Source: Volutella citrinella
Lineage: Eukaryota > Ascomycota > Sordariomycetes > Hypocreales > Nectriaceae
DNA length: 64,000 bases
NCBI GenBank assembly: GCA_034401135.1
Contig: JAWZSP010000002.1
Coordinates: 5,208,001 to 5,272,000 of the forward strand
Reading direction: 5' to 3'
Shown here: one piece after another, positions 1 through 64,000 of the stretch
Layout of the letters: the number at the start of each line of letters is the position of its first letter
How positions within the stretch are numbered: position 1 is the stretch's first letter
The notes under the pieces: generated by a model
Databases searched by the model: none
What the model saw: the letters and a program-made list of their open reading frames with translations, nothing else
What the model was told of the DNA's origin: nothing
Translations under genes and position numbers: made by a program

Positions 1-65
1 GCAGCCAAATGACGAGGCCGCGGTCATACACTCCTCCCCTAGCCACTGCTATTGCACACCTCAGA

Positions 66-1097
66 ATGACGGGCCACGAGACGCTACTTGTCACGATTCC
101 CTTCCCACCCTTCGATGACAGCTATGCAGACATTGTGAAGCGGCATCCGGAGGTGGAGATTCTGCACTACAACACCAAAGATGTCGACATTGTCCCAACT
201 GACGTTTGGGCGAAAGCTACCATCCATCTCACCCTCTACCTCTTTCCGACATCGCGCGAGCGGGTTCCTAAGTTGAAGTGGGTGCATCTGTACAGCGGCG
301 GCATCAATCAAGCTCTTGGTGCTCCGCTATTGCAGTCCCCAGACATCGTTTGGACACGCAATGGCGGAGTGCATGCGCCTCAGATCGGTGAATGGGTAAT
401 TGGCACGCTGCTAGCCTATTATCGCCAGTTCCCTACGCAGCTGGAATGGCAACGCGCAGGAGAATGGCGGGCATCAGACTATCGTCCGAGAGGCGACTTG
501 CTAGGAAAGACCATTGGGTTCATGGGCTACGGCGCCATCGCACGACACGCAGCTCGCATCGCTTCGGCGTGTGGCATGCGCATTATTGCCTATACGTTGC
601 ACGAGAAAACCGCCAAGGAGCAGCGCAAAAGCAAGACCTTTACGCCCAAGAGAACCGGAGATCCTGACGGAGAGCTGCCTGAGGAGTGGTTCTCGGGTGA
701 CCTGAACACCTTCCTTTCCTCGGGCCTCGACGTCTTGGTCATCTCGCTCCCTTCTACGGACAAAACAAGGCAGTCAATAGGCAAAGACCAGTTTGCAATT
801 CTCAAAGGAAGCTATGTGGTGAATATTGCTCGAGGCAACATCATCAAGACAGACGATCTCGTCTCCGCGTTGAACGATGGGACTCTTGGTGGAGCAGCGC
901 TAGATGTTACTGACCCCGAACCACTCCCGGCTGGACATGCTCTTTGGTCGGCAAGGAACACCATAATCACCCCTCATACCTCGGGCGTGTCGGACGAGTA
1001 CATGATGCGCACCGTGGATATCCTTGATGAGAATCTGAATCGATTGCATTCAGGGGAGCAGCTGTTGAATCTCGTGCACAAGTCTGAGGGGTACTAG
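66..1097 (+). CDS. D-isomer-specific 2-hydroxyacid dehydrogenase
   Basis: NAD(P)-dependent enzyme that interconverts a 2-keto acid and a D-2-hydroxy acid, probably cytosolic. With the start at 66 the protein has 343 residues, normal for the family. The Rossmann motif is seen as GYGAIA at about 154-159; the usual third glycine is alanine. The catalytic triad is visible: Arg in NIARGN (about 256), Glu in DPEPLP (about 285) and His in TPHTSG (about 304). The frame is open to the window edge (an earlier ATG lies at 9), so an upstream exon cannot be excluded; 66 was chosen because MTGHETLLVTIPFPP looks like a natural N-terminus. It converges on a rhamnonate dehydratase-like gene, which suggests a sugar-acid context. 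Substrate unknown. Confidence 0.85.
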   Translation: MTGHETLLVTIPFPPFDDSYADIVKRHPEVEILHYNTKDVDIVPTDVWAKATIHLTLYLFPTSRERVPKLKWVHLYSGGINQALGAPLLQSPDIVWTRNGGVHAPQIGEWVIGTLLAYYRQFPTQLEWQRAGEWRASDYRPRGDLLGKTIGFMGYGAIARHAARIASACGMRIIAYTLHEKTAKEQRKSKTFTPKRTGDPDGELPEEWFSGDLNTFLSSGLDVLVISLPSTDKTRQSIGKDQFAILKGSYVVNIARGNIIKTDDLVSALNDGTLGGAALDVTDPEPLPAGHALWSARNTIITPHTSGVSDEYMMRTVDILDENLNRLHSGEQLLNLVHKSEGY

Positions 1098-1184
1098 ACC
1101 CGGAAGTAAGAGAGGCAGAAGAATATTTAGATAAGTCAATCACATTCCATCTATCGTCTGTATATCAGGTCTCCATTCTCCTCC

Positions 1185-2414
1185 CTATTGCTTCTCGCCA
1201 AATATGTCGTAAAACGGCTTGAGCAGCTCTCGGGCTGGAACAAGCCTTACATGTGGACTAATCTCCAGCCCAAACCCCGGCTTGTTGAACTCCTCCGGCT
1301 TTACAATGCCTCCTGTTGGTAACGGCTCCTTGACGAAGAAGTCTCCGTGAACGGGCGCCACACTCTTTCCGTCTGGCGCATATGCAACGTACTCGATGAG
1401 AGGAGAGTTGGGCTGCGACATGCAAAAGTGTACCGTGTAATGGCTGGTGCCGTGCGGGACGATTGGCGTGTCATATGCGGCGGCGTGTGTTGCGATACGG
1501 ACGAGCTCTGTCATGCCGCCGCACCACATGACGTCTGGCTGTAGAACATCGAGTAGGCGTGATTCTATGAGGTTTCGATACCCGAACCGTGTGTACTCAT
1601 GCTCACCCGTAGCCCACCTGACACCGGGCAGGGCCTGGCGAAGTTTCGCATAACCTTCAGTGTCGTCTGGGCTGAGTACCTCTTCCCACCACTCGATGTC
1701 TAAGTCAGTGCACTTGGTGATGAGTCGCACAGCGTATGGGATATCGAGAGACATGTAGCAGTCCACCATGAGAGGAAAGCCAGGCCCGGCTCTTCTGCGA
1801 TGCTCGGCCAGTGCGTCGTAATTCTTTTGAAGGCTGTTGGGCTCGGTTGGCGCATAAGGCAGCGGCACCTTGCTTCCGTAGAAGCCCTGCTCTCGTGCAA
1901 TGTCGGGATACGGCCCCGTACAGTAGGCAACCAGATGGTCCTTGGTTTGGCCCCCGAGGAGCTTGTAGACGGGCTCGCCTCGGATCTTGCCAAGCAAATC
2001 CCACAGCGCAAGATCAATAACGCTGATGACCATGATGGTAAGGCCGCGGCGTCCATAGTTCTGGGAGCCTCGATACATCTGATCCCAGATCATGCTGGTG
2101 TCGCGTGGATCGGCATCAAGAAGGAAGCGCTTGAAGTGCTGCTCCGTCAGAAAGCATCCGACGAAACCGCCATGGCCAATGGCAAATCCCTTGGTGCCAT
2201 CGGATGCCTCAATTTCGACGCAGAAGTTCTTGAGCACATCCACACCCCAGCTCTCGCGGTGTTCTCTGTACTTTGTGTACTTGGACATTGGGTTTGCGAT
2301 TTCTTGGAAATACAGCCATCGCCCAGGCCGGTCCTCAATCGCCTTGCTGTTGTCTGGCGCAACAAGAAACGTCTTCACGGAGGTAATGCGTGGCCATTCT
2401 TTAGATTCGGACAT
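1185..2414 (-). CDS. L-rhamnonate dehydratase-like enolase-superfamily enzyme
   Basis: Mandelate racemase/muconate lactonizing family protein (409 residues) that would dehydrate a sugar acid to its 2-keto-3-deoxy form; in yeasts and fungi L-rhamnonate is the known substrate of this subfamily (LRA3 step). Metal ligands can be read as Asp in MVDCYMS (about 218), Glu in WWEE (about 244) and Glu in TGEHE (about 271); the His of VPHGTSHY (about 321) is the expected acid/base. The start at 2414 (MSESKEW) was preferred to the longer frame from 2600, whose extra 62 residues look like leader. It diverges from the aldo/keto reductase at 2931 across about 516 bp, consistent with shared control. L-fuconate or another aldonate is possible. 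Confidence 0.85.
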   Translation of the reverse strand: MSESKEWPRITSVKTFLVAPDNSKAIEDRPGRWLYFQEIANPMSKYTKYREHRESWGVDVLKNFCVEIEASDGTKGFAIGHGGFVGCFLTEQHFKRFLLDADPRDTSMIWDQMYRGSQNYGRRGLTIMVISVIDLALWDLLGKIRGEPVYKLLGGQTKDHLVAYCTGPYPDIAREQGFYGSKVPLPYAPTEPNSLQKNYDALAEHRRRAGPGFPLMVDCYMSLDIPYAVRLITKCTDLDIEWWEEVLSPDDTEGYAKLRQALPGVRWATGEHEYTRFGYRNLIESRLLDVLQPDVMWCGGMTELVRIATHAAAYDTPIVPHGTSHYTVHFCMSQPNSPLIEYVAYAPDGKSVAPVHGDFFVKEPLPTGGIVKPEEFNKPGFGLEISPHVRLVPARELLKPFYDIFGEKQ

Positions 2415-2930
2415 TGTTGCGGGCGATGAGCTGGAAAACGGTTTGTTGATGGTTACCTCTATCTGAAAGGGGACTCGACAATGATTATTTCTTTCATATC
2501 GAACTAGCAGTGGCCGCAAGTCACAATACCGCATAACGCAGAATGCGGGGTTCCGGCATCTTGGAAGTCTGAACCGATGCGCCGCATCAAATTGCCCCAT
2601 GAGAGGGAACCTTCGCGCTCTTTTCCCGCATTGGGCAACGGCATTCTAGTCTAGACACTAAAGAGCCCAGACGCCGAATACCGATTGCGCAGCTGCATCC
2701 ACTAGCCGAACAGCCCCCAACCGAGTGCGGGGGCACATCTACGACTGCTGCAGATGAGGTCACCAGATCTAACTAGTTTGATCTGGCATCAACCCTGTTA
2801 CCCCTCCAACTGCCATCTAGAACCCGTCGACCAATGCCTAGGGACCTGTTTGGTTGAAAAACCGCCATCGGCGAAATTCCACTCTGAGCACTTCTCTCTA
2901 ACCTCCAACTGAAGCGCACTGTCATTCTCA
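2415..2930. promoter_or_regulatory. Divergent promoter region of the dehydratase and aldo/keto reductase
   Basis: About 516 bp separates the two divergent start codons, with no convincing gene inside. Both enzymes fit sugar oxidation, so a common bidirectional control region is a reasonable inference. I did not identify a specific operator. Confidence 0.4.
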
Positions 2931-4016
2931 ATGGCCGTAGAAAGCCCTCACCCACTGATTCAAAAGCTGCCGCCGCTCATCCTTGGCGGCGCCGGCGGCT
3001 TCAGCTATTCAACCCATCCAGATCCTCACACAATACCCGCGGCGGCAATAGTGAGGAGAGCATTCGACTTGGGGGTCCGCGCCATTGACACATCCCCCTT
3101 CTACGAGCCGTCTGAAGAGATTCTAGGCCAAGCACTCGCCCATCCCGATGTTAAGGAGCATTACGCCCGGGAAGACTATCTCCTCATGACAAAGGTTGGG
3201 CGTATTGGACCTGAACACTTTGACTATTCGCCTCAATGGGTTCACGAGTCGGTAACGCGGTCGCTGCAGAGGCTGGGTACTTCGTTTCTTGATGTCGTTT
3301 TCTGTCACGATATCGAGTCTGTGACCGATCAAGATACTTTGGGTGCCGTAGGCGCTCTGTTGGAGCTTGTTCGAGACGGCAAGATCAAATACATTGGTCT
3401 TTCCAGCTACCGCATCGACATCTTAATCCACCGCGCACGCCTTGTCCGCGAGACTTTTAGGCGGCCGGTTGACGTGGTCCAGAACTGGGGTCAGCTCACA
3501 GTCCAAAACTCACTGCTCGAGATTGAAGGCTTTCAGGCACTACAAGACGCTGGGGTCGATTGCATTCTCACATCCAGTCCGCTCGCCATGGGCCTCTTGA
3601 GGAAAGGTGGAATCGCCATCGGCAAACATGGGGATGCGCATCCGGCACCACCCGAGCTCCGGGCAGTATCCCAAGCTGCTTCGGAATGGACTGAGGCGCA
3701 GGGAGAGGATCTGGCTGCCGTGGCACTGCGATACACGTTATGGCGGGCTCACGCCAACTCGACCCCTTCATTTGGGGTGCGAGTTGTTACGGGCATCAGT
3801 TCACTGGCGGAGCTAGAACAAAATGTTGCTGCAGTAGAATCGATACTGGGTACGGATTTGGCCAGGCCGCAGCTGAATCGTGTGCGTGTGGAAAAGGATG
3901 AGGCTCTGTGCAAAGAGATTCGAGGCATCCTCGGGAGATGGGTTGATTGGTGCTTTACGTGCCCGCCAGTAGGATGGAGTCAGGAGCTGAAACGCATGGT
4001 CACTGAGGAATCTTGA
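2931..4016 (+). CDS. Aldo/keto reductase, D-arabinose/L-galactose dehydrogenase type
   Basis: TIM-barrel NAD(P)-dependent sugar dehydrogenase (361 residues, single exon) resembling yeast Ara2 and plant L-galactose dehydrogenase, which oxidise D-arabinose, L-fucose or L-galactose to the 1,4-lactone. The catalytic tetrad is visible: Asp53 and Tyr58 in AIDTSPFYEPS, Lys88 in LLMTKVG and His126 in FCHDIE. Together with the divergent rhamnonate dehydratase-like gene and the 2-hydroxyacid dehydrogenase it suggests a non-phosphorylating deoxysugar or pentose route: sugar, lactone, aldonate, 2-keto-3-deoxy acid. The stop codon lies right at the edge of the RIP-mutated repeat that starts near 4018. Exact substrate unknown. 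Confidence 0.85.
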   Translation: MAVESPHPLIQKLPPLILGGAGGFSYSTHPDPHTIPAAAIVRRAFDLGVRAIDTSPFYEPSEEILGQALAHPDVKEHYAREDYLLMTKVGRIGPEHFDYSPQWVHESVTRSLQRLGTSFLDVVFCHDIESVTDQDTLGAVGALLELVRDGKIKYIGLSSYRIDILIHRARLVRETFRRPVDVVQNWGQLTVQNSLLEIEGFQALQDAGVDCILTSSPLAMGLLRKGGIAIGKHGDAHPAPPELRAVSQAASEWTEAQGEDLAAVALRYTLWRAHANSTPSFGVRVVTGISSLAELEQNVAAVESILGTDLARPQLNRVRVEKDEALCKEIRGILGRWVDWCFTCPPVGWSQELKRMVTEES

Positions 4017-4017
4017 G

Positions 4018-5660
4018 TATAGTGAGTGGCTCACTTCTACCAGCTTCTTCAGCCAATTATCGTTCTTCTCCCTGATCCTTAAAAGGATATCCTTCTTCTG
4101 GCCTTCGTTCTTTTTATTTTCTAAGAAGTAGATGCTTTCCTTAGCCTCTATATTAACTTCCTTACCTATTAATTGATATCTAAATATTAAGAGAGATATT
4201 AGTACCTTATTAGATAGTATATTAGTTAGGATATTTTATAGGTTTAGGCTTTTAGCTAGTAGCTTAAAGTTAATTATTTTCTCTAAGAGAAGACCCTTTT
4301 TAGAAATAAAGGGAGTATTAATTAGTAGTATCTTAAGGTTATTAGTAAAGTAGCAGGCAGGAGAAGTATATATATATATACAGGCGTTGGCTTGCTTAGC
4401 TGCTAGCTTAGTTACTTACTTAGCTGCTGGCTTAGTTACTTACTTAGCTGCTTGCTTAATAAGAAGCTAGGAGAAAGGTATTATAATATAGCTAGTATAA
4501 GCCCGGCGTTAGGTTATCTAGTGTAGATAACTTTATCCTTATACCTATAGTTATAAAGGTTAGAAACTTTAAAATATATTTATTATAACCTTTTTATAAC
4601 TTTTAGTAATATAGAGATCTTAATAAATAAAAAGGCTGCTATTTATTATATTTATTAAATACTAATTATAACTTATTATAAACTAATATTATAATTAAAA
4701 TATTAAGTATAATATTTATTATAAAATTTATTATAATTTCTATTATATATAAAAGATAGTTAATAAGCTTATATAATATATAGCCTGATATATATATAAT
4801 AAAAATTATAATAAATTTTATAATAAATATTATACTTAATATCTTAATTATAATATTAATTTATAATAAGTTATAATTAGTATTTAATAAATATAATAAA
4901 TAGCAGCCTTCTTATCTATTAAAGTCTTTATATTACTAAAAGTTATAAAAAAGTTATAATAAACCTTTATAATTATAAGTATAAAAATAAAGTTATTTAT
5001 ATTAAATAACTTAATACTAGGCTTATACTAGCTATATTATAATACCTTTCCCCTAGCTTTTTATTAAGTAAGTAGTTAAGTAAGTAACTAAGCTAGTAGC
5101 TAAGTAAGCTAATACCTATATATATATATACTTCTCCTGCTTATTATTACTTAATAACCTTAAAATACTATTTATTAATACTCTTTTTATCTCTAAGAGC
5201 CTTCTTTTAAAGAAGATAATTAACTTTAAGCTACTAGCTAAAAGCCTAAACTTATAAGATATCCTAACTAATATATAATCTAATAAAATACTAATATCTT
5301 TTTTAATATTTAAATATAAATTAATAAGTATAGACTATATAGAGGCTAAGAAAAGTATCTACTTTCTATAGATAGGAAATAAAGGCCTAAAGAAGGATAT
5401 CCTTTCTAAGATCAGGGAGAAGAATGGTGATTGAGTAAAGAAGCTGGTAGAAGTGGCGGAGAAGCTGTAGAAGAAGGCACGCAATAAGCAGCAATAGGGG
5501 CCTAGCTTGATAGAGCAATTCAAACCACTAGTTGCCTTATTTATTAAAATTTCACAATTCGTAGTATCACAATTATGTTCCCTCGTAGAGGGTTTCTATT
5601 ATGTATATATCAGGCTGTGTGTTGCACGGGCTTGTTGACTATCTTCTATAGTGAGTGGCT
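4018..5660. mobile_element. RIP-degraded inverted-repeat transposon remnant
   Basis: Very AT-rich block built of two arms of the same element in opposite orientation. The left arm is about 4032-4752 (reverse copy), and the right arm about 4755-5580 (forward copy), followed at about 5590-5646 by an inverted copy of the element's first 58 bp. A 14-bp direct repeat, TATAGTGAGTGGCT, flanks it at 4018-4031 and 5647-5660, which looks like a target-site duplication. A less mutated copy at 53.4-54.3 kb shows the original sequence: positions that are C there are T here, including a CA microsatellite that became TA. No coding capacity remains. The element class is uncertain; terminal inverted repeats suggest a non-autonomous DNA transposon or foldback element. 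Confidence 0.8.
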
Positions 5661-5929
5661 TAGACTTGCCACTGGCTATGTTACGTCAAGACTATAGCAA
5701 AAGTGCTCATCCTCGACGGCGTGAAAGCTCATATATCGATCAATGTGTATTAAACTAGATTATATTTAGTTATGCCCTGATTAAACCCATCGACTGGTGT
5801 TATTAACTGGTAGAAATTATGCCTGGCGAGAAAAAGATCCATCTCCTTAGCCAGCTACACAAATAGCATCAATCCGCCTCAGAGCCTCTGTAAACGGCAT
5901 ACTCAAAGGCAGGACATTCATAACATCCG
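5661..5929. other. Short intergenic stretch without a recognisable gene
   Basis: AT-rich sequence between the mobile element and the permease remnant. No coding signal was recognised. It may hold a heavily decayed 5' part of the permease. Confidence 0.4.
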
Positions 5930-6700
5930 ATGTCCCACCACCTTGACCCGAAGACGTGGTTATGGTTCTCGCTCATGTTTGTCATTGCGTAAGTTTTCAC
6001 AGAAACGAAAAAGGCGGACTGGAGCGACCGTAGATCTCTATCTAACTATCCTCACAGAGTCTCAAGTGGTGGAATATCGACCTTTGGCCCGCTTATCATC
6101 GAATTGTTCGGCTTCGACAAATTTACCACCATCTTGTTCAACATTCCCTTTGGCGTCGTGCAAATGATCGCCACAATCGGTGGTGCTCTCATCGCGGACA
6201 AGATCAAAATGAAGTCGCCAGTTCTCCTAGGGCTCTACCTCCCGCCCATCGCAGGCCTCGTGGTGCTGTTGGTCATCGGCTGAGCGCCCAGCGATCGCGC
6301 AGCCCTTCTCACTGGATACTATCTGATCTCCGTCTACTCCGGTATTTCGCCACTCATCTACTCTTGGTCCGCCCAAAACACGGCAGGCGACACTAAGAAG
6401 AAGATGACGACTGCCATGTTGTTCGTCGGTCAGAGTGCTGGCAACGTTATTGGCCCCCTGCTGTACCTCCCCACCGAGAAACCGCGATACCAAAGATGTG
6501 TGACGGGCAACCTCGTGCTGTTCATTGTACTTGCCTGTATCACTGCTGCCGGGATGCTCATCAATCTTTTAAATTGGAGACAGGCTAAGAAGCGCGAAGC
6601 TCTAGGCAAGGCTTCGCACATCCAAGACTGCCACGGCCAACGACAACAAGCTCATTACGCGGGAAACACTCCCGAGCGGTGCCCTCGTTGCCCGACATGA
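5930..6700 (+). pseudogene. MFS anion/allantoate permease (Dal5-like) remnant
   Basis: Only the C-terminal half of a Dal5-type (anion:cation symporter family) permease is left. Exon one reads MSHHLDPKTWLWFSLMF, followed by an intron near 5980-6056 and then STFGPLIIELFGFDKF and later transmembrane segments, up to LLNWRQAKKREA. A TGA at 6281-6283 sits where the family usually has tryptophan, the change RIP produces (TGG to TGA). About 280 N-terminal residues that a complete transporter needs are absent. It sits directly beside the RIP-mutated repeat, so mutation leaking out of the repeat could explain its loss. It runs into the Hce2 frame without a clear boundary. Confidence 0.75.
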
Positions 6701-7213
6701 CTTAGTCTTCAGCATCCCGAACCCCGTTGCATTCGCTGGCGACCAATGCCAGGAGAGCACATTCGAGCTCACCGGCGATCCCAAGGCCGAAACTCCCAAC
6801 TACGATCACTGCATCGCCCTTTCCGATGGTCTCAGGGGCATGGACCGACACTGGGAGCTCACCAACGGATTCGGCGGCCAGATCCCAGACTGGGTCGTCC
6901 TTGCGACGTATGGATCCTGCAGCTTCTGGGTCAACAGGAAGTGGTTCCCCGACGCGACCACGGACGGAAGGATGCTGATTGGCACCTCTGACGTGGCGTA
7001 TATCGTCAAGGACGCATCCGAGAAGTTCCATAACGAGGGCAAGGTTTCATGGGGCACCGGCAGCCTGACCATCAAGGCGGTGATCCCCTCTACTGGCCAC
7101 ATGTAAGCGTGCACTGTCAATGCCTTTCCTGACAAGCCTAACATGCGATTAGGGAGTGTAAATACTACCAAGACACATTCTGGAAGATCCAGTCGAACCA
7201 GCCCCCGAATTAA
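6606..7213 (+). pseudogene. Hce2 (Ecp2-type) secreted protein, no start found
   Basis: Two exons (about 6606-7102 and 7153-7213) encode a domain matching the Hce2 family, homologues of the Cladosporium Ecp2 effector: an early Cys in DQCQESTF, a central ATYGSCSFWVN, the IGTSDVAYIV segment, and a final HMECKYYQDTFWKIQ. These cysteines would form the disulfides of the family. Such proteins are secreted and act outside the cell, in some fungi on host tissue. No ATG or signal peptide precedes the domain: the frame is closed by a TAG at 6603-6605 inside permease-derived sequence. Either a first exon was lost, or the gene was truncated by the same rearrangement that cut the permease. The splice after residue ATG is inferred from GTAAGC and GATTAG. 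Confidence 0.6.
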
Positions 7214-7715
7214 TGACCAAATGAGATGTCTCTTCAGGCCTCTGTTGCTATCAGAGCACATTGCACGGCTGCTCATCGTACAGTGACTGGCAATTGGTAG
7301 TGAATTAGATCCAATGTAAGTAGCAACTACTTGATTCTCAATAACAACTAGCTCATGAAAAATTCTTGGATAGATAAATCAGTTGGGTTCCGAGTCTAGG
7401 TGCCTTGATTAATCTTTAACTTGCTTCTTTCAGGTCACCATTATTAGAGGCCCGAAACCGCCAGCGCCAGGCACGAGTAGCGCATCACGTGCCCGCGGTC
7501 TGACGAGCTGGCTGTCCGCGAGCTGGCATCTCACGCTGAATATTTGATTTCTTGTTCCACGACCCCGCATTATGCTCATAAGAACTGCAATACTGCAAAC
7601 AAGAGCCACGCTCGCCGTCCATTGGCAACCTCGACACGTGGTCCCGGTACAGAAGCAGAACATCAATACCCATACCCGCATCGTCTTGTTCTCAACATCC
7701 AGTTGTCCATCGCAG

Positions 7716-8555
7716 ATGAGTCGGCCACAGCAACTAGCTACCCTCGATGCGCAGGCATTTGGCGCAAATGTGCGAGACATTCTCTGGGAAGCAAGAGCGG
7801 CATATTTCGATGAGGACGAGAATGTGAAAGTGGTCGTGTCACGCGCGGCAGAGCCCCCAACCATAGCTGCCATCTCCTCCATCCTCGCTTCACCTATCAA
7901 GAAGGGAAACTTGGATACACTACAGCTACATCAGGTCACATTGTTCTCAGTCGTCCTCAATCTACCCTTCGAGGTTCTGCAGCCCTATCGACCAGCTTTA
8001 GAAGCTCTCGCGGCGCTCGATCCCTTAACTTTCGACCTCGGCACTTCTCATGGTTCACAGACCTCTCACGTCATCACAAACGCTGGGCTGATTGCGCGAT
8101 TTGCGGCAGACCCAAAGGATGCTTGGGTCGCCAAAGATAAGTTTGACTTCGTTTACAGCCGTTCCTTGTCGGAGCGCGTCCACACTGCAGAGCAAATGCG
8201 GCCACACATGCATCAACTATTTGGGTGGATCGTCGATGGCAATAACCCGCCGTACTCGCCGTGTCGTGATCAGTTAGCTCGCTTCCCCGAGGCTGCCGCT
8301 GCTGTCGCCCCCGAGATCATGGGCCAGGCGTCCAAGGACAATGACATCTGGTTCGAGCATTCCATATTGGCCTTTATGTCTCAATGTGTGCCTATAGGCA
8401 ACGCCTGGTTGCCATTGCGAGCCCGAGTACAATCGCTGGTCCTAAGGATGGAAGACGCAGTAGAGAAAGGTGCCACTGACGGCGAGGATGAAGTGCTCCA
8501 AGATGCCAGGGAATGGTTAGCTAAACTAGAAGCTTGGGAGGCATCGCAAGCATAA
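7716..8555 (+). CDS. Hypothetical protein
   Basis: Single-exon frame of 279 residues, or 327 if translation starts at 7572. I do not recognise the family. The protein is soluble, mostly helical in look, with no transmembrane segment and no cysteine pattern. Segments such as MHQLFGWIVDGNNPPY and WFEHSILAFMSQCVPIGNAW look like ordered protein, and codon use is normal for the window. The longer N-terminus is basic and rich in Thr, Gln and Arg and could serve as a mitochondrial presequence; the start at 7716 (MSRPQQLAT) is preferred only because conserved-looking sequence begins there. It stands between gene remnants, so its neighbours give no functional hint. Confidence 0.6.
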   Translation: MSRPQQLATLDAQAFGANVRDILWEARAAYFDEDENVKVVVSRAAEPPTIAAISSILASPIKKGNLDTLQLHQVTLFSVVLNLPFEVLQPYRPALEALAALDPLTFDLGTSHGSQTSHVITNAGLIARFAADPKDAWVAKDKFDFVYSRSLSERVHTAEQMRPHMHQLFGWIVDGNNPPYSPCRDQLARFPEAAAAVAPEIMGQASKDNDIWFEHSILAFMSQCVPIGNAWLPLRARVQSLVLRMEDAVEKGATDGEDEVLQDAREWLAKLEAWEASQA

Positions 8556-8617
8556 GAATCACGGGGTTTTGTATCACGAGCATCGTCAGGTTATCACGGA
8601 CTAGAAAATCTCCAATA

Positions 8618-8722
8618 TGACTCAAATCTTGCTTTTCTGCTCTAATTTATTCTTCGTATTGGCGACTCCAGCTTTGGCTGTATTAGCCCGTCAGTGTCAG
8701 GGTGCATATAGCTGACTTACTG
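8618..8722 (+). other. Short signal-peptide-like open frame
   Basis: A 34-codon frame starting MTQILLFCSNLFFVLA has the charge and hydrophobic stretch of a secretion signal and then stops. It may be the surviving first exon of a lost secreted protein. No continuation was found. Weak evidence. Confidence 0.2.
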
Positions 8723-9011
8723 CCAATCGCCCCCAGATAGGTACAAGCGTAGAGATGGCCTCTGCCCTGGCTTGATGGGAAACCTCATTGGCCCAACAGG
8801 CATAAAAGCACAACAGCCTCTTCTTCCTGGCCACACTCCACCAAGCCAAAGCTGCACAAAGCAAGGCAAGCCAACGCAGGCACGGGGCCCCGCCAGGAAA
8901 ATTAGTGCTACAGAGAGCTCGCGCGATCCGTGAAGCGCGATGTCACTTGCGCCTCGTTCGCAGTCAGATTGTCTTTACTCACATCGATCTGCCTGGAGTC
9001 ATTAGTGGTGC

Positions 9012-9380
9012 GTGGACACCACAATGAACTTTGACTCGTGGGACGGATACGCAGCCACCCGCAACCGAGCCTTGAAGATACTGTACGACAATAACATTAG
9101 CAATAACATCTTCCTTGCTGGTGACGTCCACACTTCGTGGGTTTCGGACTTGGCATATCAAGGCAACAACAAGTATTCGTACAATTCAGAAACCGGCAAG
9201 GGTGCTGCTGGAGTCGATCTTGTGGGTTCTGCCGTCTCATCTCCCAGCATCTTGGGATAGGCTGTCAACTTGACAACAGCCAACGGGGCGAGCGAGTTAC
9301 TCAACAGGGCTCCTCGAAACAGTGAGCTGCAGTGGAATGGGTTGTACTCCCAGGGTTATTATGGGTTGCGGTTGACTGGG
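9012..9380 (+). pseudogene. PhoD-like alkaline phosphatase remnant
   Basis: The translated fragment NFDSWDGYAATRNRAL, then NIFLAGDVHTSW, then LVGSAVSSPSILG matches the C-terminal part of the PhoD family of secreted phosphodiesterases/alkaline phosphatases; GDVHTSW carries metal-binding Asp and His of the active site. A TAG at 9258-9260 interrupts the frame, after which AVNLTTANGASELL and LQWNGLYSQGYYGL still look like PhoD. The N-terminal two thirds and the final residues are missing, and downstream sequence loses similarity. This is a decayed copy with no likely function. Confidence 0.7.
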
Positions 9381-10065
9381 GCATTGAGCCTGGCTTGGCG
9401 GTTGTCGGGGCCGGTCGCTTCTGCTCACCCGGTCCGGGCTTCTGAGGGCCGATGGGAGCAAGGAACGGAGTGAGACTTGGAGCCAGTCAGGCTGCGCGGC
9501 AAGTACCTCCTCCCATTTGTTCCCTGGGGGATCTCTTTCCAGATGTGGTACGCAGAGTGGAAGGAAGCGGCCCAGTCCTACAAAGCCGGGTTGGTCGGCA
9601 GCGAAGCGGATTTGCAGCTCCTCTTCCGGTTCTTCCACAGAAGAATCAGCAGCCCATCTCGACGGAACGAACGTCTAAATAAGAACCTCGACGGCGAGGC
9701 ACTCGAAAAGCCCAGTCCTCGGACGACATGGGTACTCAGCGAACTGGCTCAGCTTGCAATCACAGTCCTGGCGGCCGATACAGCCAAACGAGCGTCACCT
9801 TTCCGCAACCGACAGGGTCACCCTATTTTAGTAAAAAAGTACAGAGGCATGGTAGCTAGGGAGAATGCTGATAAATGGTATGAAAAACCCGCAGGTACGT
9901 GGTTAGACGCGTCAGTAACGTGTATACTAGCGATTAGTATTATTGTTCCAGCTGAGGGCGATGCGGAAGATGGAGCACCATCGTTGCAGGATTCCAGCAC
10001 ACAGGCAGACCCTCGGCAAAAGTCCCAATCAGTCTCGGCCTTGGGCTAGTCTAAAGAATCTACAT
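9381..10065. other. Stretch with no recognisable gene
   Basis: An open frame of 190 codons occupies 9477-10049 on the plus strand, but its translation has no family I recognise and its two halves differ in composition. I regard it as chance or as debris of old insertions rather than a gene. Confidence 0.3.
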
Positions 10066-10275
10066 TACTCAGAATAGCCTGATCTCCAACTTTTGCCTCA
10101 CTGCTTTCCATTCTACTGTGTTGCGTAAAGAGATCGGCCACAAGACTAGCAAGCATCAAGTCACTTCCCCTTGTACTAAGAATACTGAGTGCGGAAGGGA
10201 GGTCCTCTTGTTCCCCCGTATACTTGGACGTATACTTTGTGGATCCAGCTGTCTTTGAGTTAGTCTAAGAACACA

Positions 10276-12459
10276 TTACGGCTCACTGCCTTTGATGAGA
10301 AGGAGTAGTTGAGAGTCTGTACCTGGGAAGACAAGCTCTGGGCACTGCGCATATGGCCCGACGTTGTAGAAGAAAAATCCATTGCCAGTGAACTTCTGCG
10401 GCCCCGCCTTGTAAGTATCGCGGTAGTCGGGCTTGCCAGAGGTCCATGGAAGGACCATGATTGATGGTGAGGACCCGTCTTTGGGTGCTGGCAAGATGTT
10501 TTGCTCGAACCACTCTCGATAAACTTGAAGCCGTTTCAGACCCTCAGCTTGTTGCTCTAGAGTCACACTTGGTAGATATTCACTACTCCTGTTAATAAAT
10601 AGCCTTATATCTACAGGGAAACAACTCACATCTTGAAACGAATTTGCGGGTTGAACACTGGGAGCTTGCCCATCTTGTCCTTGTACTGCTCAATGAACGG
10701 TTTGAGCAGGCCGTTCCACTGGTCCGGGTTCGCAGACCATTCAAAAACGCAGTTGAAATATTCCGCAAGACTCCCACTTGCTTCCTTGGGTCGGGTGCGC
10801 AGCCATGTATCTGAGAGACTAATAGGAGTACGCCTGACCCCCAGGAACTTCTCCACACGACTGACGAAGGCGTCAAAGACTTGCTGGCTTGGCTCGTCCT
10901 CGACTGGCCAGAAGTCGGTAGGATAGAGCAGTGTTGTGGGTTTCTTGTTGGTAAAGTTGTGTCAGTTCATCGCCAGTTTGCCGGAGGAGCTTCCAGGGGA
11001 TTTCTTGCCAAAGCAATGGAAACAATCGATGCGTACCTTGTAGGGCTTGGGGGAAGCGCCTGGGTGTGCGTATAGTGCATTGGCGAGGGTTTTGAACTCG
11101 CTGGCCGTTCGGGCAAACCCACCAATGGTATCCCAATAGCTTCGATCAAGTATTAGCGGCGAACCGACTGGGGTAGGGAGGTCACTGGATTTGGTTTACC
11201 TGCTATATGGAATCATTCCTTTGGTGCTTACAGCTCCAAGACTTGGCCTCATTCCAAAAAGGGATTGGGCCGCTGCAGGAGAGCGGATGCTTCCCAATGC
11301 TAGGCGACCGTGTGAGCGACTTGGGGTATGGGGAAGGGTTTGGGAATATGCTCTTACTGTCCGAGCCCAGGGCAAAATCGAGCCAGGTGTAGGATGCCAC
11401 AGCTGAAGCGCTCCCGGCACTACTCCCGCTGGGGGTGAGATAGCCATCTCCACGTGGGTTGAAGGGTCCATGATAATCCACCCAATCGCTCGTTGGCCAC
11501 TCGGAATCGGCAAACTGTGTCGTCTTGACCTTGCCGACGATTACAAAGCCTAGGTCCAGCAAGTGCTGTACCACATGGGCATTCGCATCTTTGGGGGGGT
11601 GGAACTCGGTGTATGCCCGGGAGCAGCCTCCTGTTTTGAGGCCCTTGAGATCCAGAATGTCTTTGACAGCGAGCCGGAGCCCAGCGTAGGGCTTCTCTGC
11701 TGTTTTCTTATAGTACAGTCGCGATGGGACTGCAACCGTCAACGACGAGGGGTGCTGCTCTCCGTAAGCAGATGCATCCAGCGCTCGGAAACTACAATTT
11801 CATCAGCCAGACACCAGTTGGTATAGATTGGCGAGACCCACCCGTTTTCCAGGTCAGACGGAACGACGGTCGCGATGAAAGCAGCCGAGGTGTCCGGATA
11901 GAGCCGATAGGCTTGATGAAGCTGACCAAAATGCACAAAGTATGGGCCCTGGGGAAGCAAGGCGTCTTGGTGATGGAGACGCAAAATCAGGGGCTTGCGG
12001 ATGCCCATTTGCGTGAAATGGTGGATGGCATCCTCGTTCAAGGTCAAGGTTGGGCTGAGCGTTTGCAGGATGATGGAATGGGCAAACTCAGGGGACCAAA
12101 CATCGTCTGCTTGTCGGAACCGATCAAACATGCCCTGGAGCTCCTCTGCGGCGGGTAGTGAGGTCGCGTTTACAGTGACGACGGTACAAGGCTGGGCAGA
12201 TTCTCTCCCCGAAGCGCCCAGCTGTGCACCAACTGGCTAGAACAGGGGGGCAAGACAGTCAACGAGGGTCAAACAAGAGCATGGAGTTCCCCCGGGCAAG
12301 CCGAAGCCAAGCACTTACAAGTGGCAGTGGATGCAAGTAATACGCTGCATCGCTCAGTCTTACAACGGTTGAGACTGTGTTGCGTCGCATGTTTTCATCC
12401 TCGGAGCAGGCGACCGGAAATACGGCGGCGATGGAGAACAGCAGCAAGAGAGCCTTCAT
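10276..12459 (-). CDS. Secreted amidase-signature protein, 3' end decayed
   Basis: Amidase-signature family hydrolase (amide to acid plus amine) with a signal peptide, [18 protein letters not shown], at the start at 12459. After a novel N-terminal region come the catalytic Lys in [10 protein letters not shown] and the serine-rich loop [15 protein letters not shown], then [14 protein letters not shown]. At least six exons are needed; introns are evident near 12180-12290, 11790-11870, 11340-11400, 11140-11200, 10950-11040 and 10580-10630. The frame stops at 10276, short of the usual C-terminus. Further downstream (about 10065-10270) family-like residues such as LSTRGSDLMLASLVADLF continue, but my reading has an in-frame TAG before them. 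So the tail is either spliced in a way I missed, or lost. Substrate unknown. Confidence 0.7.
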
Positions 12460-13235
12460 CTTGTAGGAAAATGGACGAAAAAGCGACGGGATTAGGGGAC
12501 GAGCCGGCCGAGTGTGATTAAATTCGCTGATGGAAGCAATGCTACCGGGCGATGAGCGGAAGAAACCTTGTTGTCGTCCCACGGACTGTGACAGTGAATA
12601 AATGTCGTATGCGGGCGTGATGTCGTGCAGCAGCCAGCATGGGGCAGAACAATGAGAATGAGGGTATTAACGAGACAGCCGCGTGACATGCCACCTCATT
12701 TGGGGGCGCGCCCGAGACCCTGAAAGATGAGGCTCTGCAGCCCGATAAGTACGGCTGGCACGCTGCGGCTGCCCGTCGCTGCTGAGCACTTCTATGGTGT
12801 GTCGATGCGGCTCGGCTGGCTGGTACCACCGTACCACCCTGTTCTGTTTGGCAATTGTGCTGCGCCAGAAGCAACTATGCGGCAGCCGTGTCTCGGCCAC
12901 ATTCCTCACCCGAGGCCCCCGAGGCCCCCAACCCCTTCCTCAATTGGCTCACTGCGCCCCGTCGTCTGACTGGGCTCGGCGCGCGTCAGACGATGCCAGT
13001 GCACCATGTGAGGGGTGTCAACATGTGAAGTAACCACCGTAATTGCTACGGTGCAACACCACGAGGCCCAACGCTATACCCCATGTCACTTGCTGGTACA
13101 TGTACTTCAAGTGACAAGCCGAGCCTGACGGTAGGGTACAGCTTCAAGTACATAGGCAGAGTCCTCGAGGCTCATCCATACAACCCCCGCACGCACCCTC
13201 CGTCCTCACAACCTAGAGACAGCCACGCCAGCAAC
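12460..13235. promoter_or_regulatory. Divergent intergenic region, amidase and oxygenase
   Basis: About 775 bp between divergent start codons, GC-rich in the middle with short C/G-rich direct repeats near 12910-12945 (CCCGAGGCCC). No gene recognised. It must contain both promoters. Confidence 0.4.
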
Positions 13236-14432
13236 ATGACTGCTTTGATTCGCGGCTCCAAGCCTGGCTTTCCGCAAATATCTCCAGACGTCGAGATATA
13301 CACCGACCTCAGCGACCAACAGGAGCTTGACAAGTCGGGCGCCCTGTTGTACATGACCAACATCTTCTACATCAAACGCAATCCAGTTTATTCTGTTGAG
13401 AAGCCCTACTTTTTTAACATCCCCTTGGACCCATCATGGGATCCATCTCTGAAGCAAACAAATGTTGAGTACACGCAGAAAATCGTCGCCGTGGTAGATA
13501 TTCGAGATCGCCATCATCACTTCTCCCTGGACAGACATGGGTTCCAGTTGGCAACATTCCACACGTCGCTTTCCTATCAGGATTTTGAGGTCACCCCCAT
13601 CATCGTCAGCAGATTCTACGACGAAATCAAAGCATTCCTGATGCAAGCTACTGGAGCAGTAGAGGTTGTTCCGTTTGACTTCCAGGTAAAGGTGTCAGCG
13701 CAGGCCCTTAGCCGCATGTCTGACCAAAGCTCACAGGTCCGGCGTAGGGACCCGAATCTTCCCCTCAACTCCAGAGGAGCCCCAGGTAAGGCTCAGCCAT
13801 TCGCAGTTGTCCACGGAGGTAAGCTCTAGTTTCTCAATTCAATGTGTGCGCACCTTTTGGCTGAAGCGATGCTCAGATCAAACCCCAAACGCGGCGTTTA
13901 GGCGGCTCAAATACTTTCACCACGAGACAGCCAAGAAATATGTGGGCAAGAGATTCCAAATCATCAAGTAAGAGTGTGAACATAATCAGCAATCACAGAG
14001 GGTATGGGTCGTTGGTCTAATCCTTTCTGATGTTGCTTCATAGCGTATGGAAACCCTTGCGCGGTCCTGTCCGCGATTCTCCACTCGCCGTGTGTGATTA
14101 TCGAACCGTCACCGCCGACGACCATGTCCCTACCGACATCATCTTTCCAGACTATCTAGGCGAGACTTACCACTTTTGGCCCAGCTCCCGCCATCGATTC
14201 TACTTCGTCGACGAACAGAAGCCTACCGAGGCTTGGATGATCAAATGCTTCGACTCTGCAACGGCAGAGCACCCGGATATTGCCCAGTGTACAGTTGCCA
14301 CTCCGAACTCAGAGCCCAAGACTGACTCGCATAGTCGCCCCCCACGTTTCCATTCCCTATGGAGAGAACCCGTCGGATAACAAGGATTTCCGAGAGAGCG
14401 TGGAGGTCCGGACCTTTGTGTTTTACAGCTGA
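13236..14432 (+). CDS. AsaB/GA4-desaturase-like hydroxylase
   Basis: Four exons (13236-13818, 13877-13967, 14044-14288, 14335-14432) join in frame to about 338 residues. The family comprises fungal hydroxylase/desaturase proteins related to AsaB of aspergillic acid synthesis and to gibberellin GA4 desaturase, usually found in secondary metabolism and thought to be iron/2-oxoglutarate-type oxygenases. Seen in sequence: RRDPNLPLNSRGAPGKAQPF, then VVHGDQTP across the first intron, HHETAKKYVGKRFQIIN followed by VWKPLRGPVRDSPLAVCD, and a C-terminal APHVSIPYGENP. All these are characteristic blocks. No backbone synthase lies in the window, so the product is unknown. The start at 13236 lies in-frame downstream of an ATG at 13083 and begins the conserved region. 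Confidence 0.8.
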
Positions 14433-14771
14433 TGAGACCATTTGGGTTCTGGGGAGCAATATTACGAGATGGTATAGTTTCCTCCGATAGCTAAAAAATA
14501 AATAAACGGCCTACTCCATCTTTGGTACTAGGCTAACCCTCTTCTTTTGCGCCACTAGTCAGTCTTGTGCAGACGTGTATAGAAAGAGCCTTGGGAGGCG
14601 AGGCCAATGGCCAACGCTTTAGACGAACGATACAGTTAGTCACACAAGTTGCTGCATTACTACACATAAACAATTGCGGAGCAAAGTGAAGCGTAATACT
14701 TTTTCGATTTTGCACCACATACTGCGTGGCTACATAATGATGGACCCAACATGACTAACTTCTGCTCTCGC

Positions 14772-15179
14772 CTATCCACCTTCCGCGACCGTACTGCAAA
14801 CGCCGTACTGCAAGTTGGCATTAGAACTTTTGTATGCAGGCCAAGATGGTTGAGTACGCACCCGATCCTTTTCACAGCTGCGTTTCCCACACTCAGGGCA
14901 GGGCTCACCCTCATTGGACCCTTGGCAAGCATTGTCAATCACACAGTCAATGGCATTGACCCAGCGGTACCAAGGTTTTTCGTTGGGCCGGGTTGAGTCT
15001 CGCTTCCAGGTGATCCATGGCTTGGACTCTAGTTCGGCCGCAGACATGTTGTCAATGTTGGACGGAGGCCAAACTTTGCGCCAGGGCTGTTGATATGGAG
15101 CAGTATCCGAGCTCGCCAACCTGTCCCAAGCGAGAACCTGAGGCTCTTCATCTCTCTCGAGGCTATATTCGGAAGTCAT
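14772..15179 (-). CDS. Small hypothetical protein with a CPEC motif
   Basis: A frame of 135 codons starting MTSEYSLERDEEPQVL. The protein is Trp-rich (WRKVWPPSNI, WITWKRD, WYRWVNAIDCVI) and has CPECGKRSC, which could bind zinc but is only half of a usual zinc finger. The last residues look like intron translation: a GTGCGT donor and a CTTGCAG acceptor lie near the end, so the true C-terminus is uncertain. I do not recognise a family. Confidence 0.4.
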   Translation of the reverse strand: MTSEYSLERDEEPQVLAWDRLASSDTAPYQQPWRKVWPPSNIDNMSAAELESKPWITWKRDSTRPNEKPWYRWVNAIDCVIDNACQGSNEGEPCPECGKRSCEKDRVRTQPSWPAYKSSNANLQYGVCSTVAEGG

Positions 15180-16019
15180 GATTCACAGGGGCTTTCGCTT
15201 TTGGCCATCAGTAGGACAGGATTGTGACTTGGCTTGCCTCCGGGGAGGTATATATTCTTAACCCTCTACCAGTGCCGGCTGAGATGTAGAGTCCTTTCCG
15301 GTAGACGGAATGACCATCTTACACAAAGTAGATGTACAAAAGAGTACTAAACGCCCATACACCGTCGGCACACTCTTCATCGGCCACATGGGGTTGCATC
15401 TGTGTCAGGCTATGAGGCCAACGAATTTACAATCAGGCTTCCAGCGGCGCAGCCACCAAATACCGACAAACTTGAACCCCTCTCAGACGTGCGGCCTTTA
15501 AAACCGAAATCAGGAGAGGGTGGCGCACCACATATGCACATTTGTCCCCAATCAGATGCTACGACTGGCTGAGGCATCCATCCCCCCCCAGACACGTGTA
15601 CCGAAATGCCCGCACTGCTCTGCCTGCCCTTTGCTGCAGTGGTGCGTCATTTTTCCTGCAGCATGTTTATCCAGGAATTTACAAATCAGCCGGCCCAACT
15701 TGTACCCAACGAAAGGCAGAAAGTTAGAGAAGAGAGGGCTGTGACGGGTACTCCAGGCTTCCCGTCTTTCCTGTGGTGTCGTCGTTAAACCGCCAACTAG
15801 CTCCTCGCCATCCCGGAAGCAGACGCCTAGTACTTCTTCCTCTTGGGTTCTCCTCTAGTCATAGAGCACTAGTACTCGACTCACGTGTGACGTTACCATG
15901 TGCTTAGCTCTTTTTTGAACGGCAGGATTACGGAGTCAAGTCGAGATTCAAGTGTGAGTGGAACCATCATCTTGCACCGCTGCTGGTGAACGAGCGGAAG
16001 AAGAGGTTCCTAATAGCAC
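15180..16019. other. Intergenic region, no gene recognised
   Basis: About 840 bp upstream of the NLR-like gene. Short frames occur but none has protein-like features. It presumably carries the NLR promoter. Confidence 0.4.
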
Positions 16020-19000
16020 ATGGATCCACTGTCTGTGGCAGCTTCTGCCATCACAGTCTTTGGAGCCCTCGTCAAGCTGTTGACCATCACAAACAACGCC
16101 CTACAGGTTGCCAAAACTCTGTCTCACAAATCCAGCAAGCATGCCCAAATTTCTGCGACATTATCGACGGCAGTCACACTATTGCACAGACTGCACGATC
16201 TGAAAGATATAATCCACTCCATCAACGATGAAGAATTTCGACATTTCAACATCCCTCTGCAATGCCTCGAGGCACATCTATCTGCCACAACCTCTCTTCA
16301 TGATGCTCTGGTCGACTGCCAGAGCCAGGGCCAGAAGCCATCCAAAAGGCTCTCGGAGCTTTACAAGAATATTGTGCGGCCTGAGAGCGTCGATCAGGTC
16401 ATTGATGAGAGGCTGGAACAATTTTTTGGGTCAATGAGCTGCATTTCAGTCATTCTAAACACATTCCAAACGCAAGTAGACCCCCCGCCCATCCTCCATT
16501 ACTGATAGAATCCTAATCTAAGTTGATTCATCCAGAGTTGCCGTCATCTCCACTAGAAAGAAATTTGCCGATGGATTTGAAACTTCAGCAAGCCAGGCCA
16601 AGCGCATGAGCGAAATGTTATCGGCGACTACCCATGGCATCAGTAGCCTGAACAAAAGCTTGGAGGTGATTGACAATAGAATTCATTCCCTCGTGCGAGA
16701 AAAAAGCCTCCCAAACCTCTCTCTTCAATGCTTCAGCATACCGTATCCTCGCAATGGATTCTTCACTGGGCGCCACAAGGCATTGTCCGACATGCGATCG
16801 TGTTTGCTGCCACAGACAAGTAGCCATGGCCATGGCTCAGAGGTCGCCCACCAGAGGATCTATTCTATATATGGGCTTCCTGGAATTGGCAAAACTCAGC
16901 TTGCCATCGAATTCGGATATGGCCACAGAGAATCTTTTAGCCACATTTTCTGGATCTCAGCTGATAGCAGTGAGAAAATCGACCAAGGTATGGTCAACAT
17001 TGCCAGATCTCTTGGAATCACCGAGTCCAAGTCGACGGAAGACAAGGACAAAATTGTCAATGCTGCTAGAGCGTGGCTCCAGACGCCATCAAAGGGTAAG
17101 TGCCACCATCATCACTGTGCAACAGATGGGCTCTAACCGTTCTGTCATCTCTAGGCTCCAACTGGCTCATTATTTTGGACAATGTTGATGATTCCAAGCT
17201 CTTGAACCCGTTCTGGCTAGGCTTTCAGTTCGGTGCCTTCATCATCACAAGTCGAAACCCAATAGCCAATGTTGAAGCATTAAGTTGCTCAAGCCACAGC
17301 TTGAAGTTGGGCCCCTTCTCGGCCAAGGAGGGGACTGATATGATCAAGAGACGCCTGGAGGGTCACATTCAAGGCGTACTTGACGATGTATCTGCATCAA
17401 ACCTGGCCAAGCAGTTTGCTTATTTCCCTCTTTACATGCATCAAATGACGGCATTCTTTCGGGGCCATCAAATAACACTGGATGAGTTCAACGAACAAAT
17501 TCGGTCTGAACCGGATTTTCAGGAGCTCCAAGGACTTCTCGTGGAGAGTCCCTGGTATACGTCGAGTTTAGCTGCTGCCATCGAAGCCCATGTCGGCAAA
17601 CTCGACAATGAAACAAGGCTTGTACTCACCACGATTGCCTTTTTCGACCCTGACAGTATCCCAGAACGACTTCTCCTTTCGTCTGATGGAAGTGTTACAA
17701 GTCTACGCAGTCGGGTCAGAAGACAGAACATGCTATCGGCTCTTTCCCGGTCATCATTCATTTCCCTCAACACAGATGACGCGCAGCGGGAGAAGTGCAT
17801 CAACCTGCATCGACTAGTGCGTGACGCAGCATTTCGGTTGGACCCTGAGCCATGTGAGGCCTTTTCAAATGCCGTTTGCCTTTTACGGACAGCGTTCCCA
17901 CTACAAGGTGTTTCCCGGGACCACATGATGGAACAGTGGTCAGAGTGTGAAATCTTCCAACCTCATGTACTTTCACTTCATAACCGATACCTTGAGCTGC
18001 GACGCAATGCCGCTATTGAGCCATCGTTGGACTTTGTCGAATTACTTTACTCATGTGCATGGTAAGCATGGTCAAATGCCAACACGCAATGAATGCGCGG
18101 CCTGCTTGCATACAGCACTGACATCTATCTTAGGTATTTGTGCGAAAGGGGACGTTTTGAGCTGGGCAAGGAGATCATCTCCAGTGTACACGACGAATAT
18201 GTCCGCATGTCCAAGGAATCAACTGATGAGCCCAACATCTTTCTTGCCGACATCTATACGGTCCAGCTTTTTTATCATAATGAAACTAATCAACAAGTAA
18301 GCCTTGTTGAATTGGCAACAAAGGCCCTGCACATCAGAGAAGCCGCAGTTCAAGGAGGCTCCCTGGACCAGAACCACCCAAACAGGGCCAACAGCTTCAT
18401 GAATGTCGGCGTCATCGTCGCCCAAAATGACCCTTGGAAAGCAATTAAAATGCATTCGGCCGCACTGGAGATACGGCTTCAAGCTCCCAAGGACACCTAT
18501 GAGCAGACGCATGGGCTTGCCCTTAATTACCTAAATATTGGAAGGTGCTGGTGGGTAGTTGGAAGGATGCAAGACGCTGCATCTTGCTTTGAAAATTGCC
18601 TACACTTACTGACGACTCGCGAACGACACCTTGAAATGCGATTTCCAATGTAGGTAAAATATTACCCAACTCCCTGAACATCGCCCCCGTTCCAGCAAGC
18701 ATGCACGGACTGTAACTACTACAGCCATCACAGGACAGCTTGGGCTCTATTGGCACTCGGCATCGTTAGAGCGGACCAGGGCGACATGGAAACAGCTATA
18801 TCCCTAGTTTCAGAGAGCCTGGAGCTCCATCTACTCCTGCTGGGGAAGACTCACCGAAAAACGCTCCAATGCTACTATAGGCTTGCTTGGATATGTCAGC
18901 ACCTTGGGGAACTAGAACGCGCCGAGTTTGTCTCGCCGAACCTTTTTTCGAGAAGGCAATGACTAACTTGCATTGCCAGGAAGCTTCTCTCTCTCATGTT

Positions 19001-19235
19001 GGAATGCTACGAGTCGCTCACACAGAAGCCAAAATCCGAAATCGCCCGGACCAAGTATAAGCTTTCGCAGGTCCTACAACAAAGAGGTGATGAATCAGAG
19101 AGATGGCTACCTCTGAGAGAACAGAGTTGCAAAACCCTCTCTGAGATACTGGGGGGGAATACTATAGTTGGGCATCATGACACTGCGTATAGCGAAGACG
19201 ATTTTGATAGATGTGTTTTATATTTTTTGCGATAG
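16020..19235 (+). CDS. Fungal STAND/NLR-like protein (helical N-term, NB-ARC, TPR)
   Basis: Six exons, best read as 16020-16475, 16561-17095, 17155-18061, 18134-18649, 18734-18925 and 18980-19235. The N-terminus MDPLSVAASAITVFGALVKL is the widespread fungal STAND helical domain. The nucleotide-binding domain shows a P-loop in GLPGIGKTQ, Walker B in LIILDNVDD and a sensor-like FIITSRNP. The C-terminal third is made of TPR-like helices (for example LALNYLNIGRCWWVVGRMQD and LAWICQHLGELERAE). Proteins of this build are ATP-driven switches; in fungi several control nonself recognition and programmed cell death, others are of unknown role. It stands alone, so its effector partner is not apparent. 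All later splice phases agree; only the first intron's acceptor is uncertain. Confidence 0.85.
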
Positions 19236-20274
19236 AGTAGACAGCGCGTGAGCACTACGATGTTCCCACTGGACAGGTTTAGTGGACAGACAAGTTGAAC
19301 TCTCAGTATACCCTAGTATAGTATTCGTTTATTATCACTAAATCTTTATTCTGGAAACTTACACACAAGGCAATGAGATGCAGCTCGACGCTGTCGAGCG
19401 AGCGCAGTGAGCGGCGAAGATAAGGCAAACACGATGTTACTGACTAATAACGGCCAAGTTAGCGAATTTTATCCTTGCACGATTCTTTGGAGTATAAAAT
19501 GAGGGACTAGCAGCCGGGGGGGTAGTTGTCGCAAGTATCAATAGCCAGGTTTCGGGGCGAGTAAATAGTAGAGTTGGGAGGACGTAGTGGATAATTCGGG
19601 AGCTGGGGATCGCAGAAGGGGGTAGAGCCCTGTTAAGTGGCTTTTGCCATGTGAACGGCTATGCTTTATGATGCGTCTGTAGGGGCACTTGACCAGTTGG
19701 GGAGGGAGTCCCTACATTTGATGCTGAGCGAACTCCAGGACAGGGGGATATATGTTAGATGATGCAACTGCCTAGTGAGTACTAAGTTTCGTAGTACTGC
19801 GAACATAGTCCACGGGATGAACAGACAGGATACGAGCTCACTAAGGCACAGTGATATCCACTGGAACTAGAAGAGGAACGATTCTGGTGCAAAAGTTTTA
19901 TCCATCGTGCTAGTAATTGCGTGACTGAATATTATTCTCTTACCTGCCAACAGAGTTAGTAGGCGCATCACATGACAAGGACGAGAGACAAGAGGAACCA
20001 GACGACTTACTCCATCGAATATGTTGCCAGTGCCATCCAAGTAAATTTGGGCAAAGATTTACAGGTGACATATAGCCTTCGAGGCAAAACAACGGAGCCG
20101 GGTATGGGCATAGGGTAAGTGGTGTGCAAGAGAGGGGGTAGCTTAGTCAAGCCGCTCTCACTTCACGTTGCCCCGCCAACACCACAGCCCCATTGTGCAA
20201 TCATCATCATCCAGCTCCATCCACAGCCAGCAACAATCATCATCGCCATCAATCTGCAGCCATCGCCAGCCGGA
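19236..20274. other. Intergenic region, no gene recognised
   Basis: About 1 kb of unremarkable sequence between the NLR-like gene and a truncated gene. No long frame, repeat or RNA gene was recognised on either strand. Confidence 0.4.
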
Positions 20275-20910
20275 ATGAGCTCACAAGGAATCCAGGCCTG
20301 GATCGACGCGCTTCCTTTCGACTGCGCTGCCCACGACGCCGTCTCCGCGGCGCCTCCCCGACCGCAGGTGCGGAGATCGCCGCCACGCAAACGCCGTCGC
20401 ACCTATGCAAACCCACCCTCACCGGCCGACAGCGACGAAATGAATGACCAAGGCCCGAGGAAATTGGTGGCGGCATCGGGTCCGGGAAAGCGCGCGCGCG
20501 AGGACGAGTCGGCGGGGGATGCGGTTGACAATGACGGCGACGGTGACGATGCGATGCTCGAGACCCCACGACCTCCTCGTCAGCGCCGCACAGCCAAGCG
20601 CATCCAGACGCCGCGGTCCGAATCACACCATTCTCTGTCAATCTCTTCATCAGCCGCCTCCAACTCGAGCTATGGCGGACGCTCGGGACGGTCGTCGCCG
20701 CAGAAGCAACTCGCGGCGCTCGAGGTCAGTGACCGTGGCGCCGTGCGCGTCAACGAGCTCGAGAACCTTAGCAACCCATCACCATCCCTCAAGCGCTTCC
20801 TCGCCGGCATGCGCCGCATCGGTAGCGTGATAGAAGAGAGCCGCACCAGAAGACGATCAATTAAAATACGAAATTTATATGTGATTTCAAAGGGTCTAAT
20901 TATCGACTAG
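20275..20910 (+). pseudogene. Truncated disordered/nuclear protein, PD-(D/E)XK-like family N-terminus
   Basis: Starts MSSQGIQAWIDALPFDC and continues with a long basic, Pro/Ser/Asp-rich region (RRSPPRKRRRTYANPP, REDESAGDAVDNDGDGDD). It then enters SSPQKQLAALEVSDRG and NPSPSLKRFLAGMRRIG, a layout I associate with the many fungal proteins that carry a C-terminal PD-(D/E)XK nuclease-like domain. Here the frame ends after about 211 residues in unrelated sequence (RNLYVISKGLIID), a few bases inside the 3' end of the GH43 gene. The nuclease-like domain is therefore missing. I judge this a 3'-truncated copy; the family assignment rests on memory of the N-terminal pattern only. Confidence 0.45.
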
Positions 20911-22552
20911 AAACTTTTCGAACACAACGTCCGTCTTTGTGGTGTTGCAAGTAGCAAATACTCCTACAACAGGTCCCACAAAATCAGGGCCAGAAAGATC
21001 CGCCACATCCATGGTGTGCATCAGATTCGGTTGTATCTCGCCAGAGATGACGTATCCGAACTCAACGCTATCGCTATCATAGCTGATGCTAAAGGAAATG
21101 TTCTTTCCAGCTTGGGTTTCAGTCGAAGCGACCTTGGAGATAGACTTGGCTCGGTTAACCAGCTCAAACACAACAGCCGATGCCTCGTCGTCCCAAAATA
21201 TCCTGGCAAAGCGATGCTCATCCTTGTAAATGGCAAGACCGGCCTTGAGAGAAGTACTAGTGGCCAGCAAGCCAGTGTTTAGGGTTACCGTAGCAGTCCC
21301 GTAGCACCTGGCGCGTTTTCCAACAAAGGCCACGGGGTCACCAGGGCTGCCCAAGTCTGCCGCCGACGCTTTCAGCGATATGGCCGTGCCCCCCTTGGTC
21401 TCCGTGATTTCCGATGCATCTAGAACGAGACTGGAGTCGCGGATCCACACAAACGCACACATAGCAGGGGCGGGTGCTGCCTTCGGGAGAGGTGCATCTG
21501 CCTGGGCTCTTCCCCAACTGCCGAATACCGGCAAGTCCATTTTAACAGGGGAAAGAAGTGGCCACTCATCCAAGCTCCAATTGACTGGGGAGAGAAAGGT
21601 TTCCCTGCCAAACAGACACCTGGGCCCGGTCTTCCTGGCCCCGAGGCAAACCATCCACCAGTTATCCTGTCGGTCCTGGAAGATGTCACCATGCCCAGTC
21701 CACTGAATAGGGCTGTTTAAAGGGCTGGGCGGGAGGATGGGGTTGTTGCTATAAGACTCGTAGGGACCAAAAATGCTCTTGGACCTTGCGACTGTAATGC
21801 AATGGCCCTCGTGTGTCCCACCTTCGGCCACGAGGAGATAGAGCCAGTCTCCTCGCCGATAGAGATGAGGCCCTTCAGGTATGATCCGGCTGTGTCCATG
21901 CCAGATGACTTTCTCGTCTGAGAGCTTTGCTCCAGTCTTTAGATCAATCTCGAAGCAGTTAATAGTAGTTTCCGCGCCCCACGCTGAGCCTTGGATATAT
22001 ACTCGGCCATCGTCATCATCGAAGAACAGGCTCGGGTCGATCCCGTGCAGTTCAAAATAAACAGGGTCGCTCCACGTATCAGATAGTATATCAGAAGTTG
22101 AGATGATGAAGTTTTCAAACTTGTCGCTTGATTGATTGCCTGGGTCGTGGATAACATTCGTGCACACAATGTACGTCACGCCCCGGAAGTGCCGGATGGT
22201 GGGTGCATAGAGGCCGCCAGTAGCAGGGCTCAGCTCCTCTGGACCCGGACCGTCAATCTTTAGATTGGTCCCTGACCCGGCCAGGCTTAGCTGTGACTGT
22301 CTGTTAATGGCATTGCCTTGAGCCTTCGTTAGTAAATGAGTTTGATAGACAGACTCGGCGTGTCAGCTGCCAGGGAGCTGGATTTTGCTTACCCACATGC
22401 TGCCAGTCGCAGAGGTTTTTTGAAGTGTAGATTGGCAAACCAGGGAACATATGGAAAGACGAGGTGACAAGGAAGAAGGCATCTCCAATCAACACCACGG
22501 AGGGGTCCGGCGCGAAACCGGGGATAATTGGGTTCACAGATGGAGGCTGCAT
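20896..22552 (-). CDS. GH43 beta-xylosidase/arabinosidase-type glycosidase
   Basis: Two exons (22393-22552 and 20896-22316) encode about 526 residues with the five-bladed propeller of glycoside hydrolase family 43 plus a C-terminal beta-sandwich. The catalytic base is the Asp of GFAPDPSVV near residue 15; the pKa-modulating Asp is in GIDPSLFFDDDDGR; the acid Glu is in IIPEGPHLYRRGDWLYLL. The family removes xylose or arabinose from plant cell wall polysaccharides. No signal peptide is visible: the protein starts MQPPSVNPIIPGFAPDPS, so it probably acts inside the cell on imported oligosaccharides, as known for similar fungal members. It faces away from a GH78 rhamnosidase remnant, hinting at a former pectin/hemicellulose gene pair. 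Confidence 0.88.
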
Positions 22553-22879
22553 CGTGACGATTCGGCTGCTGAAACTCGGTCATCGCACCCAGGTGGCCCA
22601 TGAGATGGCTGTGCTTTTGAGTACAAAGTTCAGCCTGCTGCAGGGGTGAGCCTAACTAGATCTTGAATTAGGCTAATATGTCACGAGTCAGTCGATGTGC
22701 GGACGGATGATGCGGCCCCACCAACCGGCTCCGCTCCCGTTGTTGAAAGAGGCAACGTGAAGAGACCCGCTTCCCGAGGGAGCCAATAAGGATAGGATTC
22801 GTATAGAATACGGAAAATCGCTTCAAGGGTGACATGGGAGACGACTTGATCGTTGTCATTTGTCCCGAAGCCGAAGGGT

Positions 22880-23300
22880 CCATTTAGGAAAGTCCTGGCA
22901 CTTTATGGTATCCTCCGCCAAGGCCAAAACACGATTGGAGCAGTCGTTGGGGAGGGTTGGTATAGTGGGCCGGCTGTTTAGCGTTGATCCAAACGTCAGC
23001 CGAAAGCATTGGGGTGATAGAATTGGCCTCCTTTCACGACAATATCCGCTGGTCCATGAAGGGCAATTTCGTTTCTGTCCCTATGGATTGCCCGCAGAGG
23101 CCACTTATTCCGCAAGATCAATGCTGTCGACGACTTTTACAAAATGCTCCTGCAAGCGGGAGTGCCTTCGTGGCTGTACCAGGTCATCAACCGGGCGACC
23201 ACGACGTGAGAGCGCTGGGATAGTCTGCTGCCCGAGGGAACCACGAATGGCTGTGGGATGATTCAAAGGATTGACCCCAGTTATCCTACCAAGGATGGGC
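22880..23300 (+). pseudogene. GH78 alpha-L-rhamnosidase remnant
   Basis: Three frames retain separate rhamnosidase blocks. Near 22890-22980: LRQGQNTIGAVVGEGWYSG, the beta-sandwich domain before the catalytic barrel. Near 22984-23100: IRWSMKGNFVSVPMDCPQR, the start of the six-hairpin catalytic domain. Near 23130-23290: FYKMLLQAGVPSWLYQV and then ERWDSLLPEGTTNG, from deeper in the barrel. Long parts between them are deleted, and a TGA replaces the Trp expected just before ERWDS, again a TGG-to-TGA change. The gene would have released rhamnose from pectin or glycosides. It cannot make a protein now. Confidence 0.75.
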
Positions 23301-23514
23301 TTTTTGGTAAGATCGCTAGAAGTTCACAGCCATTGTTAGTCCGGTGATGCAAGTAGGATTGAAGTGTAACCAGTTCAAAATAGCTTCAAAGGGTTAACTT
23401 AGATCCAACCAGAAACGTTTTAGGTAAATCAAAACATGCATGCAGTTATACCGCCCAACCGCCATCCTGATGAAACCATGCATGATATGTGTGTTTATCC
23501 CAGGGGCGAAGGCA

Positions 23515-26112
23515 TCAGTATGCTGGAGGGGCGAAATTCTCTGATAAAGCAAACAAGTTACTGTCAGGGTCAAAATTAATCAGCGCCGGGACTAGGCTGT
23601 CAATGTCGCCCCAGTTTCCTAAGAAGGATAGATCAGGCAGCTCCCCACCAGACTCGGCATTGACATCCATCGGAGGAGCGGCAGGAGGACCGGGCGGCTG
23701 CGGAGCCATGGCTGGGTCAAAGGGGTCGTCGCCAGATCTGTCGGCGGCGGCGTTCACATACCCCCTGGTGGTATATGGTGGGGTCGAAGGGCTCGGATAC
23801 GCCGTGGCCATGCGGCCGACGGAGCCGACGTCGGATGCTGGGCGTCCCAAGAGCCCCGGCTGCGCGCCGTCTGCCCGTCGGAGCGTGATGCCCGGCGTCA
23901 TCATCGGCACGTGGATATCGGTATTCTTCAGCACCGATTCCAAGAATCGAATGGCATAGTCAGCCGAGCAGTACATGTCCTGGAGCTCCTGGAGCGCGTG
24001 GACGCACTGGTAGAAACGGCCGATGCTCATGCTGCGCACGCCCTCATCAGGCGACCGCATGTCGAGCATGTGGATGAGGCTGGCAGAGAGGAATGCGGGT
24101 ACGCTACTAGTGGAGAGGAAACGCAGCTGGCTGCTGGCCTGCAGGTCGAAGGCGAGCCGCGTGACGCCGATGGCAGCTTCAGTCACTTTGCTCCTAGACA
24201 TGGACACCCTGGTGCTCAGGCCGCCTTCATGTTCGGCACCGGTGGAGGCTGAGCCTGCGTAGAATGCCTGTGGCTTGTGCAGCACACCAAGCGTTGTCAA
24301 GTAGATCATATATAGTAGGGCTTGATGCAGGCGAATCATCCGGGCAGCCTTCTCGTTGCCTTCTTGTGAGCCGGGGGTGTACTTGGACCGCGGGTCCTGG
24401 GTGTGACGCCATTCGTTGAGCTCAGCATCGCAGTGGACCAGCTCCTGCTGCTGAGTCTCGGACTGCTTGGGCACCACTACCGCCTTGAGCAGGTACTCGG
24501 ACCCAGTCGTCTGGCTGTCGAGAATTGAATACTGCGAGTGGAGGATGCGACCCAGGCAGAGGCACAGCCTGCTCAGCTCGATTGTCACGACGGCCACGTC
24601 TGAACGCGCCGATGGGTCTGCCTCAGTGAACCTCGATGCTCCGAGCAGCTTGACCAAAGCGGCCGACGGCGCACTCAAGTCAAAGTCTGAGAGAGAGAGC
24701 GGGGTGACACTATACTCGTCGTTGCGTATCCGTGAGGGCCGGCGGATCCCGAGCGCCAGCAGTCGGTCCCTTATCACACAGGACCACCAGATTCTCCGGC
24801 GAAGTTGCTTAGTCTTGGGCAACATACGGAGTCTCTCGGGGTCGCGGTGGAAGCCGCCGACGGTAGCGAGGCTTAGAGCAATACCCATCCAGTACCACGT
24901 ATCCTTGTCATCGTCAGGTCCGTCGTACCAGTAGGTCATGAGGAGAACCGACTGGAGAAGGGCAAGGCGATCCTTTTCGCATTCCATGCTATACAACAAT
25001 CGCACCCTGGCAAAGAAGGCCTTGCGCGCCGCCTTCCTGCTGCGGTAGCCCCGAGCTCGTAGGAGCTTCTCGTTGACGAAAGCGACGCTGGCAAACATGA
25101 CGGCCTGGAATAAAAGCAGGCTGACGCTGCCACCACCCGAGGATCCTCCGACAATCGGGCCTAGGAAGTCTTCGAGGTCGACGGCTGGCATGAAGGGATA
25201 GACAATGTCGACGTAGATGGTGAGGAGCTCGTCTCGGAGGGCGTCGTCCGGGACGGTCAGGGCGCCCTTGTCGCCGAGATAGTTCAAGTCCCTATCACTA
25301 AGGTGGCGCGAAAGAGGCTGGATGTAGGCTGGGAGACGTTGCCGCCTGCATGGTTCCATGAGCTGCTGCATTGAATAATCGCCGGCGTGGTCTGAGCAAG
25401 TAGCCGCGTAGCGAAGGTCCCTTGTGAGAGTTGTGCTGGGAAACACGCCATGCAAGCGTGGCTGCAGCTGCTCGGGCATCACTGGAACGTCATCCATGAC
25501 TGTGTCTGATGCATGTGAAGGTCTCTGTTCATCTGCGAGATTCCGCGTCAGCCATCTCCGGGGAGTCTGCCAGAAGAACGTACTCTCAAAGGAAAGCGAC
25601 ATGAGATAGTCGCTCGGTCGCCCCTCGCGCAGGCCCTGCGAAGCCGCCGCTGGGCTCTCGCTGCAAGACGAGGGCCCATCTCCATCTCTCAAGGGAGCAG
25701 CACGGGCGGCCGGTGCGGCTCGTGGCTCGCTCGGGCCGGGTGAGGGTGGCGACGACGGGCTCTCCTGAGCCGTAGCGGCAGAGGTTGGGTTTTCGGCCAC
25801 AGCCATAGCACCTGCAGCGGCCCTACTCGAGGCACCCGGGCGACGCCCTCTATTTGACTGCTTCACAATGCATTGACTGTCGTCGAGACGACAGTTGGTA
25901 CAGGGCCGGCCACCATTGAGCACATCGCAGCGCACCTTGCGATTCCGGCAGGAGAGGCATGCTTTGGCGGCGCGCCGTTTGATGCGATGGTTGGAATAGT
26001 CCCAAGACTGGGGCTTCTGGCCGGTGCTTGCGTTGACGCTCACGTCGATGCACGGGCCCGGACTAGGCGAGTCTGGCGGCGCTTCTGGGATTGGAGTCAT
26101 CGCGTCTAGCAT
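23515..26112 (-). CDS. Zn2Cys6 transcription factor, cutinase-factor (CTF1/Far)-like
   Basis: Single-exon regulator of about 865 residues. The binuclear zinc cluster lies at about 52-81 with spacing C-x2-C-x6-C-x8-C-x2-C-x6-C (ACLSCRNRKVRCDV, then CTNCRLDDSQC), preceded by the basic KRRAAKA. A Pro/Ser/Ala-rich linker follows, then the fungal-specific regulatory domain (DIVYPFMPAVDLEDFLG, MTYWYDGPDDDKDTWYWMGI, RRRIWWSCVIRDRLLALG). The zinc cluster and middle region resemble cutinase transcription factor 1 beta and FarA/FarB, which control fatty-acid and cutin catabolism. It is the first gene of a run of CoA-dependent catabolic genes, which it may control. The start at 26112 was chosen; an ATG at 26259 would add 49 unconvincing residues. 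Confidence 0.85.
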   Translation of the reverse strand: MLDAMTPIPEAPPDSPSPGPCIDVSVNASTGQKPQSWDYSNHRIKRRAAKACLSCRNRKVRCDVLNGGRPCTNCRLDDSQCIVKQSNRGRRPGASSRAAAGAMAVAENPTSAATAQESPSSPPSPGPSEPRAAPAARAAPLRDGDGPSSCSESPAAASQGLREGRPSDYLMSLSFESTFFWQTPRRWLTRNLADEQRPSHASDTVMDDVPVMPEQLQPRLHGVFPSTTLTRDLRYAATCSDHAGDYSMQQLMEPCRRQRLPAYIQPLSRHLSDRDLNYLGDKGALTVPDDALRDELLTIYVDIVYPFMPAVDLEDFLGPIVGGSSGGGSVSLLLFQAVMFASVAFVNEKLLRARGYRSRKAARKAFFARVRLLYSMECEKDRLALLQSVLLMTYWYDGPDDDKDTWYWMGIALSLATVGGFHRDPERLRMLPKTKQLRRRIWWSCVIRDRLLALGIRRPSRIRNDEYSVTPLSLSDFDLSAPSAALVKLLGASRFTEADPSARSDVAVVTIELSRLCLCLGRILHSQYSILDSQTTGSEYLLKAVVVPKQSETQQQELVHCDAELNEWRHTQDPRSKYTPGSQEGNEKAARMIRLHQALLYMIYLTTLGVLHKPQAFYAGSASTGAEHEGGLSTRVSMSRSKVTEAAIGVTRLAFDLQASSQLRFLSTSSVPAFLSASLIHMLDMRSPDEGVRSMSIGRFYQCVHALQELQDMYCSADYAIRFLESVLKNTDIHVPMMTPGITLRRADGAQPGLLGRPASDVGSVGRMATAYPSPSTPPYTTRGYVNAAADRSGDDPFDPAMAPQPPGPPAAPPMDVNAESGGELPDLSFLGNWGDIDSLVPALINFDPDSNLFALSENFAPPAY

Positions 26113-26746
26113 GTTGAGAAAGGTTGTGGGACAGGAAGCGATGCGCAGGAGGGAATGGGAGCAAGACTGCCACAGCAGCTGCAAGGGTACTGGTGCCTCC
26201 ACGACACTACCTGGGTAGGTACCCCGTGGGGTCGGTGGGCAAGGTCCTAGGGCACCCAAGGCGCTAAGTTTTAGCAGGTAGTCGCCCTGCCTTTACTGGT
26301 TCTCATCACTGCGCCCACTCTCACCTACTCTCAAGCAGCATCTCGACCTAGTCATTTGAAGCGATTCAGCGCAACTCACGTTTACACAAGCTTTCGGGTG
26401 CCGAGCGCAGCCCGGGGTAGATCTCTTTGTCGTCAATTTGTGCACGAGCGTTTTCCTGGCTCGCCGGTCTAAGCCGTTGCAGACTGATTTAGCCTAGGAT
26501 CCTGCTGATGCCCCCCTTTGAATGCCGAGGTTGCCTCGGTTACTTATGACTTGGGTGTCGGAAGGCCGTCCGTGGTAGGACTAGTAGAGACGAGCATTGG
26601 AGCGATATAGGGGCCTCATGGGCTGAACACCTCCAACCAGTCGCAGGGCAATCAAGATATGGCAACCTGGAGAATCCCTTGATAGTGTATTTCTTGGTCA
26701 TGTAATCCTAATAATGTCAAGTGCTTTCTCTACCCCGCAACAAGTC
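26113..26746. other. Intergenic region, no gene recognised
   Basis: About 630 bp upstream of the regulator and downstream of the CoA-transferase. No gene recognised; it should hold the regulator promoter. Confidence 0.4.
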
Positions 26747-28346
26747 TCAGGCGGCGGACACGACGCCTTCCTTCTCCAGCGACTCGGCTTCCTCAGGCCC
26801 AAAGCCAAGTTCCGCGACGATCTCGGCAGTGTGTTGGCCCAGACGGGGTGGCTCACTTCGGATGCTTGGCGTCGTTCTGCTGAACTTGACTGCTGGTCCT
26901 ATGAGGTTGAGCTTACCAGAGACAGCGGCATCCTGTCGCACCTCGGCCACCATGTCTGTTGCATGCGTCTGCGGGTGAGCGAAAGTTCTTTCCATGTTAT
27001 TGATTGGCGCAAACGGGAGACCAGATGCCGTAAAGACGTCGATCCATTCCGCAGTAGACTTAGTTTTAAAGATGGCGCTGAATATGGGTTGGAGCATCTC
27101 GCGGTTCTCCACCCTCCTGGGGTTCGTATTGAATCGTTCGTCTGCCGCGAGGTGGTCGAGTCCCAGCAGCTTGCAGAGTGACGCAAACTGGGCGTCGTTG
27201 GTAGCACCGCAGACGAGATACAAGTCCTTGGTCTCAAAGGCATCGTACGGGGCAATGCTAGGGTGCTGGCAGCCCCATCTCTCCGCCTCTTTACCCAAGT
27301 TCAGCCACCAGCTGCCGACGTTGGTAAGGAGGCTGATTTGTGTCTCGAACAGTGATGCGTCCACCCGCTGGCCGACGCCATCACGCGCGCGGGCAATCAG
27401 TGCAGCCAGAATGGCTCCGTGCAGATAGAGCCCCGTGGACATGTCGATGACTCCAAGACCAGGCCGGACGGGAGGGCCATTGCGCTGGCCCGTCAGGTGT
27501 AGCAGCCCGGCCTCGGCTCCGGCGATGGGGTCATAACCACCGCGGTTGGCATATGGCCCTTTTGTACCATAGCCTGTGGAATATAAGACTACTACTTGCG
27601 TCCCCGACGCGGATGGGGTGAGTTTTCTGCTTACCGGAAATGCTTGCGTATATCAAACCTGGGTTGTGTTCTTTCAGTCGATCGTAGCCGAGGCCCAGGC
27701 GATCCAACGTCCCCGGCTTGAAATTTTCGACTCTGAGCAACACCCCAGCCGTCAGCCACCGCCGCGAGAACATTTTGGTCTCGATTTTGACTCACACGAC
27801 GTCTGCTTTCTTGGCTAGACTCATAAAAATCTCCTTGCCTGTCGGGTGTTTCAGGTTCAGCGCAAGAGACCGCTTGTTACGGTTGATGGCCGAGAAGTAG
27901 TTGGACATTGGCCCGGCTTCCTTCTTCCACGCTGATTCCTCACCTGGCACCATCCAGTGCCTTGTGTCATCCTAAGGCCCTTGCTGTCAGCTCGCAACCG
28001 GTGCGCCTGCATGTCAATGAACCAAGACGTACCCCTTGCCCAACGGCTTCTACCTTGATGACATCCGCGCCATAGTCAGCTAGGATTTGGGTGCAGAACG
28101 GGGCCTATGTAATGTGCGTCAGTTGAAAACTCTGAGGGCCATGCCTATATGCAGCAAGTTAGAGTAGCTTACAGCGAGAACTCTTGAGAGATCCAGAATC
28201 CGCACGCCCTTCAAAGCAGCATCAGGCTTTGGGGAATCGCCGTTGGAGGCTGACGTGAAGTGCCTTGCCCAAGTTTCCATCAAGTGGTGAGAACTCAGGG
28301 ACGGCGCTGCGACGATGCGTCGACCAAGGTGATAAAGAGGCCTCAT
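26747..28346 (-). CDS. Class III CoA-transferase (CaiB/BaiF), SUGCT-like, mitochondrial
   Basis: Transfers CoA from a donor such as succinyl-CoA to a carboxylic acid. Exons near 28174-28346, 28030-28104, 27790-27960, 27630-27770 and 26747-27580 give a normal-length family III protein. The basic N-terminus [19 protein letters not shown] looks like a mitochondrial presequence; then [27 protein letters not shown] and the core [28 protein letters not shown]. The Asp of GGYD is the expected acyl-accepting catalytic residue. The closest animal type is SUGCT, succinate-hydroxymethylglutarate/glutarate CoA-transferase. Lying next to an acyl-CoA dehydrogenase and a mitochondrial carrier, it probably performs the activation step of a mitochondrial acid-degrading pathway. 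Confidence 0.85.
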
Positions 28347-28770
28347 CTTGGCAGTTGATGCGTCTTATTGGCCTTGAATTTGCCGTCTGCAATAGCAACA
28401 AGATTGTGGCGGACGGAGAATATCATTTGTAGATTCCATGCCCAAATCACTCCAGGGTCTTAACCCGGGATTGTTCCGGGCATGGAGCCTCCACTCCCAT
28501 GGACTGTGCCCGCATATATCTAATAACCTCGGATAGATATATGACTTCGGGAGTCATATCTGTTGTGATGTCCGACCTCGGTGATCAATGGGCATATCGA
28601 CCCCGCCCTACCAAAGAGCGAGCAATGATATAAAAAAAGAAGGGAAATGTGAATACACGCTTTGCTCTTGATTCGGAGACCAACTATTGCAACTTCATTC
28701 TGATTTGGTTTAACACGTGTATCTAGGAATGGAAGGTTCAGACAACCATCAGGGTAGATGAACAACTCTT

Positions 28771-30051
28771 CTAATAGCTCTTGGGCAAGCCCAGGACCCT
28801 CTGCCCAATGTAGTTCTTGATCATCTCGCCACTCACTGGGGCGATGCGTGGAAGCATGGCTTCTCTCAGGTACCTCTCCACATGATACTCCTTGGCGTAT
28901 CCCATGCCGCCGTGGGATAGCACAGCCCTTTCAGCAGCCTTGAAGGCAGCCTCGGCGGCCAGAAACTTGCCTGCATTGGCATACTCGCCATCTGCGTAAC
29001 CTTGATCGTACAGTTTGGCGGACAGGTACACCATCAACCGAGCGCTCTCGAGTTGCATCCAACACTCGGCCAACGGGTGCTGAATTCCTTGGTACTTTCC
29101 GACAGGCTGACCGAAGACGACCCTTTGGTTGACGTATTGAGCAGTGCGGCGAAGAGCGGCATATCCGATCCCTAGAGCTTCAGAGGCTACGAGGACGCGC
29201 TCCGCATTCATGCCGTGCATGATCATCTTGAACCCGTCGCCCTCGGCTCCCACCCTGTCCTCGGCAGGCACTTTCCAGTTGTCAAAGAAGAGAACGTTGG
29301 TGTCGACTGCGTTTCGGCCCATCTTGGGAATCGGGGTGACTTGAACCGCGTCCCTGTTGAGGTCCGTGTAGAAGAGGGACAGGCCTTGGGTTGGCTTCTG
29401 CACTTGATCCAACGGCGTCGTCCTGACCAGGATCAAGATCTTGTCGGCAACTTGGGCCGTGGAGATGAACGTCTTGGAACCGCTGACAAGGTAGTGGTCG
29501 CCCTCTCGCTTCGCAGAGGACTGCAGTCGCAACGTGTCCAGGCCAGTGTTGGGCTCGGTGACTCCGAAGCAGGCACGCTCCTTGCCTTGGATGAGGGGGG
29601 GGAGCCAGCGCTCTCTCTGTTGGTCGGTGCCAAACTTGGCGACGGGCTCCAGGCCGAAGATGTTCATGTGGACCGAGGACGCGCCGTTCATGCCTGCACC
29701 GGACTCAGAAATTGTTTGCAGCATGACGGCGGCCTCTGAGATGCCCAGCCCGGAGCCGCCGTACTCGGTGGGCATGCAGATACCGAGCCAACCGTTGGAA
29801 GCGAGATCTTTGTACAGCTCCCATGGAAACTTGTGCTTGGAATCCATCTCCATCCAGTACTCATCCGTGTAATTGGCGCATATCTGGGCAACAGCCTCAC
29901 GGACAGAGCGCTGAGACTCACTCCAGCCGGGAACGTCCGTCGGGAGGTAGTCGGTGGCGCGAGTGTGGATGAAGCGGCTCGAAGGTCGGAGTGCTTGACA
30001 GATTCGAGACGTGCTCGGCCGCAGACGAACGCCAGATACTAGTCGCTGCAT
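28771..30051 (-). CDS. Acyl-CoA dehydrogenase, mitochondrial
   Basis: FAD enzyme that introduces a 2,3 double bond into an acyl-CoA. From the start at 30051 it has 426 residues; MQRLVSGVRLRPSTSRIC is an arginine-rich presequence. Family blocks: TEYGGSGLGISEAAVML, ACFGVTEPNTGLDT (FAD/substrate loop), KTFISTAQVADKILILVRTT, and a C-terminal HGGMGYAKEYHVERYLRE. The usual catalytic Glu of the C-terminal EGT motif is not present (APVSGE near 404-409); instead a Glu sits in GMNAERVLVA at about 284, the place used by isovaleryl-CoA dehydrogenase. This points to a branched or unusual substrate. It lies about 0.4 kb upstream of the CoA-transferase on the same strand. Substrate remains inferred. Confidence 0.88.
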   Translation of the reverse strand: MQRLVSGVRLRPSTSRICQALRPSSRFIHTRATDYLPTDVPGWSESQRSVREAVAQICANYTDEYWMEMDSKHKFPWELYKDLASNGWLGICMPTEYGGSGLGISEAAVMLQTISESGAGMNGASSVHMNIFGLEPVAKFGTDQQRERWLPPLIQGKERACFGVTEPNTGLDTLRLQSSAKREGDHYLVSGSKTFISTAQVADKILILVRTTPLDQVQKPTQGLSLFYTDLNRDAVQVTPIPKMGRNAVDTNVLFFDNWKVPAEDRVGAEGDGFKMIMHGMNAERVLVASEALGIGYAALRRTAQYVNQRVVFGQPVGKYQGIQHPLAECWMQLESARLMVYLSAKLYDQGYADGEYANAGKFLAAEAAFKAAERAVLSHGGMGYAKEYHVERYLREAMLPRIAPVSGEMIKNYIGQRVLGLPKSY

Positions 30052-30482
30052 TTTGGGGGAGACGGCAGATGAGAAGGAGATTTTGAGTTGCATCCCATGA
30101 CGATCATTGGAGTAGCATACGCGGAGGCAATAAAAAGAATCATTCCGAGGCCTTATCCGGCCGTGGTAGATGGATGCACGCACAATGGCCCTCGTAACTA
30201 GATCGGCCAATTTCTGCGGATGGGCGGAGGCCAGGAGCAAGAAGCAGTAGCCGAGGGGACCAACCCTCTCCATTGCCGAGGGCTTTAATTTGTGTACCAA
30301 CACGACGAGTGACGGAATGGGTGACGGTGATTTGGTGAGTCAACCAACCCCGGTAGCCGCCTTATTGTTAGGGGCCACCACAACATACTAGTTACTTTCC
30401 ATCGTTTCTTATTAGTTGGACGAGGCTACTGTGAGGCCCTCGCCTACCATCAAGTCACATTTCACCCCGGACAGTCTGGACA

Positions 30483-31499
30483 ATGGGAGCCTCAATCTTG
30501 CAGCGACAATCACGAGAGTCACTCAAGGCAATAATCGATGGAGGGTCGCCATTCGTTGTGGGCTGCGGCGCTGGTATGATTGCCACTACGTGCATCCAAC
30601 CCATAGACACCATCAAAGTCCGGATGCAGCTGATGGATCACAGTCACAGCACAGGCAAAGCATCGCCTTGGTCTGTTGCCAAGGGCATCATCAGGCAGGG
30701 AGGCGTCCCGAACCTGTACCAGGGTCTGTCAGCAGCGCTGCTCAAGCAATTCGTCTACGGCACCATGAGGATGGGCCTGTTCTCGACCTTTGAGCGCCAC
30801 CTGGACCAGAGAGCTCGCGAAAAGGGACAGAGTCTCGGCTTTGGCGGCAGGGCCCTCGCCGGCATCAGCGCAGGCAGCATCGCCGCTCTGGTCGCGAACC
30901 CGACTGACGTCGGACTGGTCCGGATGCAAGCCGATGGCATGAAGCCGCTGGAGCAGCGGAAACACTACTCTTCTGCATTTGACGCACTGAGACGCATCTC
31001 CCGCGAGGAGGGAGTCCTTGCGTTGTGGAAAGGCGTCACACCGACCGTCATTCGGGCCATGTCCACCAACTTTGGCCAGCTTGCCTGCTTCTCGGAAGCA
31101 AAGCACCAGATTGGCAAATATTCACATCTCTCTGGCCAAGTTCGCACAGCCCTTGCTGCTGCTGTGGCTGGCCTGGCCGGTACAGTTGTGAGCCTCCCGT
31201 TCGACTTTGTCAAGACCAGGCTGCAAAACCAGTCCATGGCGTCCACCACCAGCATCCCCATGTACTCGGGCACTCTGGATTGCTTTCTCAAAACCATGCG
31301 GAAAGAAGGTCCCCTCAGATTCTATCGCGACTTCTGGCCATACTTCATGAGAGTGGCACCCCACTCGTAAGCTCTCCCCCCTCCCCTCTCTTTGGGGGCA
31401 CTCTCTTTCGCAGCCGTGACCTCACACCACTACCTTAGAGTAATCGCTTTATTCCTTGCAGACCAAGCCAATGAATACATTAGATCTCGTCAATGGTAG
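30483..31499 (+). CDS. Mitochondrial carrier, oxoglutarate/dicarboxylate type
   Basis: SLC25-family inner-membrane exchanger of about 315 residues in two exons (30483-31366 and 31439-31499); the second restores the usual C-terminus VIALFLADQANEYIRS. All three carrier repeats are present, with signatures PIDTIKVRM, PTDVGLVRM and PFDFVKTRL; the middle one lacks the usual basic residue at its last position (PTDVGL). The layout and lengths resemble the oxoglutarate/malate carrier. It is transcribed away from the acyl-CoA dehydrogenase, with 431 bp between the starts. In this setting it may bring the dicarboxylate substrate, or an exchange partner such as malate or 2-oxoglutarate, across the mitochondrial membrane. 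Confidence 0.88.
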
Positions 31500-31680
31500 G
31501 GGAGAAGGGCTAGGACTTTGCAAGAAAGCGGTCGTTAGTTGTGTTGTTCTCGGTGCGATCGACTTCGCATCGCGAGCATCTTGGACATGCAGTAGACAAT
31601 ACACAGTAGTTCAAGACAGCGAGCAGAGAAAAGAATACCCAGACAATGTCTGTCGCATTTGTACGTTGGGAGACTAGTAT

Positions 31681-34309
31681 TTACCCTCCCTGGAAGAAAC
31701 CCAGAGCTCCCTGAAGGAGACGGTCCCACTCTCCACCGTCCATGTCCAGAACTAGGTTGGCATCATGGTCCTGACTATGCCATCGGAATGTGCGCAGGGT
31801 AGTGGGTATGTCGTCAACCGAAGGGAGATGGCCATTCGTGAGAGCGTAGTCAACCGTCATGGCGATGCGGAGAAACACGGCTGGCTGGCTGAGGAAGACG
31901 TCGACCCAACTGTTCTGCGGGTGCAGAAGCACCTGTGTGTCCCTGTGCGCCGCCGTGGATACCTCGTCAGTCTGAGACCAATGAGTAATATGATCCAATC
32001 GTTTGAGTTCTGCAATTTCGTTGTCTGTAACATGGTCGACAATCCTCTCTACAGACTGCAGCATCGTGTTCGTGCTCTCGTAGAGAAACTGGAACCTCTT
32101 CATGATTTCTGTGTATACCTTCAAAACTCTTTGGGTTCTGTACGAAGCATCTCGCCTCCTGGTCAGTGTTGCGTCGAGCAGGTCCCATGTAAAGGGGGCC
32201 GCTGAGAATTTGATGCTGCACTACTTGTCAGATGGACCACGCAAGCTTGCCGTCTCGGACCTCTCTTACAACGTATTGGGAAGGAACTTGGCAAGTCCTA
32301 AGCACTCTAGTTCCACCAGATCATCCGTGATGCTGCACAGCGACTGGGTCATTTCTTTCTGGATTTGGAGACGGAGGCTTTTGCGGTCGCCTTCCCCGTG
32401 GTCCTCGAAGGATGAGCTAAGAAGCATGTGATTGCAAAGGGAGGCTTTTGCTGTGCTACCGTCAGACGTTAGTGACCATTTGTGGTGCGTTGGGGTGGAC
32501 AAATTACTTGTAGTATATGTATGTCATGTTGGTGAAGAGAGTCAGCGACCGGTGTTGCCCTGGGACTGATGTCGACGGACGGAATGTTGCAAATGCTTTC
32601 TCATACCACCTGTCTAGGGCTTCTGACCATGTCCCTAGTTCTTCCACCGTCGGCTGAGCCTTGGTGGCGCCGAGGGGAGATCGAGGGTAGATGGTTTCTA
32701 GAATGTTATTGAGCGCAACTGCGAGCTCGCACATGGTTCCGGCAAGCTGCGCAAGGGCTAATTTAGTCATCGAGTCGTACACCCTGGAATAGTCAAACTC
32801 GTCCCTGAAATCATCTTCCACGAAGCCAGGTTGACTAAAATCAAAGTCCTCCGGCCCAATGTGCAGATGCTCACGAAGTGCAAGAGAGATGATACGATCC
32901 CTCAGGATGCAGCACCACCAGAGCCGCTTGAGAGTGGCTTTCTTCTGGGAGCTGTCCAAAAGCATGTGCAAGTGGGCCTTGGCTCTTTTTGCGTGGTGTA
33001 TAGCGGTACTGAGCCAGAACGTGTTGGCCGTGTCGGTCTTGTAGGCTGTGTGATAGGTCAACATGAGCGAGCCTTGAGCCTTTGTCACGTCGTCCAGACC
33101 GGGGTATAGATCAAAGAGAAGCTATGGATCTTCATGAGTATTTTTGAACGAGCAATTGTAGGTTTGAGTCAGACCTTGGCTCGCTTGTAGAAACTGTTGC
33201 TCGCATCTTGGACCGTCTCAAACCCGAGACTTTGTAGCGCTTTCATAGGCACAAACTATAAAGCGTGTTAGGCCTCGTCCAAAGTGGGAGAGAGAGCATA
33301 GAATTGAGAGGGGCAATATGTACCGGACAGGCTATGAAGAGTATGGCCTGGAAGAGGAATATATTGATGTTCTGCCGAGACGTCCGAGAAGAGTAAGTTT
33401 GCATGAACTCTCGTTCATTCAAGAGAGGGAGCATTGGGTGGATATGCATGAAGTAGTGTCTGATGACTTCGTCTAGAACACCCTTGGCAGGGATATGGAA
33501 GCAACCGGATTGCTCCAAGAACTGTGATGTGCGGCAATCAACCCGCCAGAGACTATCCGCCTCGAGAAACCGGTAGGTGGAGAAGAGCACGAACGCGCCG
33601 CTGCGGTGCAAACAAGACTCAGCTGAATTTGCAAAGTCCTTATCTTCGTCCGCGTTCACATTTGCTCCGGGACCGTTGCGGCCCAGTAGCTGCAGTTGTG
33701 GCGGACCAGGCAGCTCATCGTCGGTTCTCTGAAACGCGAGTTTCTGGTTATGACTGAAGCTGTCTACCAGGGTTGAGGTCTTGGTCTGTTGCCTGGTATC
33801 ACCGTCATGGGTTGGCGCCTGGATATCGGTGATATTTGGAGTACCACGGTCTTTCTGCGCCCCGGCAGAACGCTTCTCAATGTTGGATTGAGGGTTGTTC
33901 TGTGGAAGCGCTGTATGTTGACGTGTTTTACTTTGCTGTCCAGTCTGTCCTGCACAAGACTGTTCCTGGGGCGTCTGCTCTTGGGCTCGTTGCTCCTGTT
34001 CAGATCTCCTGTGCCATGAGCGGACGTTAGCGATGAGGGCCTCGGAATGTTGGCGGGCGCCAAGGACGGGCAGGGACATCACCATTTACGAGTCTCCCGC
34101 GGCTTGACGGAGCAGTCCTGGTCGTCGAGTTTGCAGTTCGTACATGGGGTACCGCGGAGCACGACGTCGCATCGTACTTTGCGGGCATGGCAGGGAATAC
34201 AAGCTCGTCTGGCGCGCCTCCTGATCCTACGATTGCCATTGCTTTCGGGGTTGATAAAGTCCGACGGCATAAGATGGAGCTCAGCCTGACGCCCCGACAT
34301 GTCCGCCAT
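31681..34309 (-). CDS. Second Zn2Cys6 transcription factor, CTF1-like
   Basis: A multi-exon regulator. Exons: about 34083-34309 (zinc cluster), 33345-34008, 33170-33252, 32505-33120, 32281-32460 and 31681-32215. The cluster RACIPCHARKVRCDV plus CTNCKLDDQDC has exactly the cysteine spacing of the regulator at 23.5-26.1 kb, so the two are related. A Gln/Thr-rich linker (RRSEQEQRAQEQTPQEQSC) precedes the fungal-specific domain (IRHYFMHIHPMLPLLNEREF, LKRLWWCCILRDRIISLALR). The C-terminal exon reads ILHPQNSWVDV-like sequence and ends LLQGALGFFQGG. It sits between the carrier and the reductase genes and is a likely pathway regulator. The start at 34309 (MADMSGRQ) is inferred. Confidence 0.85.
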
Positions 34310-34728
34310 TGACTCGTGACACCCTGAGTGAGCAGGATTAGCCTCAGAGATGGTTTTTATGTGGGAGAGCTTCGAATGATTGTACATATATGGATGCGTG
34401 GGTACTTGCGTTACCCCGCGGAAGTTTGCGCTGTTCATCCGTCGATGGGATTGATATTATTAGCATGTAAGGCGATCGGTCCATCGGTGGGGCACGCATG
34501 GGGGGTCGGCCCACGCTTCAGCTCATTTTGATAGCCTCGGCAACTGGTGAAACCAACTCAACAATTGCTAGACTTCATCCTATGGACCCAGGAGGACCCA
34601 TTACGGCACCAGAGCTTTATAGTTTGTTCCCCCATCAGCCGCCAAGAGAAGACTAAGGCTGTCCTACCCTAGCTAATTTTCATAGTCGGGGTTGCTTGCT
34701 GAGTTGAAATACGAGTATTGTCTTTTCA

Positions 34729-35895
34729 TCAAGATGCTTCACCGATTCTATACACGAGCTTCGCGCCCTTGACCTTGCCCGCCTCCAGATCCCGCAAACC
34801 CTCAAGCACACCTTCAAGTCCACCGTCGCGGATCTGACACGCATGCGGACGTAATCGACCCTGTACACCTCACTGTTATTAATGTCCTCTCAGGTGTGGC
34901 TTTCTGGGGATTCGTACCTGCAACAAAAGCTCTTCCGTGAGGCTATAGAAGGTGCAACCAAACTCAAAGTCTTCACGACTGGCTGGCATGTCAATAGTGC
35001 CAAACTTGAAGTCCCGGCCAAACACGGTATACATAACGATCCAGCACGTCTTGACGTCTCCCCTGGGCATCTTGACAGGCAGAAGCGAGCCGTAGACGGG
35101 ATCGAGAGCGGAATATGTGGTCAATGCATCGGCGCAGATCTTTGCCGTACTATCGATGCTGATGGTGTCCCACGCATGTCTGAGGCCGTTGGTCGTGAGG
35201 TCGCGAATCTTCAAGCCGACATCTTCTAGTGTGTAGTCAAGCGCAACGTCCGCCCCGAGGCTCTTGACGTAGTTGATGTGCTCCGCCGCGCATGTCGTTA
35301 TCACGGTGTAGCCAGCCCTAAGAAGGAGATCAGTGAGTCTAGTCTACAACCAGAAGAGTCACACTCACTGCTTGGCGTATTGTATTCCCAGGGCCCCCGT
35401 AGCAGTGCCGCCGCCGTAGATGAAGATTGCCGTATCCTTGTCCTGAATTCCTGTGACGGCGGGTAAATCCAGCTTGAGCGCTTTCTGGAACAATCCTTGC
35501 CCGACTGTGATGGACCCCAAACCTACAGTCGCTGCTTGTTCAAAGGTGAGCGAGTGGGGGATTCTCATTTGCAAGTCTCCCACAACAGCTGCTCGTTCCG
35601 CGAAGACGCCGTCATCAGGGTTCACGAGGTTGGCACCGTGGCCGCAGCCAAAGATGCGATCACCGGGCTTCCATCTCGTCACGGCGCTGCCGACCGACTC
35701 GACGATGCCGGCGTAGTCACAGCCAACGATGCACCCATCCCGGGCACGTTCGTTTTTGATGTGCCTCCAGTCGGTTGGGTTCAAGGCAACAGCAACCGGT
35801 CGGACGAGGACGCAGTCATCACGCAGCTCAGGCACCCGCCGCGAGGGATCGACGCGTGCGTGTTTGCCGCTGATGACGATGGCTTTCATGGACAT
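34729..35895 (-). CDS. Medium-chain zinc-less reductase (ToxD/enoyl-reductase-like)
   Basis: NADPH-dependent MDR-family oxidoreductase in three exons (about 35368-35895, 34912-35316 and 34729-34860), giving close to 350 residues. The cofactor motif reads YGGGTATGALGIQYA; substrate-domain blocks are VALNPTDWRHIKNERA, GCDYAGIVESVG and GDRIFGCGHGANLV. No structural zinc cysteines are visible, as in fungal ToxD-like and trans-enoyl-reductase proteins. The last exon ends AKLVYRIGEAS. The start at 35895 (MSMKAIVISG) matches the family; an in-frame ATG at 35988 would add a basic, presequence-like extension. It lies in the CoA-catabolic neighbourhood and may reduce an alpha,beta-unsaturated intermediate. 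Substrate unknown. Confidence 0.82.
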
Positions 35896-36403
35896 GTGTC
35901 GTTGGTTGGAATAAGGCGAGGAGGCGACGCTCATGAGACGTCTCTTCATGTGTGAGGTCGCGGCTCGGGGCAATCGGTATCGAAACATGGCCAAGGACAG
36001 ACAAGCAGGAAGAAACCTGCAACTCACGAGACGGCCAGACGACGTGTTGACAGTGTTTTGGCTTTCTGGATTTACGCATGTTGTTCGTCTTGGCCATAGC
36101 ACGCCAATAAACGACCACGATTCTGCTCAAGCATGTCATACTCGGCCCTCGGTATCCCCTGGACACGCGACAGTCAAAAGGTGGGAGAGATTGCCGACAG
36201 CGAGCCAACCTTTCAAGGGGCGGTTGCCGAGGGGCGGGGCTTTGGGGGTCCCCGGCTAGTGGCGGGCTGCAGGAGCGGAGCGGACATCAAGACCAAGCCC
36301 GCTTCCCTAGTAGTGATGATAGACAAGGCGAATGGTTCCGTTCAAGTCTGTGCCGAACCACTTACTGCCTCTTTCCCAAACACCAGACCTCTCAGTTACC
36401 AAG

Positions 36404-38387
36404 ATGCTTTCTCGACATTGCCGCCGTGGTGGCCATCCTCTCCCATCGCTCTCCACACCACCCCACCTCTTCTTCTCATCAAGTAGCAGAGAGCCGGCAG
36501 TACGCATCGTCGAAGTCGGCCCGAGAGACGGCTTACAGAATATCAAACAACTGGTGCCCCGGGAGACCAAGGTTGAGCTCATCAGGCAGCTGGCCGGAAC
36601 AGGCTTGCGCGACATTGAGGCGACGTCCTTTGTGTCTCCAAAATGGGTACCGCAGCTGGCAGACGGACACCAGGTGATGCAAGAGACACTACGATTCGCC
36701 CAACAGGAGCATCATGGTGCCCAAATCAACTTCCCGGTGCTGGCACCAAACCTCAAAGGGCTGCAAAGTGCCAACGCTGCCGGAGCCAAGGAGATTGTCG
36801 TCTTCGCGTCCGTCACCGAAGCCTTCAGCAAAGCCAATCAAAACTGCACAGTTGAAGAGGCCCTCCGGCAAGCCCGTGCCGTAACCACGCAGGCTTTGTC
36901 TCTCGGCATCAGAGTTCGAGCGTCAGTCATGCCATGCCTAGAGGGCGAGCGAGCGAAGCTGGAAATTAATCATCCGCTAAATTATACGTAGGGTCATCTC
37001 TTGCATCTTTTCCGACCCCTTCTCCGGACCGACGCAACCTCAGGACGTCTTGCGTGTGGTCCGTGAGTTTCTCGACATGGGCTGTTACGAGGTCGGACTC
37101 GGGGACACTCTTGGCGTTGGAACGCCCAAGAACACCCAAGACTTGTTGGAAGTCCTTCTCCGGGATATTCCCGCCAAGAAGCTGGCCGGACACTTTCACG
37201 ACACGTATGGCCAGGGTGTGGCAAACGTGTTCCGCGCTTACGAAATGGGCATTCGAACGTTTGACGCCAGCGTTGCCGGACTCGGCGGGTGCCCGTACGC
37301 CCCCGGTGCCAAAGGGAACGTGGCCACGGAAGACGTCGTGTACACGCTCGAGAAATCCGGCATCGATACCGGCGTGAACTTGGCAAAGCTCGTTGAGACG
37401 GGCCAGTGGATCTCGAGCCAGCTGGGAATCCCCTACGGAAGCAGGGCGGGTGCAGCACTCACTTCTTCCAAATCTACCTGGTCGCCAGGAACACAAACAA
37501 AAAAGCCAAGTCGTCCTGCGAGTTCGAAAAGGTCATGGGAGCTTGTAAAAGACACGGGCGAGTATCGTCTGTCGCGGTCCGGCACAGCTCTCAAGATCAC
37601 ACTTACTCGGCCAAAGATGGGCAACGCCATGACGGATTCCATGCTCCGAGGACTGACGGATATCTACCAGAGCCTTGCCGAGGACTCTTCTACCTACCAC
37701 GTCATTCTCGAGTCGGAGGGGAAATACTTTTGCACTGGCATGGACCTGAGCGGGGAGACAAACACCTCAGACATGGACATGTCTGGGCAGTCCAACTACT
37801 ACCACAAGGTCGCCGACCTTTTCGACGCCATAGATGGCGTTCCACAGACAACCATTGCCGTCGTCGACGGGCCATGCTTCGGTGGCGGTGTCGGGCTTAC
37901 CTTTGCTTGCGATGTCCGCATAGTCTCGCCAAAGGCCAGGTGGACTCTGAGCGAGGTCAAGATCGGAGTCAGCCCGGCCGTCATCTCCAAGTTCCTCGTG
38001 CGCGAGTGGGGAGCCTCGATGGCGCGCGAGGGCATGATCTCCGGACGCGAAATCGCACCCGAGGAGCTCTGGCGCATCGGCGCAGTTCACTCCATCGTCG
38101 GACCCGACGAGTCCCTGGATGCCAGGCTCAACAGCTATCTTGACCAGTTGGAAAAGGCAGCCCCTCGGTCGGCGTCAATCAACAAGGAGTTGACCAGGGT
38201 CGGGTGGTATGGCCCGGAGAGCAAGCGCCAAGCTGACTTGATTGAGAAGACGTTTGCCAACATGGTGGCACCCGGTTCTGAAGGAGAGCATGGCATCGGG
38301 AACTTCCAGAATAAGGTCAAGGAATTTAGCTGGCGGGACTTTTGGGGCACGAAGAGCCCCTATGATAACACAAAGGGTCAAGCCTAG
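36404..38387 (+). CDS. HMG-CoA lyase / enoyl-CoA hydratase fusion, mitochondrial
   Basis: Two exons (36404-36921 and 36992-38387) give 637 residues with two enzymes in one chain. After an arginine-rich presequence (MLSRHCRRGGHPLPS), residues about 35-345 are an HMG-CoA-lyase-like aldolase: VGPRDGLQN, DIEATSFVSP, metal-binding HFHDTYGQG and the active-site Cys of GGCPYAPGA. A Ser/Lys/Pro linker (SSKSTWSPGTQTKKPSRP) leads into a crotonase domain: FCTGMDLSGE and DGPCFGGGVGLTFACDVRI form the CoA pocket and oxyanion hole, with LSEVKIGVSPAV following. Hydration then cleavage of a 3-methylglutaconyl-CoA-like ester to acetyl-CoA plus an acetoacetate-like product is the simplest reading. Both halves look intact; frame is continuous through the junction. 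Confidence 0.85.
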
Positions 38388-39475
38388 ATAGATGCCAAGG
38401 CTCACTGGGGAATGAAGATGAGAAAGAAGAGGCGGGCAAGTACAACAGTCAGTGAATCCAAAAACGTCGACGTTACACATATTGGCGAGAAGCCAGCTAG
38501 CAACACATCTCCATGGACTCGGCCAGGTCTCTCGGTTATCTCGGCAATGGCCGGAGCCGAAGCCTCCGAATGAACGGGGTTTGGGGTTGATGCCCGGGGA
38601 CAACCATTTTCGAGGGCTAATGTATCCACCGTGATATTCTGATAGGCACCAACTAGATCTAAGAAGTGCTGAGGAGTATTCCAATCGAGTTTGTTAGGCT
38701 CACGTCACTTGGAGAGTCTCTTCGCCGCCTGCCGGGGATTGACACTGGAACCTACCCTAAGGTCCATAAATCAAGATGTTAGGACAACCGCCAACATAGA
38801 GGCCGAGATGGGTGAAGACACCATCATTCTACCGTTGCTTGAAGGTTGACCCGTCCTTCGCTTGAAAGGCAGACGGAAGAAGTAATCACAACTTGGAGAG
38901 GCTATGCGGCCAAGACAGTTGAAAGTCTGGCCGGTCAGAGCCCGCATGGCCCATCCCATGAGCTGGTGTGTGTGGGGTCTCATCATTGATTACCAACGTA
39001 CTATAGCGGCAACCTTCCCGGCCCGAGTGCTCTGCTGCGAGTCGTGTCTCCGGTGGTCTTGGCGCCCCATCCAAAGTACCTTATTGACCTCGACGACTTC
39101 GACCCCGCTGTTGCTTGCACCTTTGTGTTGCGGGAGGAAATCGCTGGCCAAGGGCATGATTCATGAAAGACTTGCCGGATTTCCCCGTTCTCGTGCGAAA
39201 CCTTTGCAATGGGCGACTTGTGGAAGTATTTAATTGAGCGGCATCACTGATAACAGTTTACCCTTGGCTGTCCACTGTCAAGGGGGGCACGATATCCAGC
39301 AGAATGATGTGACGTCAAGTAGCCAAGGGAGTAATTGTATTCGCGGCACTGCTAACAAGGATTCAAGGGGCACCTGAAATCTGCAGCCTGCGGAGCCCTA
39401 CTCCAGCAGCTATCCAGAGCATCCTTAGTGTAGCAATCCTCCCGACTGTGCTGCCCGGTAATGCTGTCAGTCGCA
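38388..39475. other. Intergenic region with a possible decayed coding fragment
   Basis: About 1.1 kb between convergent genes. On the plus strand, 39065-39240 encodes a run beginning APHPKYLIDLDDFDPAV, broken by TGA and then resuming with FAMGDLWKYLIERHH. It looks like protein, but I do not recognise it. No intact gene is present. Confidence 0.3.
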
Positions 39476-41435
39476 TCACTCCTTGCCGGCCACCCTAGCG
39501 TCATGGGCAAGAACTTCCACGTGGATTGCAGCTTCCTTGTTCTCGCTGGTCTGACTAGTCTTCTCGTCCTCCAAGGCTTCAGAACCATCGCCCAATGCGC
39601 GGTCCATCTCCTCTAGATGAAAACCTCCTGTCTGTGAGCCATGTCAGTATTTTGCGTGCTCGACACTGCATCCCGGGCAAAATGCAACCTACATCTGGGA
39701 GATAAAAGACCATGTGTATGGTGTGAAAAACAGCAAGAATAACAAAGATCAAGTAATACTTCCATCCAATGGTCGCTGTGGCGGTGGGCAGTAGGTTCAG
39801 CCAAAGGATGTCCGCCAGGAACAGGCCACTGATGGAGATGGCTGATGCCTGATTCCGAATATGGGTAGGGAAAATCTCAGTCGCAACAGTGAACTGGTTC
39901 AAATCGACGAATGAGTTGTAACTGTAGGTGTACTCTGTCAGCCGCATCCTTCCTTGCAAGGGTCCGGGACTGGGTTGGATCTGGATCTTACACCACCACA
40001 AACAGATAAATCATGGCTGTGGCACCAGCTGCCCAGCCCTTGCTTGGTGACATGTTGTATTTGGCAATCATGGCTGTCAGTGTTGCAAAAACAGCCGTGA
40101 TCAACACATATCCTGTTACTTTTCCCAGTTAACTTATTAGTGTGTAGGTGTAATTGGGCTGAAAGCAGCCGGCAACTTACTCAGGCACTTCCTCCGACCC
40201 AGGCGGTCCGCGATCAAGCCGCCGATGCAAGCTATAAACAAACCTATGGTATTATAGACAGCAGAAAGCAAGAGGGAGTTGGTAGGGCCCAGTCCAAGTG
40301 AGCGGTACAGGAGAACGTTGTAGTTGTTAATTACCAGCGGGCCGATGTTTTGGCCACCAACCATGACGAGCCACCCGAGTATGAGTCGATTGCGGTTCTT
40401 CTTGTTGGTGAAGAGCCTCCATCTCCCATCGGTGCGAATAATATCCTTTTCGGTCTGGCATCTCTCTACAATCATGCGGAGTTCTTCACGGGCAAAGTCG
40501 TTGTTGGGGTCTCCCGGAGCGTGGTGAAGGCGAATCAGGATCTCGAGGGCTTTTTCATGGTCGTCATGTTGAACAAGGTACCTTGGGCTTTCCGGCACTA
40601 CAACAAAGTAAGAACCATCTCAAAATTTTACAGATTGGTAATTTGAATGTACCGTAAAAGGAGCCTGCGAGAAAGCAGAAGCCTGAAAGAACGACAATGG
40701 CACACGGGAAACGCCAGGCAAATTCGGATTCAGGGGTGAAGTAACACCCAAATCTGGCTCAGGCACAGCAATCAGCAGGGAATAAAGTGGCCTACCTGCG
40801 AGGGGGGAACCATACCCTATCCATCCCGCCATGCAGAAGCCGACATTGATGAAGATGGCGTGTGCGCCGGTAATCAGCCCGCGAGAATGAGGCGGCGACA
40901 CTTCCGCAAAGTACGTCGGCATGGCGGCCATGGTGTGGCCGGCAGCCAATCCTGTAATGGTCCGCGAAACCAAAAACTGCGTTGTGCTCGTCAATAATAA
41001 GCGAGGGGGGTCGCAGAAGCCAAATAGGAAATGTACGCACCATTGCTGGCGACAGTGATGCGCATTGGAGGGTGCCTCCGGTGATGCCAATCGTCGCGGC
41101 TATCCGGAAACCATTTACTCTGCCAAAGCGATTGCCAGCCCAGCCGGCCAAGAAGCAGCCGAAGAAGCCAGCACCGAAGAAGACGCCGTTGGCTGCTCCG
41201 ATAATATCGCCGGTGTAGCCATACCCGGGTGCCTTGGGGTCAGAGACAAGACCGAGCGAGGAGTAGAAGGTTGGCTGGCCGATGGTAAAGGCGAAGACTG
41301 CTAAAGAGTAGCCAGTGAAGAGTGAGCCAAAAGCTGCAAAGCACACAACCTGCAGAGCATCAGGAAATGGTCACGCAAACAGGTGGGCCTGGTTGGTGTG
41401 CTTACCGCGACGTTATACCATGTGTACTCTCCCAT
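39476..41435 (-). CDS. MFS sugar-porter-family transporter
   Basis: Twelve-helix permease of the plasma membrane in about eight exons, from MGEYTWYNVA (41435) to a cytosolic tail ending VLAHDARVAGKE. Sugar-porter signatures: GRVNGFRIAATIGITGG, the central PESPRYLVQHDDHEKA, DRLGRRKCLS after helix 8, and EIFPTHIRNQASAIS near helix 11. The acidic tail HLEEMDRALGDGSEALEDEK is typical for fungal lactose/quinate-type members. It could import a sugar or, given its neighbours, an organic acid. Sequence inside the gene looks intact, and the introns are each 50-90 bp with GT-AG ends where checked; several junctions were only placed approximately. Confidence 0.8.
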
Positions 41436-41849
41436 TGTTGCAACGCGTGATATTTCAGTGAGCGGAGAAAGAGTAAGCAGAAGCCTCCGAGATGGGGACA
41501 AGCGTAATTCATCATCATGCAAAAAGATCAAGGTGGAATATATACACCGCAAGGCGGGTCATCAATTTGAAGAATAAGAGGACTGACTGGTTGCTAATCG
41601 GTAGTAGCCGAGGGTACCGGTGACAGAGAGCCGGTAGTACGCACTGCAGGCAGGTTCCTAGGATTCCGGGGACCCCACAGCCGCGCCGGATCAATGATAC
41701 TGGTCACGACTGGTTGGGATGGTACCCTCCACCCCAGAAAGCGGTCCTGGCACGTCGGTTAATATGCACCATGGCGCACCTCAGCTTTAGTCACCAACCA
41801 GGGGCCCAATCTCGTGGGCTTCTCCTCGTGATGCTCGGTTTCTGTTGAC

Positions 41850-42361
41850 ATGTCGTATACCATCGAGTACAACGCCAGACGCTTCACCGGGGAGGAGAAG
41901 CCTTTGTGGTGCTGCACTGGCACGTCAATCCCTAGACCATAGCCGGTGCTTCAGCAAGCAAACAAGTCAACAATACCAATATCAACATTCACTAGCACGC
42001 ACACTCAGGAGCCAGCTACGGATCTATCTCAGAGGCGAGACCTCTGGATCGCTGCATATGGAGGGCACGCCGAGATTGTTGAGATTCTTGCACAAGACGA
42101 GTGCGTCAATGTCAACTCACTATCCGCCTCGGGTCAATCCGCGCTGCCAATGCCTTGCGCTACGGGTCGCCACGATATTGTGAAAACGCTATTGGGTGCA
42201 GGGGCAGAAACACATTTTGTCGACGACGAAGGATGGAGTGCACCTGCAAAAGCTAAGTGGCACAAGCATGTCAGAGTTGTTGAGCTCTTGAAAGCAGCTG
42301 GGCGTTCTAGGGTCCGCTGGGTTTTCGGAAGCTCGTCCCGCTCGAGCTGGCTCATAGCATA
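41850..42361 (+). pseudogene. Ankyrin-repeat protein remnant
   Basis: The frame from 41946 holds about two and a half ankyrin repeats: DLWIAAYGGHAEIVEILAQ, then SALPMPCATGRHDIVKTLLG with GAGAETHFVDDEGWSAP, then VRVVELLKAAG. In front, an ATG frame at 41850 (MSYTIEYNARRFTGEEKP) ends in a stop at about 41940 before joining. Two expected repeat residues differ from consensus (LPMPCA in place of the usual LHxAA). The piece is too short for a working gene and looks like a decayed fragment of a larger ankyrin protein. Confidence 0.5.
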
Positions 42362-43154
42362 GGCATAGCATAGGCACTATCTGGGTTGGATCCATTGGAT
42401 CCAAGGACAAGGGCAAAGCTGTTGCCTTGTTCGATGAGTAGTAGAGTGGGCAGGATACTTACAGGGTGCAATAAGCAGTGTATGCCGTACAACCAATACA
42501 CCTGAAATGGATCAATTAGTTCATCTAGCTCTGCAGCATGATTCTATTGACCACTGGCCGAGATACTGCGTCCTGCTCCATCCCCTTGTCGCTCATCAGT
42601 TGCCCTAGATAGAGACGTTTAACTGGCATGGGCAGCCTGGAGTGCGGCCGCCCAACGGTCTGGACTTTGACGAAATATAGAGCGACTTGCAGGGCTAGCC
42701 ACTTTCGGGAGTTATTCCTTCAAAAGCCTCTTTGTTAGAGAGCACGCTCCTTTTTTGTTAGCCTCCGCCCTAGAAAGGAGAGATATGTTAGCTAGCTCGT
42801 GATGGCCAGGAAGTAGCGGCGACGCCACCCCCCACCCTTCACAACAGATCCTACTCTCTTAGCCCCAAAATGCCGTTTTCCCATAGCAAGGCAGTTGTAA
42901 AGGAGGATTTGGATCCCAAAACTATAAACGTCATTAACACTGCCTGCTCAATGGAGAAGCAAAGCGGATCGAGGCTAGGCGAAGCAAGGCTAGATGGGAT
43001 CTTGCGGCTGAGAGTTCAATTTTCGCGGCGCCCGGCCAGGCATCCTGTCTCTTCACGGGTGTATTAGGAGCACTGCCCGCCTCCTACCTACGGTTTCAAC
43101 CCATCACTCACTACTTCACACGTCAGCCCTATTCCTCCTGCGAGCTACGACCTG
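42362..43154. other. Intergenic region, no gene recognised
   Basis: About 790 bp of mixed sequence upstream of the acyl-CoA oxidase. Small frames occur, none convincing. It should contain the oxidase promoter. Confidence 0.4.
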
Positions 43155-45188
43155 ATGGAAGGCCTGGAAAATAGACAGATGTGCCTTATGCGCCGTGCGC
43201 GTAATACGGCCAGATGTAAGACGGACCAGCTGACCAACATCATCCACGGCGGCGACGACCAAGTCTGTCTCAAGCGGGCGGCATGGGCTCGAGTAGAAGA
43301 TGCACTCGGAACCAGCGACACATCCAGGCTGCCGACGCAGTACGCGCACACAAGTCGGGAGGATCTCTACTTGGAAGGTCTCGTCTCGGGCAAAGCTGCG
43401 TGGGACGATATGATAAAGTACAACCACAACCTCTTCGACACCCTCACGCCTCGGTACCAGCTGTCCAACGCAAGTCCGTTTGGGCTGACAGGGATCCTCA
43501 TCAAGCCGACGCTCAAGCAGATGGCGACGCCCGAGCAGCAGCGGAAATGGCTGGATCCGACAAACCAAGGCCGCATCAACTGGGCATTCGTCCAGACCGA
43601 GCTGGGACACGGCACCTTTGTACGCGGCATCGAGACGACGGCGACGTTCGACGGCGACTCGGACAGCTTCATCATCGACTCCCCAACGCTGACGTCGACC
43701 AAGTTCCTGCCCGGGTCACTAGCCTTCTCCTCGACGCACATTGTACTGATGGCCGCACTTATCATTGCCGGCAGAGATCACGGCCTGCATGGTTTTGTAG
43801 TGGAGATTCGCCATCCAGACGGTCGAGTCGTGGACGGCATTGAGCTGGGAGACGTTGGCCCCATGGCGGCATACAATCAAAACGACAACGGCTACGCCAT
43901 CTTCCGCAAGGTGAGGATACCACGCGGCAACATGTTGATGGCGCACGCCAGCGTCTCCCGTCAAGGTGAATACATCAAGGTCGAGACCAGCCACGAGAAG
44001 AGCTCCTACGCAAGCATGCTGTACGGGCGTGTGGGTGTGATCCGCGCGGCAATGTTCCAACTGGCCCAGGCCACGACCATCGCGGTCCGATACTCGACTG
44101 TGCGCTGCCAGGGCTACCTAGCCTTCTCGGATGAGGCAGCAATGCCCGAGGAGGTGCCTTTGATGCGCTTCAAGTCTCAGCACCAGCGCCTGCTCACCTC
44201 CCTCGCCAACGCCTACGCCATGGTCTTTGCCTCGCGACATTGCGAAGCCATACACGCCGACTTGGAGCGACGAGCCAGAGTGGGCGATCATAGTACCATG
44301 GCCGGCACCCACGCCCTGCTCGCCGGAATGAAGGCCTGGACTACGGCCATTGCGTTTGAGGGCGTGTCTGATATGCGCAGGGCCTGCGGCGGTCACGGAT
44401 GTCTCGCGATATCCGCCCTGCCTGACATTGTCAACTCTGTCGACGCTCTGTGCACGCTCGAGGGTGACAACGTCGTCATGCTACTGCAGACGGCGCGGTA
44501 TCTGATCAAAGTCGCGGCAAATCCGCCAATGCCACTGTCAGAGGATTTGAAATACTTGGACCCTGCAAACTTGCGGGATATGGCCGATGGAGCAACTCTG
44601 CGCCACCCTGCCTCCTCCTCTATCGACTATCAGACTCTCTTTGCCCGGCACTCCGCCGCGCTGCTCTCCAAGGGGCACTCCTCTCTCCTCAGCTCAACCT
44701 CAGCATCAGCATCAGCATCGAAATCCGGCTCCTGGAATCGATATACGCCCCTGCTTCTTACCATCGCTCGCGCTCACATTCTGTACACCATCCTCCGCCA
44801 CTTCCACGCCGCCGCCTCCGCCGTCTCCGACCAAAGTACCCGCGAGATCCTGACGCAACTTTACCACCTCTTCGCACTAACCCACCTCTCCTCGAATGCC
44901 TCAACATTCCTCGAGCACAACATCATCCATCCCGAGGATCTGGATAGTATTCAGACGCGAAAGGATGAGTTGCTGGACAGTCTTGTCCCGGAAGCCATTG
45001 CGCTAGTAGATGCCTGGGATTTCAGTGATGCCAGCCTAGCGAGTGCCATTGGGATGTGGGACGGGAATGCCTATGGGCGGTTGATAGGGTGGGTAAGGCA
45101 GTTGGGGACGAATGTTAATAATATAGACAAAGACCAGAGCCGGCGGAGGATCCTAAGGGCGAGTACAAGTATAACTGCAAAGTTATAA
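43155..45188 (+). CDS. Peroxisomal acyl-CoA oxidase
   Basis: Single-exon flavoprotein of 677 residues, the family's usual length. It would oxidise an acyl-CoA to the trans-2-enoyl-CoA, passing electrons to oxygen. Blocks: NWAFVQTELGHGTFVRGIET (FAD-binding), LHGFVVEIRHPDGR, RRACGGHGCLAIS, and the catalytic Glu in LCTLEGDNVVMLLQTARYL near residue 440. The C-terminus is AKL, a recognised variant of the peroxisomal targeting signal SKL. A short serine/alanine repeat (SSTSASASASKSGS) lies near residue 520. The short N-terminus lacks part of the helical domain of yeast Pox1. It marks the right-hand edge of the catabolic neighbourhood and adds a peroxisomal oxidation step. Confidence 0.88.
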   Translation: MEGLENRQMCLMRRARNTARCKTDQLTNIIHGGDDQVCLKRAAWARVEDALGTSDTSRLPTQYAHTSREDLYLEGLVSGKAAWDDMIKYNHNLFDTLTPRYQLSNASPFGLTGILIKPTLKQMATPEQQRKWLDPTNQGRINWAFVQTELGHGTFVRGIETTATFDGDSDSFIIDSPTLTSTKFLPGSLAFSSTHIVLMAALIIAGRDHGLHGFVVEIRHPDGRVVDGIELGDVGPMAAYNQNDNGYAIFRKVRIPRGNMLMAHASVSRQGEYIKVETSHEKSSYASMLYGRVGVIRAAMFQLAQATTIAVRYSTVRCQGYLAFSDEAAMPEEVPLMRFKSQHQRLLTSLANAYAMVFASRHCEAIHADLERRARVGDHSTMAGTHALLAGMKAWTTAIAFEGVSDMRRACGGHGCLAISALPDIVNSVDALCTLEGDNVVMLLQTARYLIKVAANPPMPLSEDLKYLDPANLRDMADGATLRHPASSSIDYQTLFARHSAALLSKGHSSLLSSTSASASASKSGSWNRYTPLLLTIARAHILYTILRHFHAAASAVSDQSTREILTQLYHLFALTHLSSNASTFLEHNIIHPEDLDSIQTRKDELLDSLVPEAIALVDAWDFSDASLASAIGMWDGNAYGRLIGWVRQLGTNVNNIDKDQSRRRILRASTSITAKL

Positions 45189-45394
45189 AGGACTGAGAAA
45201 ATTAAAGAATTTGTAATTAAGAGTGAGGCTAATATTACTTATCAACCATCACTCATTCTGCTTCTTCAAAGGGCCGAAATCACAAGTTCACTATTCGTCT
45301 TTTGAGACTCACTACTTTGATACTCACTGACACGACTGGGTTTATAATTATATAACTTATTATATATAGTTGGATGTAAAGATCCCCTATACTT

Positions 45395-46761
45395 TTAGAC
45401 ATCTGCTTGGATGATATCAAAAGTAGAAAATCGTCTTGCAGGGACCTTGCTTTCAAAAAGAATGTCCAGATCCGCTACTGTCCGATTAGTCTCTGGAACG
45501 AAGAAGTATGTCCAGACGACGTAGAGGATACTGAAGCTACCATAGATGAAGCCAGTATATCCCTGTAGGTGAGCGGCGTCTGGGTTGATGAGATATGTCA
45601 CGACAATATTGTTGATAATGACAAAGGTAAATTGACCAGCCGTTGCGAGAGCGATCATCTTTGCCCTCAAGACCGAGCTGGGCACCTCGCTCATGATGAC
45701 AGTAGATAACGGACAGAGCAACCCGCCGTAGAAAATATTCCACACCAGCATCAAGCCTCCCTGGGCCCAAGCGGCTGTTGTCTTCTCGTAATAGCCTGGA
45801 GCAATTTGAGCAAGACCAACGGCCATGAGCACGGCCGCACCCGCAGTCTGGCCCCCGAGGTACAGAATGCGACGTCCGTATGCCGGAATAACGACGAGGC
45901 TGATGATGGAACCGAAAAGCGCGGCACAGTAAATTCCAACCGACATAGTGAAGGCTGCAGGGCCTAGACCGGCAACTGTGTAGTTGAGCAGGAGTTAGTG
46001 ACGTGGACAGAAGCGAGTAACAGCTGAGGACATCATACTCGAGAGGAATAGGGGGCTACTGCCAATGAAACAGCTACCAGCATTGACAATGACGCTGTAC
46101 GTGCCGACGGAGATAATAGTTCGACGTAGGTTTGTGCCCTTGAAGCAATCTCCGTATCTCGATGAGGTATTTAAATCCCTCTCGGTTCGATCGACGTCGG
46201 CAATTTGTTCCAAGGTGGGGACCACGTCGAACCCCTTGACAGCAAGCCTTGTGAGGGAAGCTTTAGCCTCTTGAGCTTTGCCATTTCTTACCAACCACCA
46301 GGGACTAAGATACGATTAGTCCTCTCGATTTCCTTTTTTGTTAACCCCTTAGGAAAGGAGATGGATTACCTCTCTGGTGCAAAAAAGGCCAAACGAATGG
46401 TCAGGGCGGGCCAAAGCCATTGATCAACGTAGCCACCAAGGTAGGACCAGCGATCCGTCCTACTGTTGAGGCCCGCAGCCACAGCAGTCCCGAGAAGCTG
46501 CCCAACAATGATTGCCAGGCTGGAAAAAGTATTGACAAAGCCGCAAAGGGCCGTGGTATCTTGCAACCTCAAATCTGGATGAACAACGCAGGTCCAGATG
46601 ATGACTGTATTGCAAGTTATACCAAGGTGAATCAGGTTAGGCTTCGGGAGACTTCTATCAAATACGACCCGAGGCGAACTTTCCAGGAGCTCTGTGTTGG
46701 AGGATATAAGATTGGCAAATAACTGATAGTTTATAATATAAACTGAGAGCTCTCTGAGCAT
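45395..46761 (-). pseudogene. 5'-truncated MFS alpha-glucoside-type permease
   Basis: The C-terminal two thirds of a sugar permease of the fungal maltose/alpha-glucoside group. After helices around SLAIIVGQLLGTAVAAGL and WLWPALTI, introns join to the central PE-SPWWLVRNGKAQEA motif, then YSVIVNAGSCF, GSIISLVVIPAYGRRILYLG and PETNRTVADLDILFESKVP. The first four or five transmembrane segments expected in a complete protein are missing; the sequence upstream of about 46500 no longer resembles a permease. The coding part that remains is mostly open, so the truncation may be fairly recent, or a 5' exon is beyond my recognition. Confidence 0.6.
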
Positions 46762-47012
46762 AGCGTCTGCGGATTCTGCGCGACGGCAAGGTTCACAGTA
46801 AGGGGTTTATCTAGAGGACGGCCACAAGTGGCGCCCTTCGGCATCTCCTCTCGACCTCTTGTCCCCAAAAAGAGGGAGGGGACCAATTTTATTCAGTACG
46901 TGCCATAAGATTGCCTGAAAGGTTGCCTGTTAAGCCACTATACGTTTGTCTATATTGAAATGTCAAATCAAATTATTCCTTAGTCAACTTAATTGATCCA
47001 CGTGTTTCAGCT
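46762..47012. other. Short intergenic region
   Basis: About 250 bp between the truncated permease and the 2EXR-like gene; no gene recognised. Confidence 0.4.
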
Positions 47013-48175
47013 CTATTCAAAAGACCATTGACGCATACTCATCCATTTCAAACTCCCATCAATCGCATATTCCCTTTCCCATGCCTCCTTTTCGGCCATT
47101 GTCTTGTCAGCAAGGGACGGATGGTCATAGCACTCAGGAAAGTCTGTTATATCCTCAATTAAAGCGCCCCGGATTTTGAGTTCCCGGGCACTGCGTAGTC
47201 TCTGTCGCAGCAGGCGGCGGACAGGAAACGGCATGACAACTGCGGTAGAGGCAGCAGTTGAATCTTCCGCTATCATATAATGACGATTTGGGTTCTCTAG
47301 TCTCGGATGGAGCTTGGGCAGGTTGAAACGCAAGTCCAGCCCAGGGTTTCCAGCCAATTGTTCGAACTGCGACAGAACGGCACGCTCGTTGACGGCAGAC
47401 CAAAATTTGGCACCTTTATGGTCGAGCCAAATCGAAAGAATCCTAAGTTTCTCGAGCCCCTTGATTCGGGAAGCCACCCCGGGCCAGATTCTGAGAGCGT
47501 CTGTAGAACCCAAAGCAGTAGTGTTGTCATGTGAGCGATCGATTGCTTTGAAAAAGGAAAAGGGCAGCCTGAGTGTGATGTTCAGATGGGAGATGTTTGG
47601 CAGAAGTGATTGTCTTATACTGAAAGACAGAGCTGAACGGAATACCGAGGAACCGGCTGTTTCGAGGAATGCATCGAGAGTAGGTATACCACTGACGGTG
47701 AAGGACAGGGTCTCGGCCATCAGTTCTGCGAACTCGAGATGGCTGAACTTGATGTCAGTAGTCATCCTTTGATGCTCGCAAACCAGGGCACAGTCGCAAT
47801 GACTTACATCCTTTTGCAGACGCCCAGAATCATGTGTCCATGTCTCCATGGGGATTCGCCCTCTGCGGCATTTTCCTTGCTCTTTAGAAAGGTCTCCTCA
47901 CACTGCCAATGTGGCCCCCAAGAGGACCGCAGGCGCCGCTCCAATACGGTGTCCTTGAAAATATCTTCTATCGAGCTTCTTTCCATGCCAGCACATTCAG
48001 GTTCCAAATCAGGATCGCAACAAGGAGCGAGGCGATATTCGTCTGGGGTGACATACACCATATGTAAACCAGAAGGGTGGAGGAGGTGAGAGTAGATGGC
48101 CTGACGAACCTCAATTGGAATGCGAAACAGCCAGCTGGTAGATTGAGTATCGGGAGACCGCATTTTGAAATGCAA
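47013..48175 (-). CDS. 2EXR/DUF7730-like hypothetical protein
   Basis: Two exons (about 47812-48175 and 47013-47768) encode about 370 residues. The N-terminus WLFRIPIEVRQAIYSHLLHP carries the L-P-x-E-[IV]-R-x-x-I-[YW] pattern of a large family of fungal proteins of unknown function with an F-box-like helix start. The middle contains ISHLNITLRLPF and LEKLRILSIWLDHKG, which look like the strands of a scaffold, and the C-terminus is acidic to aromatic (WEREYAIDGSLKWMSMRQWSFE). The intron is supported by GTAAGT and AAAG ends and keeps the frame. Role unknown; such genes are often numerous in accessory regions. Start could also be 48163. Confidence 0.65.
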
Positions 48176-48619
48176 TGAATTCTGTGCGATGCGACGGAGT
48201 TGGGCAAACGCTTGCCGAAGAAAAGACTTGATGGGAACTTGGGAGAGCAGGATGATATCTGCGGCGGGGTGGGATGGGATGGGCTACCGCAGCATTAAGT
48301 ACCTAAATGTGCGGGGGCGTTGTGACTGGTTTGGCCCATCAGCCCATGTCATACTATTTCGATCAGCATGCATGCATGTTGTGTTGGTTGGTTGGTTTCC
48401 GCCCCCAACTCAACACAAACAACCAACGCACAGGCTCTGCTCTGACAGGGATGTAATCCATTGCATTTCTACTGGACTAACAAAATTCATCGGTCGGTCG
48501 CGCCAACGCACGCACAGGCTCTGGTCTGGCAAGGGGCTCCCCGTTGCATTCGCGTCTTACCCCCGCCCCCCTCCCATTGAACGAACCGACTTTGGGACGG
48601 TGAATTCAGTTGCCCCTCT
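48176..48619. other. Intergenic region with short repeats
   Basis: About 440 bp. A phrase of about 20 bases around CCAACGCACAGGCTCTGCTCTG recurs in similar form near 48420 and 48508, making a loose direct repeat about 85 bp apart. No gene recognised. Confidence 0.35.
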
Positions 48620-50040
48620 CTACATCTTTTCAATCAAGCCCTCGCGATCAACATAGTAACCTAGCTTCCACAGGTTCATAGCAACAGCCACCGCGGTGAC
48701 GGAATCCGAATTGTTCCCATCCTGTATAGCCAGAATAGCGTCCCAACCATAGCAATTGCCTTTGTTCAACGGGCTGTCCGTTGCCAAGCCACCAAGTGTA
48801 GTGTGGGTCAACTGTTTTTCTGATTAGTCCCATTGCTAAATGAAAACACCAGGGTTAACACTAGGATTTCCTTCTGCCTTACCTCGTGCAATATAGTCCC
48901 TGGCAGATTTTCCAAGAACGCGTCAACAGGTTTTTTTCCTTTCGCCTCTAGTTGGTCAATAAAATCCTTTTCCCGGACGCTTGCAATCAGAGTGTCGTCT
49001 AATCGAGGGAACCCTGCCTTTGCTTGCGTCCTGAGGAACCAGGGACAAAAGTTCATGGTGTTTGGATACTTGAGACGTCCCTGGTGATAATCGACAAGTC
49101 GCGGTGGCAAGCTTTGTGCTGGGTTTTTCGCCCACGATTTTAAATCTGACTTGTACTTCTTAGCCTGCAAGATCCCAGAATCCGCCGTAAATGCCAATGT
49201 CGGTGGAAAACCTGACTCTGAACCATCAGAACTGGACCTTGAGTCATCAGTACTCCACCCTGAATCCTCAGGGCTGGAATCCGAATCTTCAGAGCTGGAA
49301 TCTGGATCTTCAGGGCTGGAATTTGGATCTTCAGAGCCGGGCTCTGAGCCGTCAGCACTGGAGCCTGAATTTTCAGAGCTGGAATCTGGATCTGGTGAAT
49401 TCTGACATCGGTTGGCCACATGCCAGTCTTGCCGCGTAATTTTGATACCGGCAACGTTATTACCAAAATAAGATTGCATGCCACCTTTACTGTTTTTTTG
49501 TTGTAATCGGTAGATGTTTGAGATATCACAGAAAAACCGCTGTAACTATTAGCCGCAGAATCGTTACAATCAGAATACTACTTACAACATCTGTGTTTGC
49601 TGTAACAGCTTGGGGACTCTTCTCATAACTCTTCACGCCGCTGAGATAATCTGCTCGTTGTAAGACCAGCGTTAGCATGTCGGTGGTAGTCATCAAGTCT
49701 GCTGCCCACATAAGAGAGGTATCTGTTACCTTTTACCATCTGCAGCTTCTGCAGAAGAAGCGCCCCTTTGCCAAGAATATACTCGACCATCTCCTGAACC
49801 CTTGCATCCCCATAGTTGTTGGTCAAAACATCATGTGCGGTCTCTGCCATTCTCACAGCGTCCGAAACCGCTCCCTTGATGGCTTCGTCATATTCAGCTG
49901 GTACGGACAGGATAAATTAGCATAGTGCAGCTCCACGCGTGCGTATTGTGCCTACCACAAGCAGGTTCGACTTGCCACTTCTGGCCAAGACATGCCCCAA
50001 AGACAGAGAGAAGAACATAAGTGCGAGGTCTCATTTTCAT
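48620..50040 (-). CDS. Secreted zincin metalloprotease with an acidic repeat
   Basis: Multi-exon gene starting at 50040 with a signal peptide, MKMRPRTYVLLSVFGACLG. Next come AVRMAETAHDVLTNNYG and VEYILGKGALLLQKLQM, a domain with a tandem acidic insert (about 49200-49400), and the conserved AKNPAQSLPPRLVDYH and PNTMNFCPWFL. The zinc site is split by an intron near 48810-48885: an exon ends in TILHE and the next starts LTHTTLGG, together the HExxH motif of zincins; NKGNCYGWDAILAI follows as in deuterolysin-like/lysine-specific metallo-endopeptidases. It would cleave proteins outside the cell. One splice phase, near 49480-49620, could not be reconciled, so either a junction was missed or the gene is damaged there. 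Confidence 0.65.
49200..49400 (-). repeat. Coding tandem repeat, acidic Ser-rich insert
   Basis: About nine imperfect units of 21 or 24 bp encode variations of EDSDSSP in the metalloprotease, for example SSPEDPDSSSEDSDSS. The repeat is in frame and keeps coding acidic residues and serines, so it probably forms a flexible, possibly phosphorylated or glycosylated linker. Confidence 0.75.
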
Positions 50041-50858
50041 GAAGGCGCAAAGCAGAACCGCAGTAGGCTTGAGAATGATGTGAAAAGAAGTGCTATTGGA
50101 ATGAGCTGTGTCTAGTGTCTATTGCTATTAAGTTGGATTAGCAGGGACTTAACTGTAAATTGAAACTCCAAATACTCAATTGATCTCGGCCGATGAGTAG
50201 AGTGCACAACAAGGCATCTCACGTACTAAGGGGTACCTCCAAATGTCCCAGCGCCCCAGTACGGCAAGGCAGCAGCTTCGATCCTTTGCTTCAGCATTCT
50301 GCAGGATCATGCGCCTGCATGCTCTGCGCCATTGGGGTCTAGGTGTTGGTTACATTGCGAGTCTCCCTGGAAGCTAACGCGGGAATACAAGGATGAATTG
50401 CAGATGCCACCGTGTGCTGGAGCAAGGTGTGACTAGCCCGCCTCACGAGGCCGTTTAATGCAGGGCGCTTCGACAAGGCAACCATCACTGAAACGTAAAG
50501 CTGCAGGGCTTGGCGCTGGCTAACTAATAGTTGTGTCGGTTTTGTGCCGACTAACAGCGCCGCCCCCAAAGGGAACAGCCAGGCGCTTCCCTATGCGAAC
50601 GACCAACACGAAACAAACATGATCCTTCTCCTAGTTCATCAGACCATGTTGGTCGATGATACATTGGTAGAGGGACTTCTGCGTACCAATGTGTCTATTC
50701 TTGGCCTCAGTTGGTCAGCGGGTTGGCATATACAGGCCATGAGTAAATGGCGCATTCAACAACCAACACCAGGAAATATTCTGATTGGAAAGTAACCTTT
50801 ACGATGTGGCATCTTGTGGGATGAAGGATCATCAGGCCCCGTAGGGTCCAGTAATGGG
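50041..50858. other. Intergenic region, no gene recognised
   Basis: About 820 bp between the metalloprotease start and a minisatellite. Short frames only; none has protein-like features. Confidence 0.4.
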
Positions 50859-51074
50859 ACAAGCACTATTCATTGGCCATTTGACCGTATGGATGGAATC
50901 ATGACACACGGCAGCAAACAACAGCTGAGGACAAGCACTATTCATTGGCTAATTGACTGCATGAGAGGAATCATGAGATATGGCAGCAAACAACCACCGA
51001 GGACAATCATTATCCATTGGCTACTTGACTGCAGGAGTGAAATCATGAGACACGGCATCAAACCACCACCGACC
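50859..51074. repeat. Minisatellite, three tandem copies of 72 bp
   Basis: Units start at 50859 (ACAAGCACTATTCATTGG), 50931 (same 18 bases) and 51003 (ACAATCATTATCCATTGG). Unit length is exactly 72 bp, i.e. 24 codons, so one frame stays open through all copies with units starting TSTIHW, TSTIHW and TIIIHW. The frame has no ATG and no secretion signal, so coding is doubtful. Confidence 0.85.
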
Positions 51075-51336
51075 CAACATGTGTTCTTAGGAATCCACGC
51101 AGTAAATGATATCGTAGGCTAATTGAATCAACTTACTTGTGAACATTTGTCAGCGATGTCAGTAAATACTCGCCAAAGAGTAGTGGTTCACCGACATAAA
51201 TAGCTTTCAATATATCCTTCCCATACATGGCCAGATTCCATCCTCCACACTGCCCCGTCTCAGACATCATTTCTTCGAAAGCCCTATCAATCTCCCCTCT
51301 TTATTTCCTCAGACCTTTTTGTGTTGCTATTTCGCA

Positions 51337-53350
51337 ATGAAGTGGAAAGTCTCTCTAGCACTTACCGGCGGCTTTGCTTGGCTGGGCTCTACAGCGGTGT
51401 TGGACTTGGGAGAGTTGAAACAATACGATTCTCGGCTGGTTAGTGATATTTTCATCCCCTTGGCATCATCAACGCAAACTAAAAACTCAATAGGATGGTC
51501 TCCCTGGCGATATTCAAGCCGACAGCGTCTGGATTTCCTCCGCCGACGATGGCTACAACGTCGCTCTTGGTGCGGACATCCAGTCGAAAGTCCAAGGAGT
51601 GCTTGAAGGCTGCGGCAACGTTGACAACAAATGTTATCAGGATTTGAATGCTGTGATACGGTCAGCAGTCCCTCAAATTGACAACATGTTGGATCGTCGC
51701 GGCTTCCTGGCTCTTCTTTCCAAGACTTTCAAAGGAGTCGGGGATTTCGCAATGTTGTGTACTTCGTATCTTATTGCAAGGCTAAAAACTGAGCAATATC
51801 GTGGCCATGAAATCAAATTTTGGCTGGCGAAGAACCCAGCAAATATCAAGGGCGGAAAAGGAGACGATGCAGAAGTCACCGTCTCAGCAGAGGGTGCTGT
51901 TGTCGCCACCATCACACGCACGTCGCAACCGATTAGCCTTCACGGGTAAGTCATCATTTAGTGCCCTCCACTGGACATCATCTGACCTTGTGTAGCTCGG
52001 CGACCCCATCAGTGACTGCTGTGGCCAGCCCGACCAACGGGTTTGAAACTGGCGATCTCGTTGTCATTCTTGATAAGGATCTGGCTGATCGCATTAACGA
52101 AAGAATGCGTAGGTCCCTCGACTGTAAAGATGGCATTGACTTCGACAACAGTAATCCGACCAAAGGGAACATCAAAAAACGCAGCAGGGGCACGCTTGGG
52201 CAGGCCTTGTGTGGTGTTGAAGCTGTTGTCGCTGGAGCGGTCCCAAATGGGCCATTCAACGACCTCTTGGCGCTTGGCCCGGACACGCTGCCTTTTGGTT
52301 TCAACGACGGTGTTCGTGGCTTGAACGAAGTCGCAAAGATCGCTAGGGAGTTCACCTTGGCATGCCTGCGCCTACCTATGTCGGAGATTGACCAAGCAAC
52401 AGGCGAGCGCCTTGCTGACTTTGTGCTGGCATTGGGCCTAATAGTAGCCGTGAACAACAATGTGCTTGGCGGTAGCAACCGTATCGAGGCATCCATGGTT
52501 ACGACCAGCCCTTCTCCAACAGCAACTGCATGCCCTGATCCAGCTGTCAAGACTGTATGTCGAGCGTGGGCATCTATATGAAGAAGCAAGCTAACAGATG
52601 TGACAAAACCAGCTGGTGTGCGGCGCAATAGGCCAAGATTGTGATGTGGCACCGCCAAGGCCAGGTGAATCCGATCCTACCTGCAAGGATGTAAGTTCAC
52701 GAATAATATCCTGTTCAATTGTCTGTGGCTAACCGACACATGTGTGCCAGGGAGAGTATAAGGGCTGCCCATGCAGAATCCCAGGACTCGTCTTCTTCAA
52801 CAAAGTCTCGGCTAAGAGACTGGAGGGCATGCTGCTCTCCTTGAAGCTTCGAAGTGATAAGCAGCGTGCTAAAGCGCCGGAATGTCCCATCGATGTGTCT
52901 CCGATTCCCAAATCAGTATTCAAGTCTAATAGCAACAACATTTTCAGCCACTTCTGCCTGAGTTGGGACAAGACCAAGGCATACAAGATGACGACTGATT
53001 CCAAGGGTAAAAACACGCAGCCGGAACCGCACTTTCGGCGAAAACGCACTCCCCCTGCCAGTCCAGGAACCTACAAGGACTGGAACTTTGACTTGAGCTT
53101 TGAGCCATCTGAGAGAGGTGGACAATGTGCATTCGATTGTAACAATGCGTATGAGGAGATGGCGAAAGCATGTGCCTCAAACTCTGGTAAGTCACATTGC
53201 ACACAGCCGCTTTTTAGTACCGGTATGCTGATGAAATCCTACAAAATAGGTGGAGTTTATATGTACAACACGGGAAAAGTCGATGTAGGCTGTGGTACCT
53301 TCAGCTACAAAATCCACAAGACGACGACAGAACTAAAAGCCTTTGAATAA
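51337..53350 (+). pseudogene. Secreted Cys-rich protein of unknown function, 3' end broken
   Basis: Six exons fit perfectly: 51337-51438, 51494-51945, 51996-52554, 52613-52690, 52751-53186 and 53250-53350, all with GT-AG introns and matching phases. The protein begins with a signal peptide (MKWKVSLALTGGFAWLGSTA). It has a helical region (LDRRGFLALLSKTFKGVG), Cys motifs (LVCGAIGQDCDV, GEYKGCPCRIPG) and a cysteine-rich end (CAFDCNNAYEEMAKACASNSG, VDVGCGTFSYKI). I do not recognise the family. The TAA at 53348-53350 is probably not the original end: the same frame runs on for 16 codons to a transposon insertion and continues on its other side (see 54283). CAA to TAA is a C-to-T change. So the last domain is lost. 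Confidence 0.7.
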
Positions 53351-53397
53351 TTCTGCTACCCCCACGAGAAACTGCCAGGCAATGGCGTTGAAGAGGA

Positions 53398-54293
53398 GGT
53401 ATTGAGGATATATAGAAGATAGTCAACAAGCCCGTGCAACACACAGCCTGATATATATATAATAGAAACCATAGTAAATTTCACAGTAGATATTATACCT
53501 AATATCTTAACTATAGTATTAGTCTATAATAAGTCACAATTAGCATTTAATAGATATAGTAAATAGCAGCCTTCTTGTCTATCAAGGTCTCTGCACTACT
53601 AAAGGTTATAGGAAGGTTATAATAAACCTTTATAGCCGCAGGCGCAAGGATAAAGTTATCTATACTAGATGACCTAACGCCGGGCTTGCGCTAGCTATAT
53701 CATAATGCCTTTCCCCTAGCTTCTCGTTAAGCAAGCAGCTAAGCAAGCAACCAAGCCAGCAGCTAAGCAAGCCAACGCCCACACACACACACACACACAT
53801 ACACATACATACACGCACTTCTCCCGCCTAACGACCTCAAGATGCCACTAATTAACACTCCCTTTATCTCTAAAGAGGGTCTTCTCTTAGAGAAAACGAT
53901 CAAATTTAAGCTGCTAGCTAAAAGCCCGAACCCATAAGATATCCTAACTAACATACTATCCGACAAGGTGCTGATATCTCTCTTGATATTTGGATATCAA
54001 TTAATAGGTAAGGAAGTCAGTATAGAGGCTAAGGAAAGTATCTACTTCTTAAAAAATAAAGAGAACGAAGGCTAGAAGAAGGATATCCTTTCCAGGATTA
54101 GGGAGAAGAACAGTGATTAAGTGAAGAAGCTAGTAGAAGTGGTGGAGAAGCTATAGAAGAAGGCATATAACAAGCAGCGATAGGGATACGCCTAGCTTGA
54201 TAGGGCAATTCAAACTACTAGTTGCCTCATCTATCAAAATTTCACAATTCGTAGTATTATAATTATGTTCCCTCGTAGAGGGGTATTGAGGAT
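53398..54293 (+). mobile_element. Transposon copy inserted in the secreted-protein gene
   Basis: About 870 bp of a non-coding element, flanked by a direct repeat GGTATTGAGGAT at 53398-53409 and 54282-54293, read as the target-site duplication. It starts near GAAGATAGTCAACAAGCCCG and ends near TTCCCTCGTAGAGGG, and is the same family as the 4.0-5.7 kb repeat but much less mutated. It still has a CA microsatellite (53779-53813) and GC-containing sub-repeats of AAGCAAGC type near 53730-53765. The 3' inverted terminus present at 5590-5646 is absent here. The element has no gene of its own, so it needed a transposase from elsewhere. Confidence 0.8.
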
Positions 54294-54624
54294 GTATGCC
54301 GGTGCCGCGTGTGGCATTGCGGCCAAGGACAAGAAGAAGATCAAACAAAACGACAAGAGTTCATTTTTTCAGTGGTATCTGGAATTACATGGCGTTGCAT
54401 ATCAATACAACGTGTGGTGGAATCACGGCTGTAGCCTCGAGAAGGGTGGTCCTAATGAAGTCGACATGGCCAGCCCGTTTATGGACAGCTCAAGGAAAGT
54501 CAAGTGCCCAGATTTGTTTTACAATGACTGGAGGAAATGCAACAATGGCGGTGTGGGAGGTAGCATCCAGGTGGGATGTCTCACGTATGAGTTCAGGTCG
54601 AGCAAGGAAAAGAGGGTGTTTTAG
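54283..54624 (+). pseudogene. Displaced 3' exon of the secreted protein gene
   Basis: Open frame of about 113 codons from the transposon edge to TAG at 54622-54624. Cysteines and an ending GGVGGSIQVGCLTYEF echo the VDVGCGTFSYKI near the end of the upstream part, suggesting a duplicated C-terminal domain. Its frame agrees with that of the upstream exon when the 12-bp repeat is counted once, which is why I regard it as the lost C-terminus and not a separate gene. It has no secretion signal of its own; a chance ATG at 54265 lies in transposon sequence. Confidence 0.65.
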
Positions 54625-55323
54625 GGAATCACAGATAAAGACCTGAAGAAGAAGAGAGCATACAAAAAAGCAAGACCAGACTATGCACGCTCACTTTGCA
54701 ATTTCTGCTTATTCTGTTCCCTTGCACTCGCCACGTCGGCGGCCGATGGGATAGAGCCTTTTTGGTAGGTGTAGGGTAGTCACCTCGTTTAAGCAGCTCA
54801 ATCACCGGCCGGATCAAACGTCAACACGAGGCACCGACACGCCCCGTGGAATTTCTTTCAGTCCCGACCGTCGACAGTGATGTATGTGCACTCATCGAAC
54901 ATAAGGGCACTATTGCGTCATGCTAAACAACCCATCATATTGCCGAGCAGGCACTCAGGCCAAAGCATCGTGCAACTGGCCAAGGCGCCCCAGGAACTCG
55001 ACTGGTCCGCCGCTGCGCCCTTTCAACGCTTTGCCGTGCAGAAATTGAGACATCCGGCCGACTCCACTCTAAATCTAGACACTGGAGCGCTCACATGGGC
55101 GGCGGGGCCCCACTGTCACAACCGGACCGTCCCCACCCACTCCTCCGTCTTGACATCGCCGGACTTAATAGCCGGTTCGGAAAAAGGACATGTCGATATT
55201 CGTGCAGCCTCTATGATGGCCAGTCTATTAAATGCAGTACCGTGTCTCCAAAAGCACATGTCCACTCAGCTTTCCCTTACTTCACACCTCCCATTGAGCC
55301 TTGCCAGACACTTTCTGACAAAC
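54625..55323. other. Intergenic region, no gene recognised
   Basis: About 700 bp upstream of the dehydrogenase. The frame of the dehydrogenase stays open back to 54877, but that part does not look like conserved protein. Promoter presumed here. Confidence 0.4.
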
Positions 55324-56861
55324 ATGAGTTCCTGCAACACTCTTCGACAAGCATGCCTCCTTGGCACACCTTTGCCATCTCGTGGCGTTGGTCTACACCG
55401 CACCAAGAATGTGACCGGCCTTGCGCACCATCTGACCTCCCGCTGGAGCGGCCAAAGGCTTTTCAAAAGTACATCCGCTTTGTCTATCGAGTCGGACAGA
55501 GCCAACACCATCGGCTTTATCGGCCTTGGCGCCATGGGAAACCACATGGTAAGCCGCTGGATGTGAAATCGAGCGAGGAGGCCAAACTGATTCCCAAATT
55601 GCACAGTTCGACAACCTCATTTCTAGGTACTCCTCTCCTGGTGGAGCCAAGGTCAGCTTCGCCTTGTGCGACGTGAACGAGGCCGCGGTCGAAAATATCA
55701 TCAAAAAGCACAGCTCAGAAAGGCCAAACGTGCACCTGGTCAAGTGCTCCTGTGAGTGTCAACTGAAGCAAGTCCCTTACGAGTTTTGCGGTCCGTGAAC
55801 TAATAACACTGGTCATCAGCGCCGTACGACGTGGCGAGAAGAGCCTCCACCATCATAAGCATGGTACCCACGGGAAAGCATGTCAACGAGGTTTACATCG
55901 GAGAGCAAAATAGTGTCTTGAGCGCCCTCAAAACTCTGACTGAAGATCAACGAAAGGCGACCCTTTGCATAGACGAATCCACCATCGAACAAAGTGTCAG
56001 TAAAACAGTCGCTTTGACACTGAGAAAGGCTGGTGCAAACTACGTGGATGCCCCAGTCTCTGGAGGTGGGCCTTACCATCTCAATCATCTACTGTGGTAC
56101 AATTGCAGTCGGCCATGTCACTAACAATTGCGTGCAGGTGTGGTGGGTGCAAAGAACGGTACCTTGGCCATCATGGTTGGAGGAGACAAGCACTCCTTTG
56201 ACCGGTCCGTTCCCGTTCTTCAGTCAATGGCCCGCAAAGTCACGCACTGCGGCGACCTGGGAGCTGGTCTTGCCGCGAAGATTGCCAACAAGTAAGTGGA
56301 GGCCTCACAGGCGACTCCCGTTGGCTTACCGCAACAACCGCTGATGACGTATTTTATCAAGCCTGCTTCTCGGCATTACCATGCTTGGCCTGAGGTGAGA
56401 ATCTAATAAGCAGAATGGTTAGGGTCAAAAGCTGATAACGCCCAGTGAATCGATGCTTTTGGGGAAACGACTCGGAGTGAATCCTCAGGTGCTCGCGGAC
56501 ATCATCAATACCTCCACCGGCCGTTGTTGGTCCAGTGAAGTGTGTACTCGAGGACAGAAAGGCACTGATACTGAAGTTGCTAACCGTCTTTTAGGTCAAC
56601 CACCCCGTTCCCGAGGTCAGGGTCGGCGATTCGAGCCCCCCGGCTCATCGGAACTACGAGGGCGGCTTTGTAACCAAGCTCGCCCATAAAGATCTTGCCC
56701 TCGCTGTCTCAGCCGCCGAACAGACTGGCGTCCCGCTCAAGGTCGGTCGATGCGTCGAGGAGACCTTCAGACCACTGGCGGCATCAAAGGAGTTTGGCGA
56801 TCGTGACTTTAGTGTAATCTACGAACAGCTGGATGCTACGGGCTCGAGTTTGAAGGCGTAA
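55324..56861 (+). CDS. 3-hydroxyisobutyrate dehydrogenase, mitochondrial
   Basis: Oxidises 3-hydroxyisobutyrate to methylmalonate semialdehyde in valine breakdown, with NAD. Exons near 55324-55548, 55607-55750, 55820-56068, 56137-56291, 56362-56395, 56447-56540 and 56596-56861 join into a typical protein. The N-terminus is long and basic (LTSRWSGQRLFKSTSALS), fit for mitochondria. Signatures: NAD motif GFIGLGAMGNHM, substrate-binding YVDAPVSGG, catalytic Lys in GLAAKIANN, and the C-terminal EGGFVTKLAHKDLALAVS. It may use a related beta-hydroxyacid. It is followed tail to tail by a Zn2Cys6 regulator. In-frame ATGs further up (55214) would only lengthen the presequence. Confidence 0.88.
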
Positions 56862-56986
56862 ATGTATAGTCAACAGCTGAGTCTTGTCTATTCTATTATT
56901 ACAGATTTTTTCAAGAACGTTGGAGCCAGAGACCGTTTGCTTCTACTTCATCCGCCTCGCCAAGACTCACCAAAAGTGTTCGTCTT

Positions 56987-59284
56987 CTACCCCTGGTTCA
57001 TCATGTTCATGCTTGAAAAGATGGAATCGTCAACTGCCCCAAAGAGCTCAACCCACGAGCTGAACAAGACACCGTCCGATGTCTGACCCTCCATAACCGT
57101 GTCGTTGGCAACTTGGTTGGACATGGTATTATAATCAACCACGGCCCACATTGTTTCTTCAGAGTCTCCCAGTGTCAAGTCTTGCGCTTGGCTTCCTAGA
57201 CTACTGCTGCCGACACCGTCATATACCATCCTGCGAAGTGTAGAGGCCTGCGAGAAGAATAAGTAGGGATGAAAAGATATGTGTTTAGAAGGGTTAGGTT
57301 CCAACATACCATTGTGTTAACATTCTTCCAGTGCTGCCCCACCGTGTCCAAATACACAATTGCCTCTTGGAGCAAGACTTGGGCTTTTTCAAAGATGTGG
57401 GGATCCGGGTCGTATGTCCGCAGTGCAATAATGGAGCCGGCGACAGTGACAGCATAGCCGCTGGACGAGGAGTGGAACGAACAGCCCAGCTTGCGGGCCT
57501 CACGGATAAGGTCCATCATCTGCTGCGCATGTAGCCAGGCCAGTTCAGAGGACCGTCTGATGAAGCTAATGGGGGCCAGGTTTCGGCAAGTATCGATGCG
57601 CCGCCGCAGCAGGAACGGATGGTTGAGTAGACAGTAGCAAAGATGAAAGAGGGCACGAGAAAAGATGATGGGTCCCGTTGACTGAGAGTCGACAATGCCA
57701 TCAGCCGAGATGTGCGGAGTCAGCATCTCCTCGACCGGTCGCTGGATCTCTAGATAGGCCTCAAAGTGCAAGAGATCGGATTCGATGGCGGCAAAGTCGG
57801 AGCTTGGATCCCACGGAGGGTGCGGGCTGCGAATGTTCAAGTCTTGCAGCATATATTGCGCACTGCGGCCCAAGATCTGCGCAACAGCAATGACTTGGGC
57901 GAAGGCGCCTTGCCGCTGCGACATGGACAGCGTCCTGTTTGTCATTTCATCCAGCGATTGCGTCTTGACCCATAATCCATTCCTCCAGCTCGCTTCGTCG
58001 CATGGGAGCTGTACGTGACACGACGCATCCACGATGGCGGGCGGCCGGCCGCGACCACAGGAGACGAGGCGATCCAGGAGATAGACCGACCAGAAGACGC
58101 GCCGCCGTTCTTCCTGTTCCACATTCCCGATATTTGCCGTGCTTTCCAGCATGAGCTTGTAGTCCTGCGCTATCCTAACAGCGAGACCGACTTTGACCCA
58201 TGCTGAGCCATGGCGTGATGGACCGGCTGGATAACCCCGGGGGTCAGCAAACAACATCACTCGGGCAGTGGATTTCTTAACTCACCCGTAAAGTCAAACA
58301 ATCCCAGCAAGGCGACCGTCTGCACCGTCGATATCTCTGCCACCCGGCCCACGGCAAAGCAGTCCGAGACAATCAGCTTCCATGCCCGGTTCGCGTACTC
58401 TACAGACGCCTCATGTGCACGCCCCGAGAAGTATGGGTTAGAGGAACAGAACCGGACGGCAGTCGCCATGACGGTCAAGACCAGATGCCTTGGTATCATC
58501 TTGTCATGGAGACGCTGCCTGAAAGTCTCCTCGTGGAAGAAGGAGTAAGGCTGGTTGTGGCAGTAGTGGAAGTAGGCATCGATAATCTCCATGAAGACGT
58601 GCTCGGGTGTCCCGAAATCTTGCATGGCGGCATCCGTATCTGATTGCCTCTCTGTGGCTCCGTGACCTGAACCTCGACCGGGACTGTTCTCGGCACGCGC
58701 TGAGGGCGTCAGCAATCCATGTGCCATGCCACCGGCCTGGCCGCCCTCCAACAGTGCAGCCAGGCATTGCTCTATGCTTGTACGATGTCAGCATTAGTTT
58801 TCCACTATAGGATGCGTAACTCACCGTTGTAGTCCTGATCCTAAGCTCTCCAACTTTGCCTCGAGCGCATTGACTTTGTTTAGGAGGGCTTTGTTCTGAT
58901 GAAAGGGTTAATTGCTTTCAGAGGGAGAGTATAAAGACGAGATACCTGTTCATCACTGGGGTCCGCTTTATCGCGCGAGCAATTAGGCTCCTCCTCCATG
59001 GGAGCATGCTGGCGAGGGCTTTCGTCTACATACATGCACTCTTCCGTCTTGTCAGGCCGAGGTCTCGACTCTCAAGGAGGAGGGGTAGGTAGCTCACCAA
59101 TCCCCAAGCGTTGGCAATGTGCGCAGATGGGTCGGTCGCCGGTGCATCGGCATTTCTTTCGCCTTTACAGGTCAGTTCAGATGGACCTCTCCTAGTGACA
59201 CGGGATCCCGTCTGCATACCGACAGGGGAGACACGCTCGAGCGATGCGCTGGACTGGAAAGTAATCAACACCTTGGCTACTCAT
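56987..59284 (-). CDS. Zn2Cys6 transcription factor with coiled coil
   Basis: Regulator in at least seven exons. Exon one (59220-59284) begins MSSQGVDYFPVQRIARACLP; the zinc cluster spans the first introns as CLPC-x6-C, then CTGDRPICAHCQRLGI and a final Cys in ECMYVDE. A short coiled coil (NKALLNKVNALEAKLESLG) for dimerisation follows, then the fungal-specific domain: FMEIIDAYFHYCHNQPYSFF, VQTVALLGLFDFTG, RGYPAGPSRHGSAWVKVGLA, RRRVFWSVYLLDRLVSCGRG. The last exon (56987-57243) ends SSMNMMNQG. The cluster differs in spacing from the two CTF1-like regulators at 23-34 kb, so it belongs to another subgroup. It lies between a dehydrogenase and the cupin/CoA-transferase pair and may control them. 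Confidence 0.85.
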
Positions 59285-59831
59285 CGCCGACGACGATGAC
59301 ACGGGATCACGGCCGGCGACGCATAGAGGGGGCTGAGCTGAGCGGCAGGTTTCGGATCGGATGCATCAGCAAAGACTTGATGAGGCGGGGAATTCGACAT
59401 GACGAGGAACGGCCCCTGTCCGCCGTGCGGAGAAGATAAGACGCTGGGCTAGCCTTCTCTAGTCGGCCAGTGGTTGGTCCTGTGACCCCGGACATCTGGA
59501 CGGAAACTGAGTTTAGGCCAGAAACAGGCATCGAGGATCAAGTAGCGCAGTAGTCCGACTTTGTGATTTGTCGCCGGCGCCGGACCGGGCCCATCTTCCC
59601 CGCAACGGCTATGGCCACCGACCCACACACCGAGCCTCATCCGTCGTCGCCGAGATGGCATGCTTGATATAAAGAATAGAGAAGATAAGTTGCTGGACCT
59701 TGACCCTTTGTCCTTACCCCACACGCCTCGACCTTGTCTTGCATCTCCCTCCCCTACCCATGAACTTACGGGGACTATCCCGGAGCCAACTCGCGTCACA
59801 CTCGAAACCAACCACTCCATCAACTCCTGCA
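59285..59831. promoter_or_regulatory. Divergent promoter region, regulator and cupin
   Basis: About 550 bp between divergent start codons. It should contain promoters of both the regulator and the cupin gene, and autoregulation would be typical. No specific binding site was defined. Confidence 0.4.
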
Positions 59832-60233
59832 ATGGAAACCTCTTCGCCCGTGGTCATGGACCAGCAGGCCGTCAAACAGACGGAGCTCAACTCCTTCGGC
59901 AACACATCCTACGGCAACGTCAGCTGGCAGACGCTGCTGTCCAACCCGACCACCTGCACCGACTCCATGTGCGCCGGCATCGCAACCTGCCCGGCCAACG
60001 GCACACTCGCCCTCCACCAGCACAAACAAGCCGAGATCTATTATGTGCTCGAGGGCTCTGGGGAAGTTGAGATTGGTGGCGTGAGGCACAGGGTCAAGGA
60101 AGGGGGCATGCTGTGGATTCCGGGAGATGCGATGCACGGCGTCTTCTGCGGACCCGATGAGACACTGAGGTGGCTGTACATTTTTCCAGAGGGACGCTTC
60201 GACGACATTGTTTACCGTTTTAAGGATGCGTAG
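59832..60233 (+). CDS. Small cupin protein
   Basis: Single-domain cupin of 133 residues from METSSPVVMDQQ. Cupin motif one is GTLALHQHKQAEIYYVLEGSG, supplying two His and one Glu; motif two is PGDAMHGVFCGPDE, supplying the last His. These would bind a metal such as Fe, Mn or Zn. The fold ends LRWLYIFPEGRFDDIVYRF. Small cupins of this type include isomerases, dioxygenases and lyases for organic acids; sequence alone does not tell which. It is followed in the same direction, after 675 bp, by a CoA-transferase, so a role in the same acid metabolism is plausible. An upstream in-frame ATG at 59700 would add 44 residues without cupin character. Confidence 0.8.
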   Translation: METSSPVVMDQQAVKQTELNSFGNTSYGNVSWQTLLSNPTTCTDSMCAGIATCPANGTLALHQHKQAEIYYVLEGSGEVEIGGVRHRVKEGGMLWIPGDAMHGVFCGPDETLRWLYIFPEGRFDDIVYRFKDA

Positions 60234-60908
60234 TGTAGAGCAACAGCCCATTGTATATTTGTTTGCATAAGTTTGGGGAGAAGGGACCTTAATTTCACAT
60301 CGTTGTATCTATGCCGTGAATGTGCAAAACATGTTAGTTTGTCAGAGATAAGCGTCCGCTGAACGTGGCTAATCTAAGCGTCTGTTCCTTGGCTCCAATT
60401 CCCCACAATCATTGCAATAGCTACTCGAGGACTAAGATCCGTCCCCCCTTCCTCCCCGAGTACCCCACTGCAAGGACAACTCGAGCATCCCCGGCTTTCT
60501 ATAATTGATGAGGCCACGGGCCAAGCTCAAGCTCGAGCACGAGGATTGCGCATGACTCCGTAAGTTCTTGGCAGCGGAAGATTGTTGTTCTATGCCAAGA
60601 CTGCGCCGCTAGATCCGCCCTGGCCGGACCGGCTCCACACCTCCTCATTCTAAAAGGCCCAATAATCGTCCATATTTATGGCAAGTTTACGGCATTCAGA
60701 CCCTGGGTTCCGTTACTGATGGGGCAGAATGGTGGTTATAAGGCGCCTCTTCTCACATACAAAACAGGTAAAAAGACCCGGCCACAGAGCATCCATCCGG
60801 ACTTGATCGTTGTTCCAGAGCACTGTCTATTAGCATCTCTGGTTCCAAGATTATTGTCCAAGATTACTCAAGCGACTCCTGGTTCTTGCACACAGAAACC
60901 CAGCAGCA
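60234..60908. other. Intergenic region, no gene recognised
   Basis: About 675 bp between the cupin and the CoA-transferase. No gene recognised; the CoA-transferase promoter is presumed here. Confidence 0.4.
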
Positions 60909-62705
60909 ATGACGCACAACAACATCCCCGGAGATGAAGCTTACGGCCCGGGATCATGGGTTGACTCGTCCCCCCTTGCCGTCCCTGAGGATGCAAACCG
61001 GCTCCTCCAAGTTCTCGCAAATGCCACGCCGGGATTCCCCAATGACCCTGCCGCCTTGAAATCGGTATCATTCACAGGCTCTTCGCAAACCATCGTCCCC
61101 GGTCCCCTCAAGTCGGCCGTCATCGCTGGCGCTCTCCACGCCATGAGCGGCATTGTTGCCAACGAGTTACTGGATTGCAGAGATGGCAAGGATCCTACGC
61201 GAAGAGTCTTGATAGACACTGACCATGCTGCCGCCTGGCTTGGAAGCGTGGGCATGACCAGGCGCAACGGAAAGACAGTACGGGAGATTGCCAAAGAGGG
61301 CAAGATGGGCTCCATCTTCCCCAAGGACCTTGAGAAGGACACCTTCGGGACTCCCCTTCGACTCCGCGCCACGGCCAACTACGAGACCAAGGATGATGGA
61401 GTTTGGTACCAACTTCACGGGTCCTTGGGTGCCGATCCCGTTCTACGGACGATCGGCCTGGACGCTGCACATGAATGTAGCAGTAACGACGAGGCGTACA
61501 AAGTCATCGCTGACCACGTCCGTAAGTTTGGCGCCAATGAACTGGAGATGATGAACCTAGCCCAAGGCCTTTGCGGGAGTATCTGCTACACGCCAGCAGG
61601 GTGGGAAGAGACGCGGATGGCCAAGGACCTGGCCAGACATCCTCTGATCAACTATACGCAGCAAACACACGCTGTTCCTACGCCTGCCGTGCCATTGCCC
61701 ACTTTGGCAGCAGACAAGCGCCCTCTGGCGGGCATCAAAGTCGTGGAGCTTGTTAGAATCATCGCAGGTCCTGTGATAGGGACGACCTTGGCAGCGTTGG
61801 GCGCAGACGTAGTCCGCGTCAACTGCGGACGTCTTCCTGACTTTAACGTAAGTGTTTCATACCATCCTTACTATCCAGCTACTTTGATCTCTGGGGCTGG
61901 GGCTAATTCACTGCAACAGTCGCTCCAACCTACCTTGAATGCAGGCGTAAGGACCGTCGACGTGGACTTGAGTAAAGACGAAGAGGTCCAACACCTGTTT
62001 AGGCTCATTCAAGACACAGACGTCTTTATCCAGGGTTACCGCCCCGGAGTCATTGCCCGCAAGGGTCTCAGTCTCCACAACCTTCTGGAAATGGCTGGCA
62101 AAAGGGGCAAAGGCATAGTGTACGTCGAGGAGAACTGCTATGGGCCAGATGGGCCCATGGCCGAACGTCCCGGCTGGCAGCAAGTCGCCGATGCAGCATC
62201 TGGGTGCTCGTACGTAACCGGCCGGAGTCTCGGCCACACGGACGGGACCTGCGTGCTGCCCGCACTTCCCGTCCCGGACATGCTCACAGGCTTGATTGGC
62301 GCCATCGGCACCATGATGGCTATCAGGGATCGTGCTCGTCAGGGAGGCTCATACCACGTTTTCGCTTCGTTGATGGCAGCGGCATCTCTTCATCTAAAAC
62401 CCGAGGTCGGGCTATACGCGCCAGAGATTGTCCAGCAATGCAATAGTAGGTTCATGTGGGACGAGACCGGTCCGGATCTGTTTGTCCTTGAGCTGCTGGA
62501 TGTGGTGTTGAAGGGATGGAAGGAGGATATGCCCGAGTATTTTGGGCAAAGCTCGCCATGGATGACCACGTTGAAGGGTGACTGGGGCGAGTTTCAGGTT
62601 CTGAAGCCTGTTCTTCAACTGGCCGATGCGGAGACCACGCCGCGATTTACATTGGCGCCTGAGCCCAATTGCTATCGTAGCAGTGATGCCATCTCATGGG
62701 CATGA
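60909..62705 (+). CDS. Two-domain class III CoA-transferase
   Basis: About 575 residues in two exons; an intron near 61849-61918 (GTAAGT to CAACAG) removes 70 bp. The chain holds two CaiB/BaiF-type halves, the usual layout of a fungal group annotated as CoA-transferase or alpha-methylacyl-CoA racemase-like. Seen: AVIAGALHAMSGIVANELL, HAAAWLGSVGM, GVWYQLHGSLG early; then LAGIKVVELVRIIAGPVIG with TTLAALGADVVRVNCG, VFIQGYRPGVIARKGLSL, YVEENCYGPDGPMAERPGWQ and DMLTGLIGAIGTMMAIRDR. The typical catalytic Asp is found in WQQVADAASG. Substrate unknown. It differs from the one-domain CoA-transferase at 26.7 kb, so the two are not recent duplicates. Confidence 0.82.
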   Translation: MTHNNIPGDEAYGPGSWVDSSPLAVPEDANRLLQVLANATPGFPNDPAALKSVSFTGSSQTIVPGPLKSAVIAGALHAMSGIVANELLDCRDGKDPTRRVLIDTDHAAAWLGSVGMTRRNGKTVREIAKEGKMGSIFPKDLEKDTFGTPLRLRATANYETKDDGVWYQLHGSLGADPVLRTIGLDAAHECSSNDEAYKVIADHVRKFGANELEMMNLAQGLCGSICYTPAGWEETRMAKDLARHPLINYTQQTHAVPTPAVPLPTLAADKRPLAGIKVVELVRIIAGPVIGTTLAALGADVVRVNCGRLPDFNVSVSYHPYYPATLISGAGANSLQQSLQPTLNAGVRTVDVDLSKDEEVQHLFRLIQDTDVFIQGYRPGVIARKGLSLHNLLEMAGKRGKGIVYVEENCYGPDGPMAERPGWQQVADAASGCSYVTGRSLGHTDGTCVLPALPVPDMLTGLIGAIGTMMAIRDRARQGGSYHVFASLMAAASLHLKPEVGLYAPEIVQQCNSRFMWDETGPDLFVLELLDVVLKGWKEDMPEYFGQSSPWMTTLKGDWGEFQVLKPVLQLADAETTPRFTLAPEPNCYRSSDAISWA

Positions 62706-62981
62706 TCGAGTGAGATACTGAAGGATAGATATTATCTCCACTCTGAGAGTGTATTTTCTTACAGAATATATGCTATAATATGATATACATTTACATATAT
62801 AAATAACTTCTTTGTTGTCCCTTTTAAAATGGGCAGGAAGTAGATGTGCAACCGCCTGACTTATAAGTGCTATGTTATTATACTGTCCAGCCTCATTTTA
62901 TTAGTACCCCATGTCTGTTGCCATGTCAATCTCTAGTAGACTTCAATTCTATGCATGTTATAATATGCGTTTTTAGTGAGC
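62706..62981. other. Short AT-rich intergenic region
   Basis: About 275 bp between convergent genes, AT-rich, probably both 3' untranslated regions. No terminator structure was identified. Confidence 0.4.
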
Positions 62982-64000
62982 CTAGATTTTAGCAGAGGTG
63001 TCACCGTCTATCTGAACTACAAGCTTTCCCATCTGGCGTCCTGATTTCATGTCCTCAAAAAGACTATCAATACCTTCAAGATCACTCAGGCCGATGACGG
63101 TTCTACTAATAACAGGCCGAATCCGCTTCTCAGAAACAAAGTCGACCATTTCCTTGAATTCCTGTCGAGATCCCATTGTCGTGCCCTTCAACTCTGCATT
63201 CAAAAGAACCGCTTGCATGTTCCAGGTCATCTTTGGGCCAACGGTCATGCCATACTGAACAATGACACCGCCGGGCTTGAGGAGCCTCACACCTTTACTG
63301 ACTACGTCACCGCCAGCACCATCGATAATTGCGTCGATGAACGGACGAGACGAGGGAAGCTGCCTTTGGATGTCGGCTTCCCACTTGTCAGCTGTGTAGT
63401 TGGCTGCGCCCTTGGCGCCAATCTGGATAGCCTTGTCATTCTTCACCTCGCTACTGGAGGTGACGTAGACATTGACACCAGACGCCACGGCAAACTGTAG
63501 AGCCGCGATGGCCACGCCACCTCCAATACCTGTGATGAGGATATTCTGACCGGGTTTAACGCAAGCTTTCGTAGTCAATGCTCGCCAGGCTGTGAGGCCC
63601 ACGAGTGGCAACGCCGCTGCTTCCACGGCAGACAAGTGCTTCGGGGCCAGAACAAATTCGTCTTGCGGGATGCAGATGTAGTCCTGTGCCGCGCCTACAT
63701 CGTAGAGGCGAGTTGAGCCGGTGATGGACCATTTGCTGGCGTCTTCGGGGCCAGCGGGGTCGGACTCCCAGCCACGCAAAGGCGTCAAAAGGACGTTTTC
63801 TCCGAGGAGTAAAGTGTTGGACACTTTACTTCCCAGTTCGACAATAGTGCCACAACCATCGGAGAGCATCGGGTTCTCAAGAGAAATGGCGGGATAGTGG
63901 TGTTGCCGAACGAACAGGTCTCGATGGTTGAGCGCAGCTGCCTTGAGCCGGACCAGTACTTCGTTATCGCCGGGGACAGGCTTCTTTACCTCCCTTAGTT
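62982..64000 (-). CDS. Zinc-type alcohol dehydrogenase-like MDR protein, partial
   Basis: MDR-superfamily NAD(P)H oxidoreductase whose 5' end lies beyond the window; the frame is open to the last base (reading VKKPVPGDNEVLVRLKAAAL and then NHRDLFVRQHHYPAI). The cofactor motif is GIGGGVAIAALQFA. SDGCGTIVELGSKV and a Cys in QDYICIPQDEF appear in the catalytic domain. The second half reads FIDAIIDGAGGDVVSKGVRLL and ends QIDGDTSAKI. The Cys/His zinc ligands of true alcohol dehydrogenases are not all seen, so it may be a zinc-free quinone- or enoyl-reductase-like member, as in yeast Yogl-type proteins. It converges on the CoA-transferase. Confidence 0.85.
   Translation of the reverse strand, partial: LREVKKPVPGDNEVLVRLKAAALNHRDLFVRQHHYPAISLENPMLSDGCGTIVELGSKVSNTLLLGENVLLTPLRGWESDPAGPEDASKWSITGSTRLYDVGAAQDYICIPQDEFVLAPKHLSAVEAAALPLVGLTAWRALTTKACVKPGQNILITGIGGGVAIAALQFAVASGVNVYVTSSSEVKNDKAIQIGAKGAANYTADKWEADIQRQLPSSRPFIDAIIDGAGGDVVSKGVRLLKPGGVIVQYGMTVGPKMTWNMQAVLLNAELKGTTMGSRQEFKEMVDFVSEKRIRPVISRTVIGLSDLEGIDSLFEDMKSGRQMGKLVVQIDGDTSAKI

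Follow-up and report, generated by a model that had tools for sequence, protein, structure and literature searches.

A hydratase and HMG-CoA lyase catalyse the final two steps of leucine degradation. 3-Methylglutarate and 3-methylglutaconate are known chiefly as waste in human metabolic disease. In the itaconate clusters of Cupriavidus necator and Pseudomonas aeruginosa the acyl-CoA dehydrogenase has been shown to be a methylsuccinyl-CoA dehydrogenase, according to passages in PMC12290011 and PMC9875883. For the fungal itaconate route of IctA, IchA and CclA, passages of PMC6320622 propose a mitochondrial location and state that the Aspergillus niger genes are not clustered; the term 'acyl-CoA dehydrogenase' does not occur in its main text.

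The window analysed here, a stretch of 64,000 nucleotides of Volutella citrinella DNA, carries a cluster that probably works in mitochondria to degrade a 3-methyl-branched C6 dicarboxylic acid, such as 3-methylglutarate, judging from the families, N-termini and neighbours of its genes. The core genes, encoding a class III CoA-transferase of the SUGCT type, an acyl-CoA dehydrogenase, a mitochondrial carrier and an HMG-CoA lyase/hydratase fusion, all lie inside 26747-38387 and were all found as gene models, as the original prediction had it (Table 1). Splice sites were picked by eye from the DNA alone, using GT-AG rules and the reading frame. The two Zn2Cys6 regulators are related, as had been claimed, sharing 28 of 44 residues across the zinc-cluster region, but the second lies outside the 18 kb in which both had been placed. 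A core role for the regulators, the reductase, the permease or the oxidase is not supported. The oxidase was dropped from the pathway on account of its AKL terminus, which we take to be a peroxisomal signal, and its start some 4.8 kb past the fusion.

Table 1. Gene models in and beside the cluster (positions in the window).
Feature	Position	Strand	Description
Class III CoA-transferase, SUGCT type by resemblance	26747..28346	-	448 aa, 5 exons, presequence-like N-terminus; core
CoA-transferase exons	28346-28173, 28104-28033, 27971-27796, 27732-27635, 27573-26747	-	
Acyl-CoA dehydrogenase	28771..30051	-	426 aa, single exon; core
Mitochondrial carrier	30483..31499	+	314 aa, three Mito_carr repeats, exons 30483-31366 and 31439-31499; core
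Zn2Cys6 regulator	31681..34456	-	several exons, partial model; associated
Medium-chain reductase (ADH_N/ADH_zinc_N)	34879..35895	-	exons 35895-35369 and 35317-34879; core role not supported
HMG-CoA lyase fused to LiuC/AtuE-like crotonase hydratase	36332..38387	+	661 aa; core
Fusion gene intron	36922..36991	+	70 bases, only intron
Sugar_tr-type permease	39579..41370 (approximate span)	-	partial model; core role not supported
Acyl-CoA oxidase	43155..45188	+	677 aa, C-terminus AKL; probably outside pathway
Second Zn2Cys6 regulator, with Fungal_trans domain	23515..26292	-	beyond the range 26747..45188

The fusion is real, since exon 2 (36992..38387) is a single open frame that holds the end of PF00682 as well as PF00378, and both domains are present in all 120 of its listed relatives. 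Many fungal records label it just 'hydroxymethylglutaryl-CoA lyase'. The lyase half passes the NCBIfam cut-off for HMG-CoA lyase (380 against 246), and its alignment to human HMGCL keeps GPRDG, HxHD, GGCPYA and GN, presumably the catalytic motifs of that enzyme. For the hydratase half the nearest NCBIfam families are both under their cut-offs, PRK07468 with 139 of 350 and gamma-carboxygeranoyl-CoA hydratase, the top match with a named substrate, with 116 of 426; among its solved relatives a putative isohexenylglutaconyl-CoA hydratase ranks second. Both of these names refer to esters of the 3-substituted glutaconyl-CoA type, which favours hydration of a substrate like 3-methylglutaconyl-CoA. 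The resemblance to gamma-carboxygeranoyl-CoA hydratase, and to AtuE, could also be read as pointing to a longer 3-alkylglutarate or a terpenoid-derived diacid, by analogy with the citronellol (Atu/Liu) pathway, in which case the fusion would cleave a 3-hydroxy-3-alkylglutaryl-CoA. This seems highly improbable, given how close the lyase is to human HMGCL in the alignment and, going by gene numbers, how few other genes fit between the fusion, the transferase and the dehydrogenase in several fungi.

PF02515 scores over its cut-off on the CoA-transferase, exon by exon. Among solved proteins it is closest to human succinate-hydroxymethylglutarate CoA-transferase (SUGCT), which scores 373 bits where the next protein scores 302; the alignment spans residues 44 to 429 of 448 and keeps what we take to be the catalytic Asp. 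The top NCBIfam match, succinate-glutarate CoA-transferase, scores 338 bits and is below the equivalog cut-off of 750 in a library built for bacteria and archaea. By resemblance, then, the enzyme is assigned to the SUGCT type. That its best solved relative is named for HMG also brings in HMG itself, released from plant or fungal conjugates, as the main natural substrate, with the transferase and lyase doing the work and the dehydrogenase and hydratase only adding analogues that are reduced or dehydrated. Plants commonly contain HMG esters, and HMG requires the transferase and the lyase alone. We nevertheless consider this unlikely, as the dehydrogenase, superfluous for HMG alone, recurs as a neighbour and the hydratase domain goes with the lyase in 120/120 listed relatives.

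The dehydrogenase reaches no NCBIfam cut-off. It is 28% identical to the isovaleryl-CoA dehydrogenase of the same genome and 55-63% identical to proteobacterial relatives, and the Glu of its NAER motif aligns with the ER motif of isovaleryl-CoA dehydrogenase. Among 59 bacterial loci carrying such relatives, a class III CoA-transferase lies within 5 kb of the dehydrogenase at 31 and within 300 bp at 10, compared with none of six distant dehydrogenase loci. One relative, at 59% identity, comes from an itaconate/methylsuccinate-type operon of Pseudomonas agarici, in which the genes run IclR, ACAD, CoA-transferase, CitMHS, MaoC/mesaconyl-CoA hydratase and HpcH/HpaI lyase. The window's enzyme is thus predicted to be of a branched-diacid type, kin to methylsuccinyl-CoA dehydrogenase; the comparison with PA0879 and the C. 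necator enzyme is by description.

A complete C6 diacid set was not found together in the bacterial loci and plasmid regions examined. No HMG-CoA lyase match lies within 5 kb at any of the 59 loci; at five (L061, L069-L072) there is one some 8-9 kb off, and each of these five carries matches to biotin carboxylase and carboxyltransferase as well. At three more (L054, L055, L060) a carboxyltransferase-like match lies 1.3-2.3 kb from the dehydrogenase. Dehydrogenases of this family thus do not occur exclusively in carboxylase-free sets. Only one of the 59 loci showed a match to an itaconate-type lyase within 5 kb, in an insensitive search that used one fungal query at E 1e-8. HMG-CoA lyase is not listed in four plasmid regions with the CoA-transferase (out of 555 matching records, with an incomplete gene table). 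Among four plasmid records examined of the 230 that match the dehydrogenase, a CoA-transferase adjoins it in two, a CoA ester lyase adjoins it in another, in a stretch without a CoA-transferase, and a Polaromonas record has neither neighbour, its stretch containing genes for biotin carboxylase and carboxyl transferase.

In filamentous fungi, linkage was judged from the equal size of host contigs (the longest given per 90%-identity cluster, with about 8,000 candidates scored per search), from gene numbers and from one merged gene model; a Sporothrix model merges the carrier with the fusion. Taking the 120 best relatives each of the CoA-transferase, dehydrogenase and fusion, 59 same-size host contigs are common to at least two of the enzymes and 13 to all three, and the dehydrogenase shares 22 with the fusion and 28 with the CoA-transferase; an offset control gave fewer than 0.2 per pair. 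Of 21 genomes selected as comparable, 18 have gene numbers at most 10 apart and three have the genes unlinked; in Sporothrix stenoceras the dehydrogenase that was listed lies a long way from its partner genes. Aspergillus nanangensis is one of the fungi that bear the cluster. The core linkage, whose absence elsewhere would have refuted the original prediction, therefore recurs in many filamentous fungi and is not universal. Since a hydratase and HMG-CoA lyase also end leucine breakdown, the cluster might instead be a duplicated leucine-degradation segment, with the CoA-transferase and dehydrogenase as chance neighbours or as enzymes for unrelated acids. This reading seems highly improbable: the recurrence far exceeds the offset control, and the genome has isovaleryl-CoA dehydrogenase and carboxyltransferase together on contig C1 and a standalone HMG-CoA lyase on contig C4.

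No match to the carboxyltransferase family (PF01039) was found in the window; the genome has three such loci, all elsewhere. A second lyase/hydratase fusion in the genome ends in SKL and adjoins a biotin-dependent carboxylase and an AMP-ligase, and is the probable peroxisomal counterpart of the window's fusion. The argument that a substrate already dicarboxylic needs no carboxylase gains support from the different partners of the two fusions, the window's copy having the SUGCT-type CoA-transferase and the dehydrogenase, and from the frequency with which the dehydrogenase's bacterial kin adjoin CoA-transferases.

Other diacids were considered. PF01575, PF03328 and MmgE/PrpD (PF03972) have no match in the window, and itaconate was rejected as the substrate since the window lacks a MaoC or HpcH/HpaI match. 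Better itaconate candidates are two other loci of the genome, C6, with a CoA-transferase, dehydrogenase, carrier and HpcH/HpaI lyase, and C5, with a dehydrogenase and a FAS1_DH-type match just under the cut-off. Glutarate was rejected because its breakdown does not use HMG-CoA lyase. The absence of an isomerase fits 3-methylglutarate, since this acid is prochiral. 3-Methylglutarate is, to our knowledge, not an abundant compound, which counts against it as the substrate.

The claim that three CoA enzymes have presequence-like N-termini is borne out by residue charge, both in the window, where the first 35 residues hold 4 basic and 1 acidic in the CoA-transferase, 7 and 1 in the dehydrogenase and 5 and 1 in the fusion, and in the 24 relatives listed first for each enzyme, where the mean net charge of the first 30 residues is +4.1, +5.0 and +3.7, respectively, with single outliers down to -2 for the CoA-transferase and 0 for the fusion. 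The core CoA enzymes are accordingly predicted from their N-termini to be mitochondrial. The carrier had been called dicarboxylate-type: it is a mitochondrial carrier, and a dicarboxylate cargo is plausible, its closest solved relatives being UCP2 and UCP1, followed by an ADP/ATP carrier and an oxoglutarate/malate carrier.

We infer a route whose reactions, compartment and substrate all stand as predictions. The carrier would transport either the acid or a counter-ion through the inner membrane, and the transferase, going by its family, would pass CoA to the acid from succinyl-CoA. The dehydrogenase, from its bacterial kin and its neighbours, would convert 3-methylglutaryl-CoA to 3-methylglutaconyl-CoA. 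Family and conserved residues suggest that the C-terminal half of the fusion would hydrate this to HMG-CoA and that the N-terminal half would cleave HMG-CoA to acetyl-CoA and acetoacetate. 3-Methylglutaconate or HMG might enter the same line at later points.

Open-access literature searches found no printed description of the cluster, which does not show that none exists. It is possible, and we suggest it tentatively, that this is an undescribed fungal route, the first dedicated to 3-methylglutarate, in which a dehydrogenase of a proteobacterial branched-diacid type is combined with a fungal lyase-hydratase fusion in mitochondria, opposite a peroxisomal twin entered by carboxylation. If the proposed pathway is correct, it would show recycling of 3-methylglutarate and 3-methylglutaconate, supply enzymes for detecting or making such acids, and give a role to a fusion that many fungal records call only a lyase. 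CoA transfer, dehydrogenation, hydration and cleavage would then form one logic across diacids of different length.

The itaconate/methylsuccinate cluster of Pseudomonas and Cupriavidus (PA0878-0886 type) likewise handles a branched diacid with a CoA-transferase and an acyl-CoA dehydrogenase, followed by a hydratase and a C-C lyase, but these last are of the MaoC and HpcH/HpaI types where the window has a crotonase-HMG-CoA lyase fusion (PF00378, PF00682). Fungal itaconate degradation in Aspergillus, compared by description, also proceeds by CoA transfer, hydration and cleavage, although with C5 chemistry and a citramalyl-CoA lyase. Human SUGCT aligns with the window's transferase over nearly its full length at 373 bits, whereas the fungal enzyme sits in a cluster with a dehydrogenase and a lyase. 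The leucine (Liu) pathway shares 3-methylglutaconyl-CoA hydratase and HMG-CoA lyase as its last two steps; in the window, by contrast, the two enzymes are fused, an isovaleryl-CoA dehydrogenase-type enzyme and a carboxyltransferase are absent, and entry is probably by CoA transfer.

Four genes, which encode a class III CoA-transferase, an acyl-CoA dehydrogenase, a mitochondrial carrier and a fusion of HMG-CoA lyase with a LiuC/AtuE-like crotonase hydratase, plausibly make up the core of the cluster in this 64 kb window of a 45.1 Mb genome (26 contigs), which its spliced genes and closest named relatives suggest to be that of a filamentous ascomycete. Exon 2 of the fusion gene reads without a break from the last part of the lyase into and across the hydratase. 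The space between the carrier and the fusion is occupied by genes for a Zn2Cys6 regulator and a medium-chain reductase. Further along the window a short ankyrin-repeat frame (41943-42362) has the permease on one side and the acyl-CoA oxidase on the other, and a Sugar_tr-type frame is seen at 45395-46806, the 5' part of which gave no obvious complete gene. Well outside the cluster, an open frame of 623 amino acids at 60834-62705 resembles class III CoA-transferases (PF02515, profile positions 1-210). Positions 4001-6000 are AT-rich, with 29% GC compared with 53-54% in the adjacent 2 kb steps.

Proposed core genes of the cluster and related genes on other contigs
Feature	Position	Strand	Description
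Class III CoA-transferase	window 28346..26747	minus	5 exons, spliced to 448 residues
Acyl-CoA dehydrogenase	window 30051..28771	minus	single exon, 426 residues
Mitochondrial carrier	window 30483..31499	plus	2 exons
HMG-CoA lyase-hydratase fusion	window 36332..38387	plus	single intron of 70 bases
Second lyase-crotonase fusion (L019/L020)	C2:4389469-4391357		47-54% identical to window fusion
Third set (L041/L042)	C6:1061-1071 kb		carrier, dehydrogenase paralogue, CoA-transferase, HpcH/HpaI lyase

The closest solved structure to the CoA-transferase is human SUGCT (373 bits). With 380 against a curated cut-off of 246, the lyase half of the fusion scores as an HMG-CoA lyase, and it retains the catalytic motifs of that enzyme. 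In the hydratase half, glycine occupies the position of the first catalytic glutamate of classical enoyl-CoA hydratases and the second is retained, in TLSEVKIGVSPAVIS. GGGFGL is seen in one solved neighbour of this half, a putative isohexenylglutaconyl-CoA hydratase, and GGGAGL in another, the crotonase 3i47. In the dehydrogenase a conserved glutamate of HGMNAER lines up with the ER motif in the isovaleryl-CoA dehydrogenase of this genome; in isovaleryl-CoA dehydrogenase in general, this glutamate is the catalytic base. No curated family cut-off was reached by the CoA-transferase, the dehydrogenase or the hydratase. The most economical reading of the predicted enzymes is that an acid would be imported, would receive CoA from succinyl-CoA, and that the ester would then be dehydrogenated, hydrated and cleaved to acetyl-CoA and acetoacetate. 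A saturated 3-methyl-branched C6 diacid would draw on all four activities, 3-methylglutaconate on three and HMG on two. As in the original prediction, it seems fairly likely from the genes that this is a mitochondrial module for degrading such a 3-methyl-branched C6 diacid, for example 3-methylglutarate.

For each enzyme, a search of about 5.8 billion sequences scored some 8,000 candidates and listed the 120 best relatives. These relatives are mostly closer to the window proteins than the genome's own paralogues, with identities of 54-81% for the CoA-transferase (37-49% at the genome's three best other loci), 68-85% for the dehydrogenase (paralogues 56-57%) and, with a small overlap, 53-73% for the fusion (paralogue 47-54%). 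When contigs of equal size were matched among the best 120 relatives of each enzyme, 35 were common to the fusion and CoA-transferase, 22 to the fusion and dehydrogenase, 28 to the CoA-transferase and dehydrogenase and 13 to all three. At least two enzymes shared 59 contig sizes, 16 of them no larger than 45 kb and the smallest 4,930 bases; with the sizes offset in either direction by 1 to 50 bases, chance matches averaged 0.12 to 0.19 and never exceeded 2. A partner was found on a same-size contig for 44 of the 120 fusion entries (14 of the 60 on contigs of up to 45 kb), the rest being unlinked or having partners outside the best 120. Because sharing a long contig is not in itself proof of neighbourhood, gene numbers were also compared in the 21 genomes that number two or three of the genes by one scheme. 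At least two core enzyme genes are within 10 gene numbers of each other in 18 of the 21, and are consecutive in, for example, Fusarium torreyae (NW762_012784/85/86) and Neopestalotiopsis clavispora (G7054_g4445/46/47), while in Fusarium ambrosium, Penicillium pulvis and Sporothrix eucalyptigena they are unlinked. In Sporothrix stenoceras the fusion is close to the transferase, but the dehydrogenase among the matches listed is far off. Sporothrix bragantina P0020 has the carrier and fusion merged in one gene model, numbered beside the dehydrogenase and CoA-transferase; the carrier portion of this model shares 63% identity with the window carrier (180/285 columns), compared with 52% for the next closest carrier encoded by V. 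citrinella.

The window cluster is one of several parallel modules in this genome. The second fusion, on C2, starts almost at the lyase domain, without a presequence, and ends in SKL. Close to it are a biotin carboxylase, a carboxyltransferase and an AMP-ligase, the reading of which ends in ARL; that of the biotin carboxylase ends in VVE, which is no peroxisomal end signal. Judged by the SKL and ARL ends, the C2 module is probably a peroxisomal counterpart, and its gene set fits the needs of a monocarboxylic substrate such as 3-methylcrotonate. Contig C1 has isovaleryl-CoA dehydrogenase together with another carboxyltransferase, and C4 a standalone HMG-CoA lyase. The third set, on C6, resembles a five-carbon version of the window logic and is a candidate itaconate/methylsuccinate module. 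Contig C5 (3379-3385 kb, L043) carries a further dehydrogenase paralogue, which shares 81% identity with the one on C6; in its vicinity are a Fungal_trans regulator and a frame whose FAS1_DH-type match falls slightly short of the cut-off. By its predicted content the window cluster would be distinguished by combining CoA transfer and dehydrogenation with none of carboxyltransferase, MaoC, HpcH/HpaI or MmgE/PrpD, for which the 64 kb gave no matches.

Scanning bacterial and archaeal genomes with the dehydrogenase gave 65 loci. In 59 the dehydrogenase encoded there is 55-63% identical to the window protein, and these are all Proteobacteria, judged by title and genus; among plasmids, Rhodococcus and Natrinema were matched as well. 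In a tree of 42 chosen rows, with bacteria taken as those matching fungal peptide patterns and a root for drawing only, the fungal dehydrogenases and the genome's two paralogues form one well-supported group (100/99) amid bacterial rows, which is consistent with, but does not prove, acquisition by transfer from bacteria. In raw counts, 31 of the 59 loci have a class III CoA-transferase match no more than 5 kb from the dehydrogenase and 10 have one within 300 bases, the full 5 kb on both flanks being present in only 39; near the six distant dehydrogenases there was none. An HpcH/HpaI match within 5 kb occurs at just one of the 59 loci, that of Pseudomonas agarici (L077), which has consecutively IclR, the dehydrogenase, the CoA-transferase, CitMHS, a MaoC/mesaconyl-CoA hydratase and the HpcH/HpaI lyase. 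The acyl-CoA dehydrogenase encoded in the C. necator and P. aeruginosa itaconate clusters was shown to be a methylsuccinyl-CoA dehydrogenase (PMC12290011, PMC9875883).

The carboxylase-type neighbours of some bacterial dehydrogenases spoil the clean picture of a carboxylase-free context. Three loci (L054, L055 and L060) show a carboxyltransferase-like match (29-32% identity) at a distance of 1.3-2.3 kb, separated from the dehydrogenase by a CoA-transferase match, and in five of the 59 there are matches to HMG-CoA lyase, biotin carboxylase and carboxyltransferase at 5-9 kb. Because of these neighbours the diacid reading is slightly less favoured, and slightly more weight falls on a duplicated leucine-degradation segment to which the CoA-transferase and dehydrogenase are linked by chance or for unrelated acids; next to the linkage seen in other fungi, we regard such a duplication as improbable. 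The open-access literature searched gave no description of this fungal cluster. Its parts belong to known families, and the bacterial methylsuccinate route follows the same logic.
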